Shown here piece after piece: positions 1 through 64,000 of a DNA stretch of 64,000 nt (its first letter is position 1; each line of letters begins with the position of its first letter). Source of the stretch: Actinomycetospora succinea (GTDB taxonomy: Bacteria; Actinomycetota; Actinomycetes; Mycobacteriales; Pseudonocardiaceae); assembly GCF_004363095.1 (NCBI RefSeq), contig NZ_SNYO01000001.1, forward strand, positions 124,001-188,000, read 5' to 3'. The translations under genes and the position numbers were made by a program. The notes beneath the pieces are model-generated. The model did not search any database. It worked only from the letters and a program-made list of their open reading frames with translations, and had not been told where the DNA came from.

Positions 1-220
1 CCTCGACTTCGCGGTCGTCGCCCCGCCGATCCACGCGGGCCCGCGCGTGCGCGGCCTGCGCCTGCAGGCCACCGACCTCGACTGGAGCCACGGGTCGGGC
101 GCCGAGGTCACCGGTCCCGGCGAGTCCCTGCTCATGGCCGCGGCGGGGCGCGCCGAGGCGCTCGAGGACCTCGAGGGGCCGGGTCGGGACACGCTGGCCG
201 CGCGCGTCGCGAAGGGTTGA
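1..220 (+). CDS. Maleylpyruvate isomerase family protein, C-terminal fragment (partial)
   Basis: Only the last 72 codons are inside the window, open from base 2 to a TGA at 218-220. The text V-RGLRLQATDLDWSHG followed by G-EV-GPGESLLMAAAGR matches the C-terminal domain of the mycothiol-dependent maleylpyruvate isomerase (MDMPI/DinB-like) family. Members are thiol-dependent isomerases or transferases, but most actinobacterial paralogues have no assigned substrate and the metal-binding N-terminal half is missing here, so the reaction cannot be named. The gene stops 250 bp before the next start. Confidence 0.7.
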   Translation, partial: LDFAVVAPPIHAGPRVRGLRLQATDLDWSHGSGAEVTGPGESLLMAAAGRAEALEDLEGPGRDTLAARVAKG

Positions 221-347
221 TCGCGTCGGCTACTCGCCGTGATACCGATACTCCACGTCGACGCGCCGCCGTGGCCTGCAACGATGTCGTCGGTGGCCCG
301 GCGCCGCGTGGTTCGCACTCCGTCGTCGCCGGGCCGCCCTCACCTTC

Positions 348-367
348 CTTCACTCGTCGGAGTGAAG
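348..367. other. Small inverted repeat in the 221-470 intergenic region
   Basis: CTTCACTC and GAGTGAAG (8-bp arms) flank a 4-base loop. A second hairpin, GGTTGCCC-TGA-GGGCAACC, lies at 434-452 just before the GTG at 471. Neither has a U-tract. They could end transcription from the upstream gene or act in the 5' leader of the next one. I see no other structure or gene in 221-470. Confidence 0.4.
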
Positions 368-470
368 ACGAACCGGATCTCCTAACACGAAGTGTGATCC
401 AGTCGATCCGTCGGTTGCGAACCACGCAAGCGCGGTTGCCCTGAGGGCAACCCTGACCGACGGAGTCGAT

Positions 471-1022
471 GTGACCTCACGTCTCGACCAGTCCTCGCCG
501 CTCGCCCAGCCCGCCCCGGAACCGAAGAAGCCGCGAAGGGCGGGGCGCGTCCTCGCCGTCGTCGCCGGGCTCTTCCTCGCCTACTTCCTCGGCTTCGGCA
601 TGGGTCACTCCAACTCGACAGTGCAGGCCCAACCGGTTGCGCAGCCGGCTCCGGTGGTCACCACCCGCACGGTGACGGTGCCGGGTCCGACCGTCACGGT
701 CCCGGGTCCGACGGTCACCGTCCCGGGTCCGACCGTGACGGTGCAGGCCGCACCTCCCGCCTCGAGCGCGCCGAGCGCGTCCACGCCGTCCGCCGGGTCC
801 TCGTTCAGCTCGGGGACGTACGAGGTCGGCACGGAGATCCAGCCGGGCACGTACCGGACCAGCGGGTCCGACTGGTGCTATTGGGAGCGGCTTCGGTCCA
901 ACGACGGCGAGTTCGACTCGATCCTGGCCAACGGCAACGCCGACGGTCCGAGCTCGGTGAGTGTCAAGTCGAGCGACAAGTACATCCGCTTCAGTGGGAC
1001 CTGCTCCTGGGCGAAGCGCTGA
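471..1022 (+). CDS. Membrane-anchored secreted protein with VTVPGPT repeats
   Basis: This is a 183-residue protein of unknown function. A basic cytoplasmic N-terminus (about residues 18-25, KKPRRAGR) is followed by one hydrophobic segment (27-45), so it is probably a signal anchor with the rest outside the cell. Residues about 66-91 hold four near-identical VTVPGPT units, then a Ser/Ala/Pro linker. The C-terminal 70 residues (SGTYEVGTEIQPGTYRT, later CYWERL and a final GTCSW) form a compact domain with two cysteines that could make a disulfide. Similar small domains are frequent in actinobacterial surface lipoproteins. The GTG at 471 is chosen because it opens the frame just before the anchor. 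Confidence 0.7.
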   Translation: MTSRLDQSSPLAQPAPEPKKPRRAGRVLAVVAGLFLAYFLGFGMGHSNSTVQAQPVAQPAPVVTTRTVTVPGPTVTVPGPTVTVPGPTVTVQAAPPASSAPSASTPSAGSSFSSGTYEVGTEIQPGTYRTSGSDWCYWERLRSNDGEFDSILANGNADGPSSVSVKSSDKYIRFSGTCSWAKR

Positions 1023-1032
1023 CCGATCCCAT

Positions 1033-1072
1033 GTGCGTGATCTTCTGAGCGATCGCTCAGAAGATCACGCAC
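1033..1072. terminator. 40-bp perfect palindrome (terminator-like)
   Basis: The sequence from GTGCGTGATCTTCTGAGC to its exact reverse complement is a perfect 40-bp palindrome centred on GATC, 11 bp after the stop at 1022. It would form a very stable hairpin without a loop-distal U-tract, the usual style of intrinsic terminator in high-GC actinobacteria. It also lies only 24 bp before the next gene start. Confidence 0.7.
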
Positions 1073-1082
1073 TTGAGGAGCC

Positions 1083-1088
1083 TAGGCT
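1083..1088 (+). promoter_or_regulatory. -10 element of a probable leaderless promoter
   Basis: TAGGCT fits the actinobacterial TANNNT -10 pattern and ends 7 bp before the GTG at 1096. With that spacing the start codon would be the first transcribed base. No convincing Shine-Dalgarno sequence is placed for this GTG. Confidence 0.4.
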
Positions 1089-1095
1089 CGCGGGT

Positions 1096-1833
1096 GTGGA
1101 CGTCCGACTCTGGTTCGATCCGATCTGCCCGTTCTGCTGGATGACGGGCAAGTGGTTGCGGGTGGTCGCGCGGCAGCGGGACCTCGCGATCGAGTGGCGG
1201 TTCATCTCGCTGCGGCTCGTCAACGCGCACGTCGACTACGACGCGCAGTTCCCGCCCGAGTACGAGGCGGGGCACACGTCCGGGCTGCGGGGCCTGCGCG
1301 TCGCGGCGCGGACGCGTCAGGAGCACGGCCCGGAGGCGCTCGACCGCCTGCACGAGGCGTTCGGGCTCGCCGTCTTCGAGCAGGCGCCGATGCCCGACAC
1401 ACCGTCGGCACGCGAGGCCCTGGGCACCGACGCGTTCCTGGGGAGCGTGCTCACCTCGGCGGACCTGCCGACGTCGCTCGCCGCAGCGGCCGACGACACG
1501 GCCTGGGACGAGGTGATCCAGCGCGAGACCGACGAGGCCCTCGCGCTGACCGGCAAGGACGTCGGCACCCCGATCATCCAGGTCGACCCGCCCGACGGCC
1601 TCGCGTTCTTCGGCCCGGTGATCAGCCGGATGCCCACCGAGGAGCAGGCCGGCGAGCTGTGGGACCACGCCGTCGGCCTCGCCCGGTTCCCGGGGTTCGC
1701 CGAGCTCAAGCGCAGCCTGCGCGAGCAGCCCCAGCTGCCGTCGTTCGGCGTCTCGACCGACCAGGTCGGCATCACCGAGGACTGGCACGGCGGGAGCCGC
1801 CGCCAGCACCGCGGAGGGCCTTCGGCCACGTGA
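1096..1833 (+). CDS. DsbA-family mycothiol-dependent nitroreductase-like protein
   Basis: This 245-residue thioredoxin-fold protein opens with VRLWFDPICPFCWMTGKWL, carrying a CPFC active-site pair at about residues 12-15 and a cis-Pro region (GTPIIQV) near 160. Length and layout match the Rv2466c-type mycothiol-dependent nitroreductase/disulfide family (CPWC in that protein), which uses mycothiol to reduce disulfides or nitroaromatics in the cytosol. No signal peptide is present. The longer upstream reading frame runs back through the palindrome, so GTG 1096, directly before the conserved first strand, is the likely start. The substrate here is unknown. Confidence 0.8.
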   Translation: MDVRLWFDPICPFCWMTGKWLRVVARQRDLAIEWRFISLRLVNAHVDYDAQFPPEYEAGHTSGLRGLRVAARTRQEHGPEALDRLHEAFGLAVFEQAPMPDTPSAREALGTDAFLGSVLTSADLPTSLAAAADDTAWDEVIQRETDEALALTGKDVGTPIIQVDPPDGLAFFGPVISRMPTEEQAGELWDHAVGLARFPGFAELKRSLREQPQLPSFGVSTDQVGITEDWHGGSRRQHRGGPSAT

Positions 1834-1873
1834 GGGATATGGGTCGCCAGGGCGACCCATATCCCTCACGTGG
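1826..1873. terminator. 23-bp-arm inverted repeat, bidirectional terminator
   Basis: CCACGTGAGGGATATGGGTC-GCC is followed after a 2-base loop (AG) by its exact reverse complement. The repeat overlaps the last codons of the upstream + strand gene and ends 16 bp before the stop codon of the convergent - strand gene, so it is placed to terminate both. Confidence 0.75.
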
Positions 1874-1888
1874 GCCGCAGGCCCCTCG

Positions 1889-2659
1889 CTACTCGTACGG
1901 CTGCGCCGGCGCGGCGACCGGGGCGACGGCGGTCGCGACGACGGCGGCGTGGTGCTCCGCCGACGCGGGGACGAAGTGGCCGGTCACCTGCACCCATGTG
2001 TTCGGCACGCGCGGGCGGGGGTCGCCGACGACCTGTACCGGGTAGCTGCGGGCGTCGGCCGCGCAGCAGGTCATGACGGTGCGCGTCACCGACCAGCCGC
2101 CGTCCGGCGCCGGGGTCACGAAACCCGTGAGGACCACGTCGCGGCCCGCCAGCGTCCGCCCGTCGTCCCAGGCGGCCCGCCACGCGTAGTCGTGGACGGC
2201 GAGCGGCACGGCCGGGCCGCCGGCCAGCGGCGCGAAGCGTGTCTCGCTCGGCGGCTCCGGGATCGCGCCGTCGCCGCGCGCCGCCGCGAAGGCCCCGAGC
2301 GCCGGCGGCGGCGCGAGCAGCACGAGCAGCACCGGCGCGAGCAGCAGCCACGCCACCCCCGGGGTGCGGGAGTGGTCGTGGCCCTCGCCGCGGCGGGCCT
2401 CGGCGATCTCCGCGCGGCTCACCGCCGCCGGGCCGTGCGTGTGCATCCGCGCCGAGGCGACCGGTGCCTCCTCGCTGGGCCGCCCCCACCCGCGCCCGAC
2501 CGCCACGACCCCGACGACGACCAGCACCACCCCGACCGCGAGCAGCGGCACCCGCAGGCCCGCGCGCACGTAGTCCAGGAACTCCCCGGTCACCGTGACC
2601 CGCAGGACCACCCCGCCGAGCAGCACGAGCAGCACGCCGCCGAGCGCCCGCGAGCTCAC
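1889..2659 (-). CDS. TIGR03943-family putative permease subunit
   Basis: The 256-residue protein has hydrophobic segments at about 5-15 and 35-52, a His-containing loop (MHTHGPAAV and EGHDHS), another membrane segment near 105-122 and a C-terminal extracytoplasmic domain with VMTCCAADAR. This is the layout of the TIGR03943/DUF1980 (YcgQ-like) family, always found beside a YraQ-type permease. The His-rich loop and the CC motif suggest metal binding; that is inference. The GTG start overlaps the stop of the upstream permease by four bases (GTGA), so the two are translationally coupled. Confidence 0.82.
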   Translation of the reverse strand: MSSRALGGVLLVLLGGVVLRVTVTGEFLDYVRAGLRVPLLAVGVVLVVVGVVAVGRGWGRPSEEAPVASARMHTHGPAAVSRAEIAEARRGEGHDHSRTPGVAWLLLAPVLLVLLAPPPALGAFAAARGDGAIPEPPSETRFAPLAGGPAVPLAVHDYAWRAAWDDGRTLAGRDVVLTGFVTPAPDGGWSVTRTVMTCCAADARSYPVQVVGDPRPRVPNTWVQVTGHFVPASAEHHAAVVATAVAPVAAPAQPYE

Positions 2660-3642
2660 AGCAGCACCGCCCCGACGAGCAGGCTGACCGCGAGCGCCAC
2701 CGCGAGCACGAGCGCCGCCAGCCGGGCGGCGAAGCGCGCGCCGAAGATGCCGACGTGCAGGGCGGCGAGCTTCACGTCCAGCGCGGGTCCGACGACCATG
2801 AACGCGAGCTGCGCGGTCGCGCTGAACCCGGCGAGCCCGGCCGCGACGAACGCGTCGGCCTCCGAGCACACCGCCACCAGCACCGCGAGCAGCCCGAGCA
2901 CGACCACCGACAGCACCGGCACGCCCGCCACCGCGGCCGACCACGTCGGCGGCACCGTGACCTGCAGCAGCGCGACGCACGCCGCCCCGAGCACGAGGAA
3001 GCCCGCGCTCGCGAGCAGGTCGGCGGTGACGACCTCGGCGAGGACGGCGGCGCGACGGCCCGGGTGCTCCACGTGCTGGTCGGCCGACGCGGCGGCCGGC
3101 ACCCCCACCCGCGACCACACCCACCCCACGACGATCGCCAGCGCCGACGACGCCACGACCCGCGCCACCACCATCATCGGGCGGCCCGGGAACGCCACGG
3201 CCGTGGCCACGACGACCACCGGGTTGATCGCGGGCGAGGCCAGCATGAACGCGAGCGCCGACGACGGCGCCACCCCGCGCCCCATCAACCGCCCGGCGAA
3301 CGGCACCGACCCGCACTCGCAGCCGGGCACCAACGCGCCCGACGCCGTCGCCACCGGCACCCCGAACAGCGCGCGGCGCGGCAGCGCGCGGTGCAGCACC
3401 CGGTCGGGGACGAACGCCGTCACGGCCCCCGCGAGCGCGACCCCGAGCGCCAGGAACGGCAGCGCCTGCAGCACGACCGACAGGAACACCGTCGAGAACG
3501 TGCCGAGCCTGCCCTCCTCGCCGCCGCCCGCCACCGCGAGGATCTGCGGGCCCGCGAGCGCGACGACGAGCACCGCGAGGACGAGCAGGACGACCAGCGC
3601 CGGTCCCGGGCGCAGCGCGGGATCCCGCGCACGCAGGCTCAC
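2656..3642 (-). CDS. YraQ/UPF0718-family permease
   Basis: This 328-residue integral membrane protein has about eight hydrophobic segments in two halves. The conserved GCECGSVPFAGRL motif and the segment FMLASPAINPVVVVAT are typical of the YraQ/DUF318 permeases. The family is widespread, sits next to TIGR03943 subunits and has been proposed to move metal ions or small thiol/arsenic-type solutes; the substrate is not established. The conserved Cys pair may bind metal. The GTG at 3642 is used because it overlaps the preceding stop by four bases. It is the middle gene of a three-gene operon. Confidence 0.85.
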   Translation of the reverse strand: MSLRARDPALRPGPALVVLLVLAVLVVALAGPQILAVAGGGEEGRLGTFSTVFLSVVLQALPFLALGVALAGAVTAFVPDRVLHRALPRRALFGVPVATASGALVPGCECGSVPFAGRLMGRGVAPSSALAFMLASPAINPVVVVATAVAFPGRPMMVVARVVASSALAIVVGWVWSRVGVPAAASADQHVEHPGRRAAVLAEVVTADLLASAGFLVLGAACVALLQVTVPPTWSAAVAGVPVLSVVVLGLLAVLVAVCSEADAFVAAGLAGFSATAQLAFMVVGPALDVKLAALHVGIFGARFAARLAALVLAVALAVSLLVGAVLL

Positions 3643-4703
3643 GTCGCGCGCAGCTGGTAGTCGCCGAGGCGCTCGTCCCACTCCATCGTCACGAGGTCGC
3701 GGGCGCGGGCGGCGCGGGCGAAGGACAGGAAGTTCGAGAACCCGTAGCGCTTCTCCGAGAACCCGGGCTCGCGCTTGCGGATCTGGTCCTTCAGCCCCGA
3801 GAGCTGGGGTGTGCCCAGCTCCCGCACGGTGCCCGCCAGCAGGGCGAACGCCTCGTCCTCGGCCGACGCGCCCTCGGGGAACGCGACCTCCGGGTCGCCC
3901 GCCGCCGTGCCAGGCGCGAGGGCGAGGACACCCCGGTTCTCGAGGTGGCGCAGGAGCTCGCCGAACCCGCGGAACCCCTGGTCGCCCTCGTCGAAGGTCG
4001 GGTCCTTGCGCAGGATCGCGCGCTTGAGGGTGGAGGCGCGCACGGGGCCGTCGGTGGCGCGTGCGAGGCCGGCGAGCGTGCTCGTGACGACGGCGGCGAG
4101 GTCGGGGTCGGAGGGGTCGGAGGTGTCCGGGGAGTCGTGGGTTTCCGGTTCGGGCTCCGGGGCGGGCTGGACGACGGGCGCCGCCGATCGGTGCCGCGCC
4201 GGCCGGGCGGGGACGGGCCGTCCCTCGACGCCGGGGAGGCGGTCGTAGAAGAGGAACTCGTCGCACGCCGCGGGCAGGAGCGCCGAGGTCGACGACTGCA
4301 CGCCGATGCCGATGACGCGCTTGTCCATCTCGCGCAGCTTGTGCATCAGCGGGGTGAAGTCGGAGTCGCCGGTGCCGATGGCGAACGTCGTCACGAACCC
4401 GCGCTCGTAGGCCAGCTCGATGGCGTCGACGGCCATCTTGATGTCGGCGGCGTTCTTGCGGGACCCGCCGATCCGCTGCGGAATCTCGATCAGCTCGACC
4501 TGCGCGCGGGCCAGCAGGCGGCGGTCCTCGTCGAACGCCGACCAGTCGCCGTAGGCCCGCCGCGTCACCACCCGGCCCCGCTCGGCCAGCGCGTCGGCGA
4601 CCGGCCCGAAGTCGAACGGGCTGACGCCGAGCCCGTCGCGGGCCCCGATCGCGAGGTTCTCGTAGTCGAGGAACAGGGCGATGCGTTCGTCCTCCGGAGC
4701 CAC
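3639..4703 (-). CDS. NYN-domain ribonuclease-like protein with OST-HTH/LOTUS domains
   Basis: The 354-residue protein begins with a NYN (PIN-like, LabA/DUF88) domain at 1-160. ALFLDYENLAIG, DIKMAVDAIELAY and GTGDSDFTPLM supply the acidic residues of the metal-dependent nuclease centre. A disordered Pro/Glu linker (about 168-198) follows, then two repeats resembling OST-HTH/LOTUS RNA-binding modules (about 200-275 and 285-354; GYRFSNFLSFARAA-like core in the second). The family is expected to cut or bind structured RNA, though targets are unknown. It heads the operon with the YraQ permease and is divergent from nicX. Confidence 0.82.
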   Translation of the reverse strand: MAPEDERIALFLDYENLAIGARDGLGVSPFDFGPVADALAERGRVVTRRAYGDWSAFDEDRRLLARAQVELIEIPQRIGGSRKNAADIKMAVDAIELAYERGFVTTFAIGTGDSDFTPLMHKLREMDKRVIGIGVQSSTSALLPAACDEFLFYDRLPGVEGRPVPARPARHRSAAPVVQPAPEPEPETHDSPDTSDPSDPDLAAVVTSTLAGLARATDGPVRASTLKRAILRKDPTFDEGDQGFRGFGELLRHLENRGVLALAPGTAAGDPEVAFPEGASAEDEAFALLAGTVRELGTPQLSGLKDQIRKREPGFSEKRYGFSNFLSFARAARARDLVTMEWDERLGDYQLRAT

Positions 4704-4785
4704 CCGGGCACTGTAGGCCCTGCCCGAGGAGGCCCCGGCGGCTGCGCCGTCCGGCCGACCAGCGATGACGATTGCGTTGCAGACC

Positions 4786-4814
4786 TTGCGTGCTCGGATA
4801 GTACGTGCTCGGAT
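4786..4814 (+). promoter_or_regulatory. nicX promoter with operator copy 1
   Basis: TTGCGT (4786-4791), a 17-bp spacer and TCGGAT (4809-4814) form a plausible -35/-10 pair. The 21-bp core CTCGGATAGTACGTGCTCGG-A (4793-4813) fills the spacer and -10. The same core, identical over 21 bases, lies before nicC, and a copy with one mismatch lies before marR. A repressor bound here would block RNA polymerase; the MarR protein at 16629-17153 is the obvious candidate. Confidence 0.7.
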
Positions 4815-4836
4815 TTAGCCTGGAGGTGGTCGACCG

Positions 4837-5883
4837 ATGGACCAGAACCTGTTCAACGACATCTGCTTGCAGCAGCTGAAGCTCTCCGGGGTGCACGAGG
4901 GCGAGACCGTCGCCGTGCTGACCCGGGGCGCGGACCGCGGGGAGTACGCCGACGCGTTCCTGTGGGCCGCCCAGCAGCTCGGTGCGGCGACCTTCCACCT
5001 GCGTCTGCCGCCGCCGGCGTCCGCGTCGGGCGCGTGGGCGGTGGGCGACTCGGGGCTGGGGAACATCCCGCTGGCCGTGGAGGCGCTCAAGTCGGTCGAC
5101 ATGCTCGTCGACTGCACGTTCCTGCTGTTCTCCCCCGAGCAGTTCGCGATCCAGGACGCCGGCACCCGCATCCTGACCGCGGTCGAGCCGCCCGAGCTGC
5201 TGGCCCGGCTGATGCCGACCACCGAGCTGCGCGAGCGCGTCGAGTACGGCGCCGACCTGCTGGCCAAGGCGCAGTCGATGCGCATCACCAGCCCCGCGGG
5301 CACCGACGTCACCTACCGGCTCGGGGTGTACCCGACGCTCTCGGAGTACGGCTACACCGACACCCCCGGGCGCTGGGACCACTGGCCGGCCGCGTTCGTG
5401 TTCACCGGCGGCGCCGACGACGGCGTCGACGGGCAGATCGTGCTCTCCCCGGGCGACGTGCTGCTGCCGTTCAACACCTACGTGCAGACGCCGGTCACGC
5501 TGACCATCGAGCAGGGCTTCATCCAAGACATCCGCAGCCAGAACGGTGGATTCAGCCTGGACGCCGAGCTGCTCTCGAGCTACATCAAGAGCTTCGACGA
5601 CCCCCGCGGCTACGGCATGTCCCACGTCGGCTGGGGTCTCGACGAGCGCGCCCACTGGCACGGCCTGACCCAGTTCCCGGGCGGCATGGGCATGGAGCTG
5701 CGCAGCTTCTACGGCAACGTCATGTTCTCGATCGGCCCGAACAACGAGCTCGGCGGCCCGAACGACACCCCGTGCCACTTCGACATCCCGATGCGCGGCA
5801 ACAGCCTGTTCCTGGACGACGAGCTCGTCGTGGACAAGGGTGAGCTGACCATCCCCGAGATGAAGCCTGTCGAGAAGCGATGA
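4837..5883 (+). CDS. nicX: 2,5-dihydroxypyridine 5,6-dioxygenase (NicX-like)
   Basis: The 348-residue protein has the fold signature and length of NicX, the Fe(II) enzyme that opens 2,5-dihydroxypyridine to N-formylmaleamate. MSHVGWG (His263) and CHFD (His314, Asp316) reproduce in order and spacing the His/His/Asp iron ligands known for Pseudomonas putida NicX (His265, His318, Asp320). The family is related to M29 aminopeptidases, so automatic annotation may call it a leucyl aminopeptidase. A GGAGG ribosome site sits about 10 bp before the ATG. The stop overlaps the maleate isomerase start (ATGA). The promoter carries operator copy 1. Confidence 0.88.
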   Translation: MDQNLFNDICLQQLKLSGVHEGETVAVLTRGADRGEYADAFLWAAQQLGAATFHLRLPPPASASGAWAVGDSGLGNIPLAVEALKSVDMLVDCTFLLFSPEQFAIQDAGTRILTAVEPPELLARLMPTTELRERVEYGADLLAKAQSMRITSPAGTDVTYRLGVYPTLSEYGYTDTPGRWDHWPAAFVFTGGADDGVDGQIVLSPGDVLLPFNTYVQTPVTLTIEQGFIQDIRSQNGGFSLDAELLSSYIKSFDDPRGYGMSHVGWGLDERAHWHGLTQFPGGMGMELRSFYGNVMFSIGPNNELGGPNDTPCHFDIPMRGNSLFLDDELVVDKGELTIPEMKPVEKR

Positions 5884-6662
5884 CCGATCACCACATCGGG
5901 ATGATCGTCCCGAGCTCCAACCTCACGATGGAGACCGAGCTGCCGCGGATGCTCGCCGCGCGCGAGCAGGCGATCCCCGACGACCGGTTCGTGTTCCACG
6001 CCGCCCGGGCGCGCATGCAGCACGTGACGCCCGAGCAGCTCAAGGCCATGAACGCCCAGGCCACCCGCGCGGCGACCGAGCTCGCCGACGCCCGCCCCGA
6101 CGTCGTCGCCACCGCCTGCCTGGTGGCGATCATGGCGCAGGGGCCCGGCTTCCACTGCACCGCCGAGGACGACATCACCGGCGCGCTGCGGGCCGAGGGC
6201 TCGCCGGCGCCGGTGGTCTCGTCGGCGGGCGCGCTGCTCTCGGGGATCGCGGCGCTGGGGGCGAAGCGGGTCGCCATCGTGACCCCGTACATGAAGCCGC
6301 TGACCCAGGCCGTCGTCGACTACATCGTCGACGCCGGTGTCGAGGTCGTCGACTCCCTGTCACTCGAGGTCCCCGACAACCTCGCGGTCGCCCGGCTCGA
6401 CCCCGCCGACCTGCGGGAGCACTACAAGAAGCTGGACGTGTCGAACGCCGACGCCCTGGTGCTCTCGGCGTGCGTGCAGATGCCGTCGCTGCCGTCGATC
6501 GAGGCCGTGCAGGACGAGGTCGGCCTCCCGGTGCTCTCCGCGGCGACGGCGACGACGTTCCGCATCCTGTCCTCGCTGGGCCTCGAGACCCGTGTGCCGG
6601 ACGCCGGCGCGCTGCTCTCGGGCTCAGTCGCCGACCCGGGTGACGTGACCCGAGCGGCTTGA
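5880..6662 (+). CDS. nicE: Maleate cis-trans isomerase (NicE-like)
   Basis: This 260-residue Asp/Glu-racemase-fold protein has its two catalytic cysteines visible: Cys80 in VATACLVAIM and Cys198 in VLSACVQMPS. They match the Cys pair of characterised maleate isomerases, which add to C2 of maleate and release fumarate. IGMIVPSSNLTMETE is the conserved N-terminal substrate loop. The ATG overlaps the nicX stop by four bases, so the two are coupled. The product, fumarate, is the last step of the nicotinate route and enters the TCA cycle. Arylmalonate decarboxylases share the fold, but the neighbours favour maleate. Confidence 0.87.
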   Translation: MTDHHIGMIVPSSNLTMETELPRMLAAREQAIPDDRFVFHAARARMQHVTPEQLKAMNAQATRAATELADARPDVVATACLVAIMAQGPGFHCTAEDDITGALRAEGSPAPVVSSAGALLSGIAALGAKRVAIVTPYMKPLTQAVVDYIVDAGVEVVDSLSLEVPDNLAVARLDPADLREHYKKLDVSNADALVLSACVQMPSLPSIEAVQDEVGLPVLSAATATTFRILSSLGLETRVPDAGALLSGSVADPGDVTRAA

Positions 6663-6666
6663 TCTG

Positions 6667-6710
6667 GCTCCCCTCCGGGCGGGCTTCCTCGGTCGCGCCC
6701 GGAGGGGAGC
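6667..6710 (+). terminator. Terminator after nicX-nicE
   Basis: GCTCCCCTCCGGGCG pairs with CGCCCGGAGGGGAGC (15-bp arms, 14-base loop) starting five bases after the nicE stop. It also faces the end of the convergent lower-GC gene at 6719. Confidence 0.75.
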
Positions 6711-6718
6711 GCTGACCG

Positions 6719-7495
6719 CTATGGACGAGGACGACGCTGAGCGATCGTGGCCGGAGGAATACGGCGACGGGACGGCTTCGGACTGGGCGGGTCGGGCGAC
6801 CTGCGTGCCGTCCGCGCCTGGTCGCGGTAATCGGCCATGTCGGCGTTGAACTCCCGAGCGTACGAGTCGAGTACGTAGGCCGAGCCGAGCGTCGCCACCT
6901 CATTCAGCACAGAGTCGGCGACGTCCAGTTCGTGACGGTGGTCGAAATGCTGGCGAGCGCGTAGTGCGAGTGTGCGGACGCGCAGTCGCCGCAGCTGGTC
7001 CGATGTCGCTTCCGGCAAGACATCTACGGCGCTCTGCAGCTCTGTTGAGCCTTCCGCACGCTTACCTGCGGCAAAGAGGAAGACGCCGTACGCCGAGCGG
7101 GCGCTGGATACAGCAACCGGTCCTTCACGCTTCGCAGCCTTGATCGAGCGTCGATGCATGCGGTCCGCTTGGGGGTGATCTTGCACGTAGTCGAGACACT
7201 CAGCCAGTATCGTCATCTCTCTGCTGCAGGACTGTCGATGGTTCAGACGAAGCCTCAGCGCCTGCCGGGAAAGGACCTCCTTGCGGTTCCGGTAGTTGAT
7301 CTCATCGAACTCACTGATGATCTCTTCATTTTCGTCCATCAGTCGATCGAACTCTCGATCAACTTTCGAGATCTCCTCGATGAGCTGCCCGAAGCGGGTC
7401 CTCTGGGTGAGCCTGGTCTGACGCACGCTGTTCCACGCGGAGAATGCGCTCACGACGACAGCGACGATGCTGATCACGATCGGTACGGCTTGCAT
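6719..7495 (-). CDS. Unknown membrane-anchored helical protein, lower GC, inside the nic island
   Basis: I do not recognise this protein. From the ATG at 7495 it is 258 residues. An N-terminal hydrophobic segment (about 4-19, VPIVISIVAVVVSAFSAW) is followed by a long charged helical region (KVDREFDRLMDENEEIIS, probable coiled coil) and TPR-like helices, ending in a basic Pro/Ser tail. G+C is visibly lower than its neighbours and codon use is more mixed (TCG, AAG, GAA, ATT are common), which suggests recent acquisition. It separates nicX-nicE from nicD-nicF and has no evident link to nicotinate. An in-frame GTG/ATG further upstream at 7627 would add a Pro/Arg-rich stretch and is less likely. 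Confidence 0.6.
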   Translation of the reverse strand: MQAVPIVISIVAVVVSAFSAWNSVRQTRLTQRTRFGQLIEEISKVDREFDRLMDENEEIISEFDEINYRNRKEVLSRQALRLRLNHRQSCSREMTILAECLDYVQDHPQADRMHRRSIKAAKREGPVAVSSARSAYGVFLFAAGKRAEGSTELQSAVDVLPEATSDQLRRLRVRTLALRARQHFDHRHELDVADSVLNEVATLGSAYVLDSYAREFNADMADYRDQARTARRSPDPPSPKPSRRRIPPATIAQRRPRP

Positions 7496-7651
7496 ACCTC
7501 GGACACCCCCACCAAGTACCTCGGCCCGCCAGCCTAAGTCTGCTGGCGGAGGACCCGTCGCTTGCGGCAGGGTGGCTCGATCCCTTCGGGTTGGCGTCCG
7601 TCTCACGCGTCGGATCAACAACGCCATGCCATCGCCGAGTGCTTCGTAGGC

Positions 7652-8500
7652 TCAGAGCAGCGCGCGCAGGGTCTCGCGGGTCGCGGCGAGCGCGGCCGCG
7701 GGGTCGTCCCAGAAGACCATGTGGCCGGTGCCCGGGACCTCGATGACCGTCGCCTCCGGGTTGGCCTTCGCCGCCTCCTCCGCGCCGGCGGCGGTGACGA
7801 CGGGGCTGTCGCCGCCGTGGACGAGCACGGTCGGGGCGGGGACCGAGGGCCAGGTCGCGAAGAAGTCCTCGGACTCGAAGCCCGCGTGGGTCGCGATGAC
7901 CGCGTCGCGCGAGATCGAGCTCATCCAGTGGGCGCGGAGCTCCTGCTCGCGGCGGGGCCAGCGGGGCCAGGACGCGGCGACCTCGTCGGCGTCGGTGCCC
8001 CGGCGCGCCTGGTCGAGCTGCCCGAGGAACGCGTCGAGCGTCGTGGGGTAGGGGCCGCGGCCGGGGCCGCTCATCGGCGGGTCGACGAGCACGGTGCCGC
8101 GCAGGTCGAGGCGGGTGGCGGCGACGGCGGTGATCCGCGCGCCCATCGAGTGCCCGAGCACGAGCGGGCGCTCGAGGCCGAGCCCGTCGATCACCGCGGC
8201 GACGTCGGCGGCGTAGGTGTCGAGGTCCCAGGCGTCCCCGCTGTCGGAGAACCCGCGCCCGCGGACGTCGAGGACCAGCGGGCGGACGAGGTCGGTGAGC
8301 TCGCGGGCGACGAAGTCCATGGCGATCGCCGGGCTCGTGATCCCCGGGACGATCAGCAGTGGCACGCCGTCGACGGGGCCGTGGTCGAGGACGTGCAGGC
8401 GCACCTCGCCGGAACGCACCCAGCGGCTCACCGCCGCGGTCTCGGCGAGGTCGGCGAGCGCGGGCTGGGTCAGGACGCGCTGTGTGGCGGGTTCGGTCAC
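7652..8500 (-). CDS. nicD: N-formylmaleamate deformylase (NicD-like alpha/beta hydrolase)
   Basis: This 282-residue alpha/beta hydrolase has the nucleophile elbow LGHSMGAR (Ser118), the acid in VLVDPPMSGPGRGPYP (Asp140) and the base in GTGHMVFWDDP (His260). The spacing between Ser, Asp and His closely follows P. putida NicD, which removes the formyl group from N-formylmaleamate to give maleamate and formate. The PPMSGPGR stretch after Asp140 is typical of NicD rather than of generic hydrolases. The GTG start overlaps the nicF stop (GTGA). It is the last gene of the long hydroxylase operon. Confidence 0.85.
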   Translation of the reverse strand: MTEPATQRVLTQPALADLAETAAVSRWVRSGEVRLHVLDHGPVDGVPLLIVPGITSPAIAMDFVARELTDLVRPLVLDVRGRGFSDSGDAWDLDTYAADVAAVIDGLGLERPLVLGHSMGARITAVAATRLDLRGTVLVDPPMSGPGRGPYPTTLDAFLGQLDQARRGTDADEVAASWPRWPRREQELRAHWMSSISRDAVIATHAGFESEDFFATWPSVPAPTVLVHGGDSPVVTAAGAEEAAKANPEATVIEVPGTGHMVFWDDPAAALAATRETLRALL

Positions 8501-9168
8501 CGATCGGCCTTCCGGAAGGGGTCGTCGAGGTAGTTCACGGCGTCGTCGAGGGCGACGACGTCGGCGTACTTGGCCTGGAGGTCGTAGAGCGCGGCGTCGT
8601 GCGGGCCGCGGGCGCGGTCGCCGCAGGCGTCGGCGACGACGAGGGTGTCGAAGCCGCACTGCACCGCGTCGACGGCGGTGGCGCGCACGCAGCCGGACGT
8701 CGTGGCGCCGCAGATCACCGCGGTGTCGACGTGCAGGCCCGTGAGGAGCGCGGCGAGCGACGACCCGTGGAACGCCGAGGCGCCCTTCTTGAGGATCAGG
8801 TGGTCGTCGGGGGCCAGGCCGAGGCGCGCGTCGAGGGCGACGGCGTCGCTGCCCTCCCGCAGCGCGCGCACGCCCGGGGCCTTGCGCAGCCAGGCGACGG
8901 CGTCCCCGTCGGCCTCCGCGGCGGTGAACGAGACGGCGGTGGCGATCACCGGGACGTCGCGGTCGTGGGCGACCTCGACGAGCCGGGCCGCGGCGGCGAC
9001 CTCCGCGGTCAGGTCGGCGCCCAGCGGGAAGTCGGGCTCGGTGAACCCGCGCGTGAGGTCGACGACGACCAGCGCCGGGCGCGGCCCGCGGGGGACCGTG
9101 GCGCCGAAGCCGGCGCGGTCGTAGACGGCGGCGGTCTCGGCGCCGTGCAGGGTCTCGTCAGCGGTCAC
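8497..9168 (-). CDS. nicF: Maleamate amidohydrolase (NicF-like cysteine hydrolase)
   Basis: The 223-residue protein belongs to the isochorismatase-like amidase family. The triad is visible: Asp37 in VVVDLTRGF, Lys127 or Lys128 in LILKKGASAF, and Cys160 in ICGATTSGCVRATAVDA, with the cis-peptide just before the cysteine. NicF hydrolyses maleamate to maleate and ammonia. N-carbamoylsarcosine amidases look similar, but the neighbours nicD and nicX decide the call. The GTG start lies inside the last codons of the CoxG-like gene (11-bp overlap). Confidence 0.85.
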   Translation of the reverse strand: MTADETLHGAETAAVYDRAGFGATVPRGPRPALVVVDLTRGFTEPDFPLGADLTAEVAAAARLVEVAHDRDVPVIATAVSFTAAEADGDAVAWLRKAPGVRALREGSDAVALDARLGLAPDDHLILKKGASAFHGSSLAALLTGLHVDTAVICGATTSGCVRATAVDAVQCGFDTLVVADACGDRARGPHDAALYDLQAKYADVVALDDAVNYLDDPFRKADR

Positions 9169-9873
9169 GGTGTCGCAGCTCCTCGATCAGCATCTTCTGG
9201 CCGCGCAGGCGGCCCCACAGGTAGCCCTGGACGACGCCGACCAGGGCGGCGCCGGCGAGTGCGGCCCAGCGGCCGGCGTTCGGGGGCAGGAGCATGGCGA
9301 GCCCGTCGAGGGAATCCCCGCTCGGCGTGTCGCGATCCGAGGATGTGGCCCTATCGGCGTGCTCCCCTCGATCTGGCGTCAAAGACGCCAGCGATGCCGC
9401 ATCGCTCGCACCGGAGGTGCCCGACCCACCCGAGCCGGACGAGAGCTCGCCGGCGAGGTTGCGGGCGAACTGGTCGAGCAGGCGGCTCGAGACCGTCGTG
9501 ATCGCGCCCTTGCCGAACTGCGCGATCTTGCCGCGGATGAGCAGGTCGGTGTGCAGGTCGAGGGTCGAGCCGCCGTCGGCCTCGGCGACCGAGAGCACGA
9601 CGTCGGCCTCCGCGTCGCCGGCGCCGTGGGCGTCCGAGGCGCGCGCCGACAGGCGCAGCGTGCGCTGGTCCGGCACGACCTCGGTGAAGCGCAGCGTGCC
9701 CGCGTAGGCGGCGCTGATCGGGCCGACCTTGACCTTCACGCGTCCCCGGTACGCCTCGCCCTCACGGCCCTCGAGCGTCGCGCCCGGCAGGCAGCCGGCG
9801 ACGCGCTCGACGTCGTTGAGCAGCGCGAACACCGCGTCCGGCGCGGCCGGCACCGCGAGGTGGTTGTCCAGGA

Positions 9874-9877
<4 letters not shown>
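9158..9877 (-). CDS. CoxG-like SRPBCC protein with C-terminal membrane anchor
   Basis: This is a 239-residue protein. Residues 1-145 are a CoxG/SRPBCC domain (VAGCLPGATLEG, GRVKVKVGPISAAYAGT, then AEADVVLSV). A low-complexity linker at about 146-190 follows and a membrane segment at 203-222. CoxG proteins recruit or mature molybdenum hydroxylases at the membrane, so this one probably anchors the nicotinate hydroxylase. About 30 linker residues (156-188, starting GASDAASLAS) are encoded by a copy of a dispersed DNA repeat also found near 38 kb. The GTG at 9877 has AGGAGG seven bases upstream and overlaps the iron-sulfur subunit stop. Confidence 0.82.
9384..9411. repeat. Dispersed repeat family 1, copy inside the coxG-like gene
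   Basis: These 28 bases (start GACGCCAGCGATGCCGCATC) are identical to 38010-38037. The match continues upstream in weaker form (GGCGTGTCGCG and GATGTGGC are shared with 37971-37998). The core contains the hairpin AGCGATG-CCG-CATCGCT. Here it lies in frame in the protein linker. Confidence 0.75.
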
Positions 9878-10361
<484 letters not shown>

Positions 10362-10365
<4 letters not shown>

Positions 10366-12755
10366 AGCTCCTCCAGGGCGTCGGCCACCACCCGGGGGTG
10401 GATCGGCGTGGTGTCGAGCTCGACGCCGGTGCGGCGCAGCGCGTCGTTGACGGCGTTGAGCACCGCGGCGGGCGCCCCGATCGTCCCGCCCTCGCCGGCG
10501 CCCTTGGCCCCGTTCTCGGTGAACGCGCACGGCGTCTCGAGGTGCGCGATCGACACGTCGGGGATCTCGGTCGCGGTCGGCACCAGGTAGTCGATGAACG
10601 ATGCCGCCGACGGCTCGCCGTGCGCGTCGTACGTGACCTCCTCGAACAGCGCGCCCGCGATGCCCTGCGCGATCCCGCCGCGGCACTGCCCGTCCACGAC
10701 CTTCGGGTGGATCACGACGCCGCAGTCCTCGACGCACGCGTAGCGCAGGATGCGGATCGCGCCCGTGCCCGGGTCGGCCTCGACCACGACGGCGTGCGTG
10801 GCGTTCGAGAACGTCCCGTCGCCGGGGACGTCGAAGCTGGCGGTGGCGGTGAGCGCCGGCTCGACGTCCTTGGGCAGCAGGTGGCTGCGCAGGTAGGCGA
10901 CGTCGGCGATCTCCTCGTACGACAGCCGCCGCGACGGGTCGTCGAGCTGCACGACCCCGCCGTCGCCGTCCATCGCGACGTTCTCCGGGCGCGTCTCGAG
11001 CAGGTGCGCGGCGATCCGGCACAGCAGCTCGCCGAGCCGCTCGGAGGCGAGCGCGACGGCCGAGCCACCGATCGTCACCGACCGCGACGCGAACGTGCCC
11101 CACCCGTAGGCGATGCGCTCGGTGTCGCCCTGGCGCAGCTTGACGCGGGCGACGTCGATGCCGAGCCGGTCGGCGACGATCTGCGCGAACGTCGTCTCGT
11201 GCGACTGGCCGTGGTTCATCGTGCCGCTGGTGACGACCACCGCGCCGGTGGTGTCCATCCGGATCTCGGAGAGGTCGAAGCCCGGGACCACGGTCATCTT
11301 CCGCTTGGCGAACGCCTCCGACCCGTAGCCGGTGCGCTCGGAGAAGCAGCAGAAGCCGATGCCGATGTGCCGCTCACCCGCGTCGCGCAGCTCGTACCAG
11401 CCCTCGTCGCGGATGGTCTTCTCGGCGAGGTCGAGCGACTCCCGGTAGGTGCCGGGGTCGTAGGTGACGGCATTGACGCCGGTGTACGGGAACTCGGTGA
11501 TGACGTTGCGCCGGCGCACCTCGACCGGGTCCAGGCCCAGCTCGCGGGCGGCGCGCTCCATGACCCGCTCGATCGCCATCACGTACTGCGGGCGGCTGAC
11601 CCCGCGGTACGGGGCGGTCGGGGCCTTGTTGCTGGTCAGCGCCCGGCCGCGCACCCGGTAGGCGGGCACGCGGTAGACGCTCGGCATCTCCGCGGACGCC
11701 ATCAGCGGCTCGATGCCCGCGGTGAAGGGGTAGCAGGAGTAGGCGCCCATGTCGCAGACGACGTCGACGTCGAGCGCGGCGATGTGGCCGTCGGCGTCGA
11801 ACGCCGCGCGCGTGCGGTAGGTCTGCTCGCGGGCCAGGAACCCGGCGGTCAGGGCCTCGCGCCGGTCCTCGATCCACTTCACGGGACGGTGCAGCCGGTG
11901 CGCCACGGCCGCCACGGCGACCTCCTCGCGCCCGACCACGCACTTCTGCCCGAAGCCGCCGCCCATGTCCGGGACGGTCACGCGGATCGTGCGCTCGGGG
12001 ACGTCCAGGCAGCGGGCGACGAGCGTGCGGACCTGGTGGGGGACCTGGGTGCACGTCTGCACGAGCAGCTGGTCGTCGCGGGCGTCCCACGACGCGACGA
12101 CGCCGCGGGTCTCGAGCGGGAGCGCGTTCTGCCGGCCGCTGCGGGTGGTGACCTCGACGGTGACGTCCGCGTCCTCGAAGGCCTCGTCCACACCTGGCGT
12201 GTCGAACATCGACACGTCGAGCAGCACGTTGCCGGCCGCCTCGTCGTGGACCAGCGGGGCGTCGGCCGCGAAGCCGCTCTCCTCGTCGACCACCACGGCG
12301 AGCGACTCGTGCTCCACCACCGCGGCCTCGATGCCGTCCTCGACGGCGTACGGGTCGCGCGCGAGGACAATCGCCAGCGGCTCGCCGACGAACCGGACCT
12401 TGTCCTTGGCGAGGATCGGCATCGCCGTCGGCGTGAACTCCTCGGCGGGCCGGTCGAGCAGGGCGACGATGTCGCCGAGCGCCAGGTCGCGCGCGTCGTA
12501 GGCGGCGATGACCCCGCTGACCGCGCGGGTGGCGGTCAGGTCGATCGCGGTGACGTGCGCGTGCGCGACGGTCGCGCGCACGAAGCCCGCGTGCAGCATC
12601 CCGGGCAGGGCGATGTCGTCGACGAAGCGTCCGCGCCCGGTGAGCAGGCGCGGGTCCTCGTGGCGGGGGATCGAGGCGCCGACCCAGCGGCCCCTGCGGC
12701 TCTCGAAGTGGGGCTCGGAGGCCGTGACCTCGGTCGGCAGGTCCGTGGCCGTCAT
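10362..12755 (-). CDS. Molybdenum hydroxylase large (molybdopterin) subunit, probable nicotinate hydroxylase
   Basis: This 797-residue protein belongs to the xanthine dehydrogenase/CoxL family. GRGRFVDDIALPGMLH opens the N-terminal a/b hammerhead domain. Cofactor-binding motifs GGGFGQK and PYRGVSRPQ, and the catalytic glutamate in GAGEGGTIGAP (about Glu755), are all present. The CoxL active-site CSFR loop is absent, arguing against CO oxidation. In this cluster the expected reaction is nicotinate to 6-hydroxynicotinate. Unlike the NicAB enzyme of P. putida, it is accompanied by a FAD subunit. ATG 12755 overlaps the FAD-subunit stop. Xanthine or another N-heterocycle remains possible as substrate. 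Confidence 0.85.
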
Positions 12756-13621
12756 CGCGCAGCCTCCCGACAGGCGTCCGCCACGAGCGTGCGCGTCAGA
12801 CGCCGGCGGTAGGCGGCGGTGGTGCCCTCGTCCTCCGGGGGATCGATCGCCGCGGCGGCCGCCTCGGCGACCGCGGTCCACAGCGTGTCCCCGGCCTCGC
12901 CGTGCAGTGCATCCTCGGCCTCGGGCACCCGGACCGGGGCCGGCGCGACGCCGCCGAGGACGACGCGCCCGCCGGTGACGATGGTGGAGTCGCTGTCGGA
13001 CAGGTCGAGCGCGACGGCCGCGTCGACGATCGCGAAGTCCCCGTGGCGGCGGGCGAACTCGCACAGCGCGGCGTGCGGCGCGGGCCGGGTGAAGCGGACC
13101 TCGACGACGACCTCGTCCGGGTCGACGGCGGTGGCGTAGAAGCCGTGGAACAGCTCGTCGGCGGGGATCTCGCGGCGCCCGGACGGGCCCTCGGCAACGA
13201 CGACGGCGTCGAGGAGCAGGGCGAGCAGGCACCACTCGGCGGTCGCGTCGCCGTGCACGAGGCTGCCGGCGACCGTGCCGCGGCTGCGGATCGGCAGGTG
13301 CCCGACCCAGCGCATGGCGCGCGAGAGCACCGCCCACTCGCGGGGGAGCGCCGCGGTCTCCACGGCGTGGTGGGTGACCAGGGCGCCGAGCGTCAGCACC
13401 CCGTCGGACACGTCGATCGCCGTCATCGACGGCACCCGGCGCAGCGGGCCGAGGTCGACGAGCGCGGTCGGCCGGGCGAGCCGGAAGTTCATCATCGGCA
13501 TGAGGCTCTGCCCGCCCGCGATGACCTTGGGGTCCTCGCCCGCCGCGGCGAGGTCGGTGAGCAGCGCGACGGCGTCGGCGACGTCGTGCGCGCGGTGGTA
13601 GGTGAACGCGGCGGGCTTCAT
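12752..13621 (-). CDS. Molybdenum hydroxylase FAD subunit
   Basis: This 289-residue CoxM-type flavoprotein carries the FAD motifs VIAGGQSLMPMMNFRLARP (residues about 33-51) and IRSRGTVAGSLVHGDATAEW (about 112-131), followed by the CO-dehydrogenase-flavoprotein C-terminal domain. It hands electrons from the [2Fe-2S] clusters to the final acceptor. It is the first gene of the unit FAD-Mo-FeS-CoxG-NicF-NicD, all coupled by short overlaps. The preceding 104 bp contain a terminator hairpin and no recognisable copy of the 21-bp operator, so its promoter is unclear. Confidence 0.88.
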   Translation of the reverse strand: MKPAAFTYHRAHDVADAVALLTDLAAAGEDPKVIAGGQSLMPMMNFRLARPTALVDLGPLRRVPSMTAIDVSDGVLTLGALVTHHAVETAALPREWAVLSRAMRWVGHLPIRSRGTVAGSLVHGDATAEWCLLALLLDAVVVAEGPSGRREIPADELFHGFYATAVDPDEVVVEVRFTRPAPHAALCEFARRHGDFAIVDAAVALDLSDSDSTIVTGGRVVLGGVAPAPVRVPEAEDALHGEAGDTLWTAVAEAAAAAIDPPEDEGTTAAYRRRLTRTLVADACREAAR

Positions 13622-13660
13622 GGGCCCCGCGCCTCCTCTCGGGAGCGGCTCGAGGATCCG

Positions 13661-13707
13661 GCGAAGGGCACCCGCGGCCGGTCTGGCTGACCGAAGGTGC
13701 CCTTCGC
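13661..13707 (-). terminator. Hairpin between the MFS gene and the hydroxylase operon
   Basis: GCGAAGGGCACC pairs with GGTGCCCTTCGC (12-bp arms, 23-base loop). It lies just after the stop of the upstream permease gene and 40 bp before the FAD-subunit ATG, so it should end or attenuate transcription arriving from nicC. Confidence 0.65.
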
Positions 13708-13725
13708 TCGGAACGGGTGGTGCGG

Positions 13726-15132
13726 TCAGGCCGTGGTGCGCTCGGTGCCGGTGGACTCGACGGCCGGGCTGTCCGGCACGTCGGTGGTGATCCGGTCGAG
13801 CTCGCGGCCCGCGGTCTCCGGCGCGCCGACCCACATGAAGACCACCGCGCCGACGACCAGCACGCCGAGCAGGGTGAAGGTCAGGGGCAGGCCCAGCACC
13901 GGCCAGAGCACGCTGCCGAACAGCAGCGGGGCGAAGCCGGTGATCGCGCGGCTCGACGACGACGCCCAGCCGAAGCCCGAGGCGCGCAGCTCGGTCGGGT
14001 AGAGCTCCGAGACGTAGGCGTACATGACCGGGATGACGATCAGCGCGAAGAGGCCGAAGGCCCCGATGGCGACGATCGCGAGGGTCGGCGTGCCCAGCAG
14101 CAGCGAGAACAGGACCAGGGTCGCCGCGGCGACCGGACCGGCGATCGCGATGACGCGCTTGCGGCCGTAGCGGTCGACGACGAGCACCGAGATGGCGACA
14201 CCGACGATGCCGAGCGCGTTCATCAGCGTGGTCGAGGCGAAGGCCGCGATCTCGCCGAAGCCCTGGGCCTTGAGGATCGAGGGCATCCAGCTCAGGGCGG
14301 CGTAGTACACGAGCATCACGGCGATGAACAGCGACCAGGCGACGGCGGTGATCTTCGGGTTGAAGGCCCAGACGCGGCGCAGCTGGTCGACGGCCGCGGC
14401 CCACGCCCCGCCGCGCTTGTCCTCGACGACCGGCTCGGGGATGACGTAGGGCTCCGGGGCGGCGCCGGTGCGGGTGACCATGTCGTCGATGACGGCGCGG
14501 GCCTCGGTCTCGCGGCCCATGCGGGAGAGGTAGAGCGGCGACTCGGGCACCCCGCGGCGGATCCAGAACAGCAGGAGCGCCGGCAGGATCATCAGCACGA
14601 GCATCCAGCGCCAGTTGCCCTCGACGGGCACGAGCAGCGTCGCCGAGACGCCGGCGAGCGTGGCGCCGATCGGCCACCAGCCGTCCATCGCGGCGAGCAC
14701 GCGGCCGCGCTGCTTCTTCGGCGAGAACTCGCTGACGATCGCGTAGTCGACCGGGATACAGCCGCCGAGGCCGACGCCGGCGAGGAAGCGCAGCAGCAGG
14801 AAGACCTCGATGTTCGGCGAGAACGCCCCGAACACCGAGAACAGCGCGAAGACCAGCAGGGTGATGCTGAAGGCCTTCTTGCGCCCGATCCGGTCGGCGA
14901 CCGTGCCCCAGGCGACGGCGCCGACGGCCATGCCGATGAGGTTGGCGGTGGCGACGAGGCCGCGCTGGGCCGGCGAGAGCCCGAACTCGGTGCCGATCAG
15001 CGGGGTGAGGAACCCGTTGAGGGCGACGTCCCAGGCGTCGAACATGTAGCCGAGGCCGCCGATGAGGAAAATCTTGCCTTGGACGCCCCAGCGCCAGGGA
15101 AGGTCCTGGACGATCTGGTCTCCGGTGCGCAT
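13726..15132 (-). CDS. MFS transporter, probable nicotinate/aromatic acid permease
   Basis: The 468-residue protein has twelve hydrophobic segments and the sugar/aromatic-acid MFS motifs: GTVADRIGRKKA after TM2, RFLAGVGLGG in TM4, PESPLYL before the central loop and VDRYGRKR in the second half. FDAWDVALNGFLTPLI in TM1 resembles the DxxD region of aromatic-acid:H+ symporters and NiaP. Its place between nicC and the hydroxylase genes suggests proton-coupled uptake of nicotinate. ATG 15132 has GGGAG ten bases upstream. It probably shares a transcript with nicC (47-bp gap). Confidence 0.82.
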   Translation of the reverse strand: MRTGDQIVQDLPWRWGVQGKIFLIGGLGYMFDAWDVALNGFLTPLIGTEFGLSPAQRGLVATANLIGMAVGAVAWGTVADRIGRKKAFSITLLVFALFSVFGAFSPNIEVFLLLRFLAGVGLGGCIPVDYAIVSEFSPKKQRGRVLAAMDGWWPIGATLAGVSATLLVPVEGNWRWMLVLMILPALLLFWIRRGVPESPLYLSRMGRETEARAVIDDMVTRTGAAPEPYVIPEPVVEDKRGGAWAAAVDQLRRVWAFNPKITAVAWSLFIAVMLVYYAALSWMPSILKAQGFGEIAAFASTTLMNALGIVGVAISVLVVDRYGRKRVIAIAGPVAAATLVLFSLLLGTPTLAIVAIGAFGLFALIVIPVMYAYVSELYPTELRASGFGWASSSSRAITGFAPLLFGSVLWPVLGLPLTFTLLGVLVVGAVVFMWVGAPETAGRELDRITTDVPDSPAVESTGTERTTA

Positions 15133-15179
15133 GTGTTCGCTCCCGTCGCGGGTGGTGGGGGTTCTCGTCGGTCCGCGCG

Positions 15180-16448
15180 TCAGCGGGCGAACTGGTAGTG
15201 GATGGACTCGGTGTCGTGGTCGTGCAGCGGGCTGCCGTTCCACAGCCAGTCGTAGGAGACGTCCGACTCGCCGTCGAAACGGCGCAGCTTGTCGTCGCGC
15301 TCGCGCTGCTCGGGGCCGTCGGGCAGGTGGTAGAACGCCATGTTCTGCAGCGAGGCGTCCTGGACCATGCCGGCGTGCTTGGCCCGGCGGTCGACGTAGC
15401 GCACGAGGGCGCCGTCGATGTCGTCGCGCGTCACCCGGCCCAGCTCCTCGGCGAGCACCGCGGCGTCCTCCATCGACTGCGAGGCGCCCTGGGCCTGGTA
15501 GGGGAGCATGGCGTGGCAGGCGTCGCCGAGCAGCGCGACCCGGCCGTCGACCCACACCGGGTCGCGGCGGCGGCGGTACATCGCCCAGAGCGAGACGTCC
15601 TCGGGCTTGGCCTTGGAGAGCACGGTCGGCACGCGGTCGTCCCAGTCGGCGAAGTCCGCGGCGAGCTGGTCGGGGGTCGCGGGGCCGCTCCAGTCGCGCT
15701 CGATGGTGTCCGAGCACGGGACGATCGCGACGACGTTGAGGTACTGGCCGCCGCGGATGACGTAGTGCACGAGGTGCTTGTCCGGGCCGTACCAGATGGT
15801 CGAGTGGTAGCGGTCCATGAGGAAGCGGGTCGCCGGGTCCGCGGCGACGAGCTCGCCGGGGATGAGCGCGCGGTAGGCCATCTCGCCCGAGAAGACCAGG
15901 GAGTCCTCGAAGCCCGCGAGGTCGCGGACCGCGGAGCGGATGCCGTCGGCGCCGATCAGCACGTCGCCGGCGAAGCGGCGGCCGTCCTCGGCGACCGCGA
16001 CGGGACGCGTCGGGTCGGTGCGGTCGAGCTCGACGACCTTGGCGCCGGTGTGCAGGGCGACGACCGGGCCGGGGCCCTCGGGGTCGGCGCACGCGTCGAG
16101 CAGGACGCGGTGCAGGTCGGCGCGGTGGTAGTGCCAGTACGGGGCGCCGTACTGGTCGATCACCCGCTGCCCGAGGGGGAGCTGGGCGATGATGCTGCCG
16201 TCGGCCCAGCGGCGCCGGACCTGGTCCTCGGGCTGCGTGCGGATCGCCTCGAGCTGGGCGCGCAGCCCGAGCCCGATGAGGATGCGGCTGGCGTTCGGCG
16301 CGGTCTGGATGCCGGCGCCGATCTCGCCGAGCTCGGGCGCGGCCTCGACGACGGTGACGCGCGTGCCGCGCTGGCGGAGCGACAGCGCGGCGCAGAGACC
16401 GCCCAGCCCTCCTCCGACGATGGTGACCTCGAACGACTGGCTCGCCAT
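15180..16448 (-). CDS. nicC: 6-hydroxynicotinate 3-monooxygenase (NicC-like flavoprotein)
   Basis: This 422-residue class A flavin monooxygenase has GGGLGGLCAAL for FAD at the N-terminus, GADGIRSAVRD (DG motif) near 160, and ALLGDACHAMLPYQAQGA (GD motif) near 305. Family members include salicylate hydroxylases and NicC. NicC decarboxylates and hydroxylates 6-hydroxynicotinate to 2,5-dihydroxypyridine with NADH and O2. The cluster contains the enzymes before and after this step, which supports NicC. The ATG at 16448 is preceded by GGGAGG, and operator copy 2 lies 45 bp upstream. The longer in-frame extension to 16571 would run through that operator and is rejected. Confidence 0.84.
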   Translation of the reverse strand: MASQSFEVTIVGGGLGGLCAALSLRQRGTRVTVVEAAPELGEIGAGIQTAPNASRILIGLGLRAQLEAIRTQPEDQVRRRWADGSIIAQLPLGQRVIDQYGAPYWHYHRADLHRVLLDACADPEGPGPVVALHTGAKVVELDRTDPTRPVAVAEDGRRFAGDVLIGADGIRSAVRDLAGFEDSLVFSGEMAYRALIPGELVAADPATRFLMDRYHSTIWYGPDKHLVHYVIRGGQYLNVVAIVPCSDTIERDWSGPATPDQLAADFADWDDRVPTVLSKAKPEDVSLWAMYRRRRDPVWVDGRVALLGDACHAMLPYQAQGASQSMEDAAVLAEELGRVTRDDIDGALVRYVDRRAKHAGMVQDASLQNMAFYHLPDGPEQRERDDKLRRFDGESDVSYDWLWNGSPLHDHDTESIHYQFAR

Positions 16449-16491
16449 CTGGCCGCCCTCCCGGTGTGGTGCTCGCGTTCGGCTGCGTTCA

Positions 16492-16520
16492 ATCCGAGCA
16501 CGTACTATCCGAGGACGCAA
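16492..16520 (-). promoter_or_regulatory. nicC promoter with operator copy 2
   Basis: Read on the - strand, TTGCGT (16520-16515), 17 bp, then TCGGAT (16497-16492) repeat the nicX promoter almost base for base. The 21-bp core at 16493-16513 is identical to operator copy 1 in reverse orientation, matching the orientation of nicC. A small hairpin CGTGTC-CCGA-GACACG at 16529-16544 may terminate marR. Confidence 0.7.
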
Positions 16521-16628
16521 TAGGTTGACGTGTCCCGAGACACGGCCGTAACAGATCGCAGGCGGGCGCATGCTCCGTTCAGGCTACGGAGGAGGGCCCG
16601 CAGCCGACGGTCGTTGCTCCCTGTGCGA

Positions 16629-17153
16629 TCAGAGCTCGGCGCGCTCGGCGACCTGCTCCCACTGCTGCCCGAGGTCGTTGAACAGCGACGCCAGGTGCGG
16701 GCGCTGCTCGGGCGGGCAGCCGGCGAGCAGGGCCTCGTCGAGCGCGCGGGCGCGCCGGTTGGTCTCCGCGAGCGCCTCGGCGCCCTCGTCGGTGAGGGTC
16801 AGGACCTTCGCCCGCGCGTCGTGCGGGGCCTCGTGGCGCGCGATCAGCCCGCGCCGCTCCATGCGCCGGCAGACGTCGGCCATCGTCGAGGTGTCCAGGG
16901 CGACCGCGCTGGCCAGCGACGTCTGGTCGGCGTCCGGGTAGGCGCGCACGGCGGAGAGCACCGCGAACTGCGGGCCGGTGAGCACCGAGTCGACGTGCCG
17001 GCTCCACGCGGCGAGGTAGGCCTGGTAGAGCCGCCGGGCGCCGTAGCCGGGCGCGGCGACCAGGTCGGCCGGGGGGTCGAGGCGCACGCGGCGCCGGCTG
17101 GTGTCCTTGCTCGCCACCGCTCTCGTGTCTGCCGCTCTCGTCACCGCGTCCAC
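16629..17153 (-). CDS. MarR-family regulator of the nicotinate cluster
   Basis: The 174-residue protein has the MarR layout. Helices about 40-60 precede a winged helix-turn-helix at about 66-120 (LTGPQFAVLSAVRA, then SLASAVALDTSTMADVCRRMERRGLI), and the wing carries ARAKVLTLT. In P. putida the MarR protein NicR represses the nic genes and responds to 6-hydroxynicotinate. This gene sits within the cluster between two copies of the 21-bp operator, one of them before its own start, so autoregulation and control of nicC and nicX are likely. The GTG at 17153 or one at 17145 could be the start. Confidence 0.82.
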   Translation of the reverse strand: MDAVTRAADTRAVASKDTSRRRVRLDPPADLVAAPGYGARRLYQAYLAAWSRHVDSVLTGPQFAVLSAVRAYPDADQTSLASAVALDTSTMADVCRRMERRGLIARHEAPHDARAKVLTLTDEGAEALAETNRRARALDEALLAGCPPEQRPHLASLFNDLGQQWEQVAERAEL

Positions 17154-17197
17154 CCCGTCCGTCGCGCCCCCGGTGACCCTCGGGTCACTCCCCGCTC

Positions 17198-17218
17198 CTC
17201 GGATAATACGTGCTCGGA
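17198..17218. promoter_or_regulatory. Operator copy 3 before marR
   Basis: CTCGGATAATACGTGCTCGG-A differs from copies 1 and 2 at one base (G to A at position 9). On the - strand that change creates TATTAT, a good -10 hexamer for marR, whose start is 45-50 bp downstream. Confidence 0.65.
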
Positions 17219-17243
17219 ACGAATCGGGGGGTGACGTGAAGGG

Positions 17244-18623
17244 TCAGTCCACGGCCTCGAGCGTGAGCCCGGTGCTGCGCGGGCCGAGGATGCCGACGTC
17301 GAGGCAGAGCAGCAGGATCATGAACGCCGCGCCGCCGAACACGGCGACCGGGCCCGCCGTGGCCAGCAGGGGCACGGCGACGAACGGCATGACCACCGAC
17401 GTCGCCCGCGAGAGCGAGTAGGCCACGCCGCTCGCCGTCGAGCGGATCGAGGTCGGGAAGATCTCCGCCTGGTAGATGTGGAACGCGTTCGAGAAGATGT
17501 TGCTCGCCGAGGTCAGCAGGAAGCCGGCCAGCACGATCAGCCACACCGCCGACGCCGCGGCGAAGACGATGCCGAGCACGGCGATGGCGATCGCCGAGCC
17601 GACGATCAGCCACTTGCGCTCGAAGCGCTCCACCAGCGGCACCGAGATCAGCGAGCCGATCGGGTAGCCGAAGAAGGTCAGCGCGGCGTAGCCCAGCGAC
17701 TCGGTGACCTCGAAGCCCTTGCTGACCAGCACGAGCGGGGCGAGCGTGCCGAAGCCGTAGTAGGCGATGGTCTGGAGCACCTGGAAGATCAGCAGCATGA
17801 TCATCCGCTGGCGGTAGGTGCCGGTCAGCGCCGTGCGCAGGACGTCGACGGTCGAGCGCTTCTCGGGCTCGGCCGGTCCGGCGCGCGGGACCTCCTCGGG
17901 GGAGACCGGCCGCCCGACCTTCGCGGCGATCGTCCGGGCGACCTCCACCGCCTCGTCGTCGCGTCCCTGCGACTCCAGCCAGCGCGGCGACTCCGGGAGC
18001 ACCCGGCGCAGAACCAGCACGAACACCGCGCCGAGCCCGCCGGCGATGAGCAGCCAGCGCCACCCGTCGATCCCGAGGATCTGCGCCGAGGCGACGAGCT
18101 TGCCGCCGAGCAGCGCGGCCACCGGGACGCCGAGGAAGCCGACCGTGTACGCCCACGCCGTGTACCGCCCGCGGGCGTGGGCGGGCAGGAACTCGGCGAG
18201 GTAGGTGTCGACGAGCACCAGCTCCGCGCCCAGCCCGATCCCGGCGAGGAAGCGCAGGACGAGGAACCACCCGATGTCGGGCGAGAACGCCGCGGCCAGC
18301 GAGAACAGCGAGTACGTCAGCAGGTTGAGCAGGAACACCCGCCGGCGCCCGATGCGGTCGGCGAGCACCGACAGCACGTTCGCGCCGACGAACATCCCGA
18401 GGAACCCGCTGGCGACGACCGCGGCCTTGCCCGCGGACCCCAGCGAGAACTCCTTGGCGAGGATCGGGGCCAGCACCCCGCCGAGGAACACCTCGTACAG
18501 ATCGAAGAACGAGCCGATCCCGACCAGCACGACCAGGCGGCGGTGCCACCCCGCGAGGGGCAGCCGCTCGAGGATCGCGCCGGCCGGGCTCGTCGGCTCC
18601 GTTGCCCCTGTCGAGACCGCCAT
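17244..18623 (-). CDS. Second MFS transporter of the NiaP/sugar-porter type
   Basis: This 459-residue twelve-helix permease is a paralogue of the one at 13726. It has FFDLYEVFLGG in TM1, SVLADRIGRRRV after TM2, RFLAGIGLGAEL in TM4 and PESPRWLES before the central loop. The Asp-Glu pair in TM1 and the Glu in TM4 resemble NiaP nicotinate carriers. It lies directly upstream of marR and in the same direction, so it may take up nicotinate or export a pathway intermediate. Its start region contains an inverted repeat (18672-18692) that differs from the nic operator, suggesting separate control. Confidence 0.78.
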   Translation of the reverse strand: MAVSTGATEPTSPAGAILERLPLAGWHRRLVVLVGIGSFFDLYEVFLGGVLAPILAKEFSLGSAGKAAVVASGFLGMFVGANVLSVLADRIGRRRVFLLNLLTYSLFSLAAAFSPDIGWFLVLRFLAGIGLGAELVLVDTYLAEFLPAHARGRYTAWAYTVGFLGVPVAALLGGKLVASAQILGIDGWRWLLIAGGLGAVFVLVLRRVLPESPRWLESQGRDDEAVEVARTIAAKVGRPVSPEEVPRAGPAEPEKRSTVDVLRTALTGTYRQRMIMLLIFQVLQTIAYYGFGTLAPLVLVSKGFEVTESLGYAALTFFGYPIGSLISVPLVERFERKWLIVGSAIAIAVLGIVFAAASAVWLIVLAGFLLTSASNIFSNAFHIYQAEIFPTSIRSTASGVAYSLSRATSVVMPFVAVPLLATAGPVAVFGGAAFMILLLCLDVGILGPRSTGLTLEAVD

Positions 18624-18671
18624 CGAGCGATGGTCGGGCTCACGGGGACCTCACGCCGGGCGAGAATCCGG

Positions 18672-18692
18672 ATTGTCCGGCTATCAGACAAA
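18672..18692. promoter_or_regulatory. Inverted repeat TTGTC-N9-GACAA
   Basis: TTGTC at 18673-18677 and GACAA at 18687-18691 are separated by nine bases, about 50 bp before the MFS start at 18623. The spacing suits a dimeric winged-helix regulator such as a GntR/FCD type. The repeat overlaps the TGA stop of the upstream TIGR03086 gene. Confidence 0.4.
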
Positions 18693-19274
18693 TGCTCCTC
18701 GGGGATCGCGGCCCAGCCAGCCCACCAGGCGCGCGTAGGGCGGCGCGTCGGCGGCGACCTCGACCGGCGGACCGAAAGGGATCGGCCCGCCCCGGGGCTC
18801 GGCCGGCAGCACGCGGCGGGCGTTGTCCTCGACGCCCAGGGCGAGCTCGTCGTCGAGACCCTCGAGGCGGCCGGTGGCCGCGCCGAGGTCCCAGGCGTGC
18901 ACGGTGAGCTCCTGGACGTAGCCGAAGCCGACGAACCGGCCCGGCATGGTGCCCCAGGGCACGGTGAGCACGCGGTCGAGGACCGCCTCGTCCTGGATCC
19001 ATACCCGGTCGATGTCCGCGCGGGCCGCGGCGAGCTCGGCGACGTGGGTGCCCGGCGCGACCTCCGGGTCGGACGGGACGTCCGCGAAGTGGCCACCGGC
19101 GCCGACGTGCGCGATGCGGCGGTGCACGCCGACGAGGTGGTCGAGCAACGTGCGGACGTCCCAGCCGTCGCAGGGCGTCGGGCGCTCGACGGCGTCGGGC
19201 GGGGTGGTCGCGACGAGCTCGGCGACCTGGTCGAGCGCGCGGGTGAGCAGGGGGCGGGGGTCGGGCGCGGTCAT
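18684..19274 (-). CDS. TIGR03086-family DinB/MDMPI-like metal-binding protein
   Basis: The 196-residue protein belongs to the mycothiol-dependent DinB-like superfamily. PTPCDGWDVRTLLDHLVGVHRRI gives the first metal-binding His region (about residues 35-57), and GFGYVQELTVHAWDLGAATGR the second (about 120-140). These proteins carry out thiol (mycothiol)-dependent isomerisation or transfer, mostly on unknown substrates. It lies 26 bp after the AlkA-like gene on the same strand, so co-transcription with a DNA-repair gene is likely. Confidence 0.8.
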   Translation of the reverse strand: MTAPDPRPLLTRALDQVAELVATTPPDAVERPTPCDGWDVRTLLDHLVGVHRRIAHVGAGGHFADVPSDPEVAPGTHVAELAAARADIDRVWIQDEAVLDRVLTVPWGTMPGRFVGFGYVQELTVHAWDLGAATGRLEGLDDELALGVEDNARRVLPAEPRGGPIPFGPPVEVAADAPPYARLVGWLGRDPRGAFV

Positions 19275-19300
19275 GGTGTGTCTCCTTCTCGGGGTGGGTG

Positions 19301-20179
19301 TCAGCCGGCGACGCGCAGCAGCAGCGCGACCCAGGTGCGGTAGGGGCGGAGCCCGTCGACGAGGTCGTCGAGCGGGTCGTCGGGGTGGCGGCCGTGGCGG
19401 CGGGCGAGCGCGGCGCGGCAGCGGGGCTCGCCGTCGGGCCACTCGTCGACCACGCCGCAGGAGCGCAGCCAGATCAGCGAGGCGTAGAACGCGCCGATCC
19501 CGCGGAGGCGCTGCAGCGCGGCGCGGGCGCCGTCGGATCCGAGCGCGCGCAGGCGCTCGACCTCGAGCTCCCCGGCCAGTGCGGCCTCGGCGACGCCGTG
19601 CAGGCGGCGCACCTTCTCCGCGCCGAGCCCGGGGAGCTCGCCCAGTTCGCGCAGGGCCTCGGGGCGCGGGAACGCCGCGACCTCGGCGCCCGCGACGGTC
19701 AGCGTCTCGCCGTGGGCGACCGCGAGGCGGCGGAAGAGCAGCCCGGCCTGGCGCTCGCTGATCCGCGCCGAGACGACACCCCAGGCGGCGGCCTCGTAGG
19801 GCGTGCCGAAGAGCGTCGGGCGCAGGCCGGGGTGCTCGGCCATCAGGCGGCCGATCACCGGGTCGCGGCGGCCCACGTCGGGGTAGTCCCGGGCGTCGTG
19901 GTCGAGCGAGAGCACGCGGGCGACCTGGGCGAGGGCCAAGTCCTCGGCGCCCTCGGCCCCGGCGATCTCGACCTCCACCGGCCCGTCGGGCTCGGCCTGG
20001 CGCAGCGCGAAGGCCGCAGGGCGCTGGTCGCCGTCGAGCGGGGCGGTGAGGCGCAGGGGCTCGTCGGGAGACGGCGTGTGCCGGGTGATCGGGCCCCAGC
20101 GGCCGACGAACGCCCGGGTGCGCTCGAGGTCGAACGGACCGAGGGGCTCGAGGACGCGGGTGGTGGGTGGGGCGGTCAT
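19301..20179 (-). CDS. DNA-3-methyladenine glycosylase II (AlkA-like)
   Basis: The 292-residue protein has an AlkA-type N-terminal region and the helix-hairpin-helix HhH-GPD core (about 140-260). LPGLGAEKVRRLHGVAEAAL is the hairpin and LRGIGAFYASLIWLRSCGVVDEWP carries the expected catalytic Asp position. This family removes alkylated purines from DNA. ATG 20179 is preferred to the upstream in-frame ATG because the extra residues would run through the palindrome at 20201-20221. The gene is divergent from a WYL regulator and likely shares its operator. Confidence 0.85.
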   Translation of the reverse strand: MTAPPTTRVLEPLGPFDLERTRAFVGRWGPITRHTPSPDEPLRLTAPLDGDQRPAAFALRQAEPDGPVEVEIAGAEGAEDLALAQVARVLSLDHDARDYPDVGRRDPVIGRLMAEHPGLRPTLFGTPYEAAAWGVVSARISERQAGLLFRRLAVAHGETLTVAGAEVAAFPRPEALRELGELPGLGAEKVRRLHGVAEAALAGELEVERLRALGSDGARAALQRLRGIGAFYASLIWLRSCGVVDEWPDGEPRCRAALARRHGRHPDDPLDDLVDGLRPYRTWVALLLRVAG

Positions 20180-20200
20180 GAGCAGAGGATGCGACCCCAT

Positions 20201-20221
20201 ACACGACACCTGCTGTCGTGT
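20201..20221. promoter_or_regulatory. 21-bp palindrome between alkA-like and WYL regulator genes
   Basis: ACACGACA-CCTGC-TGTCGTGT has perfect 8-bp arms around a 5-base centre. It lies in the 62-bp divergent gap, 21 bp from either start codon, so it is well placed as a shared operator for both genes. Confidence 0.65.
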
Positions 20222-20241
20222 TTCTGAGGCATTCTCGACGG

Positions 20242-21225
20242 GTGCGCTCGGACCGCCTGCTCGCGACGCTGCTGCTCCTGCAGACCCACGGCCGCCTGAG
20301 CGCGCCCGAGATCGCCCGGCGCCTCGAGGTGTCCACGCGCACCGTGCAGCGCGACGTCGAGGCGCTGTCGTCGGCCGGGGTGCCGGTGTACTGCGAGCGC
20401 GGGCGGCGCGGCGGCGTCGCGCTCCTCGAGGGCTACCGCACCGACGTCACGGGCATGACCGACGACGAGCTGCGCGCGCTCGTGGCGCTGGGGGCGTCCG
20501 CGGACGGCGGCGCGCTGGGGACGGCGCTGGCGTCGGCGTCGCGCAAGCTGCTCGCGGCCATCCCCGACGCCCGGCGCGAGGGCGTCGACCGGGCGCGCCG
20601 GCGCCTGCTCGTCGAGCACCAGGGCTGGCGGCGCGCGCCCGAGGACCTGCCCGCCCTGCCCGCCCTCGACGCCGCGCTGGTCGCCGACGAGCGGGTCCGA
20701 ATCCACTACGCCACCGGCGACGCCGTCGAGGCCACGTGGCGCACCGTCGACCCGTACGGCCTGGTCAGCAAGGCCGGCACCTGGTACCTCGTGGCCGCCC
20801 ACCGCGGGCAGCCGAAGATGTACCGGGTCAGCCGGGTCCGGGAGGTCGCCGCCACCGGGACGCCCGCCCGCCGCCCCGACGAGCGCGGCCTCGCCGAGGT
20901 GTGGGCCGAGCTGCGCGACCGGCTGCAGGCGCCCAGCGACGAGGTGGACGTGCGGGTGCGCGTCGACCCGGCGTGGGCGCCGACGCTGCGCCGGGTCGCG
21001 ATGGCCGTGCAGGCCGGGCCGTGGCGTACCGACGGCGTCGAGGCGGACGGCCGCGAGGTGATGAGCGCCCCGTTCCGCTCGCTCGTCGCCGCGCGGGCCG
21101 GGCTGCTGGGCTACGGCGAGGCGGTCGAGGTCGTGGAGCCCGCGGAACTGCGCGCGGAGATGGCCGACGCCGCGGCGCGCGTGGTGGCGCTCTACACGAT
21201 GCCGGGGGACGCCCCTCCCGATTAG
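20242..21225 (+). CDS. YafY-type HTH/WYL-domain transcriptional regulator
   Basis: The 327-residue protein has an N-terminal winged HTH (residues about 1-55; LSAPEIARRLEVSTRTVQRDVEAL), a linker, then a WYL domain with YGLVSKAGTWYLVAAHRGQ and KMYRVSRVREV (about 165-200) and the C-terminal WCX extension. WYL domains sense nucleic acid or nucleotide ligands and control DNA-damage, phage-defence or catabolic genes. Divergence from an alkylation-repair glycosylase suggests that gene is its target. GTG 20242 is used because the upstream in-frame ATG at 20218 overlaps the palindrome. Confidence 0.85.
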   Translation: MRSDRLLATLLLLQTHGRLSAPEIARRLEVSTRTVQRDVEALSSAGVPVYCERGRRGGVALLEGYRTDVTGMTDDELRALVALGASADGGALGTALASASRKLLAAIPDARREGVDRARRRLLVEHQGWRRAPEDLPALPALDAALVADERVRIHYATGDAVEATWRTVDPYGLVSKAGTWYLVAAHRGQPKMYRVSRVREVAATGTPARRPDERGLAEVWAELRDRLQAPSDEVDVRVRVDPAWAPTLRRVAMAVQAGPWRTDGVEADGREVMSAPFRSLVAARAGLLGYGEAVEVVEPAELRAEMADAAARVVALYTMPGDAPPD

Positions 21226-21236
21226 GGTCACGCGCC

Positions 21237-21809
21237 ATGACGAGCGTGCTGGTGACCGGTGGCGGCGAGCGACTGAGCGAGGTGGCGGAGGCCATCAAGG
21301 CCACCGGGGCGGAGACCACGGTGGTCGACTCGCTCGACCGCCTCGGCGAGGCGGTGGCGGGACAGTCGTTCGACGCGTACGTGCAGCTCCCGGTGGCCAT
21401 GACCCCGCGCAGCGGCAGCCTGGTCTCGCGGGTCGAGCAGTTCCTCTCCGAGGGCCTGCTCAGCCGCTTCCGCGCCGCCGAGACCGTGCTGCCCGCGCTG
21501 CACGACGCCTCCACGGTGGTGCTCGTCGGCGGCCAGACGAACATCGACGTCGACGCCCCGGACGACCAGCAGGCGCGCACGGCGCTCATGCGGGTGCTCG
21601 CGCACGCCCTGCGCGCCGAGCGGGCGCCCGCGCACCTGAAGGTGCGCACCGCCGGGCCCGAGTGGAGCGGCGCGGACATCGCCGCGAGCCTCGAGGGCGG
21701 CGCGCCGTCGGAGGCCCCGTCGGCGCAGACCGGCGACCGCGAGGCCATCGGCAAGGCCTACGCCGACTGGCGCGCCGAGGTGCTGGGCCTCGTGCGCGTG
21801 GAGTTCTGA
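21237..21809 (+). CDS. Conserved Rossmann-like protein of unknown function
   Basis: The 190-residue protein begins SVLVTGGGERLSEVAEAIKA, like a degraded Rossmann glycine loop, and contains VVLVGGQTNIDVDAPDDQQ near the middle and an acidic Ala/Ser-rich stretch before the C-terminus (KAYADWRAEVLGLVRVEF). The Tyr/Lys pair of short-chain dehydrogenases is not evident, so I do not assign an enzyme activity. TAGGGT (21223-21228) eight bases before the ATG suggests a leaderless transcript. It is 11 bp after the WYL gene. Confidence 0.65.
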   Translation: MTSVLVTGGGERLSEVAEAIKATGAETTVVDSLDRLGEAVAGQSFDAYVQLPVAMTPRSGSLVSRVEQFLSEGLLSRFRAAETVLPALHDASTVVLVGGQTNIDVDAPDDQQARTALMRVLAHALRAERAPAHLKVRTAGPEWSGADIAASLEGGAPSEAPSAQTGDREAIGKAYADWRAEVLGLVRVEF

Positions 21810-21852
21810 TCTCCGGGAGCGCTGTCGGGGTCGTCCCCTAGCGTCCGGTTCC

Positions 21853-22734
21853 GTGACGGACGGCAACCCGATCATCACCGACGTCTACACGTCGGACCCG
21901 GCCCTGCTCGTCCACGACGGCACCGCCTACCTCTACACCGGCCACGACGAGGCCCCGCCCGACGCGGACCGCTTCGTCATGCGCGACTGGCTGTGCTGGT
22001 CGTCGAGCGACCTGCGGTCGTGGACCCCGCACGGTCCGCTGCTGCGCGTCGACGACTTCGCGTGGGCCCGCGACGGGGCGAAGGCGTCGTGCGTGGTGGA
22101 GCGGCACGGCCGGTTCTGGTGGTACCTCGCGGTGAACCACGCGACGGTGCCCGGCGGGGCGATCGCCGTGGCGGTCGCCGACCATCCCACCGGCCCGTTC
22201 CGCGACGCCCTGGGCCGCGCGCTGATCACGAACGACGTCCCGGACGACGACGGGCGCGACCACACGATCGACCCGTGGGTGCTCGTCCACGAGGGGCAGG
22301 CGTACCTGTACTGGGGCAAGCACCGCTGCTTCACCGCTCGCCTGGACGACACGATGACCGCGCTCGCCGGCCCGGTCACCGAGATCGAGCTGCCGGGGTT
22401 CGCCGAGGGCGCGCACGTCCACGCGCGCGATGGGTGGTGCTACCTGTCCTACGGGGTCGGCCACCCGCAGCGCGTCGCGTACGCCCGCAGCCGCGGCCCC
22501 GAGGGGCCGTGGACGGTCGAGGGGATCGTCAACGAGGTGCCCGGCAACTGCGCGACCAACCGGCCGTGCATCGTGGCGTTCCACGGCGAGTGGATCTTCT
22601 TCTACCACAACGGCGTGCTGCCGGGCGGCGGGAACCACCGCCGCTCGGTGTGCGCCGACCGCCTGTCGTACGACGCGGACGGGCGGATCGAGCGGGTGCG
22701 GATGACCGGCGAGGGACTGCTCGGGTCAGGTTGA
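21853..22734 (+). CDS. Glycoside hydrolase family 43-like five-bladed propeller protein
   Basis: The 293-residue protein reads as a five-bladed beta propeller with repeated aromatic/Asp motifs. TSDPALLVHDGTAYLYTGHDE is the usual first blade with the general-base Asp, DHTIDPWVLVHEGQAYLYWGK carries the second Asp, and ELPGFAEGAHVHARDGW supplies a candidate acid Glu. The family cleaves arabinan or xylan-type side chains. No signal peptide is seen, so a cytosolic role or non-classical export must be assumed. TAGCGT at 21839-21844 lies eight bases before the GTG. The gene overlaps the convergent transpeptidase by 9 bp. Confidence 0.72.
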   Translation: MTDGNPIITDVYTSDPALLVHDGTAYLYTGHDEAPPDADRFVMRDWLCWSSSDLRSWTPHGPLLRVDDFAWARDGAKASCVVERHGRFWWYLAVNHATVPGGAIAVAVADHPTGPFRDALGRALITNDVPDDDGRDHTIDPWVLVHEGQAYLYWGKHRCFTARLDDTMTALAGPVTEIELPGFAEGAHVHARDGWCYLSYGVGHPQRVAYARSRGPEGPWTVEGIVNEVPGNCATNRPCIVAFHGEWIFFYHNGVLPGGGNHRRSVCADRLSYDADGRIERVRMTGEGLLGSG

Positions 22735-23940
22735 CGCGAGCGCCGAGCCCTGCCGGTACTCCTCCCACGGGATCGTCCAGTCGGCGATGTCGCCGTCGCG
22801 CGTCGTCAGCGGGCGCTCGGAGCCGACGATCTCCACCGGGTCGCCCATCTGCACCCAGTTGAAGAAGAACTGGCCGTTGGTGGGCGAGAGGTTCACACAG
22901 CCGTGCGAGACGTTGCTGCGCCCCTGCTGGCGGGTGGTGGCCGCGTTGACGTGCACGAACTCGCCGTTGTTGGAGATGCGCACGGCCAGCGGCAGGTCCT
23001 CGTCGTAGAAGCCCGGCGTGCCCTCGGCCGGCCCGCCCCACGTGTCGGAGCGCATGCGCTTGACCTCGTGCTTCTCGAACGCGACGTGCACGCCGTACTG
23101 CGTCGGGTACTGCGCCCGGCCGTAGGAGGCCGGCATGCTCTTGAACTCCTGGCCGTCCTGGTAGAGCACGAGCGTGTGGGCGTTGACGTCGCCGCGGGCG
23201 CGCTGGTCGCGGCCGACGGTGAACGAGAAGGAGCGGTCCTCCTCGCCGTAGACGCCCTCGCCGCTGTCGACGCCGAAGAGGCGGGCGCTCACCGACACCT
23301 GGGTGCCGGGTCGCCAGTAGTCCTTCGGGCGCCAGTTGAGCTGCTCGTCCGACATCCAGCGGAACGAGCCCTCGGTGGGCGTCGAGGTCTGCACCGACAC
23401 GCGGCGCTCCACGGCGGCGCGGTCGGTGACGGGGGAGTCGAAGTTGATCGAGATCGGCATGGCGACGCCGACGGTCTGGCCGTCGGTGGGGCGGATGCTC
23501 GCGATCTCGAGGGTCTTCTCGGGCGCGACGGTGGTGAAGGTCTGGTCGAGCGGAGCGCCGGGGCGACCCTGCTCGTCGACGCCGGCCGCCTGGACGCGGT
23601 ACTCGGTGCCGTAGGCGAGCTGGGGGCTCGTCCAGCGCGTGCCCGACGGGTCGGGCGTGCCGGCCAGCGCGGCGCCGCCGGTGGGGGTCACCGTGACGGT
23701 GGTCAGCCGGCCGCCGGCGGCGGACACGGTGAGCGGCTCGGCCGGGGCGACGTCGGTCGCGCCCGGGGCGACGGAGGCGGCGAGCGCCACCGGCGGCACG
23801 GGCGGTGGCGGCGGCGGACCGCCCACCGCGGCACACCCACCCAGCAGGGCCACCAGGGCGAGCAGCGCGATCACCGGGCCCGTCATCGCCCGATCGAGCC
23901 TGCGAGAAGTCCTCACGCGGCTGCGCTCCGTCCTCGACAC
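22726..23940 (-). CDS. Lipoprotein L,D-transpeptidase (LdtMt2-like)
   Basis: The 404-residue protein has an Arg-rich N-terminus (TSRRLDRAM), a hydrophobic signal and lipobox LLGGC (Cys36). Two Ig-like domains follow (about 60-145 and 150-245), then a YkuD catalytic domain (about 250-375) with the signature [12 protein letters not shown] holding the active Cys, and a C-terminal extension. This is the architecture of mycobacterial LdtMt2, which makes 3-3 cross-links in peptidoglycan. GTG 23940 is chosen because GAGGGGG lies six bases upstream; ATG 23886 is the alternative. It is divergent from mprA across 224 bp. Confidence 0.88.
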
Positions 23941-24123
23941 ACCGTCCCCCTCGTCCCGATCCGGGACATCCCGACTGTCCATCCTCAACCATGCGAGACG
24001 CACCGGCACGGTTCGCGGTTGCGTGTCGTCGATGTCGACTTCGCAACGGACATCTCGGGCGGTTCGACGACCACGGTCCGTCCCCGGACGGTTGCGCCGG
24101 ACGGGTGACCGGACGCTCGGCGC

Positions 24124-24141
24124 GTCTCAGCACCGTCTCAG
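24124..24141 (+). promoter_or_regulatory. MprA-box-like direct repeat
   Basis: GTCTCAG occurs twice with an 11-bp period (24124-24130 and 24135-24141), 24 bp before the mprA ATG. Known mycobacterial MprA boxes are two loosely conserved 8-bp direct repeats separated by two or three bases, so this is a good candidate for autoregulation. Confidence 0.6.
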
Positions 24142-24164
24142 GACGTGCGGCCACACTGTCCGCC

Positions 24165-24869
24165 ATGCGGATCCTCGTCGCGGACGACGACCGGGCGGTG
24201 CGCGACTCGCTGCGCCGCTCGCTGGCGTTCAACGGCTACCAGGTCGAGCTCGCGGCGGACGGCCAGCAGGCGCTCGACGCCCTGGCGAACGACGCCGGCC
24301 CGCGGCCCGACGCGCTGGTCCTCGACGTGATGATGCCGCGCGTCGACGGGCTCGAGGTGTGCCGCCGGCTGCGCAACGCCGGCGACGACATCCCGGTGCT
24401 CGTCCTCACCGCGCGCGAGGCGGTGTCGGACCGCGTGGCCGGCCTCGACGCGGGCGCCGACGACTACCTCGCCAAGCCCTTCGCGCTCGAGGAGCTGCTC
24501 GCCCGCCTGCGGGCGCTGCTGCGCCGCACGACGCCCGAGGAGCAGGCGGGCTCGCCCGACCCGGAGCCGCTGCGCTTCGCCGACCTCTCGCTCGACCCCG
24601 TGACGCGCGAGGTCACCCGCGGCGAGCGCCCGATCAGCCTCACGCGCACCGAGTTCTCGCTGCTCGAGCTGTTCATGGCCAACCCGCGCCGCGTGCTCAC
24701 GCGCAGCCGCATCCTCGAGGACGTCTGGGGCTACGACTTCCCGACCACGGGCAACGCGCTCGAGGTCTACGTCGGCTACCTGCGCCGCAAGACCGAGGCG
24801 GAGGGCGAGGTCCGCCTCATCCACACCGTCCGCGGCGTGGGTTACGTGCTGCGCGAGACACCACCCTGA
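24165..24869 (+). CDS. mprA: Response regulator MprA
   Basis: This 234-residue OmpR/PhoB-type regulator has the acidic pair Asp8/Asp9, the phosphorylation site Asp54 in [12 protein letters not shown], the conserved [25 protein letters not shown] stretch, and a C-terminal winged helix ending [12 protein letters not shown]...[11 protein letters not shown]. The close match to MprA, plus mprB and pepD nearby, supports the assignment to the envelope-stress system that controls pepD and sigE in mycobacteria. Unlike there, mprB is not directly downstream. A 46-bp perfect palindrome follows the stop, so mprA is transcribed alone. Confidence 0.88.
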
Positions 24870-24873
24870 TCCC

Positions 24874-24919
24874 TATGTGAGCGAACTTTGGGGCTATAGC
24901 CCCAAAGTTCGCTCACATA
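24874..24919. terminator. 46-bp perfect palindrome, bidirectional terminator
   Basis: TATGTGAGCGAACTTTGGGG-CTA is followed directly by its exact reverse complement. It sits five bases after the mprA stop and 11 bp from the stop of the convergent luciferase-like gene. Confidence 0.75.
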
Positions 24920-24930
24920 CTCCGGTCGGA

Positions 24931-26118
24931 CTACTTCGAGGCGACCTCGGCCTCGTACTTCTTGGTCATGTGGTCGACGGCCTCGAGCTGGGTGGCCGCG
25001 TACTCGTCGCGCTTGAGCCCCGCGCGCTCCTTGGCGGCCTGGGTCGACTCGGCGTGGCTGCGCCCGCCCCACGTCGTGCCCTGGAAGTGCGGGACGACGT
25101 TCTGGGCGATGAGCTCCCACGAGCGCTTCGTGGCCTGCGGGTTCGCCCACTCGTGCCCGAGCAGCAGCATCGCGCCGAAGCCGCCGGACTGGTCGGCGAG
25201 GCGCTGGACCTGCGCCTTCGCGTCGTCCGGCGTCCCGATCGCCCCGATGCCGGCCTCGTTGATGAAGTCGATCATCTCCTTGACGTCGCCGCCCTCGACG
25301 CCCATCTGCGGGAACGCCGCGGTCTTCTGGAAGTAGCGGAACCAGTTCTCGATCCCGTACTCGACGTCGCGGTAGGCCTGCTCCTTGGTCTCGGCGATGT
25401 GCATGAGACCGACCAGGCGCCACTTCTCGCGGTCCGGCGCGGGCTGCCCGTAGTGCTGGGCGCGCTCCTCGACGACGTTCCAGTGGTGGGCGAGCGCGTC
25501 GAAGCCGTCCTGCGAGAGCGTCGCGCCGATCGAGAGCAGGCCGGCGCCGTGACGCCCGGCCATGCGCGGCCCGGTCGGCGAGGCGACGGCCGCGACGGCG
25601 ATGTCGAAGCACGGCTCGGTGTAGGGCCGCAGCTGCAGCTGGGCCTCGATGAGGTTGTGGGTCTTGGTCTGCTCGGTGACGACCTCGCCGCGCAGCAGCC
25701 GCATGATGATGTCGAGGTTGACGTCGAGCAGCTCGCGCGTGTCGGTGGGGTTCAGCCCGATCATCGCCGAGTCGCTGGGCAGAGAGCCGGGGCCGACGCC
25801 GAGCATCGTGCGCCCGCGCGTGAGGTGGTCGAGCAGCACCATGCGATCGGCCACCCACAGCGGGTTGTGGTAGCTCGCCGAGGTCACGCCGGTGCCGAGC
25901 TTGATCCGCCTGGTCCGCTCGGCGGCGGCCGCGATGAAGATCTCCGGGGAGGCGATGATCTCGCTGCCCGCCGAGTGGTGCTCCCCGATCCAGGCCTCGT
26001 CGATGCCCAGCGCGTCGAGGTGCTCGATCAGCTCGAGATCGCGCTGCAGGGCGAGGGTCGGGTTCTCACCGGCGCGGTGGAACGGGGCCAGGAACGTGCC
26101 GAAGCGCAGTCTGCTCAC
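24931..26118 (-). CDS. LLM-class flavin-dependent oxidoreductase
   Basis: This 395-residue bacterial luciferase-fold protein shows RFGTFLAPFHRAGENPTLAL at the N-terminus, IDEAWIGEHHSAG near 40, LGTGVTSASYHNPL near 75 and GRTMLGVGPGSLPSD near 105. It most resembles limonene/alkane-type monooxygenases of this superfamily, which use reduced FMN supplied by a partner reductase. The substrate is unknown. It lies between mprA and mprB on the opposite strand from mprA, interrupting the usual mprA-mprB order. GTG 26118 is preceded by a GGAGAGA-like site. Confidence 0.82.
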   Translation of the reverse strand: MSRLRFGTFLAPFHRAGENPTLALQRDLELIEHLDALGIDEAWIGEHHSAGSEIIASPEIFIAAAAERTRRIKLGTGVTSASYHNPLWVADRMVLLDHLTRGRTMLGVGPGSLPSDSAMIGLNPTDTRELLDVNLDIIMRLLRGEVVTEQTKTHNLIEAQLQLRPYTEPCFDIAVAAVASPTGPRMAGRHGAGLLSIGATLSQDGFDALAHHWNVVEERAQHYGQPAPDREKWRLVGLMHIAETKEQAYRDVEYGIENWFRYFQKTAAFPQMGVEGGDVKEMIDFINEAGIGAIGTPDDAKAQVQRLADQSGGFGAMLLLGHEWANPQATKRSWELIAQNVVPHFQGTTWGGRSHAESTQAAKERAGLKRDEYAATQLEAVDHMTKKYEAEVASK

Positions 26119-26239
26119 AGGGGGTCTCTCCTCGTCGAGTCGTCCGCACCCCGACCGTAAGCCGGGTCACAGGGACACGTACAGACCGCATGACGCTCCG
26201 TGAGCGATTTGTGGAACGTCGGTGTCTATCAGCGCGGCG

Positions 26240-27817
26240 TCATCTCCGGGGCATCCAGAACCGCAGCAGCGCCCCGCCCTCGGGCGCGCGCTGGGCCGAG
26301 ACGCCGCCGTGGTGGCGGTCGGCCACCTGGGCGACGATCGACAGCCCGAGCCCCGACCCGCTCATCGTCCGCGCGTCCAGCGAGCGGTAGAAGCGCTCGA
26401 AGACCAGGTCGAGCTCCTCGTCGGCGATGCCCGGCCCCTGGTCGGCGACCTCGAGCACCGCGGTGCCCGGCCGCTCCGGCGCCACGCCCTCGCGCAGCGT
26501 CACGCGCACGGTGCCGCCCGGCGGGCTCCACTTCGCGGCGTTGTCGAGCAGGTTCAGCGCGGCCCGCTCGAGGGCGTTGGCGTCGCCGGTGACCTCGCAC
26601 GACGCGAGGTCGACGTCGAAGGTGACGTTCTCGGCGGCGGCGCGGCGCCGGGCCCGGTCGAGGGCGCGCTCGACGACGTCGGCGAGGTCGAGCGGCTCGG
26701 CGGCGACCTCGGGCGGGTCGTCGCGGGCGAGCTCGACGACGTCGCCGATGAGGTTCGCCAGCTCGTCGACCTGGGCGCGCAGGTCGGCCTGCAGCTCCTC
26801 GCGGTCCTGCGCCGAGAGCGTGGGCGCGCCCGGCTGGCCGGAGGCGCGGTCGGAGGCCATGAGGAGCTCGAGGTTGGTGCGCAGCGAGGTCAGAGGCGTG
26901 CGCAGCTCGTGCCCGGCGTCGGCCACGAGCCGGCGTTGTCGCTCGATCGACGACGCCAGCGCGGCGAGCATGGCGTTGAAGCTGCTGGTCAGGCGCGCGA
27001 GCTCGTCGCCGCCGGTGACGGGGATCGGGCGCAGGTCACCGGTGCGCGCGACGCGCTCGGTCGCCGAGATCAGCCGCTCGACGGGCCGCAGCCCGGCGCG
27101 GGCGATCGCGACGCCGGTGAGCGCGGCGAGCAGCACCCCGGACGCGCCGGCGACGAGCAGCACCACCGCGAGCTTGGAGAGCGTCCGCCGCGTCGGGTCG
27201 AGCTCCTGGGCGAGCACGAGCGCGCGGCCCTCGCCCGCGTAGACGGCGACGACGCGGTAGACCTCGCCGTCCGCGACGCCCGTGCGCACGGACGTCGGCG
27301 GGTCCTGGCGCGCCGCGGAGACCTCGGCCGCGCCGAGCGGGGGGCTGTTGCCCCGCAGGGTGACGAACTCGCCGTCCGCCGTGACGATCGCGACACGGAC
27401 CTCGCCGGCCGCGAGGGCGTCGGAGGAGACGCGCAGCAGGATCGCGGGGTCGGCGAGGTCGCCGGACGCGGCCACCGTCGCGCGCTGCACGAGGCTCTCG
27501 TCGAGCTGGTCGTAGAGGGCGCGCTGGGCGGTGAAGAACACCGCGATCGCGATCAGCGCGACGAGCAGCCCGCCGCCGACCGAGACGAGGATGCCGACCC
27601 GCCGGCGCAGCGGGATCCCCTGCAGGAGGTGCCGGATCAGCCCCGGTGGCGGGTCCTCGTCGTCCGCGGCCGGGCGCTCGGCGGGGGTGCGGCCGTCCAG
27701 CGGGGGACCGGTCGGGGTGCCGAGCGGGCTGCCGGTGGGACCGTCCGGGAACGTGGCGGGACGCTCGTCGTCGGCCGGGGGAGCATCGGTCGACGGGCCG
27801 GGCGCGGGACGTTCCAC
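26240..27817 (-). CDS. mprB: Sensor histidine kinase MprB
   Basis: From the GTG at 27817 the protein has 525 residues: a disordered Pro/Asp-rich N-terminus (1-65), TM1 (74-96), an extracytoplasmic sensor loop (about 97-215), TM2 (216-238), HAMP, and the phosphoacceptor His303 in DAGHELRTPLTSL. The ATPase domain has the N box (ALNLLDNAAKWSPP), DQGPGI and GSGLGLSIV. This matches MprB. The ATG of the longer frame at 27904 would overlap the pepD start base for base, so the downstream GTG is preferred. It is transcribed away from pepD, an inversion relative to the mycobacterial operon. Confidence 0.85.
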   Translation of the reverse strand: MERPAPGPSTDAPPADDERPATFPDGPTGSPLGTPTGPPLDGRTPAERPAADDEDPPPGLIRHLLQGIPLRRRVGILVSVGGGLLVALIAIAVFFTAQRALYDQLDESLVQRATVAASGDLADPAILLRVSSDALAAGEVRVAIVTADGEFVTLRGNSPPLGAAEVSAARQDPPTSVRTGVADGEVYRVVAVYAGEGRALVLAQELDPTRRTLSKLAVVLLVAGASGVLLAALTGVAIARAGLRPVERLISATERVARTGDLRPIPVTGGDELARLTSSFNAMLAALASSIERQRRLVADAGHELRTPLTSLRTNLELLMASDRASGQPGAPTLSAQDREELQADLRAQVDELANLIGDVVELARDDPPEVAAEPLDLADVVERALDRARRRAAAENVTFDVDLASCEVTGDANALERAALNLLDNAAKWSPPGGTVRVTLREGVAPERPGTAVLEVADQGPGIADEELDLVFERFYRSLDARTMSGSGLGLSIVAQVADRHHGGVSAQRAPEGGALLRFWMPRR

Positions 27818-27902
27818 CTCACCAGCTTCCCCCGTCCGCCGACCGGTGGGGAGCGGGACGCCGGTCGACGCGCCCGGACGGTCGATGCGAGAGGGTTGGG
27901 GC

Positions 27903-29531
27903 ATGAGCGAGAACGACGCCGCGCCCTCCGCCGCGGACGGCCCCGGCCCCGCGGGGACCGACGCGCCCGGCGGCTCGACGTCCGCCTCGCCCGCCCCCGA
28001 GGAGGGGTCGTCGTCGGGCCCCGGCGGTGTGCGCTGGGCCGAGGGCACGGGCCGGGAGTACGAGACCGCCCGCGTCGGCACGACCGACGGCGCGACGCCG
28101 TACAGCGCGCCGAGCCAGGCGCCGACCCAACCACCCACGCAGGCGCCCACCCAGCCACCCACGCAGGCGCCCACGCAGCCGGCCCAGCAGCCCCCGCCCG
28201 GTCTCGGTCAGCCCCCGTCCTCGGCGGGCGCGACGGCGGCGTTCGGCGCCGTCCCGGCCTACCCGGCGACCGCCCCGCAGACCCGCGAGATGCCGCCCGG
28301 CGGGTTCGCGCCCCCGACGTCGCCGGGCGCCCCGGGCACCGGCTGGGGCGCCGCGTCGCCCGGGCCGGCGACCCCGCCCGGCGGCTGGCCGCGCGACCCC
28401 GGCGCGGGGTGGGGCGGGCCCGGTCCGGGCGGTGGCGGGCCGGGTGGTCCCGGCGCCCCGCGGCGCCGCGGCACCCTCGGGCTCGTCGCGCTCGCGCTCG
28501 TCGCGGGCCTGATCGGCGGCGTCATCGGCGCGGCGGTCGTGGGCGGCTTCGGCGGGTCGTCGAGCTCGTCGCAGGGCACGGCGCTCGAGGAGCCGGTGCC
28601 GGAGAGCGAGGGGCCGGCGCCCGCGCCCGGGTCGGTCGAGGCGATCGCGGCGAACGTGCTGCCCAGCGCCGTGCAGATCCGCGGTCAGGCCGGCGAGGGC
28701 TCGGGGATCGTGCTGTCGGCCGACGGCCTGATCATGACCAACAACCACGTCCTGCAGGCCGGCCAGGGCGGCGGGCTCGAGGCGATCTTCTCCGACGGCC
28801 GGGCCGCGCCGGTGCAGGTCGTCGGCACCGCGCCGGCGGCCGACATCGCGGTGGTCCGCGCGAGCGGGGTGACCAACCTGCGCGCGGCCTCCCTCGGCAA
28901 CTCCGACGAGCTCGTCCAGGGCCAGCCCGTCATGGCGGTCGGGTCGCCGCTGGGGCTGTCCGGCACGGTCACCACCGGCATCGTCAGCGCCCTGCAGCGG
29001 CCCGTCGAGGCCGGCGGGTCCGGCGCCGGGCAGAGCAGCGTGCTCGACGCCATCCAGACCGACGCCGCCATCAACCCCGGCAACTCCGGCGGGCCCCTCG
29101 TCGACTTCCAGGGCCGCGTGATCGGCGTGAACACCGCGATCGCGAGCGTCACCGGCGGCTCCGGTCAGGAGGGCGGCTCGATCGGCCTCGGCTTCGCGAT
29201 CCCGATCAACCAGGCCCGCCGCCTCGCGACCGAGCTCGTCGACACCGGCCAGGCCACCCAGGCCGTGATCGGCGTCGGCGTCGCCAACGCGGCCCCGCGC
29301 GGCGCGGCGATGGCGGACGTGGCGCCCGGCTCGCCGGCGGCCGCCGCCGGGGTCGCGGCGGGCGACGTCGTCGTGGGCGTCGACAACCGGGTCATCGAGG
29401 ACGCCAACGCGTTCGTCGCGGCGATCCAGTCGCGGGCGCCGGGTCAGACCGTGACGCTGACCCTGCAGGCGCCGGGCGGGACGCGGCAGGTGACCGTGAC
29501 CCTGGGGAGCCGGGTCATCGGGGGACGCTGA
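27903..29531 (+). CDS. pepD: HtrA-family serine protease PepD
   Basis: The 542-residue protein has a long cytoplasmic Pro/Gly/Gln region (1-185) including tandem QAPTQPP units, one TM helix (about 191-213), a trypsin-like domain with the triad His282 (TNNHVLQ), Asp314 (ADIAVV) and Ser395 (GNSGGPL), and a C-terminal PDZ domain (about 445-535). This is the PepD/HtrA2 layout: an envelope quality-control protease whose PDZ domain binds damaged proteins. GAGAGGG lies about ten bases before the ATG. I do not see an MprA-type CTCAG repeat in the short gap to mprB. Confidence 0.9.
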   Translation: MSENDAAPSAADGPGPAGTDAPGGSTSASPAPEEGSSSGPGGVRWAEGTGREYETARVGTTDGATPYSAPSQAPTQPPTQAPTQPPTQAPTQPAQQPPPGLGQPPSSAGATAAFGAVPAYPATAPQTREMPPGGFAPPTSPGAPGTGWGAASPGPATPPGGWPRDPGAGWGGPGPGGGGPGGPGAPRRRGTLGLVALALVAGLIGGVIGAAVVGGFGGSSSSSQGTALEEPVPESEGPAPAPGSVEAIAANVLPSAVQIRGQAGEGSGIVLSADGLIMTNNHVLQAGQGGGLEAIFSDGRAAPVQVVGTAPAADIAVVRASGVTNLRAASLGNSDELVQGQPVMAVGSPLGLSGTVTTGIVSALQRPVEAGGSGAGQSSVLDAIQTDAAINPGNSGGPLVDFQGRVIGVNTAIASVTGGSGQEGGSIGLGFAIPINQARRLATELVDTGQATQAVIGVGVANAAPRGAAMADVAPGSPAAAAGVAAGDVVVGVDNRVIEDANAFVAAIQSRAPGQTVTLTLQAPGGTRQVTVTLGSRVIGGR

Positions 29532-29534
29532 GCG

Positions 29535-30242
29535 TCAGACCGGGGCGAGCTCGACGAACACCCGGGCGCCGTCCTCGTGGGCGACGACGGCGAGCCCGGC
29601 CTCGGCGGCCACGTCGTCGACGGCGTGCGGGCCGAGCACGGCCCAGGGGAACCAGGGAGCGTCGGACAGCGTGTCGAAGCTCAGCGTGTCGAGGGCGGGC
29701 TCGTCGAGGCACTCGAGGTAGGCGGCGCCGCACCACAGGCCCGCGTCGGGCTCGAGCTCGAGCAGGATCGTCCCGCCGTCGGCGAGCAGGGCGCGGCAGC
29801 GGCGCAGCAGGGTCACGGGGTCGCCGCCGATGCCGATGTTGCCGTCGGCGAGCACGACGTGCTGCCAACGGCCCTCGCCGGGCAGGCGCTCGAAGGCGTC
29901 GCGGTGCAGCACCGCGGCGCCGCGCTCGAGGCAGCGCTGGACGGCCTGCACGGACACGTCCACGCCGAGGGCGGCCACCCCGCGGTCGGCGAGCGCGACG
30001 ACGAGCCGGCCGGGCCCGCAGCCGAGGTCGAGGGTGGGCCCGGAGCAGCGGCCGAGCAGCCAGTCGTCGTCGGTGTCGGCGTCGTCGTGCCAGCGCTGCA
30101 CGGCCAGGGGCAGCACGACCCCGTCGTGGCGGACCAGGCGCTGGCTGCGCCCGGCGAGCGCGGCGTCGAAGACGGTGGTCCCGGTGTCGACCGCCCCGAC
30201 GATCATCTCGGCGGCCGGTGGTCCCGACGTCGTGCGGGTCAT
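29535..30242 (-). CDS. Class I SAM-dependent methyltransferase
   Basis: The 235-residue protein shows the SAM-binding motif I TLDLGCGPGRLVVALADRG (about 72-90), an acidic motif II end (LGVDVSVQAVQ) and motif IV VVLADGNIGIGGDP. The substrate is not evident. Its ATG overlaps the stop of the DUF2064 gene by four bases, and a GT2 gene lies just upstream, so it is the last member of a three-gene operon likely to decorate a cell-surface glycan or lipid. It ends three bases from the convergent pepD stop. Confidence 0.82.
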   Translation of the reverse strand: MTRTTSGPPAAEMIVGAVDTGTTVFDAALAGRSQRLVRHDGVVLPLAVQRWHDDADTDDDWLLGRCSGPTLDLGCGPGRLVVALADRGVAALGVDVSVQAVQRCLERGAAVLHRDAFERLPGEGRWQHVVLADGNIGIGGDPVTLLRRCRALLADGGTILLELEPDAGLWCGAAYLECLDEPALDTLSFDTLSDAPWFPWAVLGPHAVDDVAAEAGLAVVAHEDGARVFVELAPV

Positions 30243-31081
30243 CGTGGGAGGCCTCCGGTGGCAGGGAGACGAAGCGGAGCGGAGCTCGACCCAGTAGCGG
30301 GGAGTGCGTCCGCAACGGCGCGGGCGGGACGACGGGCGGGGAGGACGTCCGCGACGGCGCGGGCGAACCGGCCGGTGGGGGCGAGGTCGGCGACGGCGAC
30401 GGCGTCGTCGGGGGTGTCGACGTCGGACAGGGCCGGCAGCTCGAGCACCCGGCTCGGCGTCAGGCCCGCGTGGCCGGCGCGCAGCTCGGCGAGCGTCCGG
30501 GCGCCGGTGTCGTCGCGGGAGGTCGGCACGTCGGCGATGAGGCCGGCGCGGCGCGGGTCGGCCAGCGCGAGCGCCCACCAGCCCCCGTCGAGCGCGGGCC
30601 CGAGCGCGGCGTCGGCGTCGGTGGTGACGAGGTCGAGGGCGTCGGTGAGCAGCACCGGGTCCACCTGCGGGGTGTCCATCCCGATCTGCACACTCACCGC
30701 GCCGGGGAACGCGTCGGCGACGTCGTCGTGGGCGGCGGTGATCCGCTCGCCGAGGGTGTCGCCGCGCTGCGGCACGACGACGGTGCCGGCGAGCGCCGTG
30801 GCGATCTCGTCGCGCCGCTCGGCCTCGGCCGGGTCGCCCGCGAGCGCGACGACGACCTGCGCGTCGCGCACCGCCCGCGCGGCGTCGAGGGTGTCGAGCA
30901 GGGCCGCCGCGGCGATGCCCGCCGCCCCGGCCGGCGTCGTGGCCGTCGTCAGCCGGGTCTTGACCCGTCCCGCGACGGGAGCCTTCGCGAGCACGAGGAC
31001 GACCCTCGTGACCGGCGCACTGGTCCGCATGGTCCGCGCGTTCGTTCGGGGCCTCGTGATCGGTTCGACCCCTTTCGTCAT
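30239..31081 (-). CDS. DUF2064/TIGR04282 nucleotidyl- or glycosyltransferase-like protein
   Basis: The 280-residue protein has RVVLVLAKAPVAGRVKTRL near residue 25, and SVQIGMDTPQVDPVLLTDALD plus GGWWALALADP in the middle. These are hallmarks of the DUF2064 (TIGR04282, A-type glycosyltransferase fold) family found beside GT2 enzymes. The GMDTPQ motif replaces the DXD of ordinary glycosyltransferases. The activity is not established. I use ATG 31081, which overlaps the GT2 stop (ATGA), over the internal ATG at 31030. The C-terminus is a low-complexity Ala/Arg tail. Confidence 0.78.
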   Translation of the reverse strand: MTKGVEPITRPRTNARTMRTSAPVTRVVLVLAKAPVAGRVKTRLTTATTPAGAAGIAAAALLDTLDAARAVRDAQVVVALAGDPAEAERRDEIATALAGTVVVPQRGDTLGERITAAHDDVADAFPGAVSVQIGMDTPQVDPVLLTDALDLVTTDADAALGPALDGGWWALALADPRRAGLIADVPTSRDDTGARTLAELRAGHAGLTPSRVLELPALSDVDTPDDAVAVADLAPTGRFARAVADVLPARRPARAVADALPATGSSSAPLRLPATGGLPR

Positions 31082-31803
31082 CGGGTGGTGCCGCGGTCGT
31101 CGAGTGCGGTGGACGGTGCGGAACGGGGGGCCGGTCGCGTCCTCGCGATGGCCTTCGACATGTCGCGGACGGCGCGCACCGTCCCCTTGACCGAGCCGGA
31201 GACCTTCGACCGGCCGCCGGCCCGCGGGCGGTAGGCGACGTCGACCTCGCGGACGCGCCACCCGGCGGCGCCGGCGCGGATGAGCAGCTCGAGGGGGTAG
31301 CCGAAGGCGCGGTCGGTGATCCCGAGGTCGAGCAGCGCCCGGCGGCGTGCCACCCGGATCGGGGCGATGTCGCGCACCGCCACCCCGCGGGTGCGCATCA
31401 GCCCGGAGAGCACGAGGTTGCTGACCCGCGCGTGCCACGGCCAGACCCCGCGGGCGGCGGGGACCCGTCGGCCGACGACGAGGTCGGCGCCGGTGTCGAG
31501 CAGCAGGCGCACCATCGCCGGCAGCTCGGCCGGGTCGAGCGAGCCGTCCGCGTCGATCACCGCGACGACGTCGGTGCGCGTCGCCTCGAGCCCGGCGTGC
31601 ACCGCCGCGCCGTAGCCGGGCCTCGCCTCGTGCACGACGAGCGCGCCGAGCTCGGCGGCGATCCCGGGGGTGCCGTCGGTGGAGCCGTTGTCGCACACCA
31701 CGGCGTCGAAGCCGTCCGGCAGCGCCGCGAGCACCCCGGGCAGCGCCTCGGCCTCGTCGAGACACGGGAGCACGACGTCCACGCGGCCTTCCACCTCGGT
31801 CAC
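31078..31803 (-). CDS. Glycosyltransferase family 2
   Basis: This 241-residue GT-A enzyme has VVLPCLDEAEALPGVLAALP, VVCDNGSTDGTPGIAAE for nucleotide binding, and the metal motif VAVIDADGSLDPAEL (DAD) near residue 85. No transmembrane segment is clear. Related proteins transfer mannose or other hexoses to polyprenyl phosphate or to surface glycans. It is the first gene of the operon with DUF2064 and the methyltransferase, divergent from the multi-pass membrane protein at 31966, which may use its product. Confidence 0.82.
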   Translation of the reverse strand: MTEVEGRVDVVLPCLDEAEALPGVLAALPDGFDAVVCDNGSTDGTPGIAAELGALVVHEARPGYGAAVHAGLEATRTDVVAVIDADGSLDPAELPAMVRLLLDTGADLVVGRRVPAARGVWPWHARVSNLVLSGLMRTRGVAVRDIAPIRVARRRALLDLGITDRAFGYPLELLIRAGAAGWRVREVDVAYRPRAGGRSKVSGSVKGTVRAVRDMSKAIARTRPAPRSAPSTALDDRGTTR

Positions 31804-31965
31804 GCTATGAGGTCGGGGGTGTGCTCGCCGCGTGGGGGTGGTGCCCGTGTCGGGTGTCTCGTGGGCCGTCGAGGCGTGTCTGATCTGCCCCGTCCGGGCG
31901 ACTCACGGCGGCTTCACGGACCTCCTCACCCCGAGATCACCGCGTCTCCGTACTGTCCGGCGGCG

Positions 31966-33345
31966 ATGACCACCGTGGTGCGGGACCGTTCCGGGTCCGC
32001 CGGCGAACCGCCGTCGGAGACCCGCCCCCCGCTGCGCCTGCGCGGCGACCTGCTGGCCGTCCTGGTGGCTGCGCTGCTGGTCACGGCGTCGTCCGTGGTC
32101 GGATGGCAGCTGATCGACGCCGGTGTCCCGGTGCTCGTGGGGTGGCCGCCGCTCCTGGCGGCGTGGGTCCCGCACGTCGGCCCGGGCACGATCCCGGCGG
32201 TCCTCGTGGCCCTGCTCGTCGCTCTCGGTGGTCCCGCCGTGGCCCGGCGCCTGCGCTGGGGTCCGCTGCTGGCGGTGGCCTACGCCGCCGCGCTGGCGTG
32301 GACGTTCGCCCTCGCGACGATCGACGGGTGGATCGTCGGTGTCGCCGAGCGGCTGGCCACGCCGACCGAGTACCTCGCGGAGATTCCGCGCACGGGGGAC
32401 CTGTCGGTCTTCCTGGCGACCTTCGCCGACCGCATCGCCGGCCTGACCCCCGACACCCTCGTCACCCACGCCTCGGGGCACCCGCCCGCCGCGACGATCT
32501 TCTACGTCCTGCTCGACCGCGCCGGGTTCCCGGGCGGCGAGTACGCCGGCGCCGTGACCGCCGCGCTCGGGGCGTCGGCCGTCGTCGCGGTCGGGCTGAC
32601 CGTCGCCGCGCTGGGCGACCGCGACCTCGCCCGCGCCTACCTGCCGTTCGGCGTGCTCTTCCCGGGCGCGGTCTGGGTCGGCGTGTCCGCGGACGGCATG
32701 TTCGCCGCGATCCTGGCGTGGGGCGTGGCCCTGCTCGCGCTCGGCGCGGTCCGGCGCGGGGTGCTCGGGCACGTCGTCTGCGTGGCCGGCGGGGCGGTGC
32801 TCGGGCTGTCGCTGTACTTCTCGTACGGGCTCGTGCTCGCCGGGCTGCTGCCGATCGCCGTGGCGCTGCTGAGCAGGCGCGTCGCGCCGCTGCTCACCGG
32901 CGGGCTCGGCGCCGCGGCCGTCGTCGCCGCGTTCACCGTCGCCGGGTTCTGGTGGTACGAGGGGTACGAGCAGGTCAAGGTCCGCTACTACCAGCCGGGC
33001 GAGTACGGCCTCCTGCGTCCCTACGAGTACTGGGTGTGGGGCAACCTCGCCGCGCTCGTGCTCGTGCTCGGCCCGGCGGTGATCGCGGGCCTGCGCCGCG
33101 CCGCCTGGCGTCCGCGTGCGGCCCCGCTCGTCCTCGTGGCGCTCGCGGCGGCGGGGCTGACCGCCGTGCTCGTCGCCGACCTCTCGGGGCTCTCGAAGTC
33201 CGAGGTCGAGCGGATCTGGCTGCCGTTCGCGGTGTGGATCGTGCCCCTGGCGGCGCTGCTGCCGCGGGCCTCGGCGCGCTGGTGGCTGCTCGCCCAGGCC
33301 GTGCTGGCGCTGGCGATCAACCACCTGTTGGCGACGGTCTGGTAG
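31966..33345 (+). CDS. Multi-pass membrane protein, GT-C-like, function unknown
   Basis: The 459-residue protein has about ten to eleven hydrophobic segments from residue 28 to the C-terminus. After TM3 a large loop contains THASGHPPAATIFYVLLDR, reminiscent of the conserved loop in GT-C-type polyprenol-dependent transferases, and a later loop contains GYEQVKVRYYQPGEYGLLRPY. A GT2, an epimerase and other glycan genes flank it, so a lipid-linked sugar transferase is plausible but not proven. TACTGT lies nine bases before the ATG. It ends at a hairpin (33359-33377). Confidence 0.65.
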   Translation: MTTVVRDRSGSAGEPPSETRPPLRLRGDLLAVLVAALLVTASSVVGWQLIDAGVPVLVGWPPLLAAWVPHVGPGTIPAVLVALLVALGGPAVARRLRWGPLLAVAYAAALAWTFALATIDGWIVGVAERLATPTEYLAEIPRTGDLSVFLATFADRIAGLTPDTLVTHASGHPPAATIFYVLLDRAGFPGGEYAGAVTAALGASAVVAVGLTVAALGDRDLARAYLPFGVLFPGAVWVGVSADGMFAAILAWGVALLALGAVRRGVLGHVVCVAGGAVLGLSLYFSYGLVLAGLLPIAVALLSRRVAPLLTGGLGAAAVVAAFTVAGFWWYEGYEQVKVRYYQPGEYGLLRPYEYWVWGNLAALVLVLGPAVIAGLRRAAWRPRAAPLVLVALAAAGLTAVLVADLSGLSKSEVERIWLPFAVWIVPLAALLPRASARWWLLAQAVLALAINHLLATVW

Positions 33346-33358
33346 CTCGCGTTGCCGT

Positions 33359-33400
33359 AGCGAACGTGGTGTTCGCTGCTTCTACGCGCCGGAAGTCCCC
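33359..33400. repeat. Dispersed repeat family 2, copy A, with terminator hairpin
   Basis: AGCGAAC-GTGGT-GTTCGCT forms a 7-bp hairpin, followed by GCTTCTACGCGCCGGAAGTC-CCC. The 42 bases match 52602-52643 at 36 positions. It lies between convergent genes (stop at 33345, stop at 33406), so copy A is placed as a terminator. Confidence 0.6.
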
Positions 33401-33405
33401 GGTGA

Positions 33406-34464
33406 TCAGCCGACGGCGTCGCGCAGGGGATCGGTGGCGAAGGCGGCGATGCCGTCGGCGAAGGTCGTGCGGGCGCGGAAGCCGAGCAGGTCCGCGGCGC
33501 GGGCGGGGTCGGCGGTGACGTGCCGGACGTCGCCGGGCCGGGCGCCGCCGACGACCTCGGGCGCGGGGCCGTCCATGGCGTCGGCGAGCGTGGTGGCGAG
33601 GTCGGCGATCGTGCGGACCTCGCCCGAGCACACGTTGAGCGGCACGCAGCGGCCCTCGGCGGCCGGTGTCTCGAGGGCCGCGACGTTGGCGGCGGCGACG
33701 TCGCTGACGTGCACGAAGTCGCGGCGCTGGCGCCCGTCCTCCATGACGCGCGGGGCCTCCCCGCGCTCCAGCGAGGACCGGAAGATCGACGCGACGCCCG
33801 CGTACGGCGTGTTCTGCGGCATCCGCGGGCCGTAGACGTTGTGGTAGCGCATCGCCCAGACCCGCCCGCCGGTCGCGCGCGCCCAGGCCACCGCGAGGTG
33901 CTCCTGCGCGAGCTTCGTCGCGGCGTAGGTGCTGCGGGGCTCGAGCGCGGCGTCCTCGGGGATGAGCTCGCCGGCGAGGTCGCGGCCGCACTGGGGGCAG
34001 GGCAGGTCGTAGCGCCCGGCGTCGACGTCGGCCTGCGTGCGCGCGGGCGGCGGCACGACCCCGTGCTCGGGGCACGAGTAGCGGCCCTCGCCGTAGACGA
34101 CCATCGAGCTCGCCATCACCAGCTCGCGGTGCCCGGACCGGTACATCGCGGCGAGCAGCACCGCGGTGGCGACGTCGTTGTTCTCGGCGAACGCGGGCGC
34201 GTCGTTGGGGTCGACGCCGTGCCCGACCATCGCCGCCTGGTGGCACACGGCGTCGACCTGCGGCAGCAGGCGGTCGAGGGTGTCGGCGTCGCGGACGTCG
34301 CCGTGCACGAGCTCGTAGCGGTCGAGCCACTCCGGCGCCTTCCCGGCGGCGTGCGCCTGGGGCAGCAGGGCGTCGAGCAGCACGGGCGTGTGGCCGCGGT
34401 CGGCGAGGAGGTCGGCGATGTGCGAGCCGATGAAGCCGGCCCCACCCGTGAGGAGAACGCGCAC
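33406..34464 (-). CDS. NAD-dependent epimerase/dehydratase with a Cys-rich insertion
   Basis: This 352-residue extended short-chain dehydrogenase has LLTGGAGFIGSHIADLL for NAD at the N-terminus, a catalytic Tyr180-x3-Lys184 in STYAATK, and YHNVYGPRMPQNTPYAG in the substrate region. Between strands it carries an insertion with Cys131, His134, Cys156 and Cys159 (CPEH and CPQC), a pattern suited to a structural zinc site. Such insertions occur in a subset of dTDP/UDP-sugar epimerases. The neighbouring glycosyltransferases suggest it prepares a nucleotide sugar for surface glycans. Confidence 0.82.
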   Translation of the reverse strand: MRVLLTGGAGFIGSHIADLLADRGHTPVLLDALLPQAHAAGKAPEWLDRYELVHGDVRDADTLDRLLPQVDAVCHQAAMVGHGVDPNDAPAFAENNDVATAVLLAAMYRSGHRELVMASSMVVYGEGRYSCPEHGVVPPPARTQADVDAGRYDLPCPQCGRDLAGELIPEDAALEPRSTYAATKLAQEHLAVAWARATGGRVWAMRYHNVYGPRMPQNTPYAGVASIFRSSLERGEAPRVMEDGRQRRDFVHVSDVAAANVAALETPAAEGRCVPLNVCSGEVRTIADLATTLADAMDGPAPEVVGGARPGDVRHVTADPARAADLLGFRARTTFADGIAAFATDPLRDAVG

Positions 34465-34549
34465 CGGGGCACGCTAGCCCGCCCGGGGGTACGCGGCGTG
34501 ACGCGCCCGTCGCCGCGCGTCCGCTTCGTGCCGCTCGCGGGGTCACGAC

Positions 34550-34555
34550 TACCTT
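34550..34555 (+). promoter_or_regulatory. -10 element of a probable leaderless moaB2 promoter
   Basis: TACCTT fits TANNNT and ends seven bases before the ATG at 34563. No Shine-Dalgarno sequence precedes that ATG. Confidence 0.4.
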
Positions 34556-34562
34556 GGCGACC

Positions 34563-35081
34563 ATGGAGAACTCGCCGCTGCACGGCGGCACGGAGGAGAT
34601 GCTCGGACGCGCCCTCGTCGTCGTGGTCGACGACCGCGTCAGCCGGGGCGAGAGCGCGGACTCGATCGGGCCGCTGGTCACCGAGCTCCTCGGTGAGGCG
34701 AACCTGGTGGTCGACGGCACGATCGTGGTGCCGGGCGAGTCGGTGGCCATCCGCAACGCCCTGAACACCGCGGTGATCGGCGGGGTCGACCTCGTCGTCA
34801 CCGTCGGGGGCACCGGGGTGTCGCCCCGCGCCGTGACCGCGGACGCCACCGCGGGCGTCCTCGACCGCCCGATCCCCGGCATCGCCGAGGCGATCCGGGC
34901 CTCGGGGCTCGCCGCCGGCGCCGTCGACGCCGGGCTCTCGCGCGGCCTGGTCGGCGTCTCGGGCAGCACCCTCGTCGTGAACCTCGCGTCCTCGCGCGCC
35001 GCCGTCCGTGACGGGATGGCCACCCTGACCCCGATGATCTCCCACGTGATCGCCGAGCTGTCCGGGATGGAGGAGCACTGA
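34563..35081 (+). CDS. moaB2: Molybdenum cofactor biosynthesis protein MoaB2
   Basis: The 172-residue protein has the MoaB/Mog fold with VVVVDDRVSRGESADSIGPL at the N-terminus, VVTVGGTGVSPRAVTADAT (molybdopterin-binding loop) near 80-98 and VSGSTLVVNLAS near 138. MoaB/Mog proteins adenylylate molybdopterin before metal insertion. The close match to Rv0984 fits its position after pepD in the mycobacterial order. ATG 34563 is used; a TTG at 34554 would overlap the -10 element. The cofactor is needed by the nicotinate hydroxylase in this window, but no direct link is implied. Confidence 0.85.
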   Translation: MENSPLHGGTEEMLGRALVVVVDDRVSRGESADSIGPLVTELLGEANLVVDGTIVVPGESVAIRNALNTAVIGGVDLVVTVGGTGVSPRAVTADATAGVLDRPIPGIAEAIRASGLAAGAVDAGLSRGLVGVSGSTLVVNLASSRAAVRDGMATLTPMISHVIAELSGMEEH

Positions 35082-35338
35082 GCTCCGGCACCCGGGACGA
35101 TCCCGAGCACGACCCCCAGCAGCAACCCGAGCACGACCCCCAGCAGGAACCGCAGCCCGACCCGCGCGCCGAGGCCCGGCGCCGGGCGGCGCTGCGGGCG
35201 GCGATCTTCGGTGACGACTCGGCGGCGTCGTCCGACGAGCGCGACCCCGGGCACGGCGCCGAGCGCGGCCCGGACCGCGACGAGGCCGACCGGCGCCGCT
35301 ACGACGACGAGCGTCCGCCGCACCACGACCGTCCCTGA
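35078..35338 (+). CDS. Small charged protein with CTG start (tentative)
   Basis: An 86-codon frame follows moaB2 and overlaps its stop by four bases (CTGA). It has two PEHDPQQ units, then a basic helix RAEARRRAALRAAIFGDD and an Asp/Arg/His-rich tail. The only possible start is CTG at 35078, with GGAGGAG just upstream but very close. Strong codon-position bias supports coding. The function is unknown. I rate it tentative because CTG starts are rare. Confidence 0.45.
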   Translation: MSSGTRDDPEHDPQQQPEHDPQQEPQPDPRAEARRRAALRAAIFGDDSAASSDERDPGHGAERGPDRDEADRRRYDDERPPHHDRP

Positions 35339-35355
35339 GCGCCCGAGCAGGCGCG

Positions 35356-36042
35356 TCAGCGCAGCGTGACCGTCACCTCCTCCCGCAAGGAGACCGTCGC
35401 GACCCGCGCCGCGAGCGCGGCGGGCAGCGCGACCACCACGACCGGCGCCGCGCCCGCCGTGCGCTGCGCCGGCGGCAGCACCGCCAGCACCACCGCGCCC
35501 GGGGCGAGCACGGCCGGTGCGACGTCCGCCTCCGCGTCGGTCGGCGACGCGCCCGGGGTGACGCCCGCCGCCACCAGGTCGACCCGCGTGCCCGGCGTCA
35601 GCAGCGCGGCGACGCCCGCGTCGGCCAGGCGCACCGGCACCCCCGCGGCGTCCGGGACACCCGCGGCGGCGACCGCCGCGACGGGCCCGAGCAGCCGCAC
35701 GTCGGTGAGCGCTTCGCCGGCGCGCACCCCGCCCACCACCTGGCGCCCGGCGACCACCGCCGGCTCGCCCAGCGCGCCCGCGGGGACCAGGTCGGGCGGC
35801 AGGCTCCGCACCGCCACGTCGGCCGGCCCGAGCGCCACGCCCGGCGCGAGGTCGCGCGCGGCGACCAGCACCGGCGTCCCGGCCGGCGCGACACCGGGCG
35901 CGGCGAGGAACGCGACCGCCAGCACCACCAGCAGCCCCGCCGCGGCCCGGCGCAGCGCCACCACCCGTCGCCACCCGGCCGGTGGCAGGCGCCAGGAGCG
36001 CCGCCGTCGCCGGCCGCCGGAGGGTCCGTCCCGTTCTCGCAC
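35356..36042 (-). CDS. SAF-domain (CpaB/RcpC-like) membrane-anchored protein
   Basis: The 228-residue protein has a basic Arg-rich N-terminus, one TM segment (about 34-53) and a SAF domain (about 55-125; VLVAARDLAPGVALGPADVAV and VVAGRQVVGGVRAGEALT), followed by a beta-rich RcpC-like region ending in EEVTVTLR. This is the layout of CpaB-type proteins that line the Flp/Tad pilus assembly machine, but no other tad genes are here, so a pilus role is uncertain. Similar orphan SAF proteins occur at this place in related actinobacteria. GTG 36042 is used because upstream codons look like intergenic sequence. Confidence 0.72.
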   Translation of the reverse strand: MRERDGPSGGRRRRRSWRLPPAGWRRVVALRRAAAGLLVVLAVAFLAAPGVAPAGTPVLVAARDLAPGVALGPADVAVRSLPPDLVPAGALGEPAVVAGRQVVGGVRAGEALTDVRLLGPVAAVAAAGVPDAAGVPVRLADAGVAALLTPGTRVDLVAAGVTPGASPTDAEADVAPAVLAPGAVVLAVLPPAQRTAGAAPVVVVALPAALAARVATVSLREEVTVTLR

Positions 36043-36240
36043 GCCGTCGACGCTAGGGCGGGGCCGCGTCCGGGGCCCGCAGGTCGCTCGGATGGCCGTG
36101 GACGCATCCGGGGGATGGGGACGGCGTTCGGCGCAGCGCGATCCGGGCGTCACACCGGCCCGACACGGCGACCCGGCCGGGGCGGACGGTAGTTTGCGGC
36201 CGAGAGGTCGCCGGACGATCGAAAGAGGGCGGGCGCAGGC

Positions 36241-37152
36241 ATGGCCGTGGTGCTCGTGCTGCTCGCCACCATGGCGAACGCGACGGCCCTGGTCCTGCAG
36301 CGCAAGGCCGCGCAGGACAGCGCCCGTGCCCGGGGGATCAGCGCCGGGACCCTGCGCGACATGGTCCAGCGGCCGGCCTGGCTGATCGGCACGTCGATCT
36401 TCGCGGTGGCGATCGCGCTGCAGGCCACGGCCCTGAGCCTCGGGTCGATCGCGCTCGTGCAGCCGGTGCTCGTCATGGAGCTGCCGTTCACGCTGCTGCT
36501 CGGCTGGTGGGTGCTCGGCGGCGCGCTGCGGCGGCGCGAGTGGATCGCCGTCGCGATCATGTCGGTCGGCCTCGTCGTCCTGCTCGTCACGCTGCAGCCC
36601 AGCGGCGGGGACGCGCTCGGCGCGGGCACGCTCGTCTGGGTCCTCGGCACGATCGTGACGCTCGGCCTGCTCGCCCTCACCAGCTCGATCGCCAAGCGCT
36701 CACGGACGGTCGCCCGGGCCGCGTTCTACGGGATCGCGGCGGGCATCGGGTCCGGGTTCGTCGCCGTGATCGTCAAGGCGATGCTCGAGGCGCTCCAGCA
36801 CGACGGCTTCGTCGGCGTCCTGACGACCTGGCAGAGCTACCTGCTGCTCCCCGTCGCGCCGGCGGCGTTCCTGGTGCTCCAGCACTCCCTGCGCGCCGGG
36901 CGCCTGCTGGCCTCGCAGCCGGGGCTGATCCTCGGCAACCCGCTGCTCGCGTCGACGTGGGGCATCTGGCTGCTGGGCGAGGAGGTCAACGGCGGCTTCG
37001 CGCTCCTGGGTGGACTGATCGGCGCCGTGCTGATGGTGATCGGGGTGTTCCTGCTGTCCCGGTCGCCGCTGCTGGCGGCCCAGGAGGGCGGTCCGAGGGA
37101 CGGCTCCGCCGCGTCGAAGCACAGCCAGGGGGAGCGCCGGCGGCCGTTGTGA
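36241..37152 (+). CDS. DMT-family (EamA/NIPA-like) transporter
   Basis: The 303-residue protein has nine to ten hydrophobic segments starting at residue 2. ATMANATALVLQRKAAQD is a typical first helix and PVLVMELPFTLLLGWW the third to fourth. The second half repeats the pattern (LLPVAPAAFLVLQHSL, GNPLLASTWGIWLLGEEVNGG). The drug/metabolite transporter superfamily moves metabolites or Mg2+; the substrate cannot be told. The C-terminal tail is charged and cytoplasmic. Confidence 0.78.
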   Translation: MAVVLVLLATMANATALVLQRKAAQDSARARGISAGTLRDMVQRPAWLIGTSIFAVAIALQATALSLGSIALVQPVLVMELPFTLLLGWWVLGGALRRREWIAVAIMSVGLVVLLVTLQPSGGDALGAGTLVWVLGTIVTLGLLALTSSIAKRSRTVARAAFYGIAAGIGSGFVAVIVKAMLEALQHDGFVGVLTTWQSYLLLPVAPAAFLVLQHSLRAGRLLASQPGLILGNPLLASTWGIWLLGEEVNGGFALLGGLIGAVLMVIGVFLLSRSPLLAAQEGGPRDGSAASKHSQGERRRPL

Positions 37153-37298
37153 CCCAGGTTGCCGGAGACCCAAACCTCACTCGTGTCACCTGAAAGGGTG
37201 ATGTGTGGCGGAATCGGCAACCTTTTCGTCTCGCGGAGCGTCTTACCTGGCGTGAGGCCCTCGACGCCGACCGCTGGGGAGCGGGTGGGCGTCAGGTA

Positions 37299-37335
37299 GG
37301 TCCGGGACGCCGACTCGGGGTCGGCGTCCCGGACC
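37299..37335 (+). terminator. Terminator hairpin between DMT transporter and fmdB-like gene
   Basis: GGTCCGGGACGCCGAC pairs with GTCGGCGTCCCGGACC (16-bp arms, 5-base loop). It lies between convergent genes in the 253-bp gap 37153-37405. The rest of that gap shows only a small CACC-TGAAA-GGTG hairpin near 37189. Confidence 0.75.
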
Positions 37336-37405
37336 ACCCCTCGCCGCTACTCCCGGCCGGGTCACCCGCACGACGTCGTCGTCGGGGGCCCGGCCGGACT
37401 GCTTC

Positions 37406-37762
37406 CTAGGCCGACTTCGCCGACGACGTCGACGCGGTGCTCGACGAGGTCGAGGAGCTGGACGAGCTCGAGTCCGAGGTGCTCTTCGACTCGCTGCCGC
37501 TGCTCTTCGTCTCGGAGCTCTTCGACTCGGCCGAGCTCGACGACGACTCCGCCGACGACGACACCTTCTCCGAGGACCCGGAGCTGGTGCGGGCGTCGTT
37601 GCGGTAGAAGCCGCTGCCCTTGAACACGATCCCCACCGACGAGAACACCTTGCGCAGCCGCCCGCCGCACACCGGGCACTCGGTCAGCGACGGGTCGGAG
37701 AACGCCTGGACCTGCTCGAAGCGGTGGTCGCAGGCGGTGCAGGCGTAGGGATAGGTCGGCAC
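37406..37762 (-). CDS. FmdB-family zinc-ribbon protein with Ser-rich tail
   Basis: The 118-residue protein starts VPTYPYACTACDHRFEQVQ and has the paired CxxC motifs (CTAC at about 8-11, CPVC at about 30-33) of FmdB/CxxC_CxxC_SSSS regulators, followed by KVFSSVGIVFKGSGFYRND. From residue 60 on it is almost only Ser, Glu, Lys and Thr, a long disordered tail. The family binds zinc and may act in regulation or protein folding; Rv0991c, at the same position in M. tuberculosis, is a redox-regulated chaperone. GTG 37762 is used because AGGAG lies five bases upstream. Confidence 0.85.
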   Translation of the reverse strand: MPTYPYACTACDHRFEQVQAFSDPSLTECPVCGGRLRKVFSSVGIVFKGSGFYRNDARTSSGSSEKVSSSAESSSSSAESKSSETKSSGSESKSTSDSSSSSSSTSSSTASTSSAKSA

Positions 37763-37904
37763 GTGCACTCCTGAGGTCGTCCGCCCCCGCGCCGGGGACG
37801 TTGATGTCCGCGCAGAGTGTAGATGGCACTCGCGCTATGAGAGTGCCAACGCCGACAGCGTCACCGCTGTTCCGATCCGAGACACCCGTCGCGTGCCGAG
37901 ATGG

Positions 37905-38037
37905 GGGCTTTCCTGACGTTCAACGTCAGCGTGGCCGCCACGCTGGAACACCCCGCACCTCGCTGCGACGGCGTGTCGCGCCGGCGAGCATGTGGCGATC
38001 CTGGTGTCGGACGCCAGCGATGCCGCATCGCTCGCAC
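37905..38037. repeat. Dispersed repeat family 1, long copy with three hairpins
   Basis: This 130-bp stretch in the gap 37763-38052 holds three hairpins: CTGACGTT-C-AACGTCAG (37913-37929), CAGCGTGG-CCG-CCACGCTG (37927-37945) and AGCGATG-CCG-CATCGCT (38016-38032). The last 28 bases are identical to 9384-9411 inside the coxG-like gene. A short frame starting MGAFLTFNVSVAA can be read through it but is probably a property of the repeat. It looks like a REP/BIME-type element. The rest of the gap contains the fmdB leader. Confidence 0.6.
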
Positions 38038-38052
38038 ACCCCGGCGTGCGCG

Positions 38053-38646
38053 TCACCCCGGCAGCCACGTGACGCCGGACGACGGGCGCCAGACGGCGTG
38101 GACTCCGACGTCGTGGGGCTCGGCGGGGAGGTCGTCGGCGACGAGGCCGTCGTCGTCGACGAGCGCCACGAGACGGGTGGCCGGGCCGGCGAGGGGGAGC
38201 GAGCGGTCGTAGTGCCCGCCGCCTCGGCCCAGGCGCACGCCGCGGTGGTCGACGGCGAGCGCCGGGACGACGACGAGGCCGGCGTCCGCGAGCACCCCGG
38301 GGCCCCGGCGCGCCCCGGTGGGCTCGAGCAGCCCGTGCGGGCCGGGCCCGAGGGAGTCGGGACCGCTGTACGGAGCCCACTCCAACGGCGCCGCCCCGAC
38401 CGTCACGGGCAGCAGCACCTCACGACCCATCGCGCGGGCGGCGTCGAGCACGGGCAGCGCGCCCTCCGGGGTCGCGCCGGGCTCGCCGCCGACGGCGACG
38501 AACAGGCACACGGGGTCGGGGACGCCGTCGAGCAGCGCCGGCAGCCCCGCCGCCAGGGCGGCCGCGTCGGCGCGGCGCGCCTCGGGGGACCGCGCGCGCC
38601 GCGCGGCCAGCAGCGACCGGCGCAGCTCGGCCTTCGAGGCGGTCAT
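38053..38646 (-). CDS. 5-formyltetrahydrofolate cyclo-ligase
   Basis: The 197-residue protein has the family motifs KAELRRSLLAARRARSPE at the N-terminus, VLLPVTVGAAPLEWAPY in the middle, DAGLVVVPALAVDHRGVRLGRGGGHYDRSL (the ATP/folate-binding signature, GxGGGxYD) and a short C-terminus. It converts 5-formyl-THF to 5,10-methenyl-THF with ATP. The ATG at 38646 overlaps the UDP-glucose pyrophosphorylase stop by four bases. The order ligase-pyrophosphorylase-MoeA is the same as Rv0992c-Rv0994. Confidence 0.9.
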   Translation of the reverse strand: MTASKAELRRSLLAARRARSPEARRADAAALAAGLPALLDGVPDPVCLFVAVGGEPGATPEGALPVLDAARAMGREVLLPVTVGAAPLEWAPYSGPDSLGPGPHGLLEPTGARRGPGVLADAGLVVVPALAVDHRGVRLGRGGGHYDRSLPLAGPATRLVALVDDDGLVADDLPAEPHDVGVHAVWRPSSGVTWLPG

Positions 38647-39998
38647 CCCCGCAGCGTCTCCCCGTCCTCGACGTGGCGCGGCCCCTCGACCGTCACGTCG
38701 CCCTCGACGACCACGCCCGCGCCGAACGTCACGTCGCCGGAGACCGTCAGCGACGTCGCGCCGGCGAGCGACGGCGCGCCGCCGGCGAAGCGGCGCTCGA
38801 AGTCGCCGAGCATCTTGAACCCCTGATCGAGCTTGACCACGGGGGCGGCGCCGGTGGGCTCCATGCGCCCGTCGTCGGTGAGGTCGTAGAGGTCGGAGCG
38901 GGCGACGAGCAGGTCGTCGGTGGTCTTGACCGGCGCGAACCGGGTCCGCGGCACCTCGAGGGCCCGCGCCCCCTCGACCGACCCGATCGCCGCGCCCATC
39001 GCGGTCTCGAGCTGCAGCACCGCCGTGGAGGACGTGTCGGTGGGGTCGACGGTCTTCCTGTTGACGATCAGCGGCAGGTACGGCGCCGCCGGGTCGGACT
39101 CCTGCAGCGCGCGCAGGTGCTCGAGGTCGAACCACAGGTTGTTGGTGTTGAAGTACGAGAACCGGTCGATGTCGGTGAACGAGTCGTCGCCCTCGGGGAC
39201 CTGGGCGGTCTCGCGCAGCACCAGCGAGCCACCCAGGGAGGCCAGGTGCCCGCCCTTGCGGTCCATCGCGGTGCGCCGGGCTACCTCGAGCGCGAACGGG
39301 ATCCGCTCGGCGGCCATCCACGCCGCGATCCGGACGTCGGGGATCGCGCCGAGGTTGTCGGAGTTCGACACGAACACCCGGCGCACCCCGGCCGCGAGCA
39401 GCTGCTCCAGCGCGCCGGACGCCGCGAGCGCCGTGTACAGGTCGCCGTGGCCCGGCGGGCACCACTCCAGGCGCGGGTCGGCGGGCCACGACACCGGGCG
39501 CCAGTCGTCGGCGCGCAGCTTGGGCTCCGAGCCCTGCAGGAAGTCCAGCGGCAGGTCGTCGTCCTCGAGCCCGGCGTGCCGGCGCAGCGCGGCCAGCGAC
39601 GGCTCGCGGGTGCCCTCCGAGTTCATGAGCAGCAGCGGCAGCCGCGCGCCGTGGCGCTCGCGCAGCGCGAGGGTCTGCACGGCGACGGCGTCGAGGAAGC
39701 TCGTGCCCGGCTTGATCTCGAGCAGCGACTTCGGCCCGTCGAGCCCCATGCTCGTCCCGAGCCCGCCGTTGAGCTTGATCACCGCGAGCTCGTCCAGGGC
39801 GCGGCGCGCCTCGTCGGCGGACGGCTCGGGCAGCGAGTCCATCGTCGGCAGCGCATCCACCGGCGCGAGCTCCTCCCCGGCGATCACCGCGCTCTCCGGC
39901 TTCGCGAGCTGCTCGAGGCGGCGGCGGAAGGCCTCGACCTCGGCTGGGTGCGCGTCCCGCGCGGTCAGGGCGGCCAGGGCGTCGTCGACGTAGGACAT
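38643..39998 (-). CDS. Eukaryotic-type UTP-glucose-1-phosphate uridylyltransferase
   Basis: The 451-residue protein carries AVIKLNGGLGTSMGLDGPKSLL (about 75-96), the uridylyltransferase signature of the UDPGP family, then LLLMNSEGTREPSL, CPPGHGDLYTAL and VFVSNSDNLGAIPD, and a left-handed beta-helix-like C-terminus (SGDVTFGAGVVVEGDVTVEG). Length and motifs are those of eukaryotic-type UGPases (about 450-500 residues), not of bacterial GalU (about 300). It makes UDP-glucose for glycans and trehalose. In M. tuberculosis the same locus holds a GalU-type gene (Rv0993), so replacement has occurred. ATG 39998 opens the gene. Confidence 0.87.
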   Translation of the reverse strand: MSYVDDALAALTARDAHPAEVEAFRRRLEQLAKPESAVIAGEELAPVDALPTMDSLPEPSADEARRALDELAVIKLNGGLGTSMGLDGPKSLLEIKPGTSFLDAVAVQTLALRERHGARLPLLLMNSEGTREPSLAALRRHAGLEDDDLPLDFLQGSEPKLRADDWRPVSWPADPRLEWCPPGHGDLYTALAASGALEQLLAAGVRRVFVSNSDNLGAIPDVRIAAWMAAERIPFALEVARRTAMDRKGGHLASLGGSLVLRETAQVPEGDDSFTDIDRFSYFNTNNLWFDLEHLRALQESDPAAPYLPLIVNRKTVDPTDTSSTAVLQLETAMGAAIGSVEGARALEVPRTRFAPVKTTDDLLVARSDLYDLTDDGRMEPTGAAPVVKLDQGFKMLGDFERRFAGGAPSLAGATSLTVSGDVTFGAGVVVEGDVTVEGPRHVEDGETLRG

Positions 39999-40076
39999 GC
40001 CGCCATGGTCCCGAACGCGCGGTGTCGGGCGCGTCGGAACCCACCCCGGCGCGCGCGGCGTAGGACGATGGGCCCC

Positions 40077-41330
40077 ATGAGGACGGTCGAGGCCCAGCTG
40101 CGGCGCGTGCTCGACGCCGCCGTCCGCCCGGCGCCCATCCGGGTCGACATCTCCGCCTCCCAGGGGCTCCTCTGCGCCGAGGAGGTCGTGGCCGACCGGG
40201 CCCTGCCCGGCTTCGACCAGGCCGCCGTCGACGGGTTCGCCGTGCGCAGCGTCGACGTGCTCGCGGCCGCCGACGAGCCGGTCGAGCTGCCCGTGGTCGG
40301 CGAGGTCGCCGTCGGCTCCCGCCAGGCGCACCGCCTGCAGCCCGGCCAGGCGGTCCGCGTGGCCACCGGCGCGCCCCTGCCCACGCTCGCCGACGCGGTC
40401 GCCCCCCACGACCACACCGACGCCGCCGACGACCCCGCGAGCCGCGCCACCGGCCACCGCGCGCGCCTGACCGTCAAGACCCCGGTGCCCTCGGCGGCGT
40501 GGGTGCGGCGCGTCGGCGAGGACGTCGCGCCCGGCGACGTCGTCGTGCGCCGCGGCGCCCCGGTCGGCGCCGCGCAGGTCGGCCTGCTCGCCGCGGTCGG
40601 GCGCACCAAGGTCCTCGTGCACCCGCGCCCGCGCGTGTCGGTGCTGGCCGTCGGCGACGAGCTGGTCGACCTCGACCGCACGCCCGGCACCGGCCAGGTC
40701 GTCGACGTCAACTCCTACGCCCTGGCCGCGGCGGCCTCCGACGCGGGCGCCGAGGTCACGCGCCTGGGCATCGCGGCCACCGAGCCCGCGGCGCTGCGCG
40801 AGGCGGTCGCGTCGGCGCTGGCGCGCTCGGAGATCGTCGTGATCGCCGGCGGCGTCGGCGGGCGGCTGGGGGAGGACGTGCAGGACACCCTCGCCCAGCT
40901 CGGGCCCGTCGACATCTCGCGGGTCGCCATGCACCCCGGCTCGGTGCAGGGCTTCGGGCGCCTCGGTGGCGAGGAGATCCCGACGTTCCTGCTGCCGGCG
41001 AACCCCGTCTCGGCCCTCGTGGCGTTCGAGGTGCTCGTCCGCCCGCTCATCCGCCTGACGCTCGGCAAGCAGGACCTGCACCGCCGCGAGGTCACCGCCG
41101 CGCTGCTCTCGCCGATCGCCTCGCCGCCCGGGCGCCGCAGCTACGTGCGGGGGCGCCTGCTGCGCGACCGCGCCACCGGGGAGTACCTCGCCCAGCCGCT
41201 GGGCAGCTCGGGCTCCCACCTGCTCTCCTCGCTCGCCGAGGCGAACTCGCTGATCGTCGTCGACGAGGAGACGACCGAGATCGGCATGGACGCCCCGGTG
41301 CGCGTGTCGTTCCTCGCGCCGCGCAGCTGA
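40077..41330 (+). CDS. glp: MoeA-like molybdopterin molybdotransferase / Glp
   Basis: The 417-residue protein has the MoeA domain order. Domain 1/2 contains ALPGFDQAAVDGFAVRSVD, domain 3 (MPT-binding) has VLAVGDELVDL and VVIAGGVGGRLGEDV, and LLPANPVSALVAFEVLVRPLI precedes domain 4. MoeA inserts molybdate into molybdopterin. In Corynebacterium the orthologue Glp instead acts in division, binding FtsZ and the membrane receptor GlpR; the GlpR-like gene is two genes downstream here, so Glp is the better name. The usual GTG-D motif is altered to GGVGGRLGED, which suggests loss of full MoeA activity. Divergent from the UGPase operon. Confidence 0.86.
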   Translation: MRTVEAQLRRVLDAAVRPAPIRVDISASQGLLCAEEVVADRALPGFDQAAVDGFAVRSVDVLAAADEPVELPVVGEVAVGSRQAHRLQPGQAVRVATGAPLPTLADAVAPHDHTDAADDPASRATGHRARLTVKTPVPSAAWVRRVGEDVAPGDVVVRRGAPVGAAQVGLLAAVGRTKVLVHPRPRVSVLAVGDELVDLDRTPGTGQVVDVNSYALAAAASDAGAEVTRLGIAATEPAALREAVASALARSEIVVIAGGVGGRLGEDVQDTLAQLGPVDISRVAMHPGSVQGFGRLGGEEIPTFLLPANPVSALVAFEVLVRPLIRLTLGKQDLHRREVTAALLSPIASPPGRRSYVRGRLLRDRATGEYLAQPLGSSGSHLLSSLAEANSLIVVDEETTEIGMDAPVRVSFLAPRS

Positions 41331-41341
41331 GTGGGCGCGTA

Positions 41342-42013
41342 GTGGCCCGACCCCCGTGGGGCGGCGCCCGACCGACCGGACGCCACCCCGGCTGGCCCGC
41401 CCGCACGCGCGCGCTGCGGGTCCCCGCCGGCGTCGTGGAGCTGCGGCCGGTCCGCCTGCGCGACGGCGCCGCGTGGTCGCGGACGCGGTTGCGCGACGAG
41501 GCGCACCTCGCGCCGTGGGAGCCGACGCTGCCGGGGCCCTGGTCGGAGCGCAACGCGCTCGCCGAGTGGCCGGCGCGCTGGACCGCGCTGCGCTCGATGG
41601 GCCGCTCGGGGCAGGCGCTGCCGTTCACGATGCTCGTCGACGGGGAGTTCGCCGGGCAGGTCGTGATCGGCAACGTCGTCCGCGAGCCCCTGCTGTCGGC
41701 CTACGTCGGCTACTGGGTCGGCGCGCACGTCGCCGGCGGGGGAGCGGCGACCGCGGCCGTCGCGCTCGCCGTCGACCACTGCTTCGCGCGGGTCGGCCTG
41801 CACCGCATCGAGGCGACCGTGCGCCCCGAGAACGTCCGCAGCCTGCGGGTGCTCGCCAAGCTCGGTTTCCGCGAGGAGGGCCTGCTGCGCCGGTACCTCG
41901 AGGTCGACGGCGACTGGCGCGACCACGTCGTCCTCGCGGTCACCGAGGAGGACGTGCTGCCGGACGGGCTGGTCGCGCGGCTCCTGCGGGCCGGCCGGGC
42001 CGAGCGCGCGTGA
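41342..42013 (+). CDS. GNAT N-acetyltransferase, RimJ-like
   Basis: This 223-residue protein has a short basic N-terminus and a GNAT domain (about 28-215). VVELRPVRLRDGAAWSRTR is strand 1, GQVVIGNVVREPLLSAYVGYWV the core, HVAGGGAATAAVALAVDHCF the acetyl-CoA loop region, and HRIEATVRPENVRSLRVLAKLGF the C-terminal signature of RimI/RimJ proteins. It probably acetylates the N-terminus of a ribosomal or other protein. It lies between glp and glpR, as Rv0995 does in M. tuberculosis. GTG 41342, 11 bp after the glp stop, is the start. Confidence 0.84.
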   Translation: MARPPWGGARPTGRHPGWPARTRALRVPAGVVELRPVRLRDGAAWSRTRLRDEAHLAPWEPTLPGPWSERNALAEWPARWTALRSMGRSGQALPFTMLVDGEFAGQVVIGNVVREPLLSAYVGYWVGAHVAGGGAATAAVALAVDHCFARVGLHRIEATVRPENVRSLRVLAKLGFREEGLLRRYLEVDGDWRDHVVLAVTEEDVLPDGLVARLLRAGRAERA

Positions 42014-42238
42014 CAGACACACCCACATGGCCCAGAGGTCGAGACTGGCGCGCCATCCGGTCGAGTGGTATCGGCCGCAAACCCTCAGGGTCGAGGTTCC
42101 CCTACTGGAGGGATCTCGTCACCGCTCGCACACGACACGCCGTCTCGGCTGCGGGGCGCGCGGGACTCGTGTGACTAGCGTGGCGCCTGCGACGGACCGG
42201 ATCCGGGCGTCGCAGTCGGTCGGGGTGGGAGGTCTGCG

Positions 42239-43396
42239 GTGCCGAGCTCGGTGGTCTTCGCGGCCCTGGTCCTGGCGTGGCTGGTGGTGCTCGTCCCCGT
42301 CGTGGCCCGCCGCCGCCAGATGGTCCCGCGGCCCGCCGACGCCGATCTGAGTGCGCGGGTGCTGCCGAGGACGGCCGGAGCACCCCTGATCGAGGAGGTC
42401 CCCGTGGCGACTGCGCAGACGGACGGACGCGCCGGCGGCGAGCGTGCGGCAGCGGCGTCCGCGCCCACGCGGAGCAAGGGCGGCACGGCCCTCGCCGAGC
42501 GCGCCGACGAGACTCAGGAGGCGCTCGACGCCGAGCTCGAGCTCGACGCCCAGCGTGACGACGATCTCGACGACGACGACGACGACGGCCCGGCCGACGA
42601 GCCCACCCGCGAGATCGACCGCGACGGTCGCTCTGCTGATCGCGCTGCCGGGCGCGAGCGGGTCCTGCGCCGTCCCGCGCACGAGGAGCCCGAGGACCTC
42701 GGGTACGACGAGTACGACGAGGACCTCGACGACGACGAGCGCCTCGAGGACCAGCTCGACGACCGGTACGACGACGAGCTCGACGACCTCGACCACCCGG
42801 ACGAGCCGGAGACCGAGCCCTCGCGCGAGCTGCGGACCTACCGTCCCGGTCGCGGCGGGTTCGACCCCGACGCCGCGGCGGCCGCGGCGCACGCGCGCTA
42901 CGCGTTCCGGCAGCGCATCGCCCTCGGGGTGATCGCGGTCGCGATCCTGTCCGCCCTCGCGGCCCTCGTGGTCTCGAGCACGATGTGGTGGCTGCACGCC
43001 GTCGCGGACGTCCTGCTCATCGGCTACCTGGTCTTCCTGCGCCGGCAGACGCGCATCGAGGAGGAGGTGCGCGCGCGCCGCGCCGCCCGCCTGTCCGGGG
43101 AGCGCCGGGCGCTCGAGGCCCGCCGGGAGCGCCAGGCGGCGCACGAGGCGCGCATGGAGTCCTACCGCGACACCGAGTGGATCGACGGCGAGTACGACAC
43201 CCAGGTCGACGAGGACGTGCTCGACGACGAGGACGACGAGGAGCTCGACGACGCCCCCCGCTGGGCCGCGCCGCGCACGCCCCCGCCGCCGGTCCCGGAC
43301 GACATGGAGCTCGTCGACGACACCGACGACGACCCCGCGTTCCACGATCTCGACGGCGAGCGGACCTACGGCTACCGCCGCGCGGCGGGGGCCTGA
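42239..43396 (+). CDS. glpR: Divisome membrane protein GlpR/SepX-like
   Basis: The 385-residue protein has an N-terminal TM helix (about 3-22), a long acidic disordered region (about 85-195, with Asp runs and the short aromatic segment GYDEYDEDL), two further TM helices (about 227-247 and 250-267), a basic Arg/Glu-rich helix (268-305) and an acidic C-terminal tail ending DGERTYGYRR. This is the pattern of the GlpR receptor of Corynebacterium and SepX of Streptomyces, which link the MoeA-like Glp and FtsZ to the septal membrane. Position downstream of glp and rimJ supports it. Confidence 0.8.
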   Translation: MPSSVVFAALVLAWLVVLVPVVARRRQMVPRPADADLSARVLPRTAGAPLIEEVPVATAQTDGRAGGERAAAASAPTRSKGGTALAERADETQEALDAELELDAQRDDDLDDDDDDGPADEPTREIDRDGRSADRAAGRERVLRRPAHEEPEDLGYDEYDEDLDDDERLEDQLDDRYDDELDDLDHPDEPETEPSRELRTYRPGRGGFDPDAAAAAAHARYAFRQRIALGVIAVAILSALAALVVSSTMWWLHAVADVLLIGYLVFLRRQTRIEEEVRARRAARLSGERRALEARRERQAAHEARMESYRDTEWIDGEYDTQVDEDVLDDEDDEELDDAPRWAAPRTPPPPVPDDMELVDDTDDDPAFHDLDGERTYGYRRAAGA

Positions 43397-43446
43397 CCCG
43401 CTGTCCGACGCTGATCCGCGACGTTGCTAGAGTCGGCGTCGCACCA

Positions 43447-43519
43447 GGGGCTGTGGCGCAGTTGGTAGCGCGACTCGTTCGCATCGAGTAGGTCAGGGGT
43501 TCGATTCCCCTCAGCTCCA
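43447..43519 (+). tRNA. tRNA-Ala, anticodon CGC
   Basis: GGGGCTG pairs with CAGCTCC (one G-U pair) to make the acceptor stem. The anticodon arm is ACTCG-TTCGCAT-CGAGT, with CGC at positions 34-36 reading GCG codons. The T arm is AGGGG-TTCGATT-CCCCT and the discriminator is A. The 3' CCA is not fully encoded (ACCC follows). No integrase or attachment-site repeat is seen beside it. Confidence 0.95.
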
Positions 43520-43545
43520 CCCTTGCTCTTCCTCCCGGCCGGGGC

Positions 43546-44166
43546 TCACCACTCCGCCCGCCGGGCGATCTCCTCCAGTTCCCGCCGGTCGGCCACGGCG
43601 TCGCCCGGGTCCTCGGGCCACGCCTCGATCTGCTGCTCGGCCCAGTCGGCCCAGCGGGCGACCATCGCGTAGAAGTCGGTGAAGAACGCCCCGGCGATCA
43701 TTCCCTGGGCCGCGCGGTGCTGGTACGGCCCCTCGTCGGCCGCGTAGTCCCGGGCCGCCTCCCGGTTGACGACGTTGCGCTCCGCGGCCCAGGCACGGGC
43801 CGCGGCGACGGTGCGCCGCGCGTCCTCCCGCGTGCCGTGCTCCGCGAACCCGAGCTTCACCAGCGCCTCGAACTCCAGCACCGGCCCGTCGCCGGGCTCC
43901 GCCAGCCAGCGCGCGAGAGCGGCCCGGCCCTCGTCGGTGATCGCGTAGACGGTCCGCGGGCGGCGGCCGACCGTCTCGGTCTCGGCGGACGCGAGCCCGT
44001 GCGCCACCAGCTTCTTCGGCTCCTCGAAGAGCTTGCTCGCCGCGCGCGGCCACATCCGGCCGAGGCTGCGGTCCATCTGCCGGGTGAGCTCGTAGGTGCT
44101 CCACGGCTGCACCCCGAGCAGCCCGAGGACGGCGTACGACGTGCTCGTCAGACGAGGGCTTGACAT
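43546..44166 (-). CDS. PadR-family transcriptional regulator
   Basis: The 206-residue protein has a PadR winged helix (1-85; SYAVLGLLGVQPWSTYELTRQM, RAASKLFEEPKKLVAHGLA and RPRTVYAITDEGRAAL as wing) and a C-terminal PadR_C/Vir-like helical domain for dimerisation. PadR proteins repress neighbouring genes and release DNA on binding small molecules. It is divergent from the methyltransferase at 44221, with an ATACTC/GAGTAT operator between them. Confidence 0.87.
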   Translation of the reverse strand: MSSPRLTSTSYAVLGLLGVQPWSTYELTRQMDRSLGRMWPRAASKLFEEPKKLVAHGLASAETETVGRRPRTVYAITDEGRAALARWLAEPGDGPVLEFEALVKLGFAEHGTREDARRTVAAARAWAAERNVVNREAARDYAADEGPYQHRAAQGMIAGAFFTDFYAMVARWADWAEQQIEAWPEDPGDAVADRRELEEIARRAEW

Positions 44167-44189
44167 GTACTCCCCTGGGGACGACCTTA

Positions 44190-44208
44190 ATACTCCCCAA
44201 GAGAGTAT
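44190..44208. promoter_or_regulatory. Inverted repeat ATACTC-N7-GAGTAT, probable PadR operator
   Basis: Perfect 6-bp arms surround seven bases, 13 bp before the methyltransferase ATG and 24 bp from the PadR start. An extra TACTCCCC at 44168-44175 repeats one half-site close to the PadR ATG. PadR operators usually have this ATAC/GTAT type of dyad. Confidence 0.6.
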
Positions 44209-44220
44209 CGGAGAACCGCG

Positions 44221-45069
44221 ATGACCACGACCACCGACATCGACCCGACCAACCGGGCCCAGGCGCAGGCCTGGGACGGCACCGAGGGCGACTACTGGGC
44301 GGCGCACCCGGACCGCTTCGACACCGCGCTGGCCCGCTACCAACCCGCCTTCCATGCGGCGTGCGACGTCGGACCCGGGGACCGCGTGCTCGACGTCGGG
44401 TGCGGCACCGGGCTGACCACCCGCGCGGCGGCGCGGGCGGCGCCGGACGGGGAGGCGGTCGGCGTCGATCTCTCCGCGCGCATGATCGACGTCGCACGGT
44501 CCACGACCGAGGCCCTCGGCGTCCCGAACGCCCGCTTCGGCCGGGCCGACGCCCAGGTGCACCCCTTCGTCACCGCCGAGTTCGACGGGGTGATCAGCCG
44601 CACCGGCGCGATGTTCTTCGGCCGGCCCGACGCCGCGTTCGCGAACCTCGCCCGCGCCGTGCGCCCCGGCGGGCGGCTCACGCTGCTGACCTGGCAGCCC
44701 GCCGACCGCAACGAGTGGATCCAGGTGTTCGCCCGGACGCTCGCGGGGCGGGAGATGCCGCCGTCCGCGCCGGGGCAGCCCGGGCCGTTCTCGCTGAGCG
44801 ACCCCGACCACGTCCGGGACCTGCTGACGGCGGCCGGGTTCGCCGACGTCGCGCTCGACGGGCTCGCCGAGCCGGAGGTCTACGGGCGCGACGCCGAGGA
44901 CGCGCACGCGTTCGTGCTCGGCCTGCTCGGGTGGATGGTGGCGGACCTCCCGCCCGCCGAGCGCGACCGCCGCGTCGAGGCCCTGCGCGCCGCCATGGCG
45001 GCGCACGAAGGTCCGGACGGCGTGACGTTCGGGTCGGCGGCGTGGCTGGTCACGGCGCGTCGGAGGTGA
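44221..45069 (+). CDS. Class I SAM-dependent methyltransferase
   Basis: The 282-residue protein has motif I RVLDVGCGTGLTTRAAARA (about 53-71), motif II VGVDLSARMIDVAR and a motif IV region FDGVISRTGAMFF. The sequence resembles UbiE/arsenite or small-molecule methyltransferases, but the substrate is unknown. It is probably repressed by the divergent PadR protein through the inverted repeat at 44190-44208, which overlaps its promoter. Its end overlaps the convergent SARP gene by 20 bp. Confidence 0.82.
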   Translation: MTTTTDIDPTNRAQAQAWDGTEGDYWAAHPDRFDTALARYQPAFHAACDVGPGDRVLDVGCGTGLTTRAAARAAPDGEAVGVDLSARMIDVARSTTEALGVPNARFGRADAQVHPFVTAEFDGVISRTGAMFFGRPDAAFANLARAVRPGGRLTLLTWQPADRNEWIQVFARTLAGREMPPSAPGQPGPFSLSDPDHVRDLLTAAGFADVALDGLAEPEVYGRDAEDAHAFVLGLLGWMVADLPPAERDRRVEALRAAMAAHEGPDGVTFGSAAWLVTARRR

Positions 45070-47902
45070 CCCCGGGCGCGCCGGTCGTGCGGCCCGCCCG
45101 GGTCAGGGCGTCGGCGACCACGAGCTCGGCCTCGGCGTCGCCGGCCTCCTGCGCCTCGGCGCGCAGCACGGCGAGCGCGGCCGGCGGCTCCGGGCGCAGG
45201 GCGGCGAGCAGGCAGCGGCTGAGCAGCTCGCCGTCACCCCCGCCCGCCGCGCGGTACCAGCGGTCGTTCTGCTCGAGCAGGGCCAGCGCGACGAGGTCGT
45301 CGCCGGTGACGTGCAGGACGCGGGCCAGCGTGGTCCGGGCCGTCGCGGCCACCCGCGGGTCGCCGCTGCGGCGGGCGGCGCCCAACGCCCGGTCGAGCAC
45401 GGCGATCGCGGCGTCGTGGCGCCCGCGCTGCTGCTCGACGCGGCCGAGGCGCGTGAGGTGCAGGGCCGCCTGCCCGAGGAAGCCCTGGCGTTCCGCGTCC
45501 GCGGCGGCGGCCTCGAGCGCCACCACCGCGTCGTCGTGGCGGCCCTGCGCCTGCGCGATCGTGCCGAGCATCCCGCGCGCGTGCACGAGGCCCCACGGGT
45601 CGCCGAGGGGCTCGAGCAGCTCCAGCGCCTCGGTGGCCGACCGCGTCGCCGTCGCCGTGTCGCCGAGCATGATCGATCCGTAGGCGGCCAGCAGCAGCGC
45701 GGCGGCCCGCGGCCACGGGCGGTCGGTGGCCAGGGCGAGCCGGGCCTCGACGAGGACGTCCTGCGGGCGCCCCTGCTGGATGCGCAGGAAGGCGAGGTGG
45801 CGGTGGGCGTCGGTGCGCAGGTCGGCGTCGGCCAGCGCGAGCGCCCGGACCAGCTCGGCGGCCGCGCGGGACACGTCGCCGGCGGACGCCTCGAGCCACC
45901 CGGTCAGCAGCAGCACCTCGGCCGCGGTGTGCGGGTCGACGTCCGGGGCCGCCGCGAGCGCGGCGCGCAGGCGTCCGGCGCCGGCGACCCCGTCGCCGAG
46001 CACCACCCACGTCCACCCGAACCCGCGCGCGATCCGGACCCCGAGCAGCGGGGCGTGGGCGGCGGTCCACGCGAGCGCGGCGTCGATGTCCGCGCGCTCG
46101 GTGCGGACGAGCGCGACGCACTCCGGCTGGGCGGGCCCGCGCACGATCGCGGCGCACCGGTCGGCGGCGCCCGCGAACCACGCCGCGTGCGCCGCGCACG
46201 CCACCGCCTCGAGCCCGGCCTCGACGAGGCGCTCGCGGGCGAAGGCGCGGATGCTGTCGAGCAGCCGGTAGCGGACCTCGTCGCCCGGGACGACCGCGAT
46301 CAGCGACCGGTCGGCGAGCCGGGTGAGGACGTCGAGCGCCTCGGGGACGCCCACCACGGTGAGGACGTGCTCGGCGGCCGCCAAGGGGGCGCCCTCCGCG
46401 AACACCGCGAGCGCCCACAGCGCCCGCCGGTCCCCGGGCGGCAGCAGGTCGTGGCTCCAGGCGATCGCCGCGGCCAGCTCGCGGCGGCGCGCGGGGGAGC
46501 GGCGGGTCGGGTCGCGGAGCAGGCGGAACCGGTCGTCGAGACGCCGCGCGACCTCGGGCACCGACAGGGTCGTCAGCCGCGAGGCGGCCAGCTCGATGGC
46601 GAGCGGGAGCCCGTCGAGGCGGCGGCACACGCCGGCGACGGCGTCCCGCTGCGCGGGGTCGACGGTGACCGACAGGCGTGCCGCGCGGTCGGCGAACAGG
46701 GCCACCGCCGCGTCCTCGGGCAGCGGCCCGAGCGGCACGACGACCTCGCCGTCGACGCCGAGCGACACCTGGCTGGTGACGAGGACCCGCAGCCGGGGAG
46801 CCGCCGCGAGCAGGGTCTCGACCAGCGCGGCGACGGCCTCGACGACGTGCTCGGCGTTGTCGAGCAGCAGCACGGCGGCGCTCCCGGCGAAGCGCCCGGC
46901 GAGGTCCCCGGCCGCGACGTGCAGGGCCTCCGCGACGGCGCGCGGCACCGACTCCGGGGTCGCGACCCCGTCGAGGCGCACGAGCCAGACCCCGTCCGGC
47001 GCCTCGAGGTCGCGGGCCACCTCGAGGGCGGTGCGCGTCTTGCCGACGCCCGCGGGCCCGGTGACCGTCACGAGCCGGTGCTCCCGCAGCCGCGCGTCCA
47101 GGGCGGCGAGCTCGTCGTCGCGCCCGACGAGGCGGGTGAGGACGGCGGGCAGGTTGCCGGGCTGCGCGCCCGTCAGCGCCGGGCTCTGCCGCAGGATGCC
47201 TTCCTCGAGGCGCCGCAGCCCGGGCCCCGGGTCGAGGCCGAGCTCGTCGGCGAGCAGCGTGCGGACCCGCGCGTACGCCGCGAGGGCGTCGGCCTGGCGT
47301 CCGGCGCGGTAGAGCGCGGTGATCAGCGCCGACCACAGCCCCTCGCGCAGCGGGTGCCGCGCGACGAGGTCCTCGAGCTCGCCGACGACGTCCCCGTCGC
47401 CGAGCGCCACGCGCGCGGCCAGGTGGTCCTCGAGCAGGGCGAGGCGCAGCTCCTCCCAACGACGACGGGGCGCGTCGAGCCAGGCGCCGTCGCCGGCGTC
47501 CTGCAGGACCTCGCCGCGGAACAGGGCCAGCGCGGCGGCGGCCTCGCGGCGCACGGTGTCGATGTCGCCGGCCCGGCGGGCCGCGGCGACGCGCTCGGCC
47601 CGCGCCTCGGCGTCGAGGGCGTCGATCCGGGCGGGGTCGACGGCGAGCCGGTAGGCGCCGTGGGCGTACGGGACGAGGTCGGCGTCGCCGAGCGCGCGGC
47701 GCAGCTGGGAGACCTTCGACTGCAGGGTGTTCTGTGACGCGGCCCCGGGCCACAGGTCGGCGAGGACCCTCTCCGCGCGCACGGTGCGCCCGGCCTCGAG
47801 GGCGAGGCGCACCAGCACCTCGGTGGTGCGCCCGGCGGGCAGCGCCAGCAGCTCGCCGTCGCGGCGGACCTCCACGGGTCCGAGCAGGGCGACGGCGAGC
47901 AC
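45050..47902 (-). CDS. AfsR/SARP-type regulator with BTAD and NB-ARC-like ATPase
   Basis: This 950-residue regulator has an OmpR-like DNA-binding domain (about 1-90; VLADLWPGAASQNTLQSKVSQLRRAL), a BTAD domain (about 95-240), an NB-ARC/STAND ATPase (Walker A GPAGVGKTR at 282-290, Walker B AVLLLDNAEHV near 350, LPLAIELAASRL), and TPR-like helices to the C-terminus. SARP proteins activate nearby genes by binding 11-bp-spaced direct repeats. An exact 11-bp tandem repeat lies 35 bp upstream, before the divergent membrane-protein operon. GTG 47902 is the start. Confidence 0.86.
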   Translation of the reverse strand: MLAVALLGPVEVRRDGELLALPAGRTTEVLVRLALEAGRTVRAERVLADLWPGAASQNTLQSKVSQLRRALGDADLVPYAHGAYRLAVDPARIDALDAEARAERVAAARRAGDIDTVRREAAAALALFRGEVLQDAGDGAWLDAPRRRWEELRLALLEDHLAARVALGDGDVVGELEDLVARHPLREGLWSALITALYRAGRQADALAAYARVRTLLADELGLDPGPGLRRLEEGILRQSPALTGAQPGNLPAVLTRLVGRDDELAALDARLREHRLVTVTGPAGVGKTRTALEVARDLEAPDGVWLVRLDGVATPESVPRAVAEALHVAAGDLAGRFAGSAAVLLLDNAEHVVEAVAALVETLLAAAPRLRVLVTSQVSLGVDGEVVVPLGPLPEDAAVALFADRAARLSVTVDPAQRDAVAGVCRRLDGLPLAIELAASRLTTLSVPEVARRLDDRFRLLRDPTRRSPARRRELAAAIAWSHDLLPPGDRRALWALAVFAEGAPLAAAEHVLTVVGVPEALDVLTRLADRSLIAVVPGDEVRYRLLDSIRAFARERLVEAGLEAVACAAHAAWFAGAADRCAAIVRGPAQPECVALVRTERADIDAALAWTAAHAPLLGVRIARGFGWTWVVLGDGVAGAGRLRAALAAAPDVDPHTAAEVLLLTGWLEASAGDVSRAAAELVRALALADADLRTDAHRHLAFLRIQQGRPQDVLVEARLALATDRPWPRAAALLLAAYGSIMLGDTATATRSATEALELLEPLGDPWGLVHARGMLGTIAQAQGRHDDAVVALEAAAADAERQGFLGQAALHLTRLGRVEQQRGRHDAAIAVLDRALGAARRSGDPRVAATARTTLARVLHVTGDDLVALALLEQNDRWYRAAGGGDGELLSRCLLAALRPEPPAALAVLRAEAQEAGDAEAELVVADALTRAGRTTGAPGVTSDAP

Positions 47903-47936
47903 GTCTCGCAGCGTAGGCCGCTGACCTGCCCCGATG

Positions 47937-47958
47937 GTGCTCCGTCAGTGCTCCGTCA
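47937..47958 (+). promoter_or_regulatory. 11-bp tandem direct repeat, probable SARP operator
   Basis: GTGCTCCGTCA occurs twice without a gap (47937-47947, 47948-47958), 50 bp before the ATG at 48009. SARP binding sites are direct repeats with an 11-bp period lying over or near the -35 region, so this is a strong candidate target for the adjacent regulator. Confidence 0.65.
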
Positions 47959-48008
47959 GCGCTTTCCCGGACGCTCGGCGCCGATCCACCGAGCCCTGGG
48001 AGCCCCCG

Positions 48009-48590
48009 ATGTCCGATCTGCACACGGCCGAGCACGCTGCGCCACGAACGAGCGCCCTGCGCCGCGGCGTGGCCTGGCTCGCCACCTTCCTCGGCTTCCC
48101 GCTGGGCGGCCTCGTGGCCGAGCTCGCGGGCCCCGTCGACGGCCCGGTCCCGGCGCTGCTGGGCGGGCTGGTGACCGGCGCGGTCCTCGGCGCGGTCCAG
48201 GCGCTGGGGCTGCGGGTGGGGCGCGCTCCCGTCCCCGTGCTCGCCTGGGTCGTCGCCACGGGCGCCGGGCTCGCCGTCGGCCTCCTGCTGGGCGCCGGGG
48301 CCGTCGGGTACGGGGTCGGCCTGCCCGCCCTGGCGATCCAGGTCGCGGTGTGCGGCGCGGTCGTCGGGCTGGCCCAGGCGGCGATCCTGTGGCGGCGCCT
48401 CGGTGCCCTCGCCGCCGCCTGGCCGCCCGTCCTCGCGGTGGCGTGGGCGCTCGGGTGGACGGTGACGACGCTCGTCGGGGTGGACGTGGAGCGCGGGTAC
48501 ACGGTGTTCGGGTCGAGCGGGGCACTGCTCGTCGCCGTGCTGACACTGGTGCTGCCGCTGGTGCTCGGCCGTCGCGCGGAGATGTCGTGA
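48009..48590 (+). CDS. Small integral membrane protein of unknown function
   Basis: This 193-residue protein has about five hydrophobic segments (from residue 20 to the C-terminus) rich in Gly/Ala/Val, with little charged sequence between them. No motif points to a function. ATG 48009 is chosen, as the longer frame would run through the direct repeats. The stop overlaps the start of the next membrane gene (GTGA), making a two-gene operon divergent from, and probably activated by, the SARP regulator. Confidence 0.75.
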   Translation: MSDLHTAEHAAPRTSALRRGVAWLATFLGFPLGGLVAELAGPVDGPVPALLGGLVTGAVLGAVQALGLRVGRAPVPVLAWVVATGAGLAVGLLLGAGAVGYGVGLPALAIQVAVCGAVVGLAQAAILWRRLGALAAAWPPVLAVAWALGWTVTTLVGVDVERGYTVFGSSGALLVAVLTLVLPLVLGRRAEMS

Positions 48591-49234
48591 ACCGGGTCGC
48601 CGCGGCCTGCCTCACCCTCGCCGCGCTCCTCGCTGCCGCCGGCTTCACCGCCCTCGGGTCGGGGTTCGACTACCCGGCGATCCTGCAGGAGCCGACGGGA
48701 CACATCCTGGCGCTCTACCGGTCGGCGCCGGTCGCGGTGAGCGGCTGGTTCGGTGTGCTCGTCGTCGGCGCGGCGCTGCTCGCGCCGGCCGCGGTCGCGC
48801 TGGGGCGTCTCTACGGCAGCACTGCGATCGCGGTGGTGGGCGTCGCCGCCGCGGTCGTGCAGGTGATCGGCCTGTCGCGGTGGGTGCTGGTGGTGCCCTT
48901 CCTGGCCCGCGACGGGTCGGAGGATGCGCAGCGCACCTTCGAGACGCTGCACTTCTGGCTCGGTCAGATGATCGGCGAGACGCTCGGCTACGCGCTGACC
49001 GCGGTGTTCACGCTGCTCGTGGCGCGGCGGTTCGGGCGGTGGCTCGCGCTCTCGGGCGTCGTCGCGGCCGTGCTCGTCGCCACCGGCGTGCTCGTGCCGC
49101 TCGGGGTGGAGCTCGCGCGCCTCACGAACTTCGCCGGCTACGTCGTCTGGTGCGTGTGGCTGATCGCGGTCGCCGTCGCGCTGGTCACCGCCAGGACGGC
49201 AGCCAGAGCTCCGCATTCCAGCGGTCGGCGGTGA
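48587..49234 (+). CDS. DUF4386-like membrane protein
   Basis: This 215-residue protein has about six hydrophobic segments and the layout of the DUF4386 family: an N-terminal helix, a loop with YPAILQEPTGHILALY, then helices with GRLYGSTAIAVVG and FLARDGSEDAQRTFETLHFWLGQ. The function is unknown. It is the second gene of the putative SARP-controlled operon. Its 3' end overlaps the convergent pmt gene by 50 bp. Confidence 0.7.
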   Translation: MNRVAAACLTLAALLAAAGFTALGSGFDYPAILQEPTGHILALYRSAPVAVSGWFGVLVVGAALLAPAAVALGRLYGSTAIAVVGVAAAVVQVIGLSRWVLVVPFLARDGSEDAQRTFETLHFWLGQMIGETLGYALTAVFTLLVARRFGRWLALSGVVAAVLVATGVLVPLGVELARLTNFAGYVVWCVWLIAVAVALVTARTAARAPHSSGRR

Positions 49235-50750
49235 TCCACGTGCCGACGAGGATCGGCCACAGCCACGCGAAGTTGGCCACGACGAGGCCGGTGTACATGC
49301 CGACGACGAGCGTGCCCGTGCGCCGGCGTTCGAGCCCCTGTTCCCGTCGTCCCAGGAACTCGCCGAGCGCGAGGACCACCGCCAGCACCAGGAACGGCGC
49401 CACCGGCGTCATGTAGAAGAAGTACATCTGCCGGTCGATGTTCGTGAACCACGGCAGGAAGCCGGCGCCGTAGCCGACGAGCACCGCGACGTGGCGCCAG
49501 TCGAACGTCGTCACGACCCGCCAGATCGACCAGCCGAGCACCGGCAGCGAGACCCACCACAGGGCCGGCGTGCCGATGAGCATCACCGCCGACACGCACG
49601 ACGGCGACCCGCAGCCCAGCTCGGCGGTGCCCGACTCGTAGTAGTAGAGCATCGGGCGCAGGCCCATCGGCCACGTCCAGGGCTTCGACTCCCAGGGGTG
49701 CGGCGACCCGCGGGGGGTGTCGAGCGTGGCGTGGAACTCGAGGACCTTGGTGCTGTAGTAGGCGAGCCCGCGCAGCCAGTCGGGCAGGAAGCCGAAGGGC
49801 CCGCCGACCGGCAGCTGCTGGCCGACGGCGTGGCGATCGGTGCCCGTCTCGCTCGCGATCCACGGCAGCCAGCTGGCCACGTAGCACAGGATCGGGACCG
49901 CCAGGAACGCCCACACGGCGGGCGCCACGTCGCGCACCAGCGTCCCGACGAACGGGCGCGCGACGCCGGCCGCGCGCCGCGCCGCGGCGTCGAAGCCGAC
50001 GAGCAGCAGGCCGAAGAAGACGATGTAGTAGAGCCCCGACCACTTCGCCGCCAGCGACAGCCCCAGGCACGCGCCGGCCGCGAGGCGCCACCAGCGCACG
50101 CCGAGCCGGGGCCCGTAGACGGTCTCGGCGATCCGGCCCTCGGCGACGACGACCGCGAGGCGCGACCGCACGTCGTCCCGGTCGACGAGCAGGGCCGCGA
50201 ACGCGAGCAGCACGAACAGCGCCGGGAAGATGTCGATCATGCCGACGCGGGCGGACACGTGGCTGACGCCGTCGGCGATGAGCAGCACGCCGGCCAGCCC
50301 ACCGAGCAGCGTGGACCGGGTCAGGCGCCGCGCTACGCGGATGATCGCGAGGATGCAGAGCGTGCCGGCGAGCGCGGACGCCGCGCGCCAGCCGACCGGG
50401 TCGTAGCCGAACACCCACTGCCCGACGGCCATGAGCTGCTTGGACAGCGGCGGGTGGACGACGAGCTCGTAGCCGGGGTTGTCCTCGTACCCGCCGTTGC
50501 GCAGCACCTGCCACGCCTGGGGCACGTAGTGCTTCTCGTCGAAGATCGGCGTGCCCTGGTCGGTGGGCCAGCCGAGGTCCCAGAACCGGACGACCCCGCC
50601 GACGACCGTGAGGACGAGGGCCACCACCCAGCCGCGGAGGCGGTCGGTGGGCATCGGGCGCCCGAGCAGCTGCGCGACGGCCGGCGCGTCCTGCGGCGCG
50701 GACAGCACACCGGCCGCGTCCGGCGCGGGGCGCGCGATGGTGGCCGTCAC
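49185..50750 (-). CDS. pmt: Protein O-mannosyltransferase (Pmt, Rv1002c-like)
   Basis: This 521-residue GT-C enzyme has a cytoplasmic N-terminus, about ten to eleven TM segments, and the catalytic acidic pair in GTPIFDEKHYVPQAW of the first outer loop. Further family motifs are VHPPLSKQLMA and PHPWESKPWTWPMGLRPMLYYYE. It transfers mannose from polyprenyl-phosphomannose to Ser/Thr of exported proteins. The order pmt divergent from rsmI is the same as Rv1002c/Rv1003. GTG 50750 is used; an internal ATG (50653 area) is less likely as it removes the basic leader. Confidence 0.88.
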   Translation of the reverse strand: MTATIARPAPDAAGVLSAPQDAPAVAQLLGRPMPTDRLRGWVVALVLTVVGGVVRFWDLGWPTDQGTPIFDEKHYVPQAWQVLRNGGYEDNPGYELVVHPPLSKQLMAVGQWVFGYDPVGWRAASALAGTLCILAIIRVARRLTRSTLLGGLAGVLLIADGVSHVSARVGMIDIFPALFVLLAFAALLVDRDDVRSRLAVVVAEGRIAETVYGPRLGVRWWRLAAGACLGLSLAAKWSGLYYIVFFGLLLVGFDAAARRAAGVARPFVGTLVRDVAPAVWAFLAVPILCYVASWLPWIASETGTDRHAVGQQLPVGGPFGFLPDWLRGLAYYSTKVLEFHATLDTPRGSPHPWESKPWTWPMGLRPMLYYYESGTAELGCGSPSCVSAVMLIGTPALWWVSLPVLGWSIWRVVTTFDWRHVAVLVGYGAGFLPWFTNIDRQMYFFYMTPVAPFLVLAVVLALGEFLGRREQGLERRRTGTLVVGMYTGLVVANFAWLWPILVGTWITADRWNAELWLPSWR

Positions 50751-50762
50751 GGGGACCGATCG

Positions 50763-50768
50763 TATGGT
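50763..50768 (+). promoter_or_regulatory. -10 element of a probable leaderless rsmI promoter
   Basis: TATGGT fits TANNNT and ends seven bases before the GTG at 50776. The in-frame ATG at 50764 lies inside it, which argues that the GTG is the true start. Confidence 0.4.
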
Positions 50769-50775
50769 CTCGGTC

Positions 50776-51621
50776 GTGCCAGAGCTGTCGGACGGGGTGC
50801 TCCTGCTGGGTGGTGTCCCGCTCGGCAACCCCGCGGACGCCTCGTCGCGGCTGCGCGAGGCCCTGGCCACCGCGGACGTCGTGGCCACCGAGGACACGCG
50901 CCGGCTGAAGCGGCTCGCGTCCGACCTGGGCGTGAAGGTCGGCGGCCGGGTCGTCACGTTCCGCGAGGACAACGAGGTGGCGCGCACGCCCGGGCTCGTC
51001 GAGGACGTGCGGGGCGGCGCGACCGTCCTGCTGGTCACCGACGGGGGGATGCCGAGCGTGTCCGACCCCGGCTACCGGGCGGTCGCCGCGTGCCTCGACG
51101 CCGGGCTGACGATCCGGTGCCTGCCGGGCCCGTCCGCGGTGCTGACGGCGCTGGCCGTGTCGGGGCTGCCCACCGACAGGTTCTGCTTCGAGGGGTTCGC
51201 GCCGCGCAAGGACGGCGAGCGCCGGACGTGGTTGCGCGAGCTCGCGAGCGAGCGGCGGACCACGGTGTTCTTCGAGTCCCCGCGGCGGCTGAAGTCCCTG
51301 CTCGAGGACGCGGTGCCCCAGCTCGGGGGCGAGCGCCGCGGAGCCATCTGCCGCGAGCTGACCAAGACGCACGAGGAGGTCGTGCGCGGGTCGCTCGCCG
51401 AGCTGCTCGCCTGGGCGCAGGGCCGCGATCCCCTCGGGGAGATCACCGTCGTGCTGGGCCCGGCGGTCGTCGCGACGCCGGAGCCCGAGGACCTCGCGCA
51501 GGAGGTCCTCGGGCTCATCGCGGAGGGACGCAAGCCGCGCGACGCCGCCCGCGAGGTGGGCGAGGCCCACGGCGTCTCCACGAAGGCGCTCTACGACGCG
51601 GCGCTCGAGCTAAGGAAGTAG
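50776..51621 (+). CDS. rsmI: 16S rRNA (cytidine-1402-2'-O)-methyltransferase RsmI
   Basis: The 281-residue protein has the tetrapyrrole-methylase fold. GVLLLGGVPLGNPADASSRL, ADVVATEDTRRLKRL, LLVTDGGMPSVSDPGY and RCLPGPSAVLTALAVSGLP are the RsmI motifs (the usual DAGTP and DPG loops). ICRELTKTHEEVVRGSLAEL near 190 is also conserved. It methylates the 2'-O of C1402 in 16S rRNA. A C-terminal helical extension is typical. It overlaps the convergent oxidoreductase by 12 bp. Confidence 0.9.
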   Translation: MPELSDGVLLLGGVPLGNPADASSRLREALATADVVATEDTRRLKRLASDLGVKVGGRVVTFREDNEVARTPGLVEDVRGGATVLLVTDGGMPSVSDPGYRAVAACLDAGLTIRCLPGPSAVLTALAVSGLPTDRFCFEGFAPRKDGERRTWLRELASERRTTVFFESPRRLKSLLEDAVPQLGGERRGAICRELTKTHEEVVRGSLAELLAWAQGRDPLGEITVVLGPAVVATPEPEDLAQEVLGLIAEGRKPRDAAREVGEAHGVSTKALYDAALELRK

Positions 51622-52545
51622 GACGAGCTTCCCGGACACGCGCCCGTGCTGGTTGTCGTCCTGCGCCTTCCCGGCCTCGGCGAGCGGGTAGGTGACGACG
51701 GCGGTGGTGCGGAAGCGGCCGTCGGCGATGCGGGGCAGGGCGTCGGCGAGCCAGCGGCGCTCGTCGTCGGGGTCGCCGCCCGAGGTGAACACGACGCCGA
51801 GCTCCTGCGCGCCGGTGTAGTCGGCGATCGTGATGGCCTTGTCCGGCGAGCCCACCAGCGTGACGAGGTCGCGCAGCGCGCCTTTGCCCGCCGTCTCGAA
51901 CGCCAGGTCGACGCCCTGCGGGGCCACCTCGCGGACCCGCTCGACGAGCCCCTCGCCGTAGACGACCGGCGTGGCCCCGAGCGCGCGGACGTCGTCCTGG
52001 TGCGTCGCGCTCGCGGTGCCGATCACGGTCGCCCCGCGCGCGACGGCCAGCTGCACGGCGTACACGCCGACGCTGCCGGACGCGCCGTCGACGATCAGCG
52101 TGGTGCCGGTGTGGTCGCCCTCGCCGAGGCCGAGCTGGGCGAGCGCGCGGTAGGCCGTCGTCACACCGACCGAGAGCGACGCCGCCACCTCCCAGCTGAT
52201 CGCCTCGGGCTTGCGGACCAGCGCGTTCGTGTTCGCGACGGCCTTCTCGGCGTACGACCCGGACGTCGTCTTGCCGAGCACCTCGTCGCCCACGGCCAGC
52301 TCGGTGACGCCCGCGCCGACCGCGTCGACGACGCCGGCGACGTCGTAGCCCGGCACCTTGGGCTCCGGTGGGGCGTCGGTGCCCGCCATGGCGCCGGTGC
52401 GCAGCTTCCAGTCCAGGGGGTTCACCGCCGCGGCGCGGACGGCGAGGCGCACCTGGCCCTCGCCCGGGACCGGGTCCTCTCGCTCGACGACCTCGAGGAC
52501 CTCGGGCCCTCCGAAGCGGCGGTACTGCACGGCTCGCGATGTCAT
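51610..52545 (-). CDS. NADP-dependent quinone oxidoreductase-like protein (MDR superfamily)
   Basis: This 311-residue zinc-less medium-chain reductase has AVQYRRFGGPEVLEVVEREDP, VNPLDWKLRTGAM, VPGYDVAGVVDAVG, and the nucleotide motif LIVDGASGSVGVYAVQLAVARG with an Ala/Ser variation of the glycine loop. It reduces quinones or activated double bonds with NADPH. It is monocistronic or joined to nothing obvious. The upstream 52546-52624 region carries repeat family 2, copy B. Confidence 0.83.
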   Translation of the reverse strand: MTSRAVQYRRFGGPEVLEVVEREDPVPGEGQVRLAVRAAAVNPLDWKLRTGAMAGTDAPPEPKVPGYDVAGVVDAVGAGVTELAVGDEVLGKTTSGSYAEKAVANTNALVRKPEAISWEVAASLSVGVTTAYRALAQLGLGEGDHTGTTLIVDGASGSVGVYAVQLAVARGATVIGTASATHQDDVRALGATPVVYGEGLVERVREVAPQGVDLAFETAGKGALRDLVTLVGSPDKAITIADYTGAQELGVVFTSGGDPDDERRWLADALPRIADGRFRTTAVVTYPLAEAGKAQDDNQHGRVSGKLVLLP

Positions 52546-52601
52546 GTCCCGCGCAACGCCCCGGGTCGGCCGCGCATGCCCCCGGCACCGTCCCCTTCCG
52601 C

Positions 52602-52650
52602 AGCGAACGGGCGGTTGGCTGCCTCTATGCGCCGGAAGTCCCCGTTCGCT
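52602..52650. repeat. Dispersed repeat family 2, copy B
   Basis: Bases 52602-52643 match copy A (33359-33400) at 36 of 42 positions, with GCGCCGGAAGTCCCC identical. Here the outer arms AGCGAACGGG (52602-52611) and CCCGTTCGCT (52641-52650) pair, so the hairpin differs from copy A. The stop codon of the flavodoxin-like gene (TAG at 52625-52627, - strand) lies inside it. Confidence 0.6.
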
Positions 52651-53101
52651 CCACCGCGCGCAGCGCCACCGTCGCGCCGAGCTCCCACGCCGCCTCGCGC
52701 TCGGCGGATCCGACGGTGCCGGTGACCTCGCAGATCTCCGCCGCCTGCTCCCAGCCCAGCGCGCCGGTGATCTTCAGGACGTCGCGGACGGCGCCCGCGG
52801 TGTCGGAGCCGCCGTGCACGTAGAGCCCGAAGGGTCGCCCGGCGGTCTGGTCGAGGCACGGGTAGTAGACCTGGTCGAAGAAGTGCTTGAGCGCCCCGGA
52901 CATCGTGCCGATGTTCGCCGGGGTCCCGAGCACGATCGCGTCGCAGGCCAGCGCGTCGGCGGCGCCGGCGGTGAGCGCCGGGCGGCTGACCACCTCGACG
53001 TCGCCCTCGATCTCGTCGGTGCCCGCGCCCTCGAGCACGGCGCCGAGCAGCTCGTGCAGCGTCGGCGACGGCGTGTGGTGCACCACCAGCAGCCGGGTCA
53101 C
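52625..53101 (-). CDS. Flavodoxin-like NAD(P)H-dependent protein
   Basis: This 158-residue protein has the flavodoxin fold with [20 protein letters not shown] (FMN phosphate loop), [25 protein letters not shown] and [20 protein letters not shown]. It probably binds FMN and carries or transfers electrons in the cytosol. GTG 53101 overlaps the pnp stop by four bases, so it is the third gene of the kinase-pnp operon. The last codons run into repeat family 2, so the C-terminal residues may have been altered by the repeat. Confidence 0.8.
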
Positions 53102-53931
53102 GGGGAGGGCGACTCCTCCAGAACGGCGCGGACGAGCCGGTGCAGCAGGTCGCCGGTGCGCGCCGCGGCCGCGTGGACGGCGTCGATGACCGAGAGGTGG
53201 TCGATCGCGTCGTCGGTGGTGCCCGCGGCCGGGTTGCTGACGAGCGCCACCCCGGCCACCCGCGCCCCCACGGCCCGGGCGGCGATGGTCTCGAGCACGG
53301 TCGACATCCCGACCAGGTCCGCGCCCAGCGTGCGCAGCATCCGGATCTCGGCGGGCGTCTCGAAGTGCGGGCCGCGCAGCCCGGCGTAGACGCCCTCGGC
53401 GAGGTCCGGGTCGATCGCGCGGGCCATGGCGCGCAGCCCCGGGTCGTAGGCGTCGGTGAGGTCGACGAACTGCGGCCCGACCAGCGGCGACGTCGCGGTG
53501 AGGTTGAGGTGGTCGGCGACGAGCACCGCCTGCCCGACCGCGTAGGACGGGTCGATGCCCCCGGCCGCGTTGGTCAGCACGACGGTCCGGGCGCCGGCGG
53601 CGCACGCGGTGCGCACCGGGTGCACGACCTGCGCCGGGCCGTGGCCCTCGTAGAGGTGGGTGCGCCCGAGCAGCACGAGCACGCGGTGCCCGTCGACGTC
53701 CACCGAGCGCGCCACGCCCGCGTGGTCGGGGGCGCCGGGCGGGGCGAATCCGGGCAGCTCGGTGAACGGCAGCTCGGCGACCGGCGGGCCGAACGCGTCG
53801 GCGGCGGGCCGCCAGCCCGAGCCCAGGACGACGGCGACGTCGTGGGTCAGCGCCCCGGTGCGCTTGGCCAGCTCGGCGGCCGCCTCGTCGGGCGACGGCG
53901 GGAGCGGTGCGGGGGGTTCGACGGCGGTCAC
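53098..53931 (-). CDS. Purine nucleoside phosphorylase
   Basis: This 277-residue class II (trimeric) PNP has VVLGSGW near 35, [63 protein letters not shown] (phosphate/substrate loop), and [31 protein letters not shown]. It cleaves inosine/guanosine with phosphate. It corresponds to DeoD (Rv3307). It is coupled by 4-bp overlaps with the kinase upstream and the flavodoxin downstream, an unusual operon mate for a kinase. Confidence 0.9.
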
Positions 53932-56726
53932 CGCGGCGGCGCCTCGGGCGGCGGGACGGCGAAGCTGTCGGCGACGGCGCGGAACTGGTCGGGGGCGCCG
54001 ACCGGGTCGGCGCTCGGGGCGGTCAGGCGCACGACCCACAGGTCGTTGCCCGACGGCACCAGGCGCGCCCACGTCGTGCGGTCGTCGGGGCCCGACGTCG
54101 TGCGGTACACGGTCTGCTGCGAGGGCTCCGCGCCCGGCGCGGCGGAGCCGACGTTCTCGACCGGCCCGACCGAGCTGCCGTCGACGCCCAGGCTCGCCGG
54201 CCGGGAGAGGAGCGCGAGGTAGTCGGCGGCCTTCTGCGCCGGGTAGAAGCCGGCGACGCGGTCGATCCGCAGCTCACGGGTGGCGTCGGGCGACACGAAG
54301 CGCACGGTGATGTCCCCGCCGGCCTGCTCGAGCCGGAACTGCTGCCAGCCGGCCGGTACGAGCGCGCTGAAGCCGAGCCCGGTGCCGCTGTAGCGCTCGT
54401 CGGTGTCGGCGTGGGCGATGAGGACGGTGCCCGCGACCTCCGGCCCGGACGGCGTGAGCACCGTCGACGTGGCGCCCTGGCCGGCCAGCGAGCGCGTCAG
54501 CGCGTAGGCGCCGACCGCTCCGATCGCCGCCATCAGCACGAGCAGGGCCACCACCGCGGCGACGACCCACGGCGACCGGCGCGGCGCCGGGGGCCGCGGC
54601 GTCGGGGTGAAGGGCAGGGGGCCGGGGTCGGACGCCAGCTGGCCCTGGGTCCCCGCGGCGCCCAGGCCGGACGTCGCGGGACGCGGGGGCGCGGGCCGCC
54701 AGCCGGGAGCGGGCGCGCCGCCGGGCGGGGTCCAGCGCGCGGCCGCCGGCGGCGCCGCGCGCGGTGGCAGCGGCGGGCGCCGGACCGTGCGCGTCACGTC
54801 CTCGGACGTCGACACCCGCGGGCCGACCATCGTCGTCTCCGCGTCCGCCGGCGGCGGGACGGGCTTCGGCGGCGTGGGCGGGTTCTTCGGCGGCGACGTG
54901 GGCCCCCGGCCGTTGCCCGTGCCGTTGCTCGTCCCGTTCGCGGCGGCGTCGGGCTCGGGCTTCTCGTCGGAGGCCGCCTCGTCCGGCTCGTCGGCGGCGG
55001 GCGCGTCCGCCTCGGCCTCGTCGTCGGCCTTCTCCTCGGCCTTCTCGTCGGCCTTCTCGTCCGCCTCGTCCTCGGCAGCCGGCTCCTCGCCGGGCTCCTC
55101 GGCGGCAGGCTCCTCGGCGGCGGCCACCGCGGACGCGCCGGTCGCGGGCTTCGCGTCGGCCGCGTCGTCGGACGCCTCGGATGCGGACTCGACGGCGTCC
55201 TCGCCGTCGGCCACCGCGGATTCACCGGTCGCGGGCTTCGCATCGGCCTCGTCGTCGGCCTCGTCGTCAGTGGCGTCGTCGGCGGCCTCCCCGGTGGGGG
55301 AGTCGGCCGGCGCCTCGGCTTCGTCGGACTCCCCGGGCTTCTCGGTCTCGTCATCCGACGTCGCGGACTCGCCGGTGGCGGGCTTCTCGTCCGCCTCGTC
55401 GTCCGTCGCCGCCGCGGCACCTGCCGCACCCGCGGCACCCACCGCGGCCGCCGCGGCGACCGCGGCCCCCGCGACCTCGCCCGACGACGCCTCGTCGGTC
55501 TCCGGTGCCGTCGTCTCCGCGGCAGCCTTCTCCGGGGCTGCCTGCTCGGAGACCCCGGCGTCCTCGACGGCCGGCTCCTCGGCCTCCTCCGGAGCCTCCT
55601 TCGGCGGCGCGTCCTTCTCGGGGGCCGCCGGGGCCTCGGCGGCCGGCACCTCCGGGCCCGTCCGGGGCGCGGGCGAGGGACGGGGGCGGGGCGGCTGCTC
55701 GGCCGGCGGCGGGGTGGCCGGCGGGGTGGCCGGCGCGGGCGTGCCGTCGGCGAGCGTGCCCGTCGGACCCCGGGAGGACGAGGGGGAGGAGGACGACGGG
55801 ATCAGGCCCGCCGCATCGCTCGCCGGACCGGGGCGGGGCACGCGGAACGCCGCGGTGCGCGGCGCGGAGGACACCGCGAGGACCGGGCCCTCGGGGTCGG
55901 AGAGCAGCGGGCGCAGGCGGCGGCGCACGGCGGCCAGGGGCATGCGCAGCGCCGGGTCCTTGACCATGAGCCCGCGGATGACGTCGACGACCGGGCCGCG
56001 TCCCGCGGGCACCGGCACGTCGCCGTGCACGACCTCGGTGACCGTGCCGACCGGGTCGCCCGCGTCGTAGGGCGGCCGGCCCTCGAGGCAGGCGAAGAGG
56101 GTGGCGCCGAGGCCCCACAGGTCGGCGGCCGGCCCGACGGCGCGCCCCATGGCCACCTCGGGCGCGATGTAGGGCGGCGAGCCGAGGACCGTGCCGGTCT
56201 GCGTCATCGACTGCTCGGCGGCGTTGCGGGCGATGCCGAAGTCGGTGAGCTTGATCTGCCCGTTCTCGCCGATGAGGACGTTGCCGGGCTTGACGTCGCG
56301 GTGGGTGATGCCGGCGCGGTGCGCCGTGGTCAGCGCCGAGGCGACCGCGGACCCGATCTCCGCGGCCTCGGGCTGGGTCAGTCGCCCGCGCTCGCCGATG
56401 TAGCTCGCGAGGCTGCGCGAGGGCAGGAGCTCCATGACGACGTAGGGCTCGGAGGCGACCTCGACGACGTCGTAGAGGGTGACGACGTTGGGGTGGCTGA
56501 GCATCGCCGTCGCCCGCGCCTCGCGCAGCGTGCGCTCACGGACGATGGCGCGCTCGTTCACCGGCACCGACGAGAGCCGCACCTCCTTCACCGCGACCGG
56601 GCGGTGCAGGACCTCGTCGTACGCCGACCACACCGTGCCCATGGCGCCGCGACCGAGCTCGTGCTCGAGGCGGTAGCGACCGACGATCCGGCGGGGGCCG
56701 GGCGCGTCGGTGGGTGCGGGGCTCAC
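53928..56726 (-). CDS. Membrane Ser/Thr protein kinase with long acidic linker
   Basis: This 932-residue protein has a Hanks-type kinase domain at 15-270: P-loop GRGAMGTVW, Lys47, HRDVKPGN (Asp144), DFG (162-164) and an activation loop with [15 protein letters not shown] disordered Ala/Glu/Asp/Pro region (about 290-690) follows, containing several KPATG(E/A)SA units, then a basic Pro patch, one TM segment (about 756-779) and a C-terminal extracytoplasmic beta-rich domain of about 150 residues. The layout is that of PknA/B/D-type receptors that sense a wall or periplasmic ligand. Divergent from the M20 gene across 287 bp. Confidence 0.88.
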
Positions 56727-57013
56727 CCGACCATCATGGCAACGTCGACCGTTGGACGGGTCGCCCCCGGGGTACCCGGTGTCGTATCAAGTGCGCCAGG
56801 CGGCCAGCGAGCACCGAGCAGCGGCCCGGCACGCCGGTGACCTGCGCGAATCGCCCGTTCGTCGGTTCGGGTGGTGATGCAGGTCGCCGCCGACAGCGCG
56901 ATCGCGACCCCTCGGCGCCGCGGGGCCTCGATCGTCCACAACCGCCGTCCGGCGCAGGCATGCTGGGCCGGACAGTCGGACCTGCCACGGGCCCGGCACG
57001 GGAGGTGTGTTCG
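56727..57013. other. Divergent intergenic region, no gene
   Basis: The 287 bp between the kinase and amidohydrolase starts must hold both promoters. I see no strong TANNNT/-35 pair, palindrome longer than six bases or small reading frame with good codon bias. GGGAGG before 57014 is the only clear signal. Confidence 0.4.
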
Positions 57014-58234
57014 ATGACTCTGGCGGAGCCCCGCCCTGCGTCGGCCCCCGTGGTCGACCTCGGCGCAGGCAACGGCCCGGAGTGGATCGACCGGTGGCTC
57101 GCCGCGCACGCCGACGACGTGGTGGGCTGGCGCCGGGCGCTGCACGCCCGGCCGGAGCTGGCGCGACGTGAGTTCGAGACCACCCGGCTCTGCGCCGAGA
57201 CCCTCACCGCCGCGGGCCTGAAGCCCCGGCTGCTGCCCGGCACCGGGCTGATCTGCGACATCGGCGAGGGCCCCCGCACGGTGGCGCTGCGCGCCGACCT
57301 CGACGCCCTGCCGCTGACCGAGCACACCGACGCCTCGTACTCCTCGCGCGTGCCCGGCGTCGCGCACATGTGCGGCCACGACGCCCACACGGCGATGCTC
57401 CTCGGGGCCGGCCTCGCGCTGGCGTCCGCGCCGTCGCTGCCCGGCCGGGTGCGGCTGGTGTTCCAGCCCGCCGAGGAGGTGCAGCCCGGTGGCGCGCTCG
57501 ACGTCATCGCCGCCGACGGGCTCGACGGCGTCGACCGCATCTTCGCGCTGCACTGCGACCCGCGCCTCGAGGTCGGCAAGGTCGGCACGCGCACCGGGGC
57601 GATCACCTCGGCGTGCGACATGCTCGAGCTGCGCCTGACCTCGCCCGGCGGGCACACCTCGCGCCCGCACCTCACCGCCGACCTCGTGCACGCGCTCGGC
57701 ACCGTGATCACCGGCCTGCCCGACCTGCTCTCGCGCCGCGTCGACCCGCGCTCGGGCACCGTCCTGGTCTGGGGCACGGTGCAGGCCGGTCACGCGGCGA
57801 ACGCGGTGCCCCAGCAGGGGATGCTCGCCGGCACGCTGCGCACCGCCGAGCACGCGACGTGGAACGAGCTCGAGCCGCTGGTGCGCTCGCTGGTCACCGC
57901 GCTGCTCGCGCCCACCGGCGTCGGCTACGTGCTCGAGCACCGCCGCGGCGTGCCGCCGGTGGTCAACGACGCCGTCTCGGCCGACCTGCTGGCCTGCGCC
58001 GCTGAGCGCGCGGGCGGGCCGGCCGCGGCGGTCGGCACCGAGCAGTCCAGCGGCGGCGAGGACTTCGGCTGGTACCTCGAGCACGTGCCCGGCGCGATGG
58101 GTCGGCTGGGTGTCTGGTCGGGCGTCGGCGAGATGTCCGACATCCACCAGCCCACGTTCGACCTCGACGAGCGTGCCCTGCCCGTCGGTGTGCGGACCCT
58201 CGTGCACGCCGCCCTGGCGTCGCTCGGGGGCTGA
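57014..58234 (+). CDS. M20-family amidohydrolase (AmiA/AmiB-like)
   Basis: This 406-residue metallopeptidase-fold protein has WRRALHARPELARREFETT, VALRADLDALPLTEHT, the metal motif AHMCGHDAHTAMLLGAG (Cys, His and His ligands), FQPAEEVQPGGALDVIAADG (Glu pair) and SSGGEDFGWYLEHVPG near the C-terminus. These are the features of HipO/AmiA-type N-acyl-amino-acid amidohydrolases. M. tuberculosis amiA1/amiB1 lie next to deoD and lpdA as here. GGGAGG precedes ATG 57014 by eight bases. The exact substrate is unknown. Confidence 0.87.
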   Translation: MTLAEPRPASAPVVDLGAGNGPEWIDRWLAAHADDVVGWRRALHARPELARREFETTRLCAETLTAAGLKPRLLPGTGLICDIGEGPRTVALRADLDALPLTEHTDASYSSRVPGVAHMCGHDAHTAMLLGAGLALASAPSLPGRVRLVFQPAEEVQPGGALDVIAADGLDGVDRIFALHCDPRLEVGKVGTRTGAITSACDMLELRLTSPGGHTSRPHLTADLVHALGTVITGLPDLLSRRVDPRSGTVLVWGTVQAGHAANAVPQQGMLAGTLRTAEHATWNELEPLVRSLVTALLAPTGVGYVLEHRRGVPPVVNDAVSADLLACAAERAGGPAAAVGTEQSSGGEDFGWYLEHVPGAMGRLGVWSGVGEMSDIHQPTFDLDERALPVGVRTLVHAALASLGG

Positions 58235-58276
58235 ACCGGATCGCACGCCGTCGGGGCCGTCGGGCACGATGGCGCC

Positions 58277-61108
<2,832 letters not shown>

Positions 61109-61122
61109 GCTCTCCGGATGGC

Positions 61123-61147
61123 GACCCGTGTCCTGAGGACACGGGTC
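61123..61147. terminator. Terminator after tex
   Basis: GACCCGTGTCC-TGA-GGACACGGGTC has 11-bp arms and a 3-base loop, between the convergent stops of tex (61108) and the GGCT-like gene (61161), so it can serve both. Confidence 0.75.
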
Positions 61148-61160
61148 GTCGCCGGGGCGT

Positions 61161-61631
61161 TCAGAGCTCCGAGCCCGGCCCGGGGCCGACGGAGCGGCAG
61201 GGCCGCTCGCGCAGCGCCTGGACGTAGTCGTCGGGCGCGCCGGCCGCCTCGGCGGCGTCGGAGAGCACGCCGATGTAGCGCGCGGAGGGCAGGCCGCCCT
61301 CGTAGGCGTCGAGCACGTACACCCACGCCAGCTGCGGCCCGTCCATCGTCTGGATGCGCAGGCGGAGCTTCTTGTGCATGCCCAGCTCGCCGCCCTCCCA
61401 GCGGTCGAGCTGGTCGACGTCGAGCGGGCTGACGTCGTAGAGCACGACGAACACCCGCGACGACGGGTCCTCGACGACGGTGGAGAGGGCACCCTCGAGC
61501 CCGTAGTCCTCGCCGCCGAAGGTCAGGCGCCACCCCTCGAGCCACCCCGTGCCCGACATGGGCGAGTGGGGCGCCCGTTGCATCATCTGCTCGGGGTCCA
61601 TGTTGGATCCGTACGCGGCGTAGAGCGGCAC
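61161..61631 (-). CDS. Gamma-glutamylcyclotransferase-fold protein
   Basis: The 156-residue protein has the GGCT/AIG2-like signature YAAYGSNMDPEQMMQRAP at the N-terminus and, near the middle, VFVVLYDVSPLDVDQLDRWEGG, where a Glu (in WEGG) could be the catalytic acid. Family enzymes cyclise gamma-glutamyl-amines to 5-oxoproline, but many bacterial members have no known substrate. GTG 61631 opens the frame right before the first strand. It is divergent from lpdA. Confidence 0.82.
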   Translation of the reverse strand: MPLYAAYGSNMDPEQMMQRAPHSPMSGTGWLEGWRLTFGGEDYGLEGALSTVVEDPSSRVFVVLYDVSPLDVDQLDRWEGGELGMHKKLRLRIQTMDGPQLAWVYVLDAYEGGLPSARYIGVLSDAAEAAGAPDDYVQALRERPCRSVGPGPGSEL

Positions 61632-61767
61632 GGCGGACAGGGTAGCCAGGAGGGGCGCGCCCGGGCCCGGGCCCGGCCCCGCGACGGTGCCGGGAACACG
61701 ATCGGTGCGCGTGCGTCATCCCCGTCGTGGACGATGGAGCGTGACGGAACAGGAGGGAACCACCACC

Positions 61768-63165
61768 ATGACCCGCATCGTCATCCTCGGCGGGGGACCG
61801 GCGGGATACGAGGCGGCGCTGGTCGCCGCCCAGCACGAGGCCGACGTCACGGTCGTCGAGCAGGACAGCCTCGGCGGCAACTGCGTCGCGTACGACTGCG
61901 TCCCGTCCAAGACCTTCATCGCCTCCGCCGGCGTGCGCGCCGGCTTCCGGCACACCGCCGAGATGGGTGTCGACGTCGACGACCCGCGGGTCGACCTGCC
62001 GCGCGTCAACAGCCGGGTCCACGGCCTGGCCCTCGCCCAGTCGGCGGACGTCCACTCGACGCTGCAGGCCGCCGGCGTGCGCGTGGTCAAGGCCCGCGCG
62101 TGGTTCGAGGAGAGCGACCGCACCAGCGCCACCCACGACGTCTGCATCGCCCACCCCGACGGCACCACCGAGACGATCACCGCCGACGTCGCCCTCATCG
62201 CCACCGGCGCCTCGCCGCGGGTGCTGCCCGACGCCGCGCCGGACGGCAGGCGCATCCTCACGTGGCGCCAGATCTACGACCTCGACACGCTGCCCGAGCA
62301 CCTCGTGGTCGTCGGGTCCGGCGTCACCGGCGCCGAGTTCGTGTCGGCGTACGCCGAGATGGGCGTGGCCGTGACGCTGATCTCCAGCCGCGACCGGGTG
62401 CTGCCGCACGAGGACCCCGACGCCGCGGGCACGCTCGAGGAGGTCTTCACCGAGCGCGGCGTGCGGATCGAGCCGCGCTCGCGGGCCGAGAAGGTCGTCG
62501 CCACGGCCGAGGGGGTGCGCGTCACGCTCACCGACGGCCGCGAGGTCGAGGGCTCGCACGCCCTGATGACCGTCGGCTCGGTGCCCAACACCGACGACAT
62601 CGGCGCCGCCAACATCGGGCTGTCCCTCACCGACAGCGGTCACATCACGGTCGACCGGGTCTCGCGCACCGACGTGCCCGGCGTGTACGCGGCCGGCGAC
62701 TGCACGGGGCTGCTCCCGCTGGCGTCGGTCGCGGCGATGCAGGGCCGCATCGCCATGTGGCACGCGCTGGGCGAGGGCGTCGCGCCGCTGCGTCTCAAGA
62801 CGGTCGCGTCGGCGGTGTTCACGCGCCCCGAGGTGGCGACGGTCGGCATCAGCCACGCCCAGGTCGAGAGCGGCGAGTTCTCGGCCCGCGAGGTGATCAT
62901 GCCGCTGGGCACCAACCCGCGCGCCAAGATGTCGGGGCTCCGCGAGGGCTTCGTCAAGATCTTCTGCCGGCCGGCGACGGGTGTCGTCATCGGCGGCGTG
63001 GTCGTGGCGCCGGTGGCCAGCGAGCTGATCCTCCCGCTGGCCATGGCGGTTCAGAACAACCTCACCGTCGGCGACCTCGCCCACACGTTCTCGATCTACC
63101 CCTCGCTGTCGGGGTCGGTGACCGAGGCCGGGCGGCGGCTGATGCAGCACGACGATCTCGACTAG
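61768..63165 (+). CDS. lpdA: NAD(P)H-quinone dehydrogenase LpdA
   Basis: This 465-residue flavoprotein disulfide reductase-family member has VILGGGPAGYEAALVAA for FAD, the loop GGNCVAYDCVPSKTFIA where the redox pair has changed to Cys-x4-Cys, VVVGSGVTGAEFVSAYAEMG for NAD(P), and AAGDCTGLLPLASVAAMQGR. It is like Rv3303c LpdA, which reduces quinones rather than lipoamide. The C-terminal His-Glu of true lipoamide dehydrogenases is not seen. ATG 61768 is preferred to GTG 61741 because AGGAGGG lies about ten bases before it. It overlaps the LuxR stop by four bases (CTAG). Confidence 0.88.
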   Translation: MTRIVILGGGPAGYEAALVAAQHEADVTVVEQDSLGGNCVAYDCVPSKTFIASAGVRAGFRHTAEMGVDVDDPRVDLPRVNSRVHGLALAQSADVHSTLQAAGVRVVKARAWFEESDRTSATHDVCIAHPDGTTETITADVALIATGASPRVLPDAAPDGRRILTWRQIYDLDTLPEHLVVVGSGVTGAEFVSAYAEMGVAVTLISSRDRVLPHEDPDAAGTLEEVFTERGVRIEPRSRAEKVVATAEGVRVTLTDGREVEGSHALMTVGSVPNTDDIGAANIGLSLTDSGHITVDRVSRTDVPGVYAAGDCTGLLPLASVAAMQGRIAMWHALGEGVAPLRLKTVASAVFTRPEVATVGISHAQVESGEFSAREVIMPLGTNPRAKMSGLREGFVKIFCRPATGVVIGGVVVAPVASELILPLAMAVQNNLTVGDLAHTFSIYPSLSGSVTEAGRRLMQHDDLD

Positions 63166-64000
63166 ACCTGCTGTACCCGGTCCCGCAGCGCGCGGCGGCC
63201 GGTGATCCGCAGCTTCCCGTAGACGTTGCGCAGGTGGTACTCGACGGTCTTCGCCGACACGAACAGCTCGGCGGCGATCTCGGGGTTGGTCCACCCGCGC
63301 CCGACGAGGCCGGCGATCTCACGCTCGCGGTCCGACAGCCCGTCGGTCCAGCGGCCGGGCTCGTCGGCGGGGTCGGCGGCCCCGTCGGCGGCGACGTCGC
63401 CGTCGGCGCGGGCGCGGTCCAGGAACGGCCGGGCGCCGAGGCGGGCGAAGGTCCGGCAGGCCTGGGCGAGCACCACGCGCCCGACGGCGGGCTCGCCGAC
63501 GCGCAGCAACAGGACGCCGTAGGCGTGGCGCAGCCGCGCGCGGTACCACGCGGGCTCGCCGCCCTCGGACGGGATCGCCAGCCCGTCCTCGAAGAGCCGG
63601 CACGCCAGCGCGATGTCCCCGCGCGCCGCGGCGAGCCGCCCGCCCACCCAGGCGCGCGCCACGGGCAGGCAGCTGCCCCGCACCGGCACGCGCGCGAGCT
63701 CGTCGATCGAGCGCTCCGCCTCCTCCCACCAGCCGAGGTCGATCTGGCTGTCGGCGATCGCCGGGAGCCACCAGCCCGACAGCAGGCGGACCCGGTCGGC
63801 CTCGATCGCGCCGGGGGTCAGCGCGGTCAGCGCGTCGAGGACCTCCCCGGGGCGGCCCGCGGCCTGGGCGATGGCGCCGTGGGCGAGGGCGAGGTGGACG
63901 CGCGGGCCGAGGAAGTCGGCGGCCTCGGCGCGCTCGGTGGCCACCGCGAGGTCCGCCCGCGCGGCGGCCTCCTCGCCGCGCCCGGCGTGCAGGATCGCCG
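63162..64000 (-). CDS. LuxR-family (LAL/TPR-type) transcriptional regulator, C-terminal part
   Basis: The frame is open to the window edge at 64000, so the N-terminus is missing. About 200 residues of TPR-like helices (WLPAIADSQIDLGWWEEAERS, ARLRHAYGVLLLRVGE) lead to a C-terminal LuxR helix-turn-helix (GLSDREREIAGLVGRGWTNPEIAAELFVSAKTVEYHLRNVYGKL in pieces). This is the end of large LAL-type regulators that have a STAND ATPase at the N-terminus, or of shorter TPR-LuxR proteins. No target is evident. Confidence 0.82.
   Translation of the reverse strand, partial: AILHAGRGEEAAARADLAVATERAEAADFLGPRVHLALAHGAIAQAAGRPGEVLDALTALTPGAIEADRVRLLSGWWLPAIADSQIDLGWWEEAERSIDELARVPVRGSCLPVARAWVGGRLAAARGDIALACRLFEDGLAIPSEGGEPAWYRARLRHAYGVLLLRVGEPAVGRVVLAQACRTFARLGARPFLDRARADGDVAADGAADPADEPGRWTDGLSDREREIAGLVGRGWTNPEIAAELFVSAKTVEYHLRNVYGKLRITGRRALRDRVQQV

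Follow-up and report, generated by a model that had tools for sequence, protein, structure and literature searches.

The nic cluster of Pseudomonas putida is taken here to comprise NicAB, NicC, NicX, NicD, NicF, NicE and NicR. Hydroxylases of the NicAB type consist of a 2Fe-2S subunit and a large subunit with CXXCH motifs, and the Mesorhizobium loti and Pantoea copies of NicB that we checked had three such motifs each. Rhizobial nic clusters (M. loti, L110; Agrobacterium, L116) carry NicAB-like genes and NicC-clade monooxygenases, and the NicX of M. loti adjoins both a NicA/NicB-like pair and a monooxygenase of that clade. The island described here differs from the rhizobial clusters in both respects. 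It lies in a window of 64,000 nucleotides (the whole stretch of DNA analysed) from the 6.47-Mb genome of the soil actinobacterium Actinomycetospora succinea, where it forms one compact, self-regulated set (Table 1). The open reading frames named in the original prediction were all present at the coordinates it gave, and its reading of a pathway from nicotinate through 2,5-dihydroxypyridine and maleamate to fumarate was the best supported. The island is very probably a working, dedicated regulon for the conversion of nicotinate to fumarate, whose upper half was assembled independently, and its first two enzymes appear to be unrelated stand-ins for those of Pseudomonas. One unnamed ORF matched no family in a profile scan, nor did tblastn at E < 1e-3 match it in any of 90 loci.

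Table 1. Features of the predicted nicotinate island, by position in the window
Feature	Position	Strand	Remarks
MarR-type operator before nicX	4793..4814	+	direct repeat CGTGCTCGGAT, 15-bp spacing; includes conserved dyad TACGTGCTCGGA
nicX, 2,5-dihydroxypyridine 5,6-dioxygenase	4837..5883	+	H263, H314, D316
Maleate cis-trans isomerase	5880..6662	+	C80, C198 present
Unnamed ORF	6719..7627		between the two transcription units
nicD, N-formylmaleamate deformylase	7652..8500	-	S118, D140, H260
nicF, maleamate amidohydrolase	8497..9168	-	D37, K127/K128, C160
CoxG-like protein with C-terminal hydrophobic stretch	9158..9877	-	Pfam COXG, E 2.7e-17
Hydroxylase small subunit (S), two [2Fe-2S] domains	9874..10365	-	Pfam Fer2, Fer2_2
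Hydroxylase large subunit (L), Mo cofactor	10362..12755	-	GAGEG at 753
Hydroxylase medium subunit (M), FAD	12752..13621	-	Pfam FAD_binding_5, CO_deh_flav_C
MFS1, aromatic-acid/H+ symporter type	13726..15132	-	TIGR00895 match under the cut-off (E 8.7e-71)
Group A flavin monooxygenase, predicted 6-hydroxynicotinate decarboxylative 3-hydroxylase	15180..16448	-	
Monooxygenase-operon operator	16492..16517	-	dyad equally placed in 8/8 congeneric loci
MarR-family repressor, predicted 6-hydroxynicotinate sensor	16629..17153	-	R40 aligns with BpsR R26
Third operator, marR promoter	17198..17219	+	2 mismatches; dyad equivalently placed in 8/8 congeneric loci
MFS2, second aromatic-acid type MFS carrier	17244..18623	-	

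Judged by sequence, NicX, NicD, NicF and the maleate isomerase are homologous to known enzymes. The sole PDB match of NicX at E <= 0.001 was the 2,5-dihydroxypyridine 5,6-dioxygenase 7cn3 (E 1.5e-88), with homology over the full length, and its H263, H314 and D316, presumably the iron ligands, aligned with H265, H318 and D320 of that chain. The NicX of M. loti was closer to it (71% identity) than that of Pantoea (46%). The isomerase matched 4fq7 (E 1.7e-75) and 2xec (E 6.6e-64) and was 53% identical to the isomerases of the Pantoea and M. loti clusters. The top PDB matches of NicD and NicF were 4l0c (E 2.4e-43) and 4l07 (E 6.3e-58), and each protein was 41% identical to its M. loti counterpart. 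Both structures have generic names in the PDB ('Deformylase' and 'Hydrolase, isochorismatase family', respectively); we take them to be the N-formylmaleamate deformylase and the maleamate amidase of P. putida S16. For NicD, NicF and the isomerase, the top solved match was a pathway enzyme and the catalytic residues were present, including S118, D140 and H260 of NicD, which we assume to form the catalytic triad. The cysteine that corresponds to C160 of NicF is an alanine in the 4l08 chain. The catalytic residues originally claimed for all four enzymes were present.

A candidate gene had been claimed for every step, and this held by homology for the lower pathway, while the first two steps are assigned by chemistry and context and not by orthology. 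The proposed hydroxylase was found as three ORFs with 2Fe-2S, Mo cofactor and FAD domains; together with the GAGEG motif, whose Glu we take to be the active-site residue of xanthine oxidase family Mo hydroxylases, these domains place the enzyme in that family. It was not a NicAB orthologue. NicAB identity was rejected because NicAB has two subunits, the large one with cytochrome c motifs, whereas the island enzyme has three and no CXXCH was found in L, M, S or the CoxG-like protein. Among solved structures, L was closest to quinoline 2-oxidoreductase (1t3q, E 1.8e-158), and S was 54% identical to the 2Fe-2S part of a protein from a picolinate-type cluster of Variovorax (L119). Both the quinoline enzyme and the Variovorax hydroxylase are three-subunit Mo hydroxylases related to the island enzyme. 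The large subunit of the latter was 40% identical to L, and in its cluster one fused ORF matches both the 2Fe-2S and the CoxG-like parts; the operon contexts of both enzymes are unlike that of the island. Mo hydroxylases of this family attack the position next to the ring nitrogen, which turns nicotinate into 6-hydroxynicotinate. Since 1t3q by its name oxidises at that position, we counted it in favour of a nicotinate hydroxylase; the substrates of its nearest relatives, quinoline or (judged by context) picolinate rather than nicotinate, were counted against. The CoxG-like gene had been overlooked in the original prediction. Its product is probably a membrane anchor of the hydroxylase, by analogy with an anchoring role described in PMC11962113.

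The monooxygenase had been labelled NicC, and this label had to be dropped. It matched 8x38 (E 2.5e-77) better than the P. putida NicC structure 5eow (E 5.6e-48), to which it was 30.4% identical. In a tree of 27 rows the NicC clade (6 rows) was separate with support of 100/100, and the island enzyme grouped with vanillate/4-hydroxybenzoate decarboxylative enzymes (support 96/93). At the five positions that we take to form the NicC active site (H47, C202, H211, Y215 and H302) it has Q, S, H, Y and Y; only H211 and Y215 are retained, and these two are present in all 27 rows. Position 47 was Q and position 302 Y in 51/51 aligned actinobacterial monooxygenases, position 202 was S in 50/51, and Gln at position 47 also occurs in the 8uiq chain of NicC. 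NicC orthology was rejected on the basis of 30% identity, position outside the clade and absence of H47, C202 and H302. This absence and the grouping with benzenoid-acid enzymes were also counted against the nicotinate reading. The nearest named solved relatives, at 37-41% identity, were the decarboxylative vanillate 1-hydroxylase 8x38 and 8gsm, a presumably fungal enzyme named '4-hydroxybenzoate decarboxylase' in the PDB. Both share Q47 and Y302 with the island enzyme but have benzenoid-acid substrates by their PDB names, unlike the predicted pyridine substrate here. Since decarboxylation of vanillate or 4-hydroxybenzoate is the same reaction type as that needed on 6-hydroxynicotinate, we counted it in favour of the nicotinate pathway. 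A Rhodococcus opacus gene annotated as 6-hydroxynicotinate 3-monooxygenase falls outside the NicC clade and adjoins hydroxyquinol dioxygenase and maleylacetate reductase genes, indicating that the annotation label by itself is a poor guide.

We examined 80 NicX loci, 54 of which had the cluster type of the island (type 1); a locus was assigned to type 1 if it had L or the monooxygenase, which makes the frequencies of these two among the 54 partly circular. Across all 80 loci, a monooxygenase of >60% identity was found in 48, a large subunit scoring >500 bits in 52 and both in 46. Two loci (L066 and L072) had the monooxygenase with the large subunit undetected, which was counted against the nicotinate reading. 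The monooxygenase, hydroxylase, NicF and NicD genes kept a common order in many species. Of the two MFS carriers originally proposed, both were found. MFS1 was present in 45/54 type-1 loci and is the probable nicotinate importer. MFS2 is accessory and no conserved part of the island: a 91.5% identical copy lay upstream of marR in one of eight congeneric loci, with none within roughly 3.4 kb upstream of marR in the other seven. Although the NicX of Embleya is just 37% identical, its cluster has the whole set, with identities of 72% (monooxygenase), 71% (L), 72% (S), 59% (M), 54% (CoxG), 66% (NicF), 63% (NicD), 71% (isomerase) and 61% (MarR) and with the operator dyad ahead of nicX, suggesting that the upper module accompanies a dioxygenase of the 2,5-dihydroxypyridine type also where a different gene encodes it. 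Type-2 loci, which are 3-hydroxypyridine-like, had a PPDK/PEP-utiliser pair instead (13/16, as compared to 0/54 in type 1), and the upper module rather than the lower one thus seems to set the substrate. Four species carry both types together.

The predicted MarR regulator was confirmed by its winged-helix domain and its homology to PcaV (4fht, E 4.3e-21), HosA (8aga) and BpsR (6pcp, E 8.7e-12), and it aligned with PcaV and BpsR over the ligand helix. BpsR holds 6-hydroxynicotinate through Tyr15, His23, Arg26 and His32 (PMC6837509). The Arg that binds the carboxylate is retained as R40, conserved in 33/33 relatives having a residue there, but H23 and H32 are both Tyr in the island protein and Tyr15 falls outside the alignment. 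The ligand set of a BpsR-type sensor is incomplete here, and the two Tyr residues were counted against the nicotinate reading. Two oppositely facing transcription units with separate operators had been proposed; both stand, and the operators now number three, the one before marR being absent from the earlier list. Near-identical 26-bp copies lie at 4789-4814 and 16492-16517 (mean of 0.00 in 100 shuffles). Allowing up to 3 mismatches, the 6.47-Mb genome had three copies, all within the island, while the reversed operator had none. The same dyad precedes nicX in loci L030-L038 and L041. Overall, it occurred upstream of nicX in 39/54 type-1, 0/16 type-2 and 6/10 unsorted loci, relative to 38/4000 random windows. 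It was missing directly before nicX in 15/54 type-1 loci, missing anywhere in the stretch in 3/54 and not found in the seven proteobacterial loci scanned; all three observations were counted against the nicotinate reading. MarR likely binds the three operators, with probable autoregulation through the third.

In the pathway that we propose, MFS1 would bring nicotinate in, and the heme-free hydroxylase with its three Mo, Fe-S and FAD subunits, for which CoxG is the probable membrane anchor, would add a hydroxyl group adjacent to the ring nitrogen to give 6-hydroxynicotinate. The flavin monooxygenase, of decarboxylative 1-hydroxylase lineage, would then swap the carboxylate for a hydroxyl group to yield 2,5-dihydroxypyridine. 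NicX is predicted to open the ring to N-formylmaleamate, from which NicD would take off formate and NicF ammonia before the isomerase forms fumarate. MarR would sit at the nicX, monooxygenase and marR operators until a hydroxylated pyridine carboxylate, of which 6-hydroxynicotinate is the likeliest, releases it.

The position of the monooxygenase outside the NicC clade would also suit another entry, in which a different pyridine carboxylate reaches 2,5-dihydroxypyridine by para-decarboxylative hydroxylation (such as 5-hydroxypicolinate, in the HpaM-type reaction), or 6-hydroxynicotinate comes from elsewhere, and the Mo enzyme acts on a different N-heterocycle. The monooxygenase of L072 with its large subunit undetected is in line with this, as is an Azospirillum cluster where a different Q47 monooxygenase accompanies NicX, NicD, NicF and isomerase genes and the 21 kb seen contain no hydroxylase. 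However, the Azospirillum enzyme falls in another clade, the large subunit is also present in 46/48 monooxygenase loci, and the attack next to the ring nitrogen generally known for the family yields the needed 6-hydroxynicotinate from nicotinate; we regard such an entry as unlikely. It is very unlikely that the monooxygenase serves benzenoid acids, turning 4-hydroxybenzoate or vanillate into hydroquinones, and merely adjoins the 2,5-dihydroxypyridine pathway. The substrates named for its solved relatives and the 96/93 clade support favour such a role, but the monooxygenase shares an operator with nicX, it keeps the same position relative to the hydroxylase, NicF and NicD genes in many species, and no hydroquinone-cleavage family was found among the 13 island ORFs scanned.

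A nicotine-type route, as in the HspB system of P. putida S16, would hydroxylate 3-succinoylpyridine and then cleave the side chain to 2,5-dihydroxypyridine. It has a similar make-up, with a flavin monooxygenase, a Mo hydroxylase of three subunits and a shared lower pathway, and the 'Deformylase' 4l0c is the top solved match of NicD. Such a route is nonetheless extremely improbable, since the monooxygenase matched HspB (7da9) over only partial length at E 1.4e-8, far weaker than its matches to 8x38 and NicC. Catabolism of picolinate or 3-hydroxypyridine is hardly credible either: the 54% and 40% identities of S and L to the Variovorax proteins point towards picolinate, yet that cluster employs a Rieske oxygenase and an amidohydrolase, neither of which was detected in the 13 ORFs, and the 3-hydroxypyridine-like clusters of actinobacteria use the PPDK/PEP-utiliser pair, which is absent from these ORFs as it is from type-1 loci.

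Returning to nicotinate as the substrate, we think it likely that actinobacteria built the upper half of the pathway independently of Proteobacteria, with a CoxG-anchored heme-free hydroxylase for NicAB and a benzenoid-lineage monooxygenase for NicC, and that one MarR regulon wires both to a 2,5-dihydroxypyridine-to-fumarate module that is also plugged into other pyridine entry modules. If so, various soil actinobacteria carry out two of the six textbook steps with enzymes that are not orthologous to the known ones, which similarity-based annotation against NicAB and NicC would overlook or mislabel. The monooxygenase would also offer a natural case for studying how a decarboxylative hydroxylase of benzenoid compounds turns into a pyridine enzyme, and the compact three-operator regulon might be used in Amycolatopsis or Saccharopolyspora as a switch that responds to nicotinate. 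Relative to the P. putida nic cluster, the predicted overall route is the same, both are under MarR control, and the island NicX and isomerase match the solved 7cn3 dioxygenase and 4fq7 maleate isomerase, but the island has a three-subunit FAD enzyme without CXXCH instead of the NicAB type and a monooxygenase of another clade instead of NicC.

The island lies in a source genome of 6.47 Mb in 23 contigs and consists of two converging transcription units. The forward-strand unit starts with nicX and includes the maleate isomerase gene, and the reverse-strand unit reads, in order of transcription, marR, the flavin monooxygenase (FMO), the carrier MFS1, the hydroxylase medium, large and small subunits, coxG, nicF and nicD, with MFS2, the second carrier, upstream of marR. 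The gene coordinates of the original prediction were right, and its gene list lacked coxG (Pfam COXG, E 2.7e-17). The 302-aa ORF between the units belonged to no family in the scans, and tblastn against 90 loci gave no hit at E < 1e-3; its status as a real coding gene is uncertain. The GC content was 72.3% in the island and 75.8% in the remainder of the window. The gene adjoining nicX divergently, whose N-terminus appears NYN-domain-like by eye, was detected in 9 of 80 NicX loci, in every case in Actinomycetospora.

Coordinates of island features in the window
Feature	Position	Strand	Remark
Adjoining gene	3639-4703	-	divergent from nicX
Operator	4793-4814		in front of nicX
nicX	4837-5883	+	first gene of + strand unit
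Maleate isomerase	5880-6662	+	with nicX in + strand unit
ORF	6719-7627	-	between the converging units
coxG	9158-9877	-	
FMO	15180-16448	-	
Operator	16492-16513		in front of FMO
Operator	17198-17219		in front of marR

Scans with NCBIfam and Pfam assigned NicX to no family and the other island genes to families that were mostly broad, so we used PDB sequence matches and gene clusters for identification. The sole solved relative of NicX at E <= 0.001 was 2,5-dihydroxypyridine 5,6-dioxygenase; the isomerase matched maleate isomerase, NicD matched 'Deformylase' 4l0c and NicF matched 4l07, with the expected residues present. Identities to a Mesorhizobium loti cluster were 71% (NicX), 53% (isomerase) and 41% (both NicD and NicF). 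The annotation of that cluster lists a large molybdopterin protein, a 2Fe-2S protein, MarR, a monooxygenase, an alpha/beta hydrolase, a racemase-family protein, an amidohydrolase and NicX (labelled leucyl aminopeptidase). Homology thus assigns the four lower steps (NicX, NicD, NicF and isomerase) securely.

The FMO had been labelled NicC in the original prediction, a label that did not hold. Its top solved match was decarboxylative vanillate 1-hydroxylase (8x38, E 2.5e-77), and 8r2t (an unnamed FAD protein) and 8gsm (a 4-hydroxybenzoate enzyme) also ranked above P. putida NicC (5eow, E 5.6e-48). We built a 27-row tree from NicC of P. putida and of Pantoea (the latter identified by its best match, 5eow, E 2.6e-190), the counterparts from M. 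loti, Agrobacterium, Roseomonas and Rhizobium, together with other FMOs and three additional PDB chains. The six NicC rows formed one clade with support of 100/100, and eleven actinobacterial NicX-linked FMOs formed a separate clade (100/99) that joined 8x38 and 8gsm at 96/93. The tree carried a warning of long branches meeting, 8x38 and 8gsm included. We are therefore unsure which lineage is the exact sister of the actinobacterial FMOs; their exclusion from the NicC clade in this tree is independent of that join. At the NicC positions, H47 was replaced by Q in 51/51 actinobacterial FMOs, C202 by S in 50/51 and H302 by Y in 51/51; H211 and Y215 were retained, but these are universal in the tree. 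A Rhodococcus opacus gene annotated as 6-hydroxynicotinate 3-monooxygenase (L132:2983-4131) also fell outside the NicC clade; it adjoins genes for hydroxyquinol 1,2-dioxygenase and maleylacetate reductase, and the annotation is probably wrong.

The nearest solved structure to the hydroxylase large subunit was quinoline 2-oxidoreductase. The subunit was 40% identical to that of a Variovorax cluster, which we take as picolinate-type because it also holds Rieske oxygenase and amidohydrolase genes. No CXXCH motif occurs in the window large subunit, whereas NicB of M. loti and of Pantoea has three each. According to a passage of PMC11962113, CoxG anchors CO dehydrogenase, a related Mo enzyme, and is proposed to do so for the likewise related 3-hydroxypyridine dehydrogenase.

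We found 143 NicX relatives in genome contigs and sorted 80 listed loci by content. Window-like clusters (type 1; large subunit > 500 bits or FMO > 60%) made up 54 of these 80, from Actinomycetospora, Amycolatopsis, Saccharopolyspora, Pseudonocardia, Prauserella, Saccharomonospora, Saccharothrix, Actinomadura, Nonomuraea, Nocardiopsis and Modestobacter; the closest NicX relatives among the matches listed were from Actinomycetospora (L030-L038, 91-96% identity). All eight enzyme genes lay within the fetched stretch in 42/54 type-1 loci. Among the 80 listed loci (of 143), the FMO was present in 48, the large subunit in 52 and both in 46. Six loci had the large subunit without an FMO in the stretch, where the flank was <=10 kb or the contig short and the FMO may lie beyond; L066 and L072 had an FMO with no large subunit detected. 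In L072 (96-11787, Actinomadura rubrisoli) the type-1 monooxygenase and lower pathway were accompanied by upstream Rieske-oxygenase-like and reductase-like matches, with no Mo hydroxylase detected, and in L079 (Nonomuraea) and L086 (Streptomyces) only NicX, isomerase, NicF and NicD were detected. Own genome included, the FMO occurred patchily in 11/18 genomes of the genus and NicX in 11/150 of the order. Phylum-wide searches of 396 genomes each were too sparse to serve: the FMO was found in its own genome only (1/396, E <= 1e-120), NicX in 4/396 (E <= 1e-120) and the large subunit in 6/396 (E <= 1e-200).

The 22-bp operator CTCGGATAGTACGTGCTCGGAT occurred three times in the genome with <=3 mismatches, and its reversed control gave 0. 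The conserved dyad within it was present at both the FMO and marR promoters in 8/8 congeneric loci checked. A scan for T[AC][CA]GTG[TC][TC]CGGA within about 180 bp of nicX found it in 39/54 type-1, 0/16 type-2 (3-hydroxypyridine-like) and 6/10 unsorted loci (80 of the 143 relatives), against 38/4000 random windows from the same loci. Where type-1 loci lacked a dyad close to nicX (15 loci), nine had nicX downstream of nicD in the FMO operon instead, and 51/54 type-1 loci carried the dyad somewhere in the fetched stretch. It was absent from the stretch in L101, L102 and L085, type-1 clusters of two Nocardiopsis and one Pseudonocardia MAG, where regulation may be different. The island MarR matched PcaV, HosA and BpsR. 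An Arg of BpsR binds the 6-hydroxynicotinate carboxylate, according to a passage of PMC6837509, and was kept in 33/33 MarR relatives that have a residue at this position. In the window MarR, Tyr takes the place of both ligand histidines of BpsR, which weakens the case for orthology with BpsR. An operator common to proteobacterial nic clusters was unsupported in the seven loci scanned: strict TCCG-N4-CGGA was missing from six, the seventh (L117) had two sites (16664 and 18647) outside its nic genes, and the actinobacterial dyad occurred in 0/7, which counts against an operator shared with Proteobacteria.

Type 2 accounted for 16 of the 80 listed loci (L076, L057, L073, L082, L088, L090 and others) and has a different three-subunit Mo enzyme; L076 has the order NicF, PEP-utiliser, PPDK_N, hydroxylase medium subunit, CoxG-like, NicD, NicX, small subunit, large subunit, isomerase. 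PPDK_N and PEP-utiliser proteins occurred in 13/16 type-2 versus 0/54 type-1 loci. This pair recalls the Ensifer four-component 3-hydroxypyridine dehydrogenase, which reportedly has PEP-type components, and by its gene content type 2 looks like 3-hydroxypyridine catabolism. The Ensifer enzyme is named in a title in the reference list of PMC11962113. Four species (P. parietis, P. kunmingensis, P. acidicola and A. echigonensis) have both types, an argument for the upper module as the part that determines the substrate. An Azospirillum cluster (L114:6973-11613) combines a third-clade monooxygenase carrying Q47 with NicX, NicD, NicF, isomerase and an ABC transporter, with no Mo hydroxylase in view; a 5-hydroxypicolinate or 6-hydroxynicotinate pathway is possible there.

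A Mo hydroxylase attacking next to the nitrogen, followed by a decarboxylative para-hydroxylase, would convert nicotinate to 2,5-dihydroxypyridine. Since these two enzymes would connect nicotinate to the lower pathway, the predicted nicotinate-to-fumarate route is the most economical reading of the island. An Embleya replicon also counts for this reading: it has the full type-1 set, the dyad and MarR included (MFS1 was not detected in it), but its NicX-family gene is only 37% identical. Among the open-access papers listed by our literature searches, the longer lists running to 20 papers each, none was on an actinobacterial nicotinate-to-maleamate cluster, judged by title and the start of the abstract; an actinobacterial nicotine cluster appears as the subject of PMC10494377. 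The presence of the pathway is itself unsurprising, and the novelty lies in its replaced upper half: because the FMO falls outside the NicC clade and the hydroxylase is unlike the Pseudomonas-type NicAB, steps one and two would be carried out by non-orthologous enzymes.
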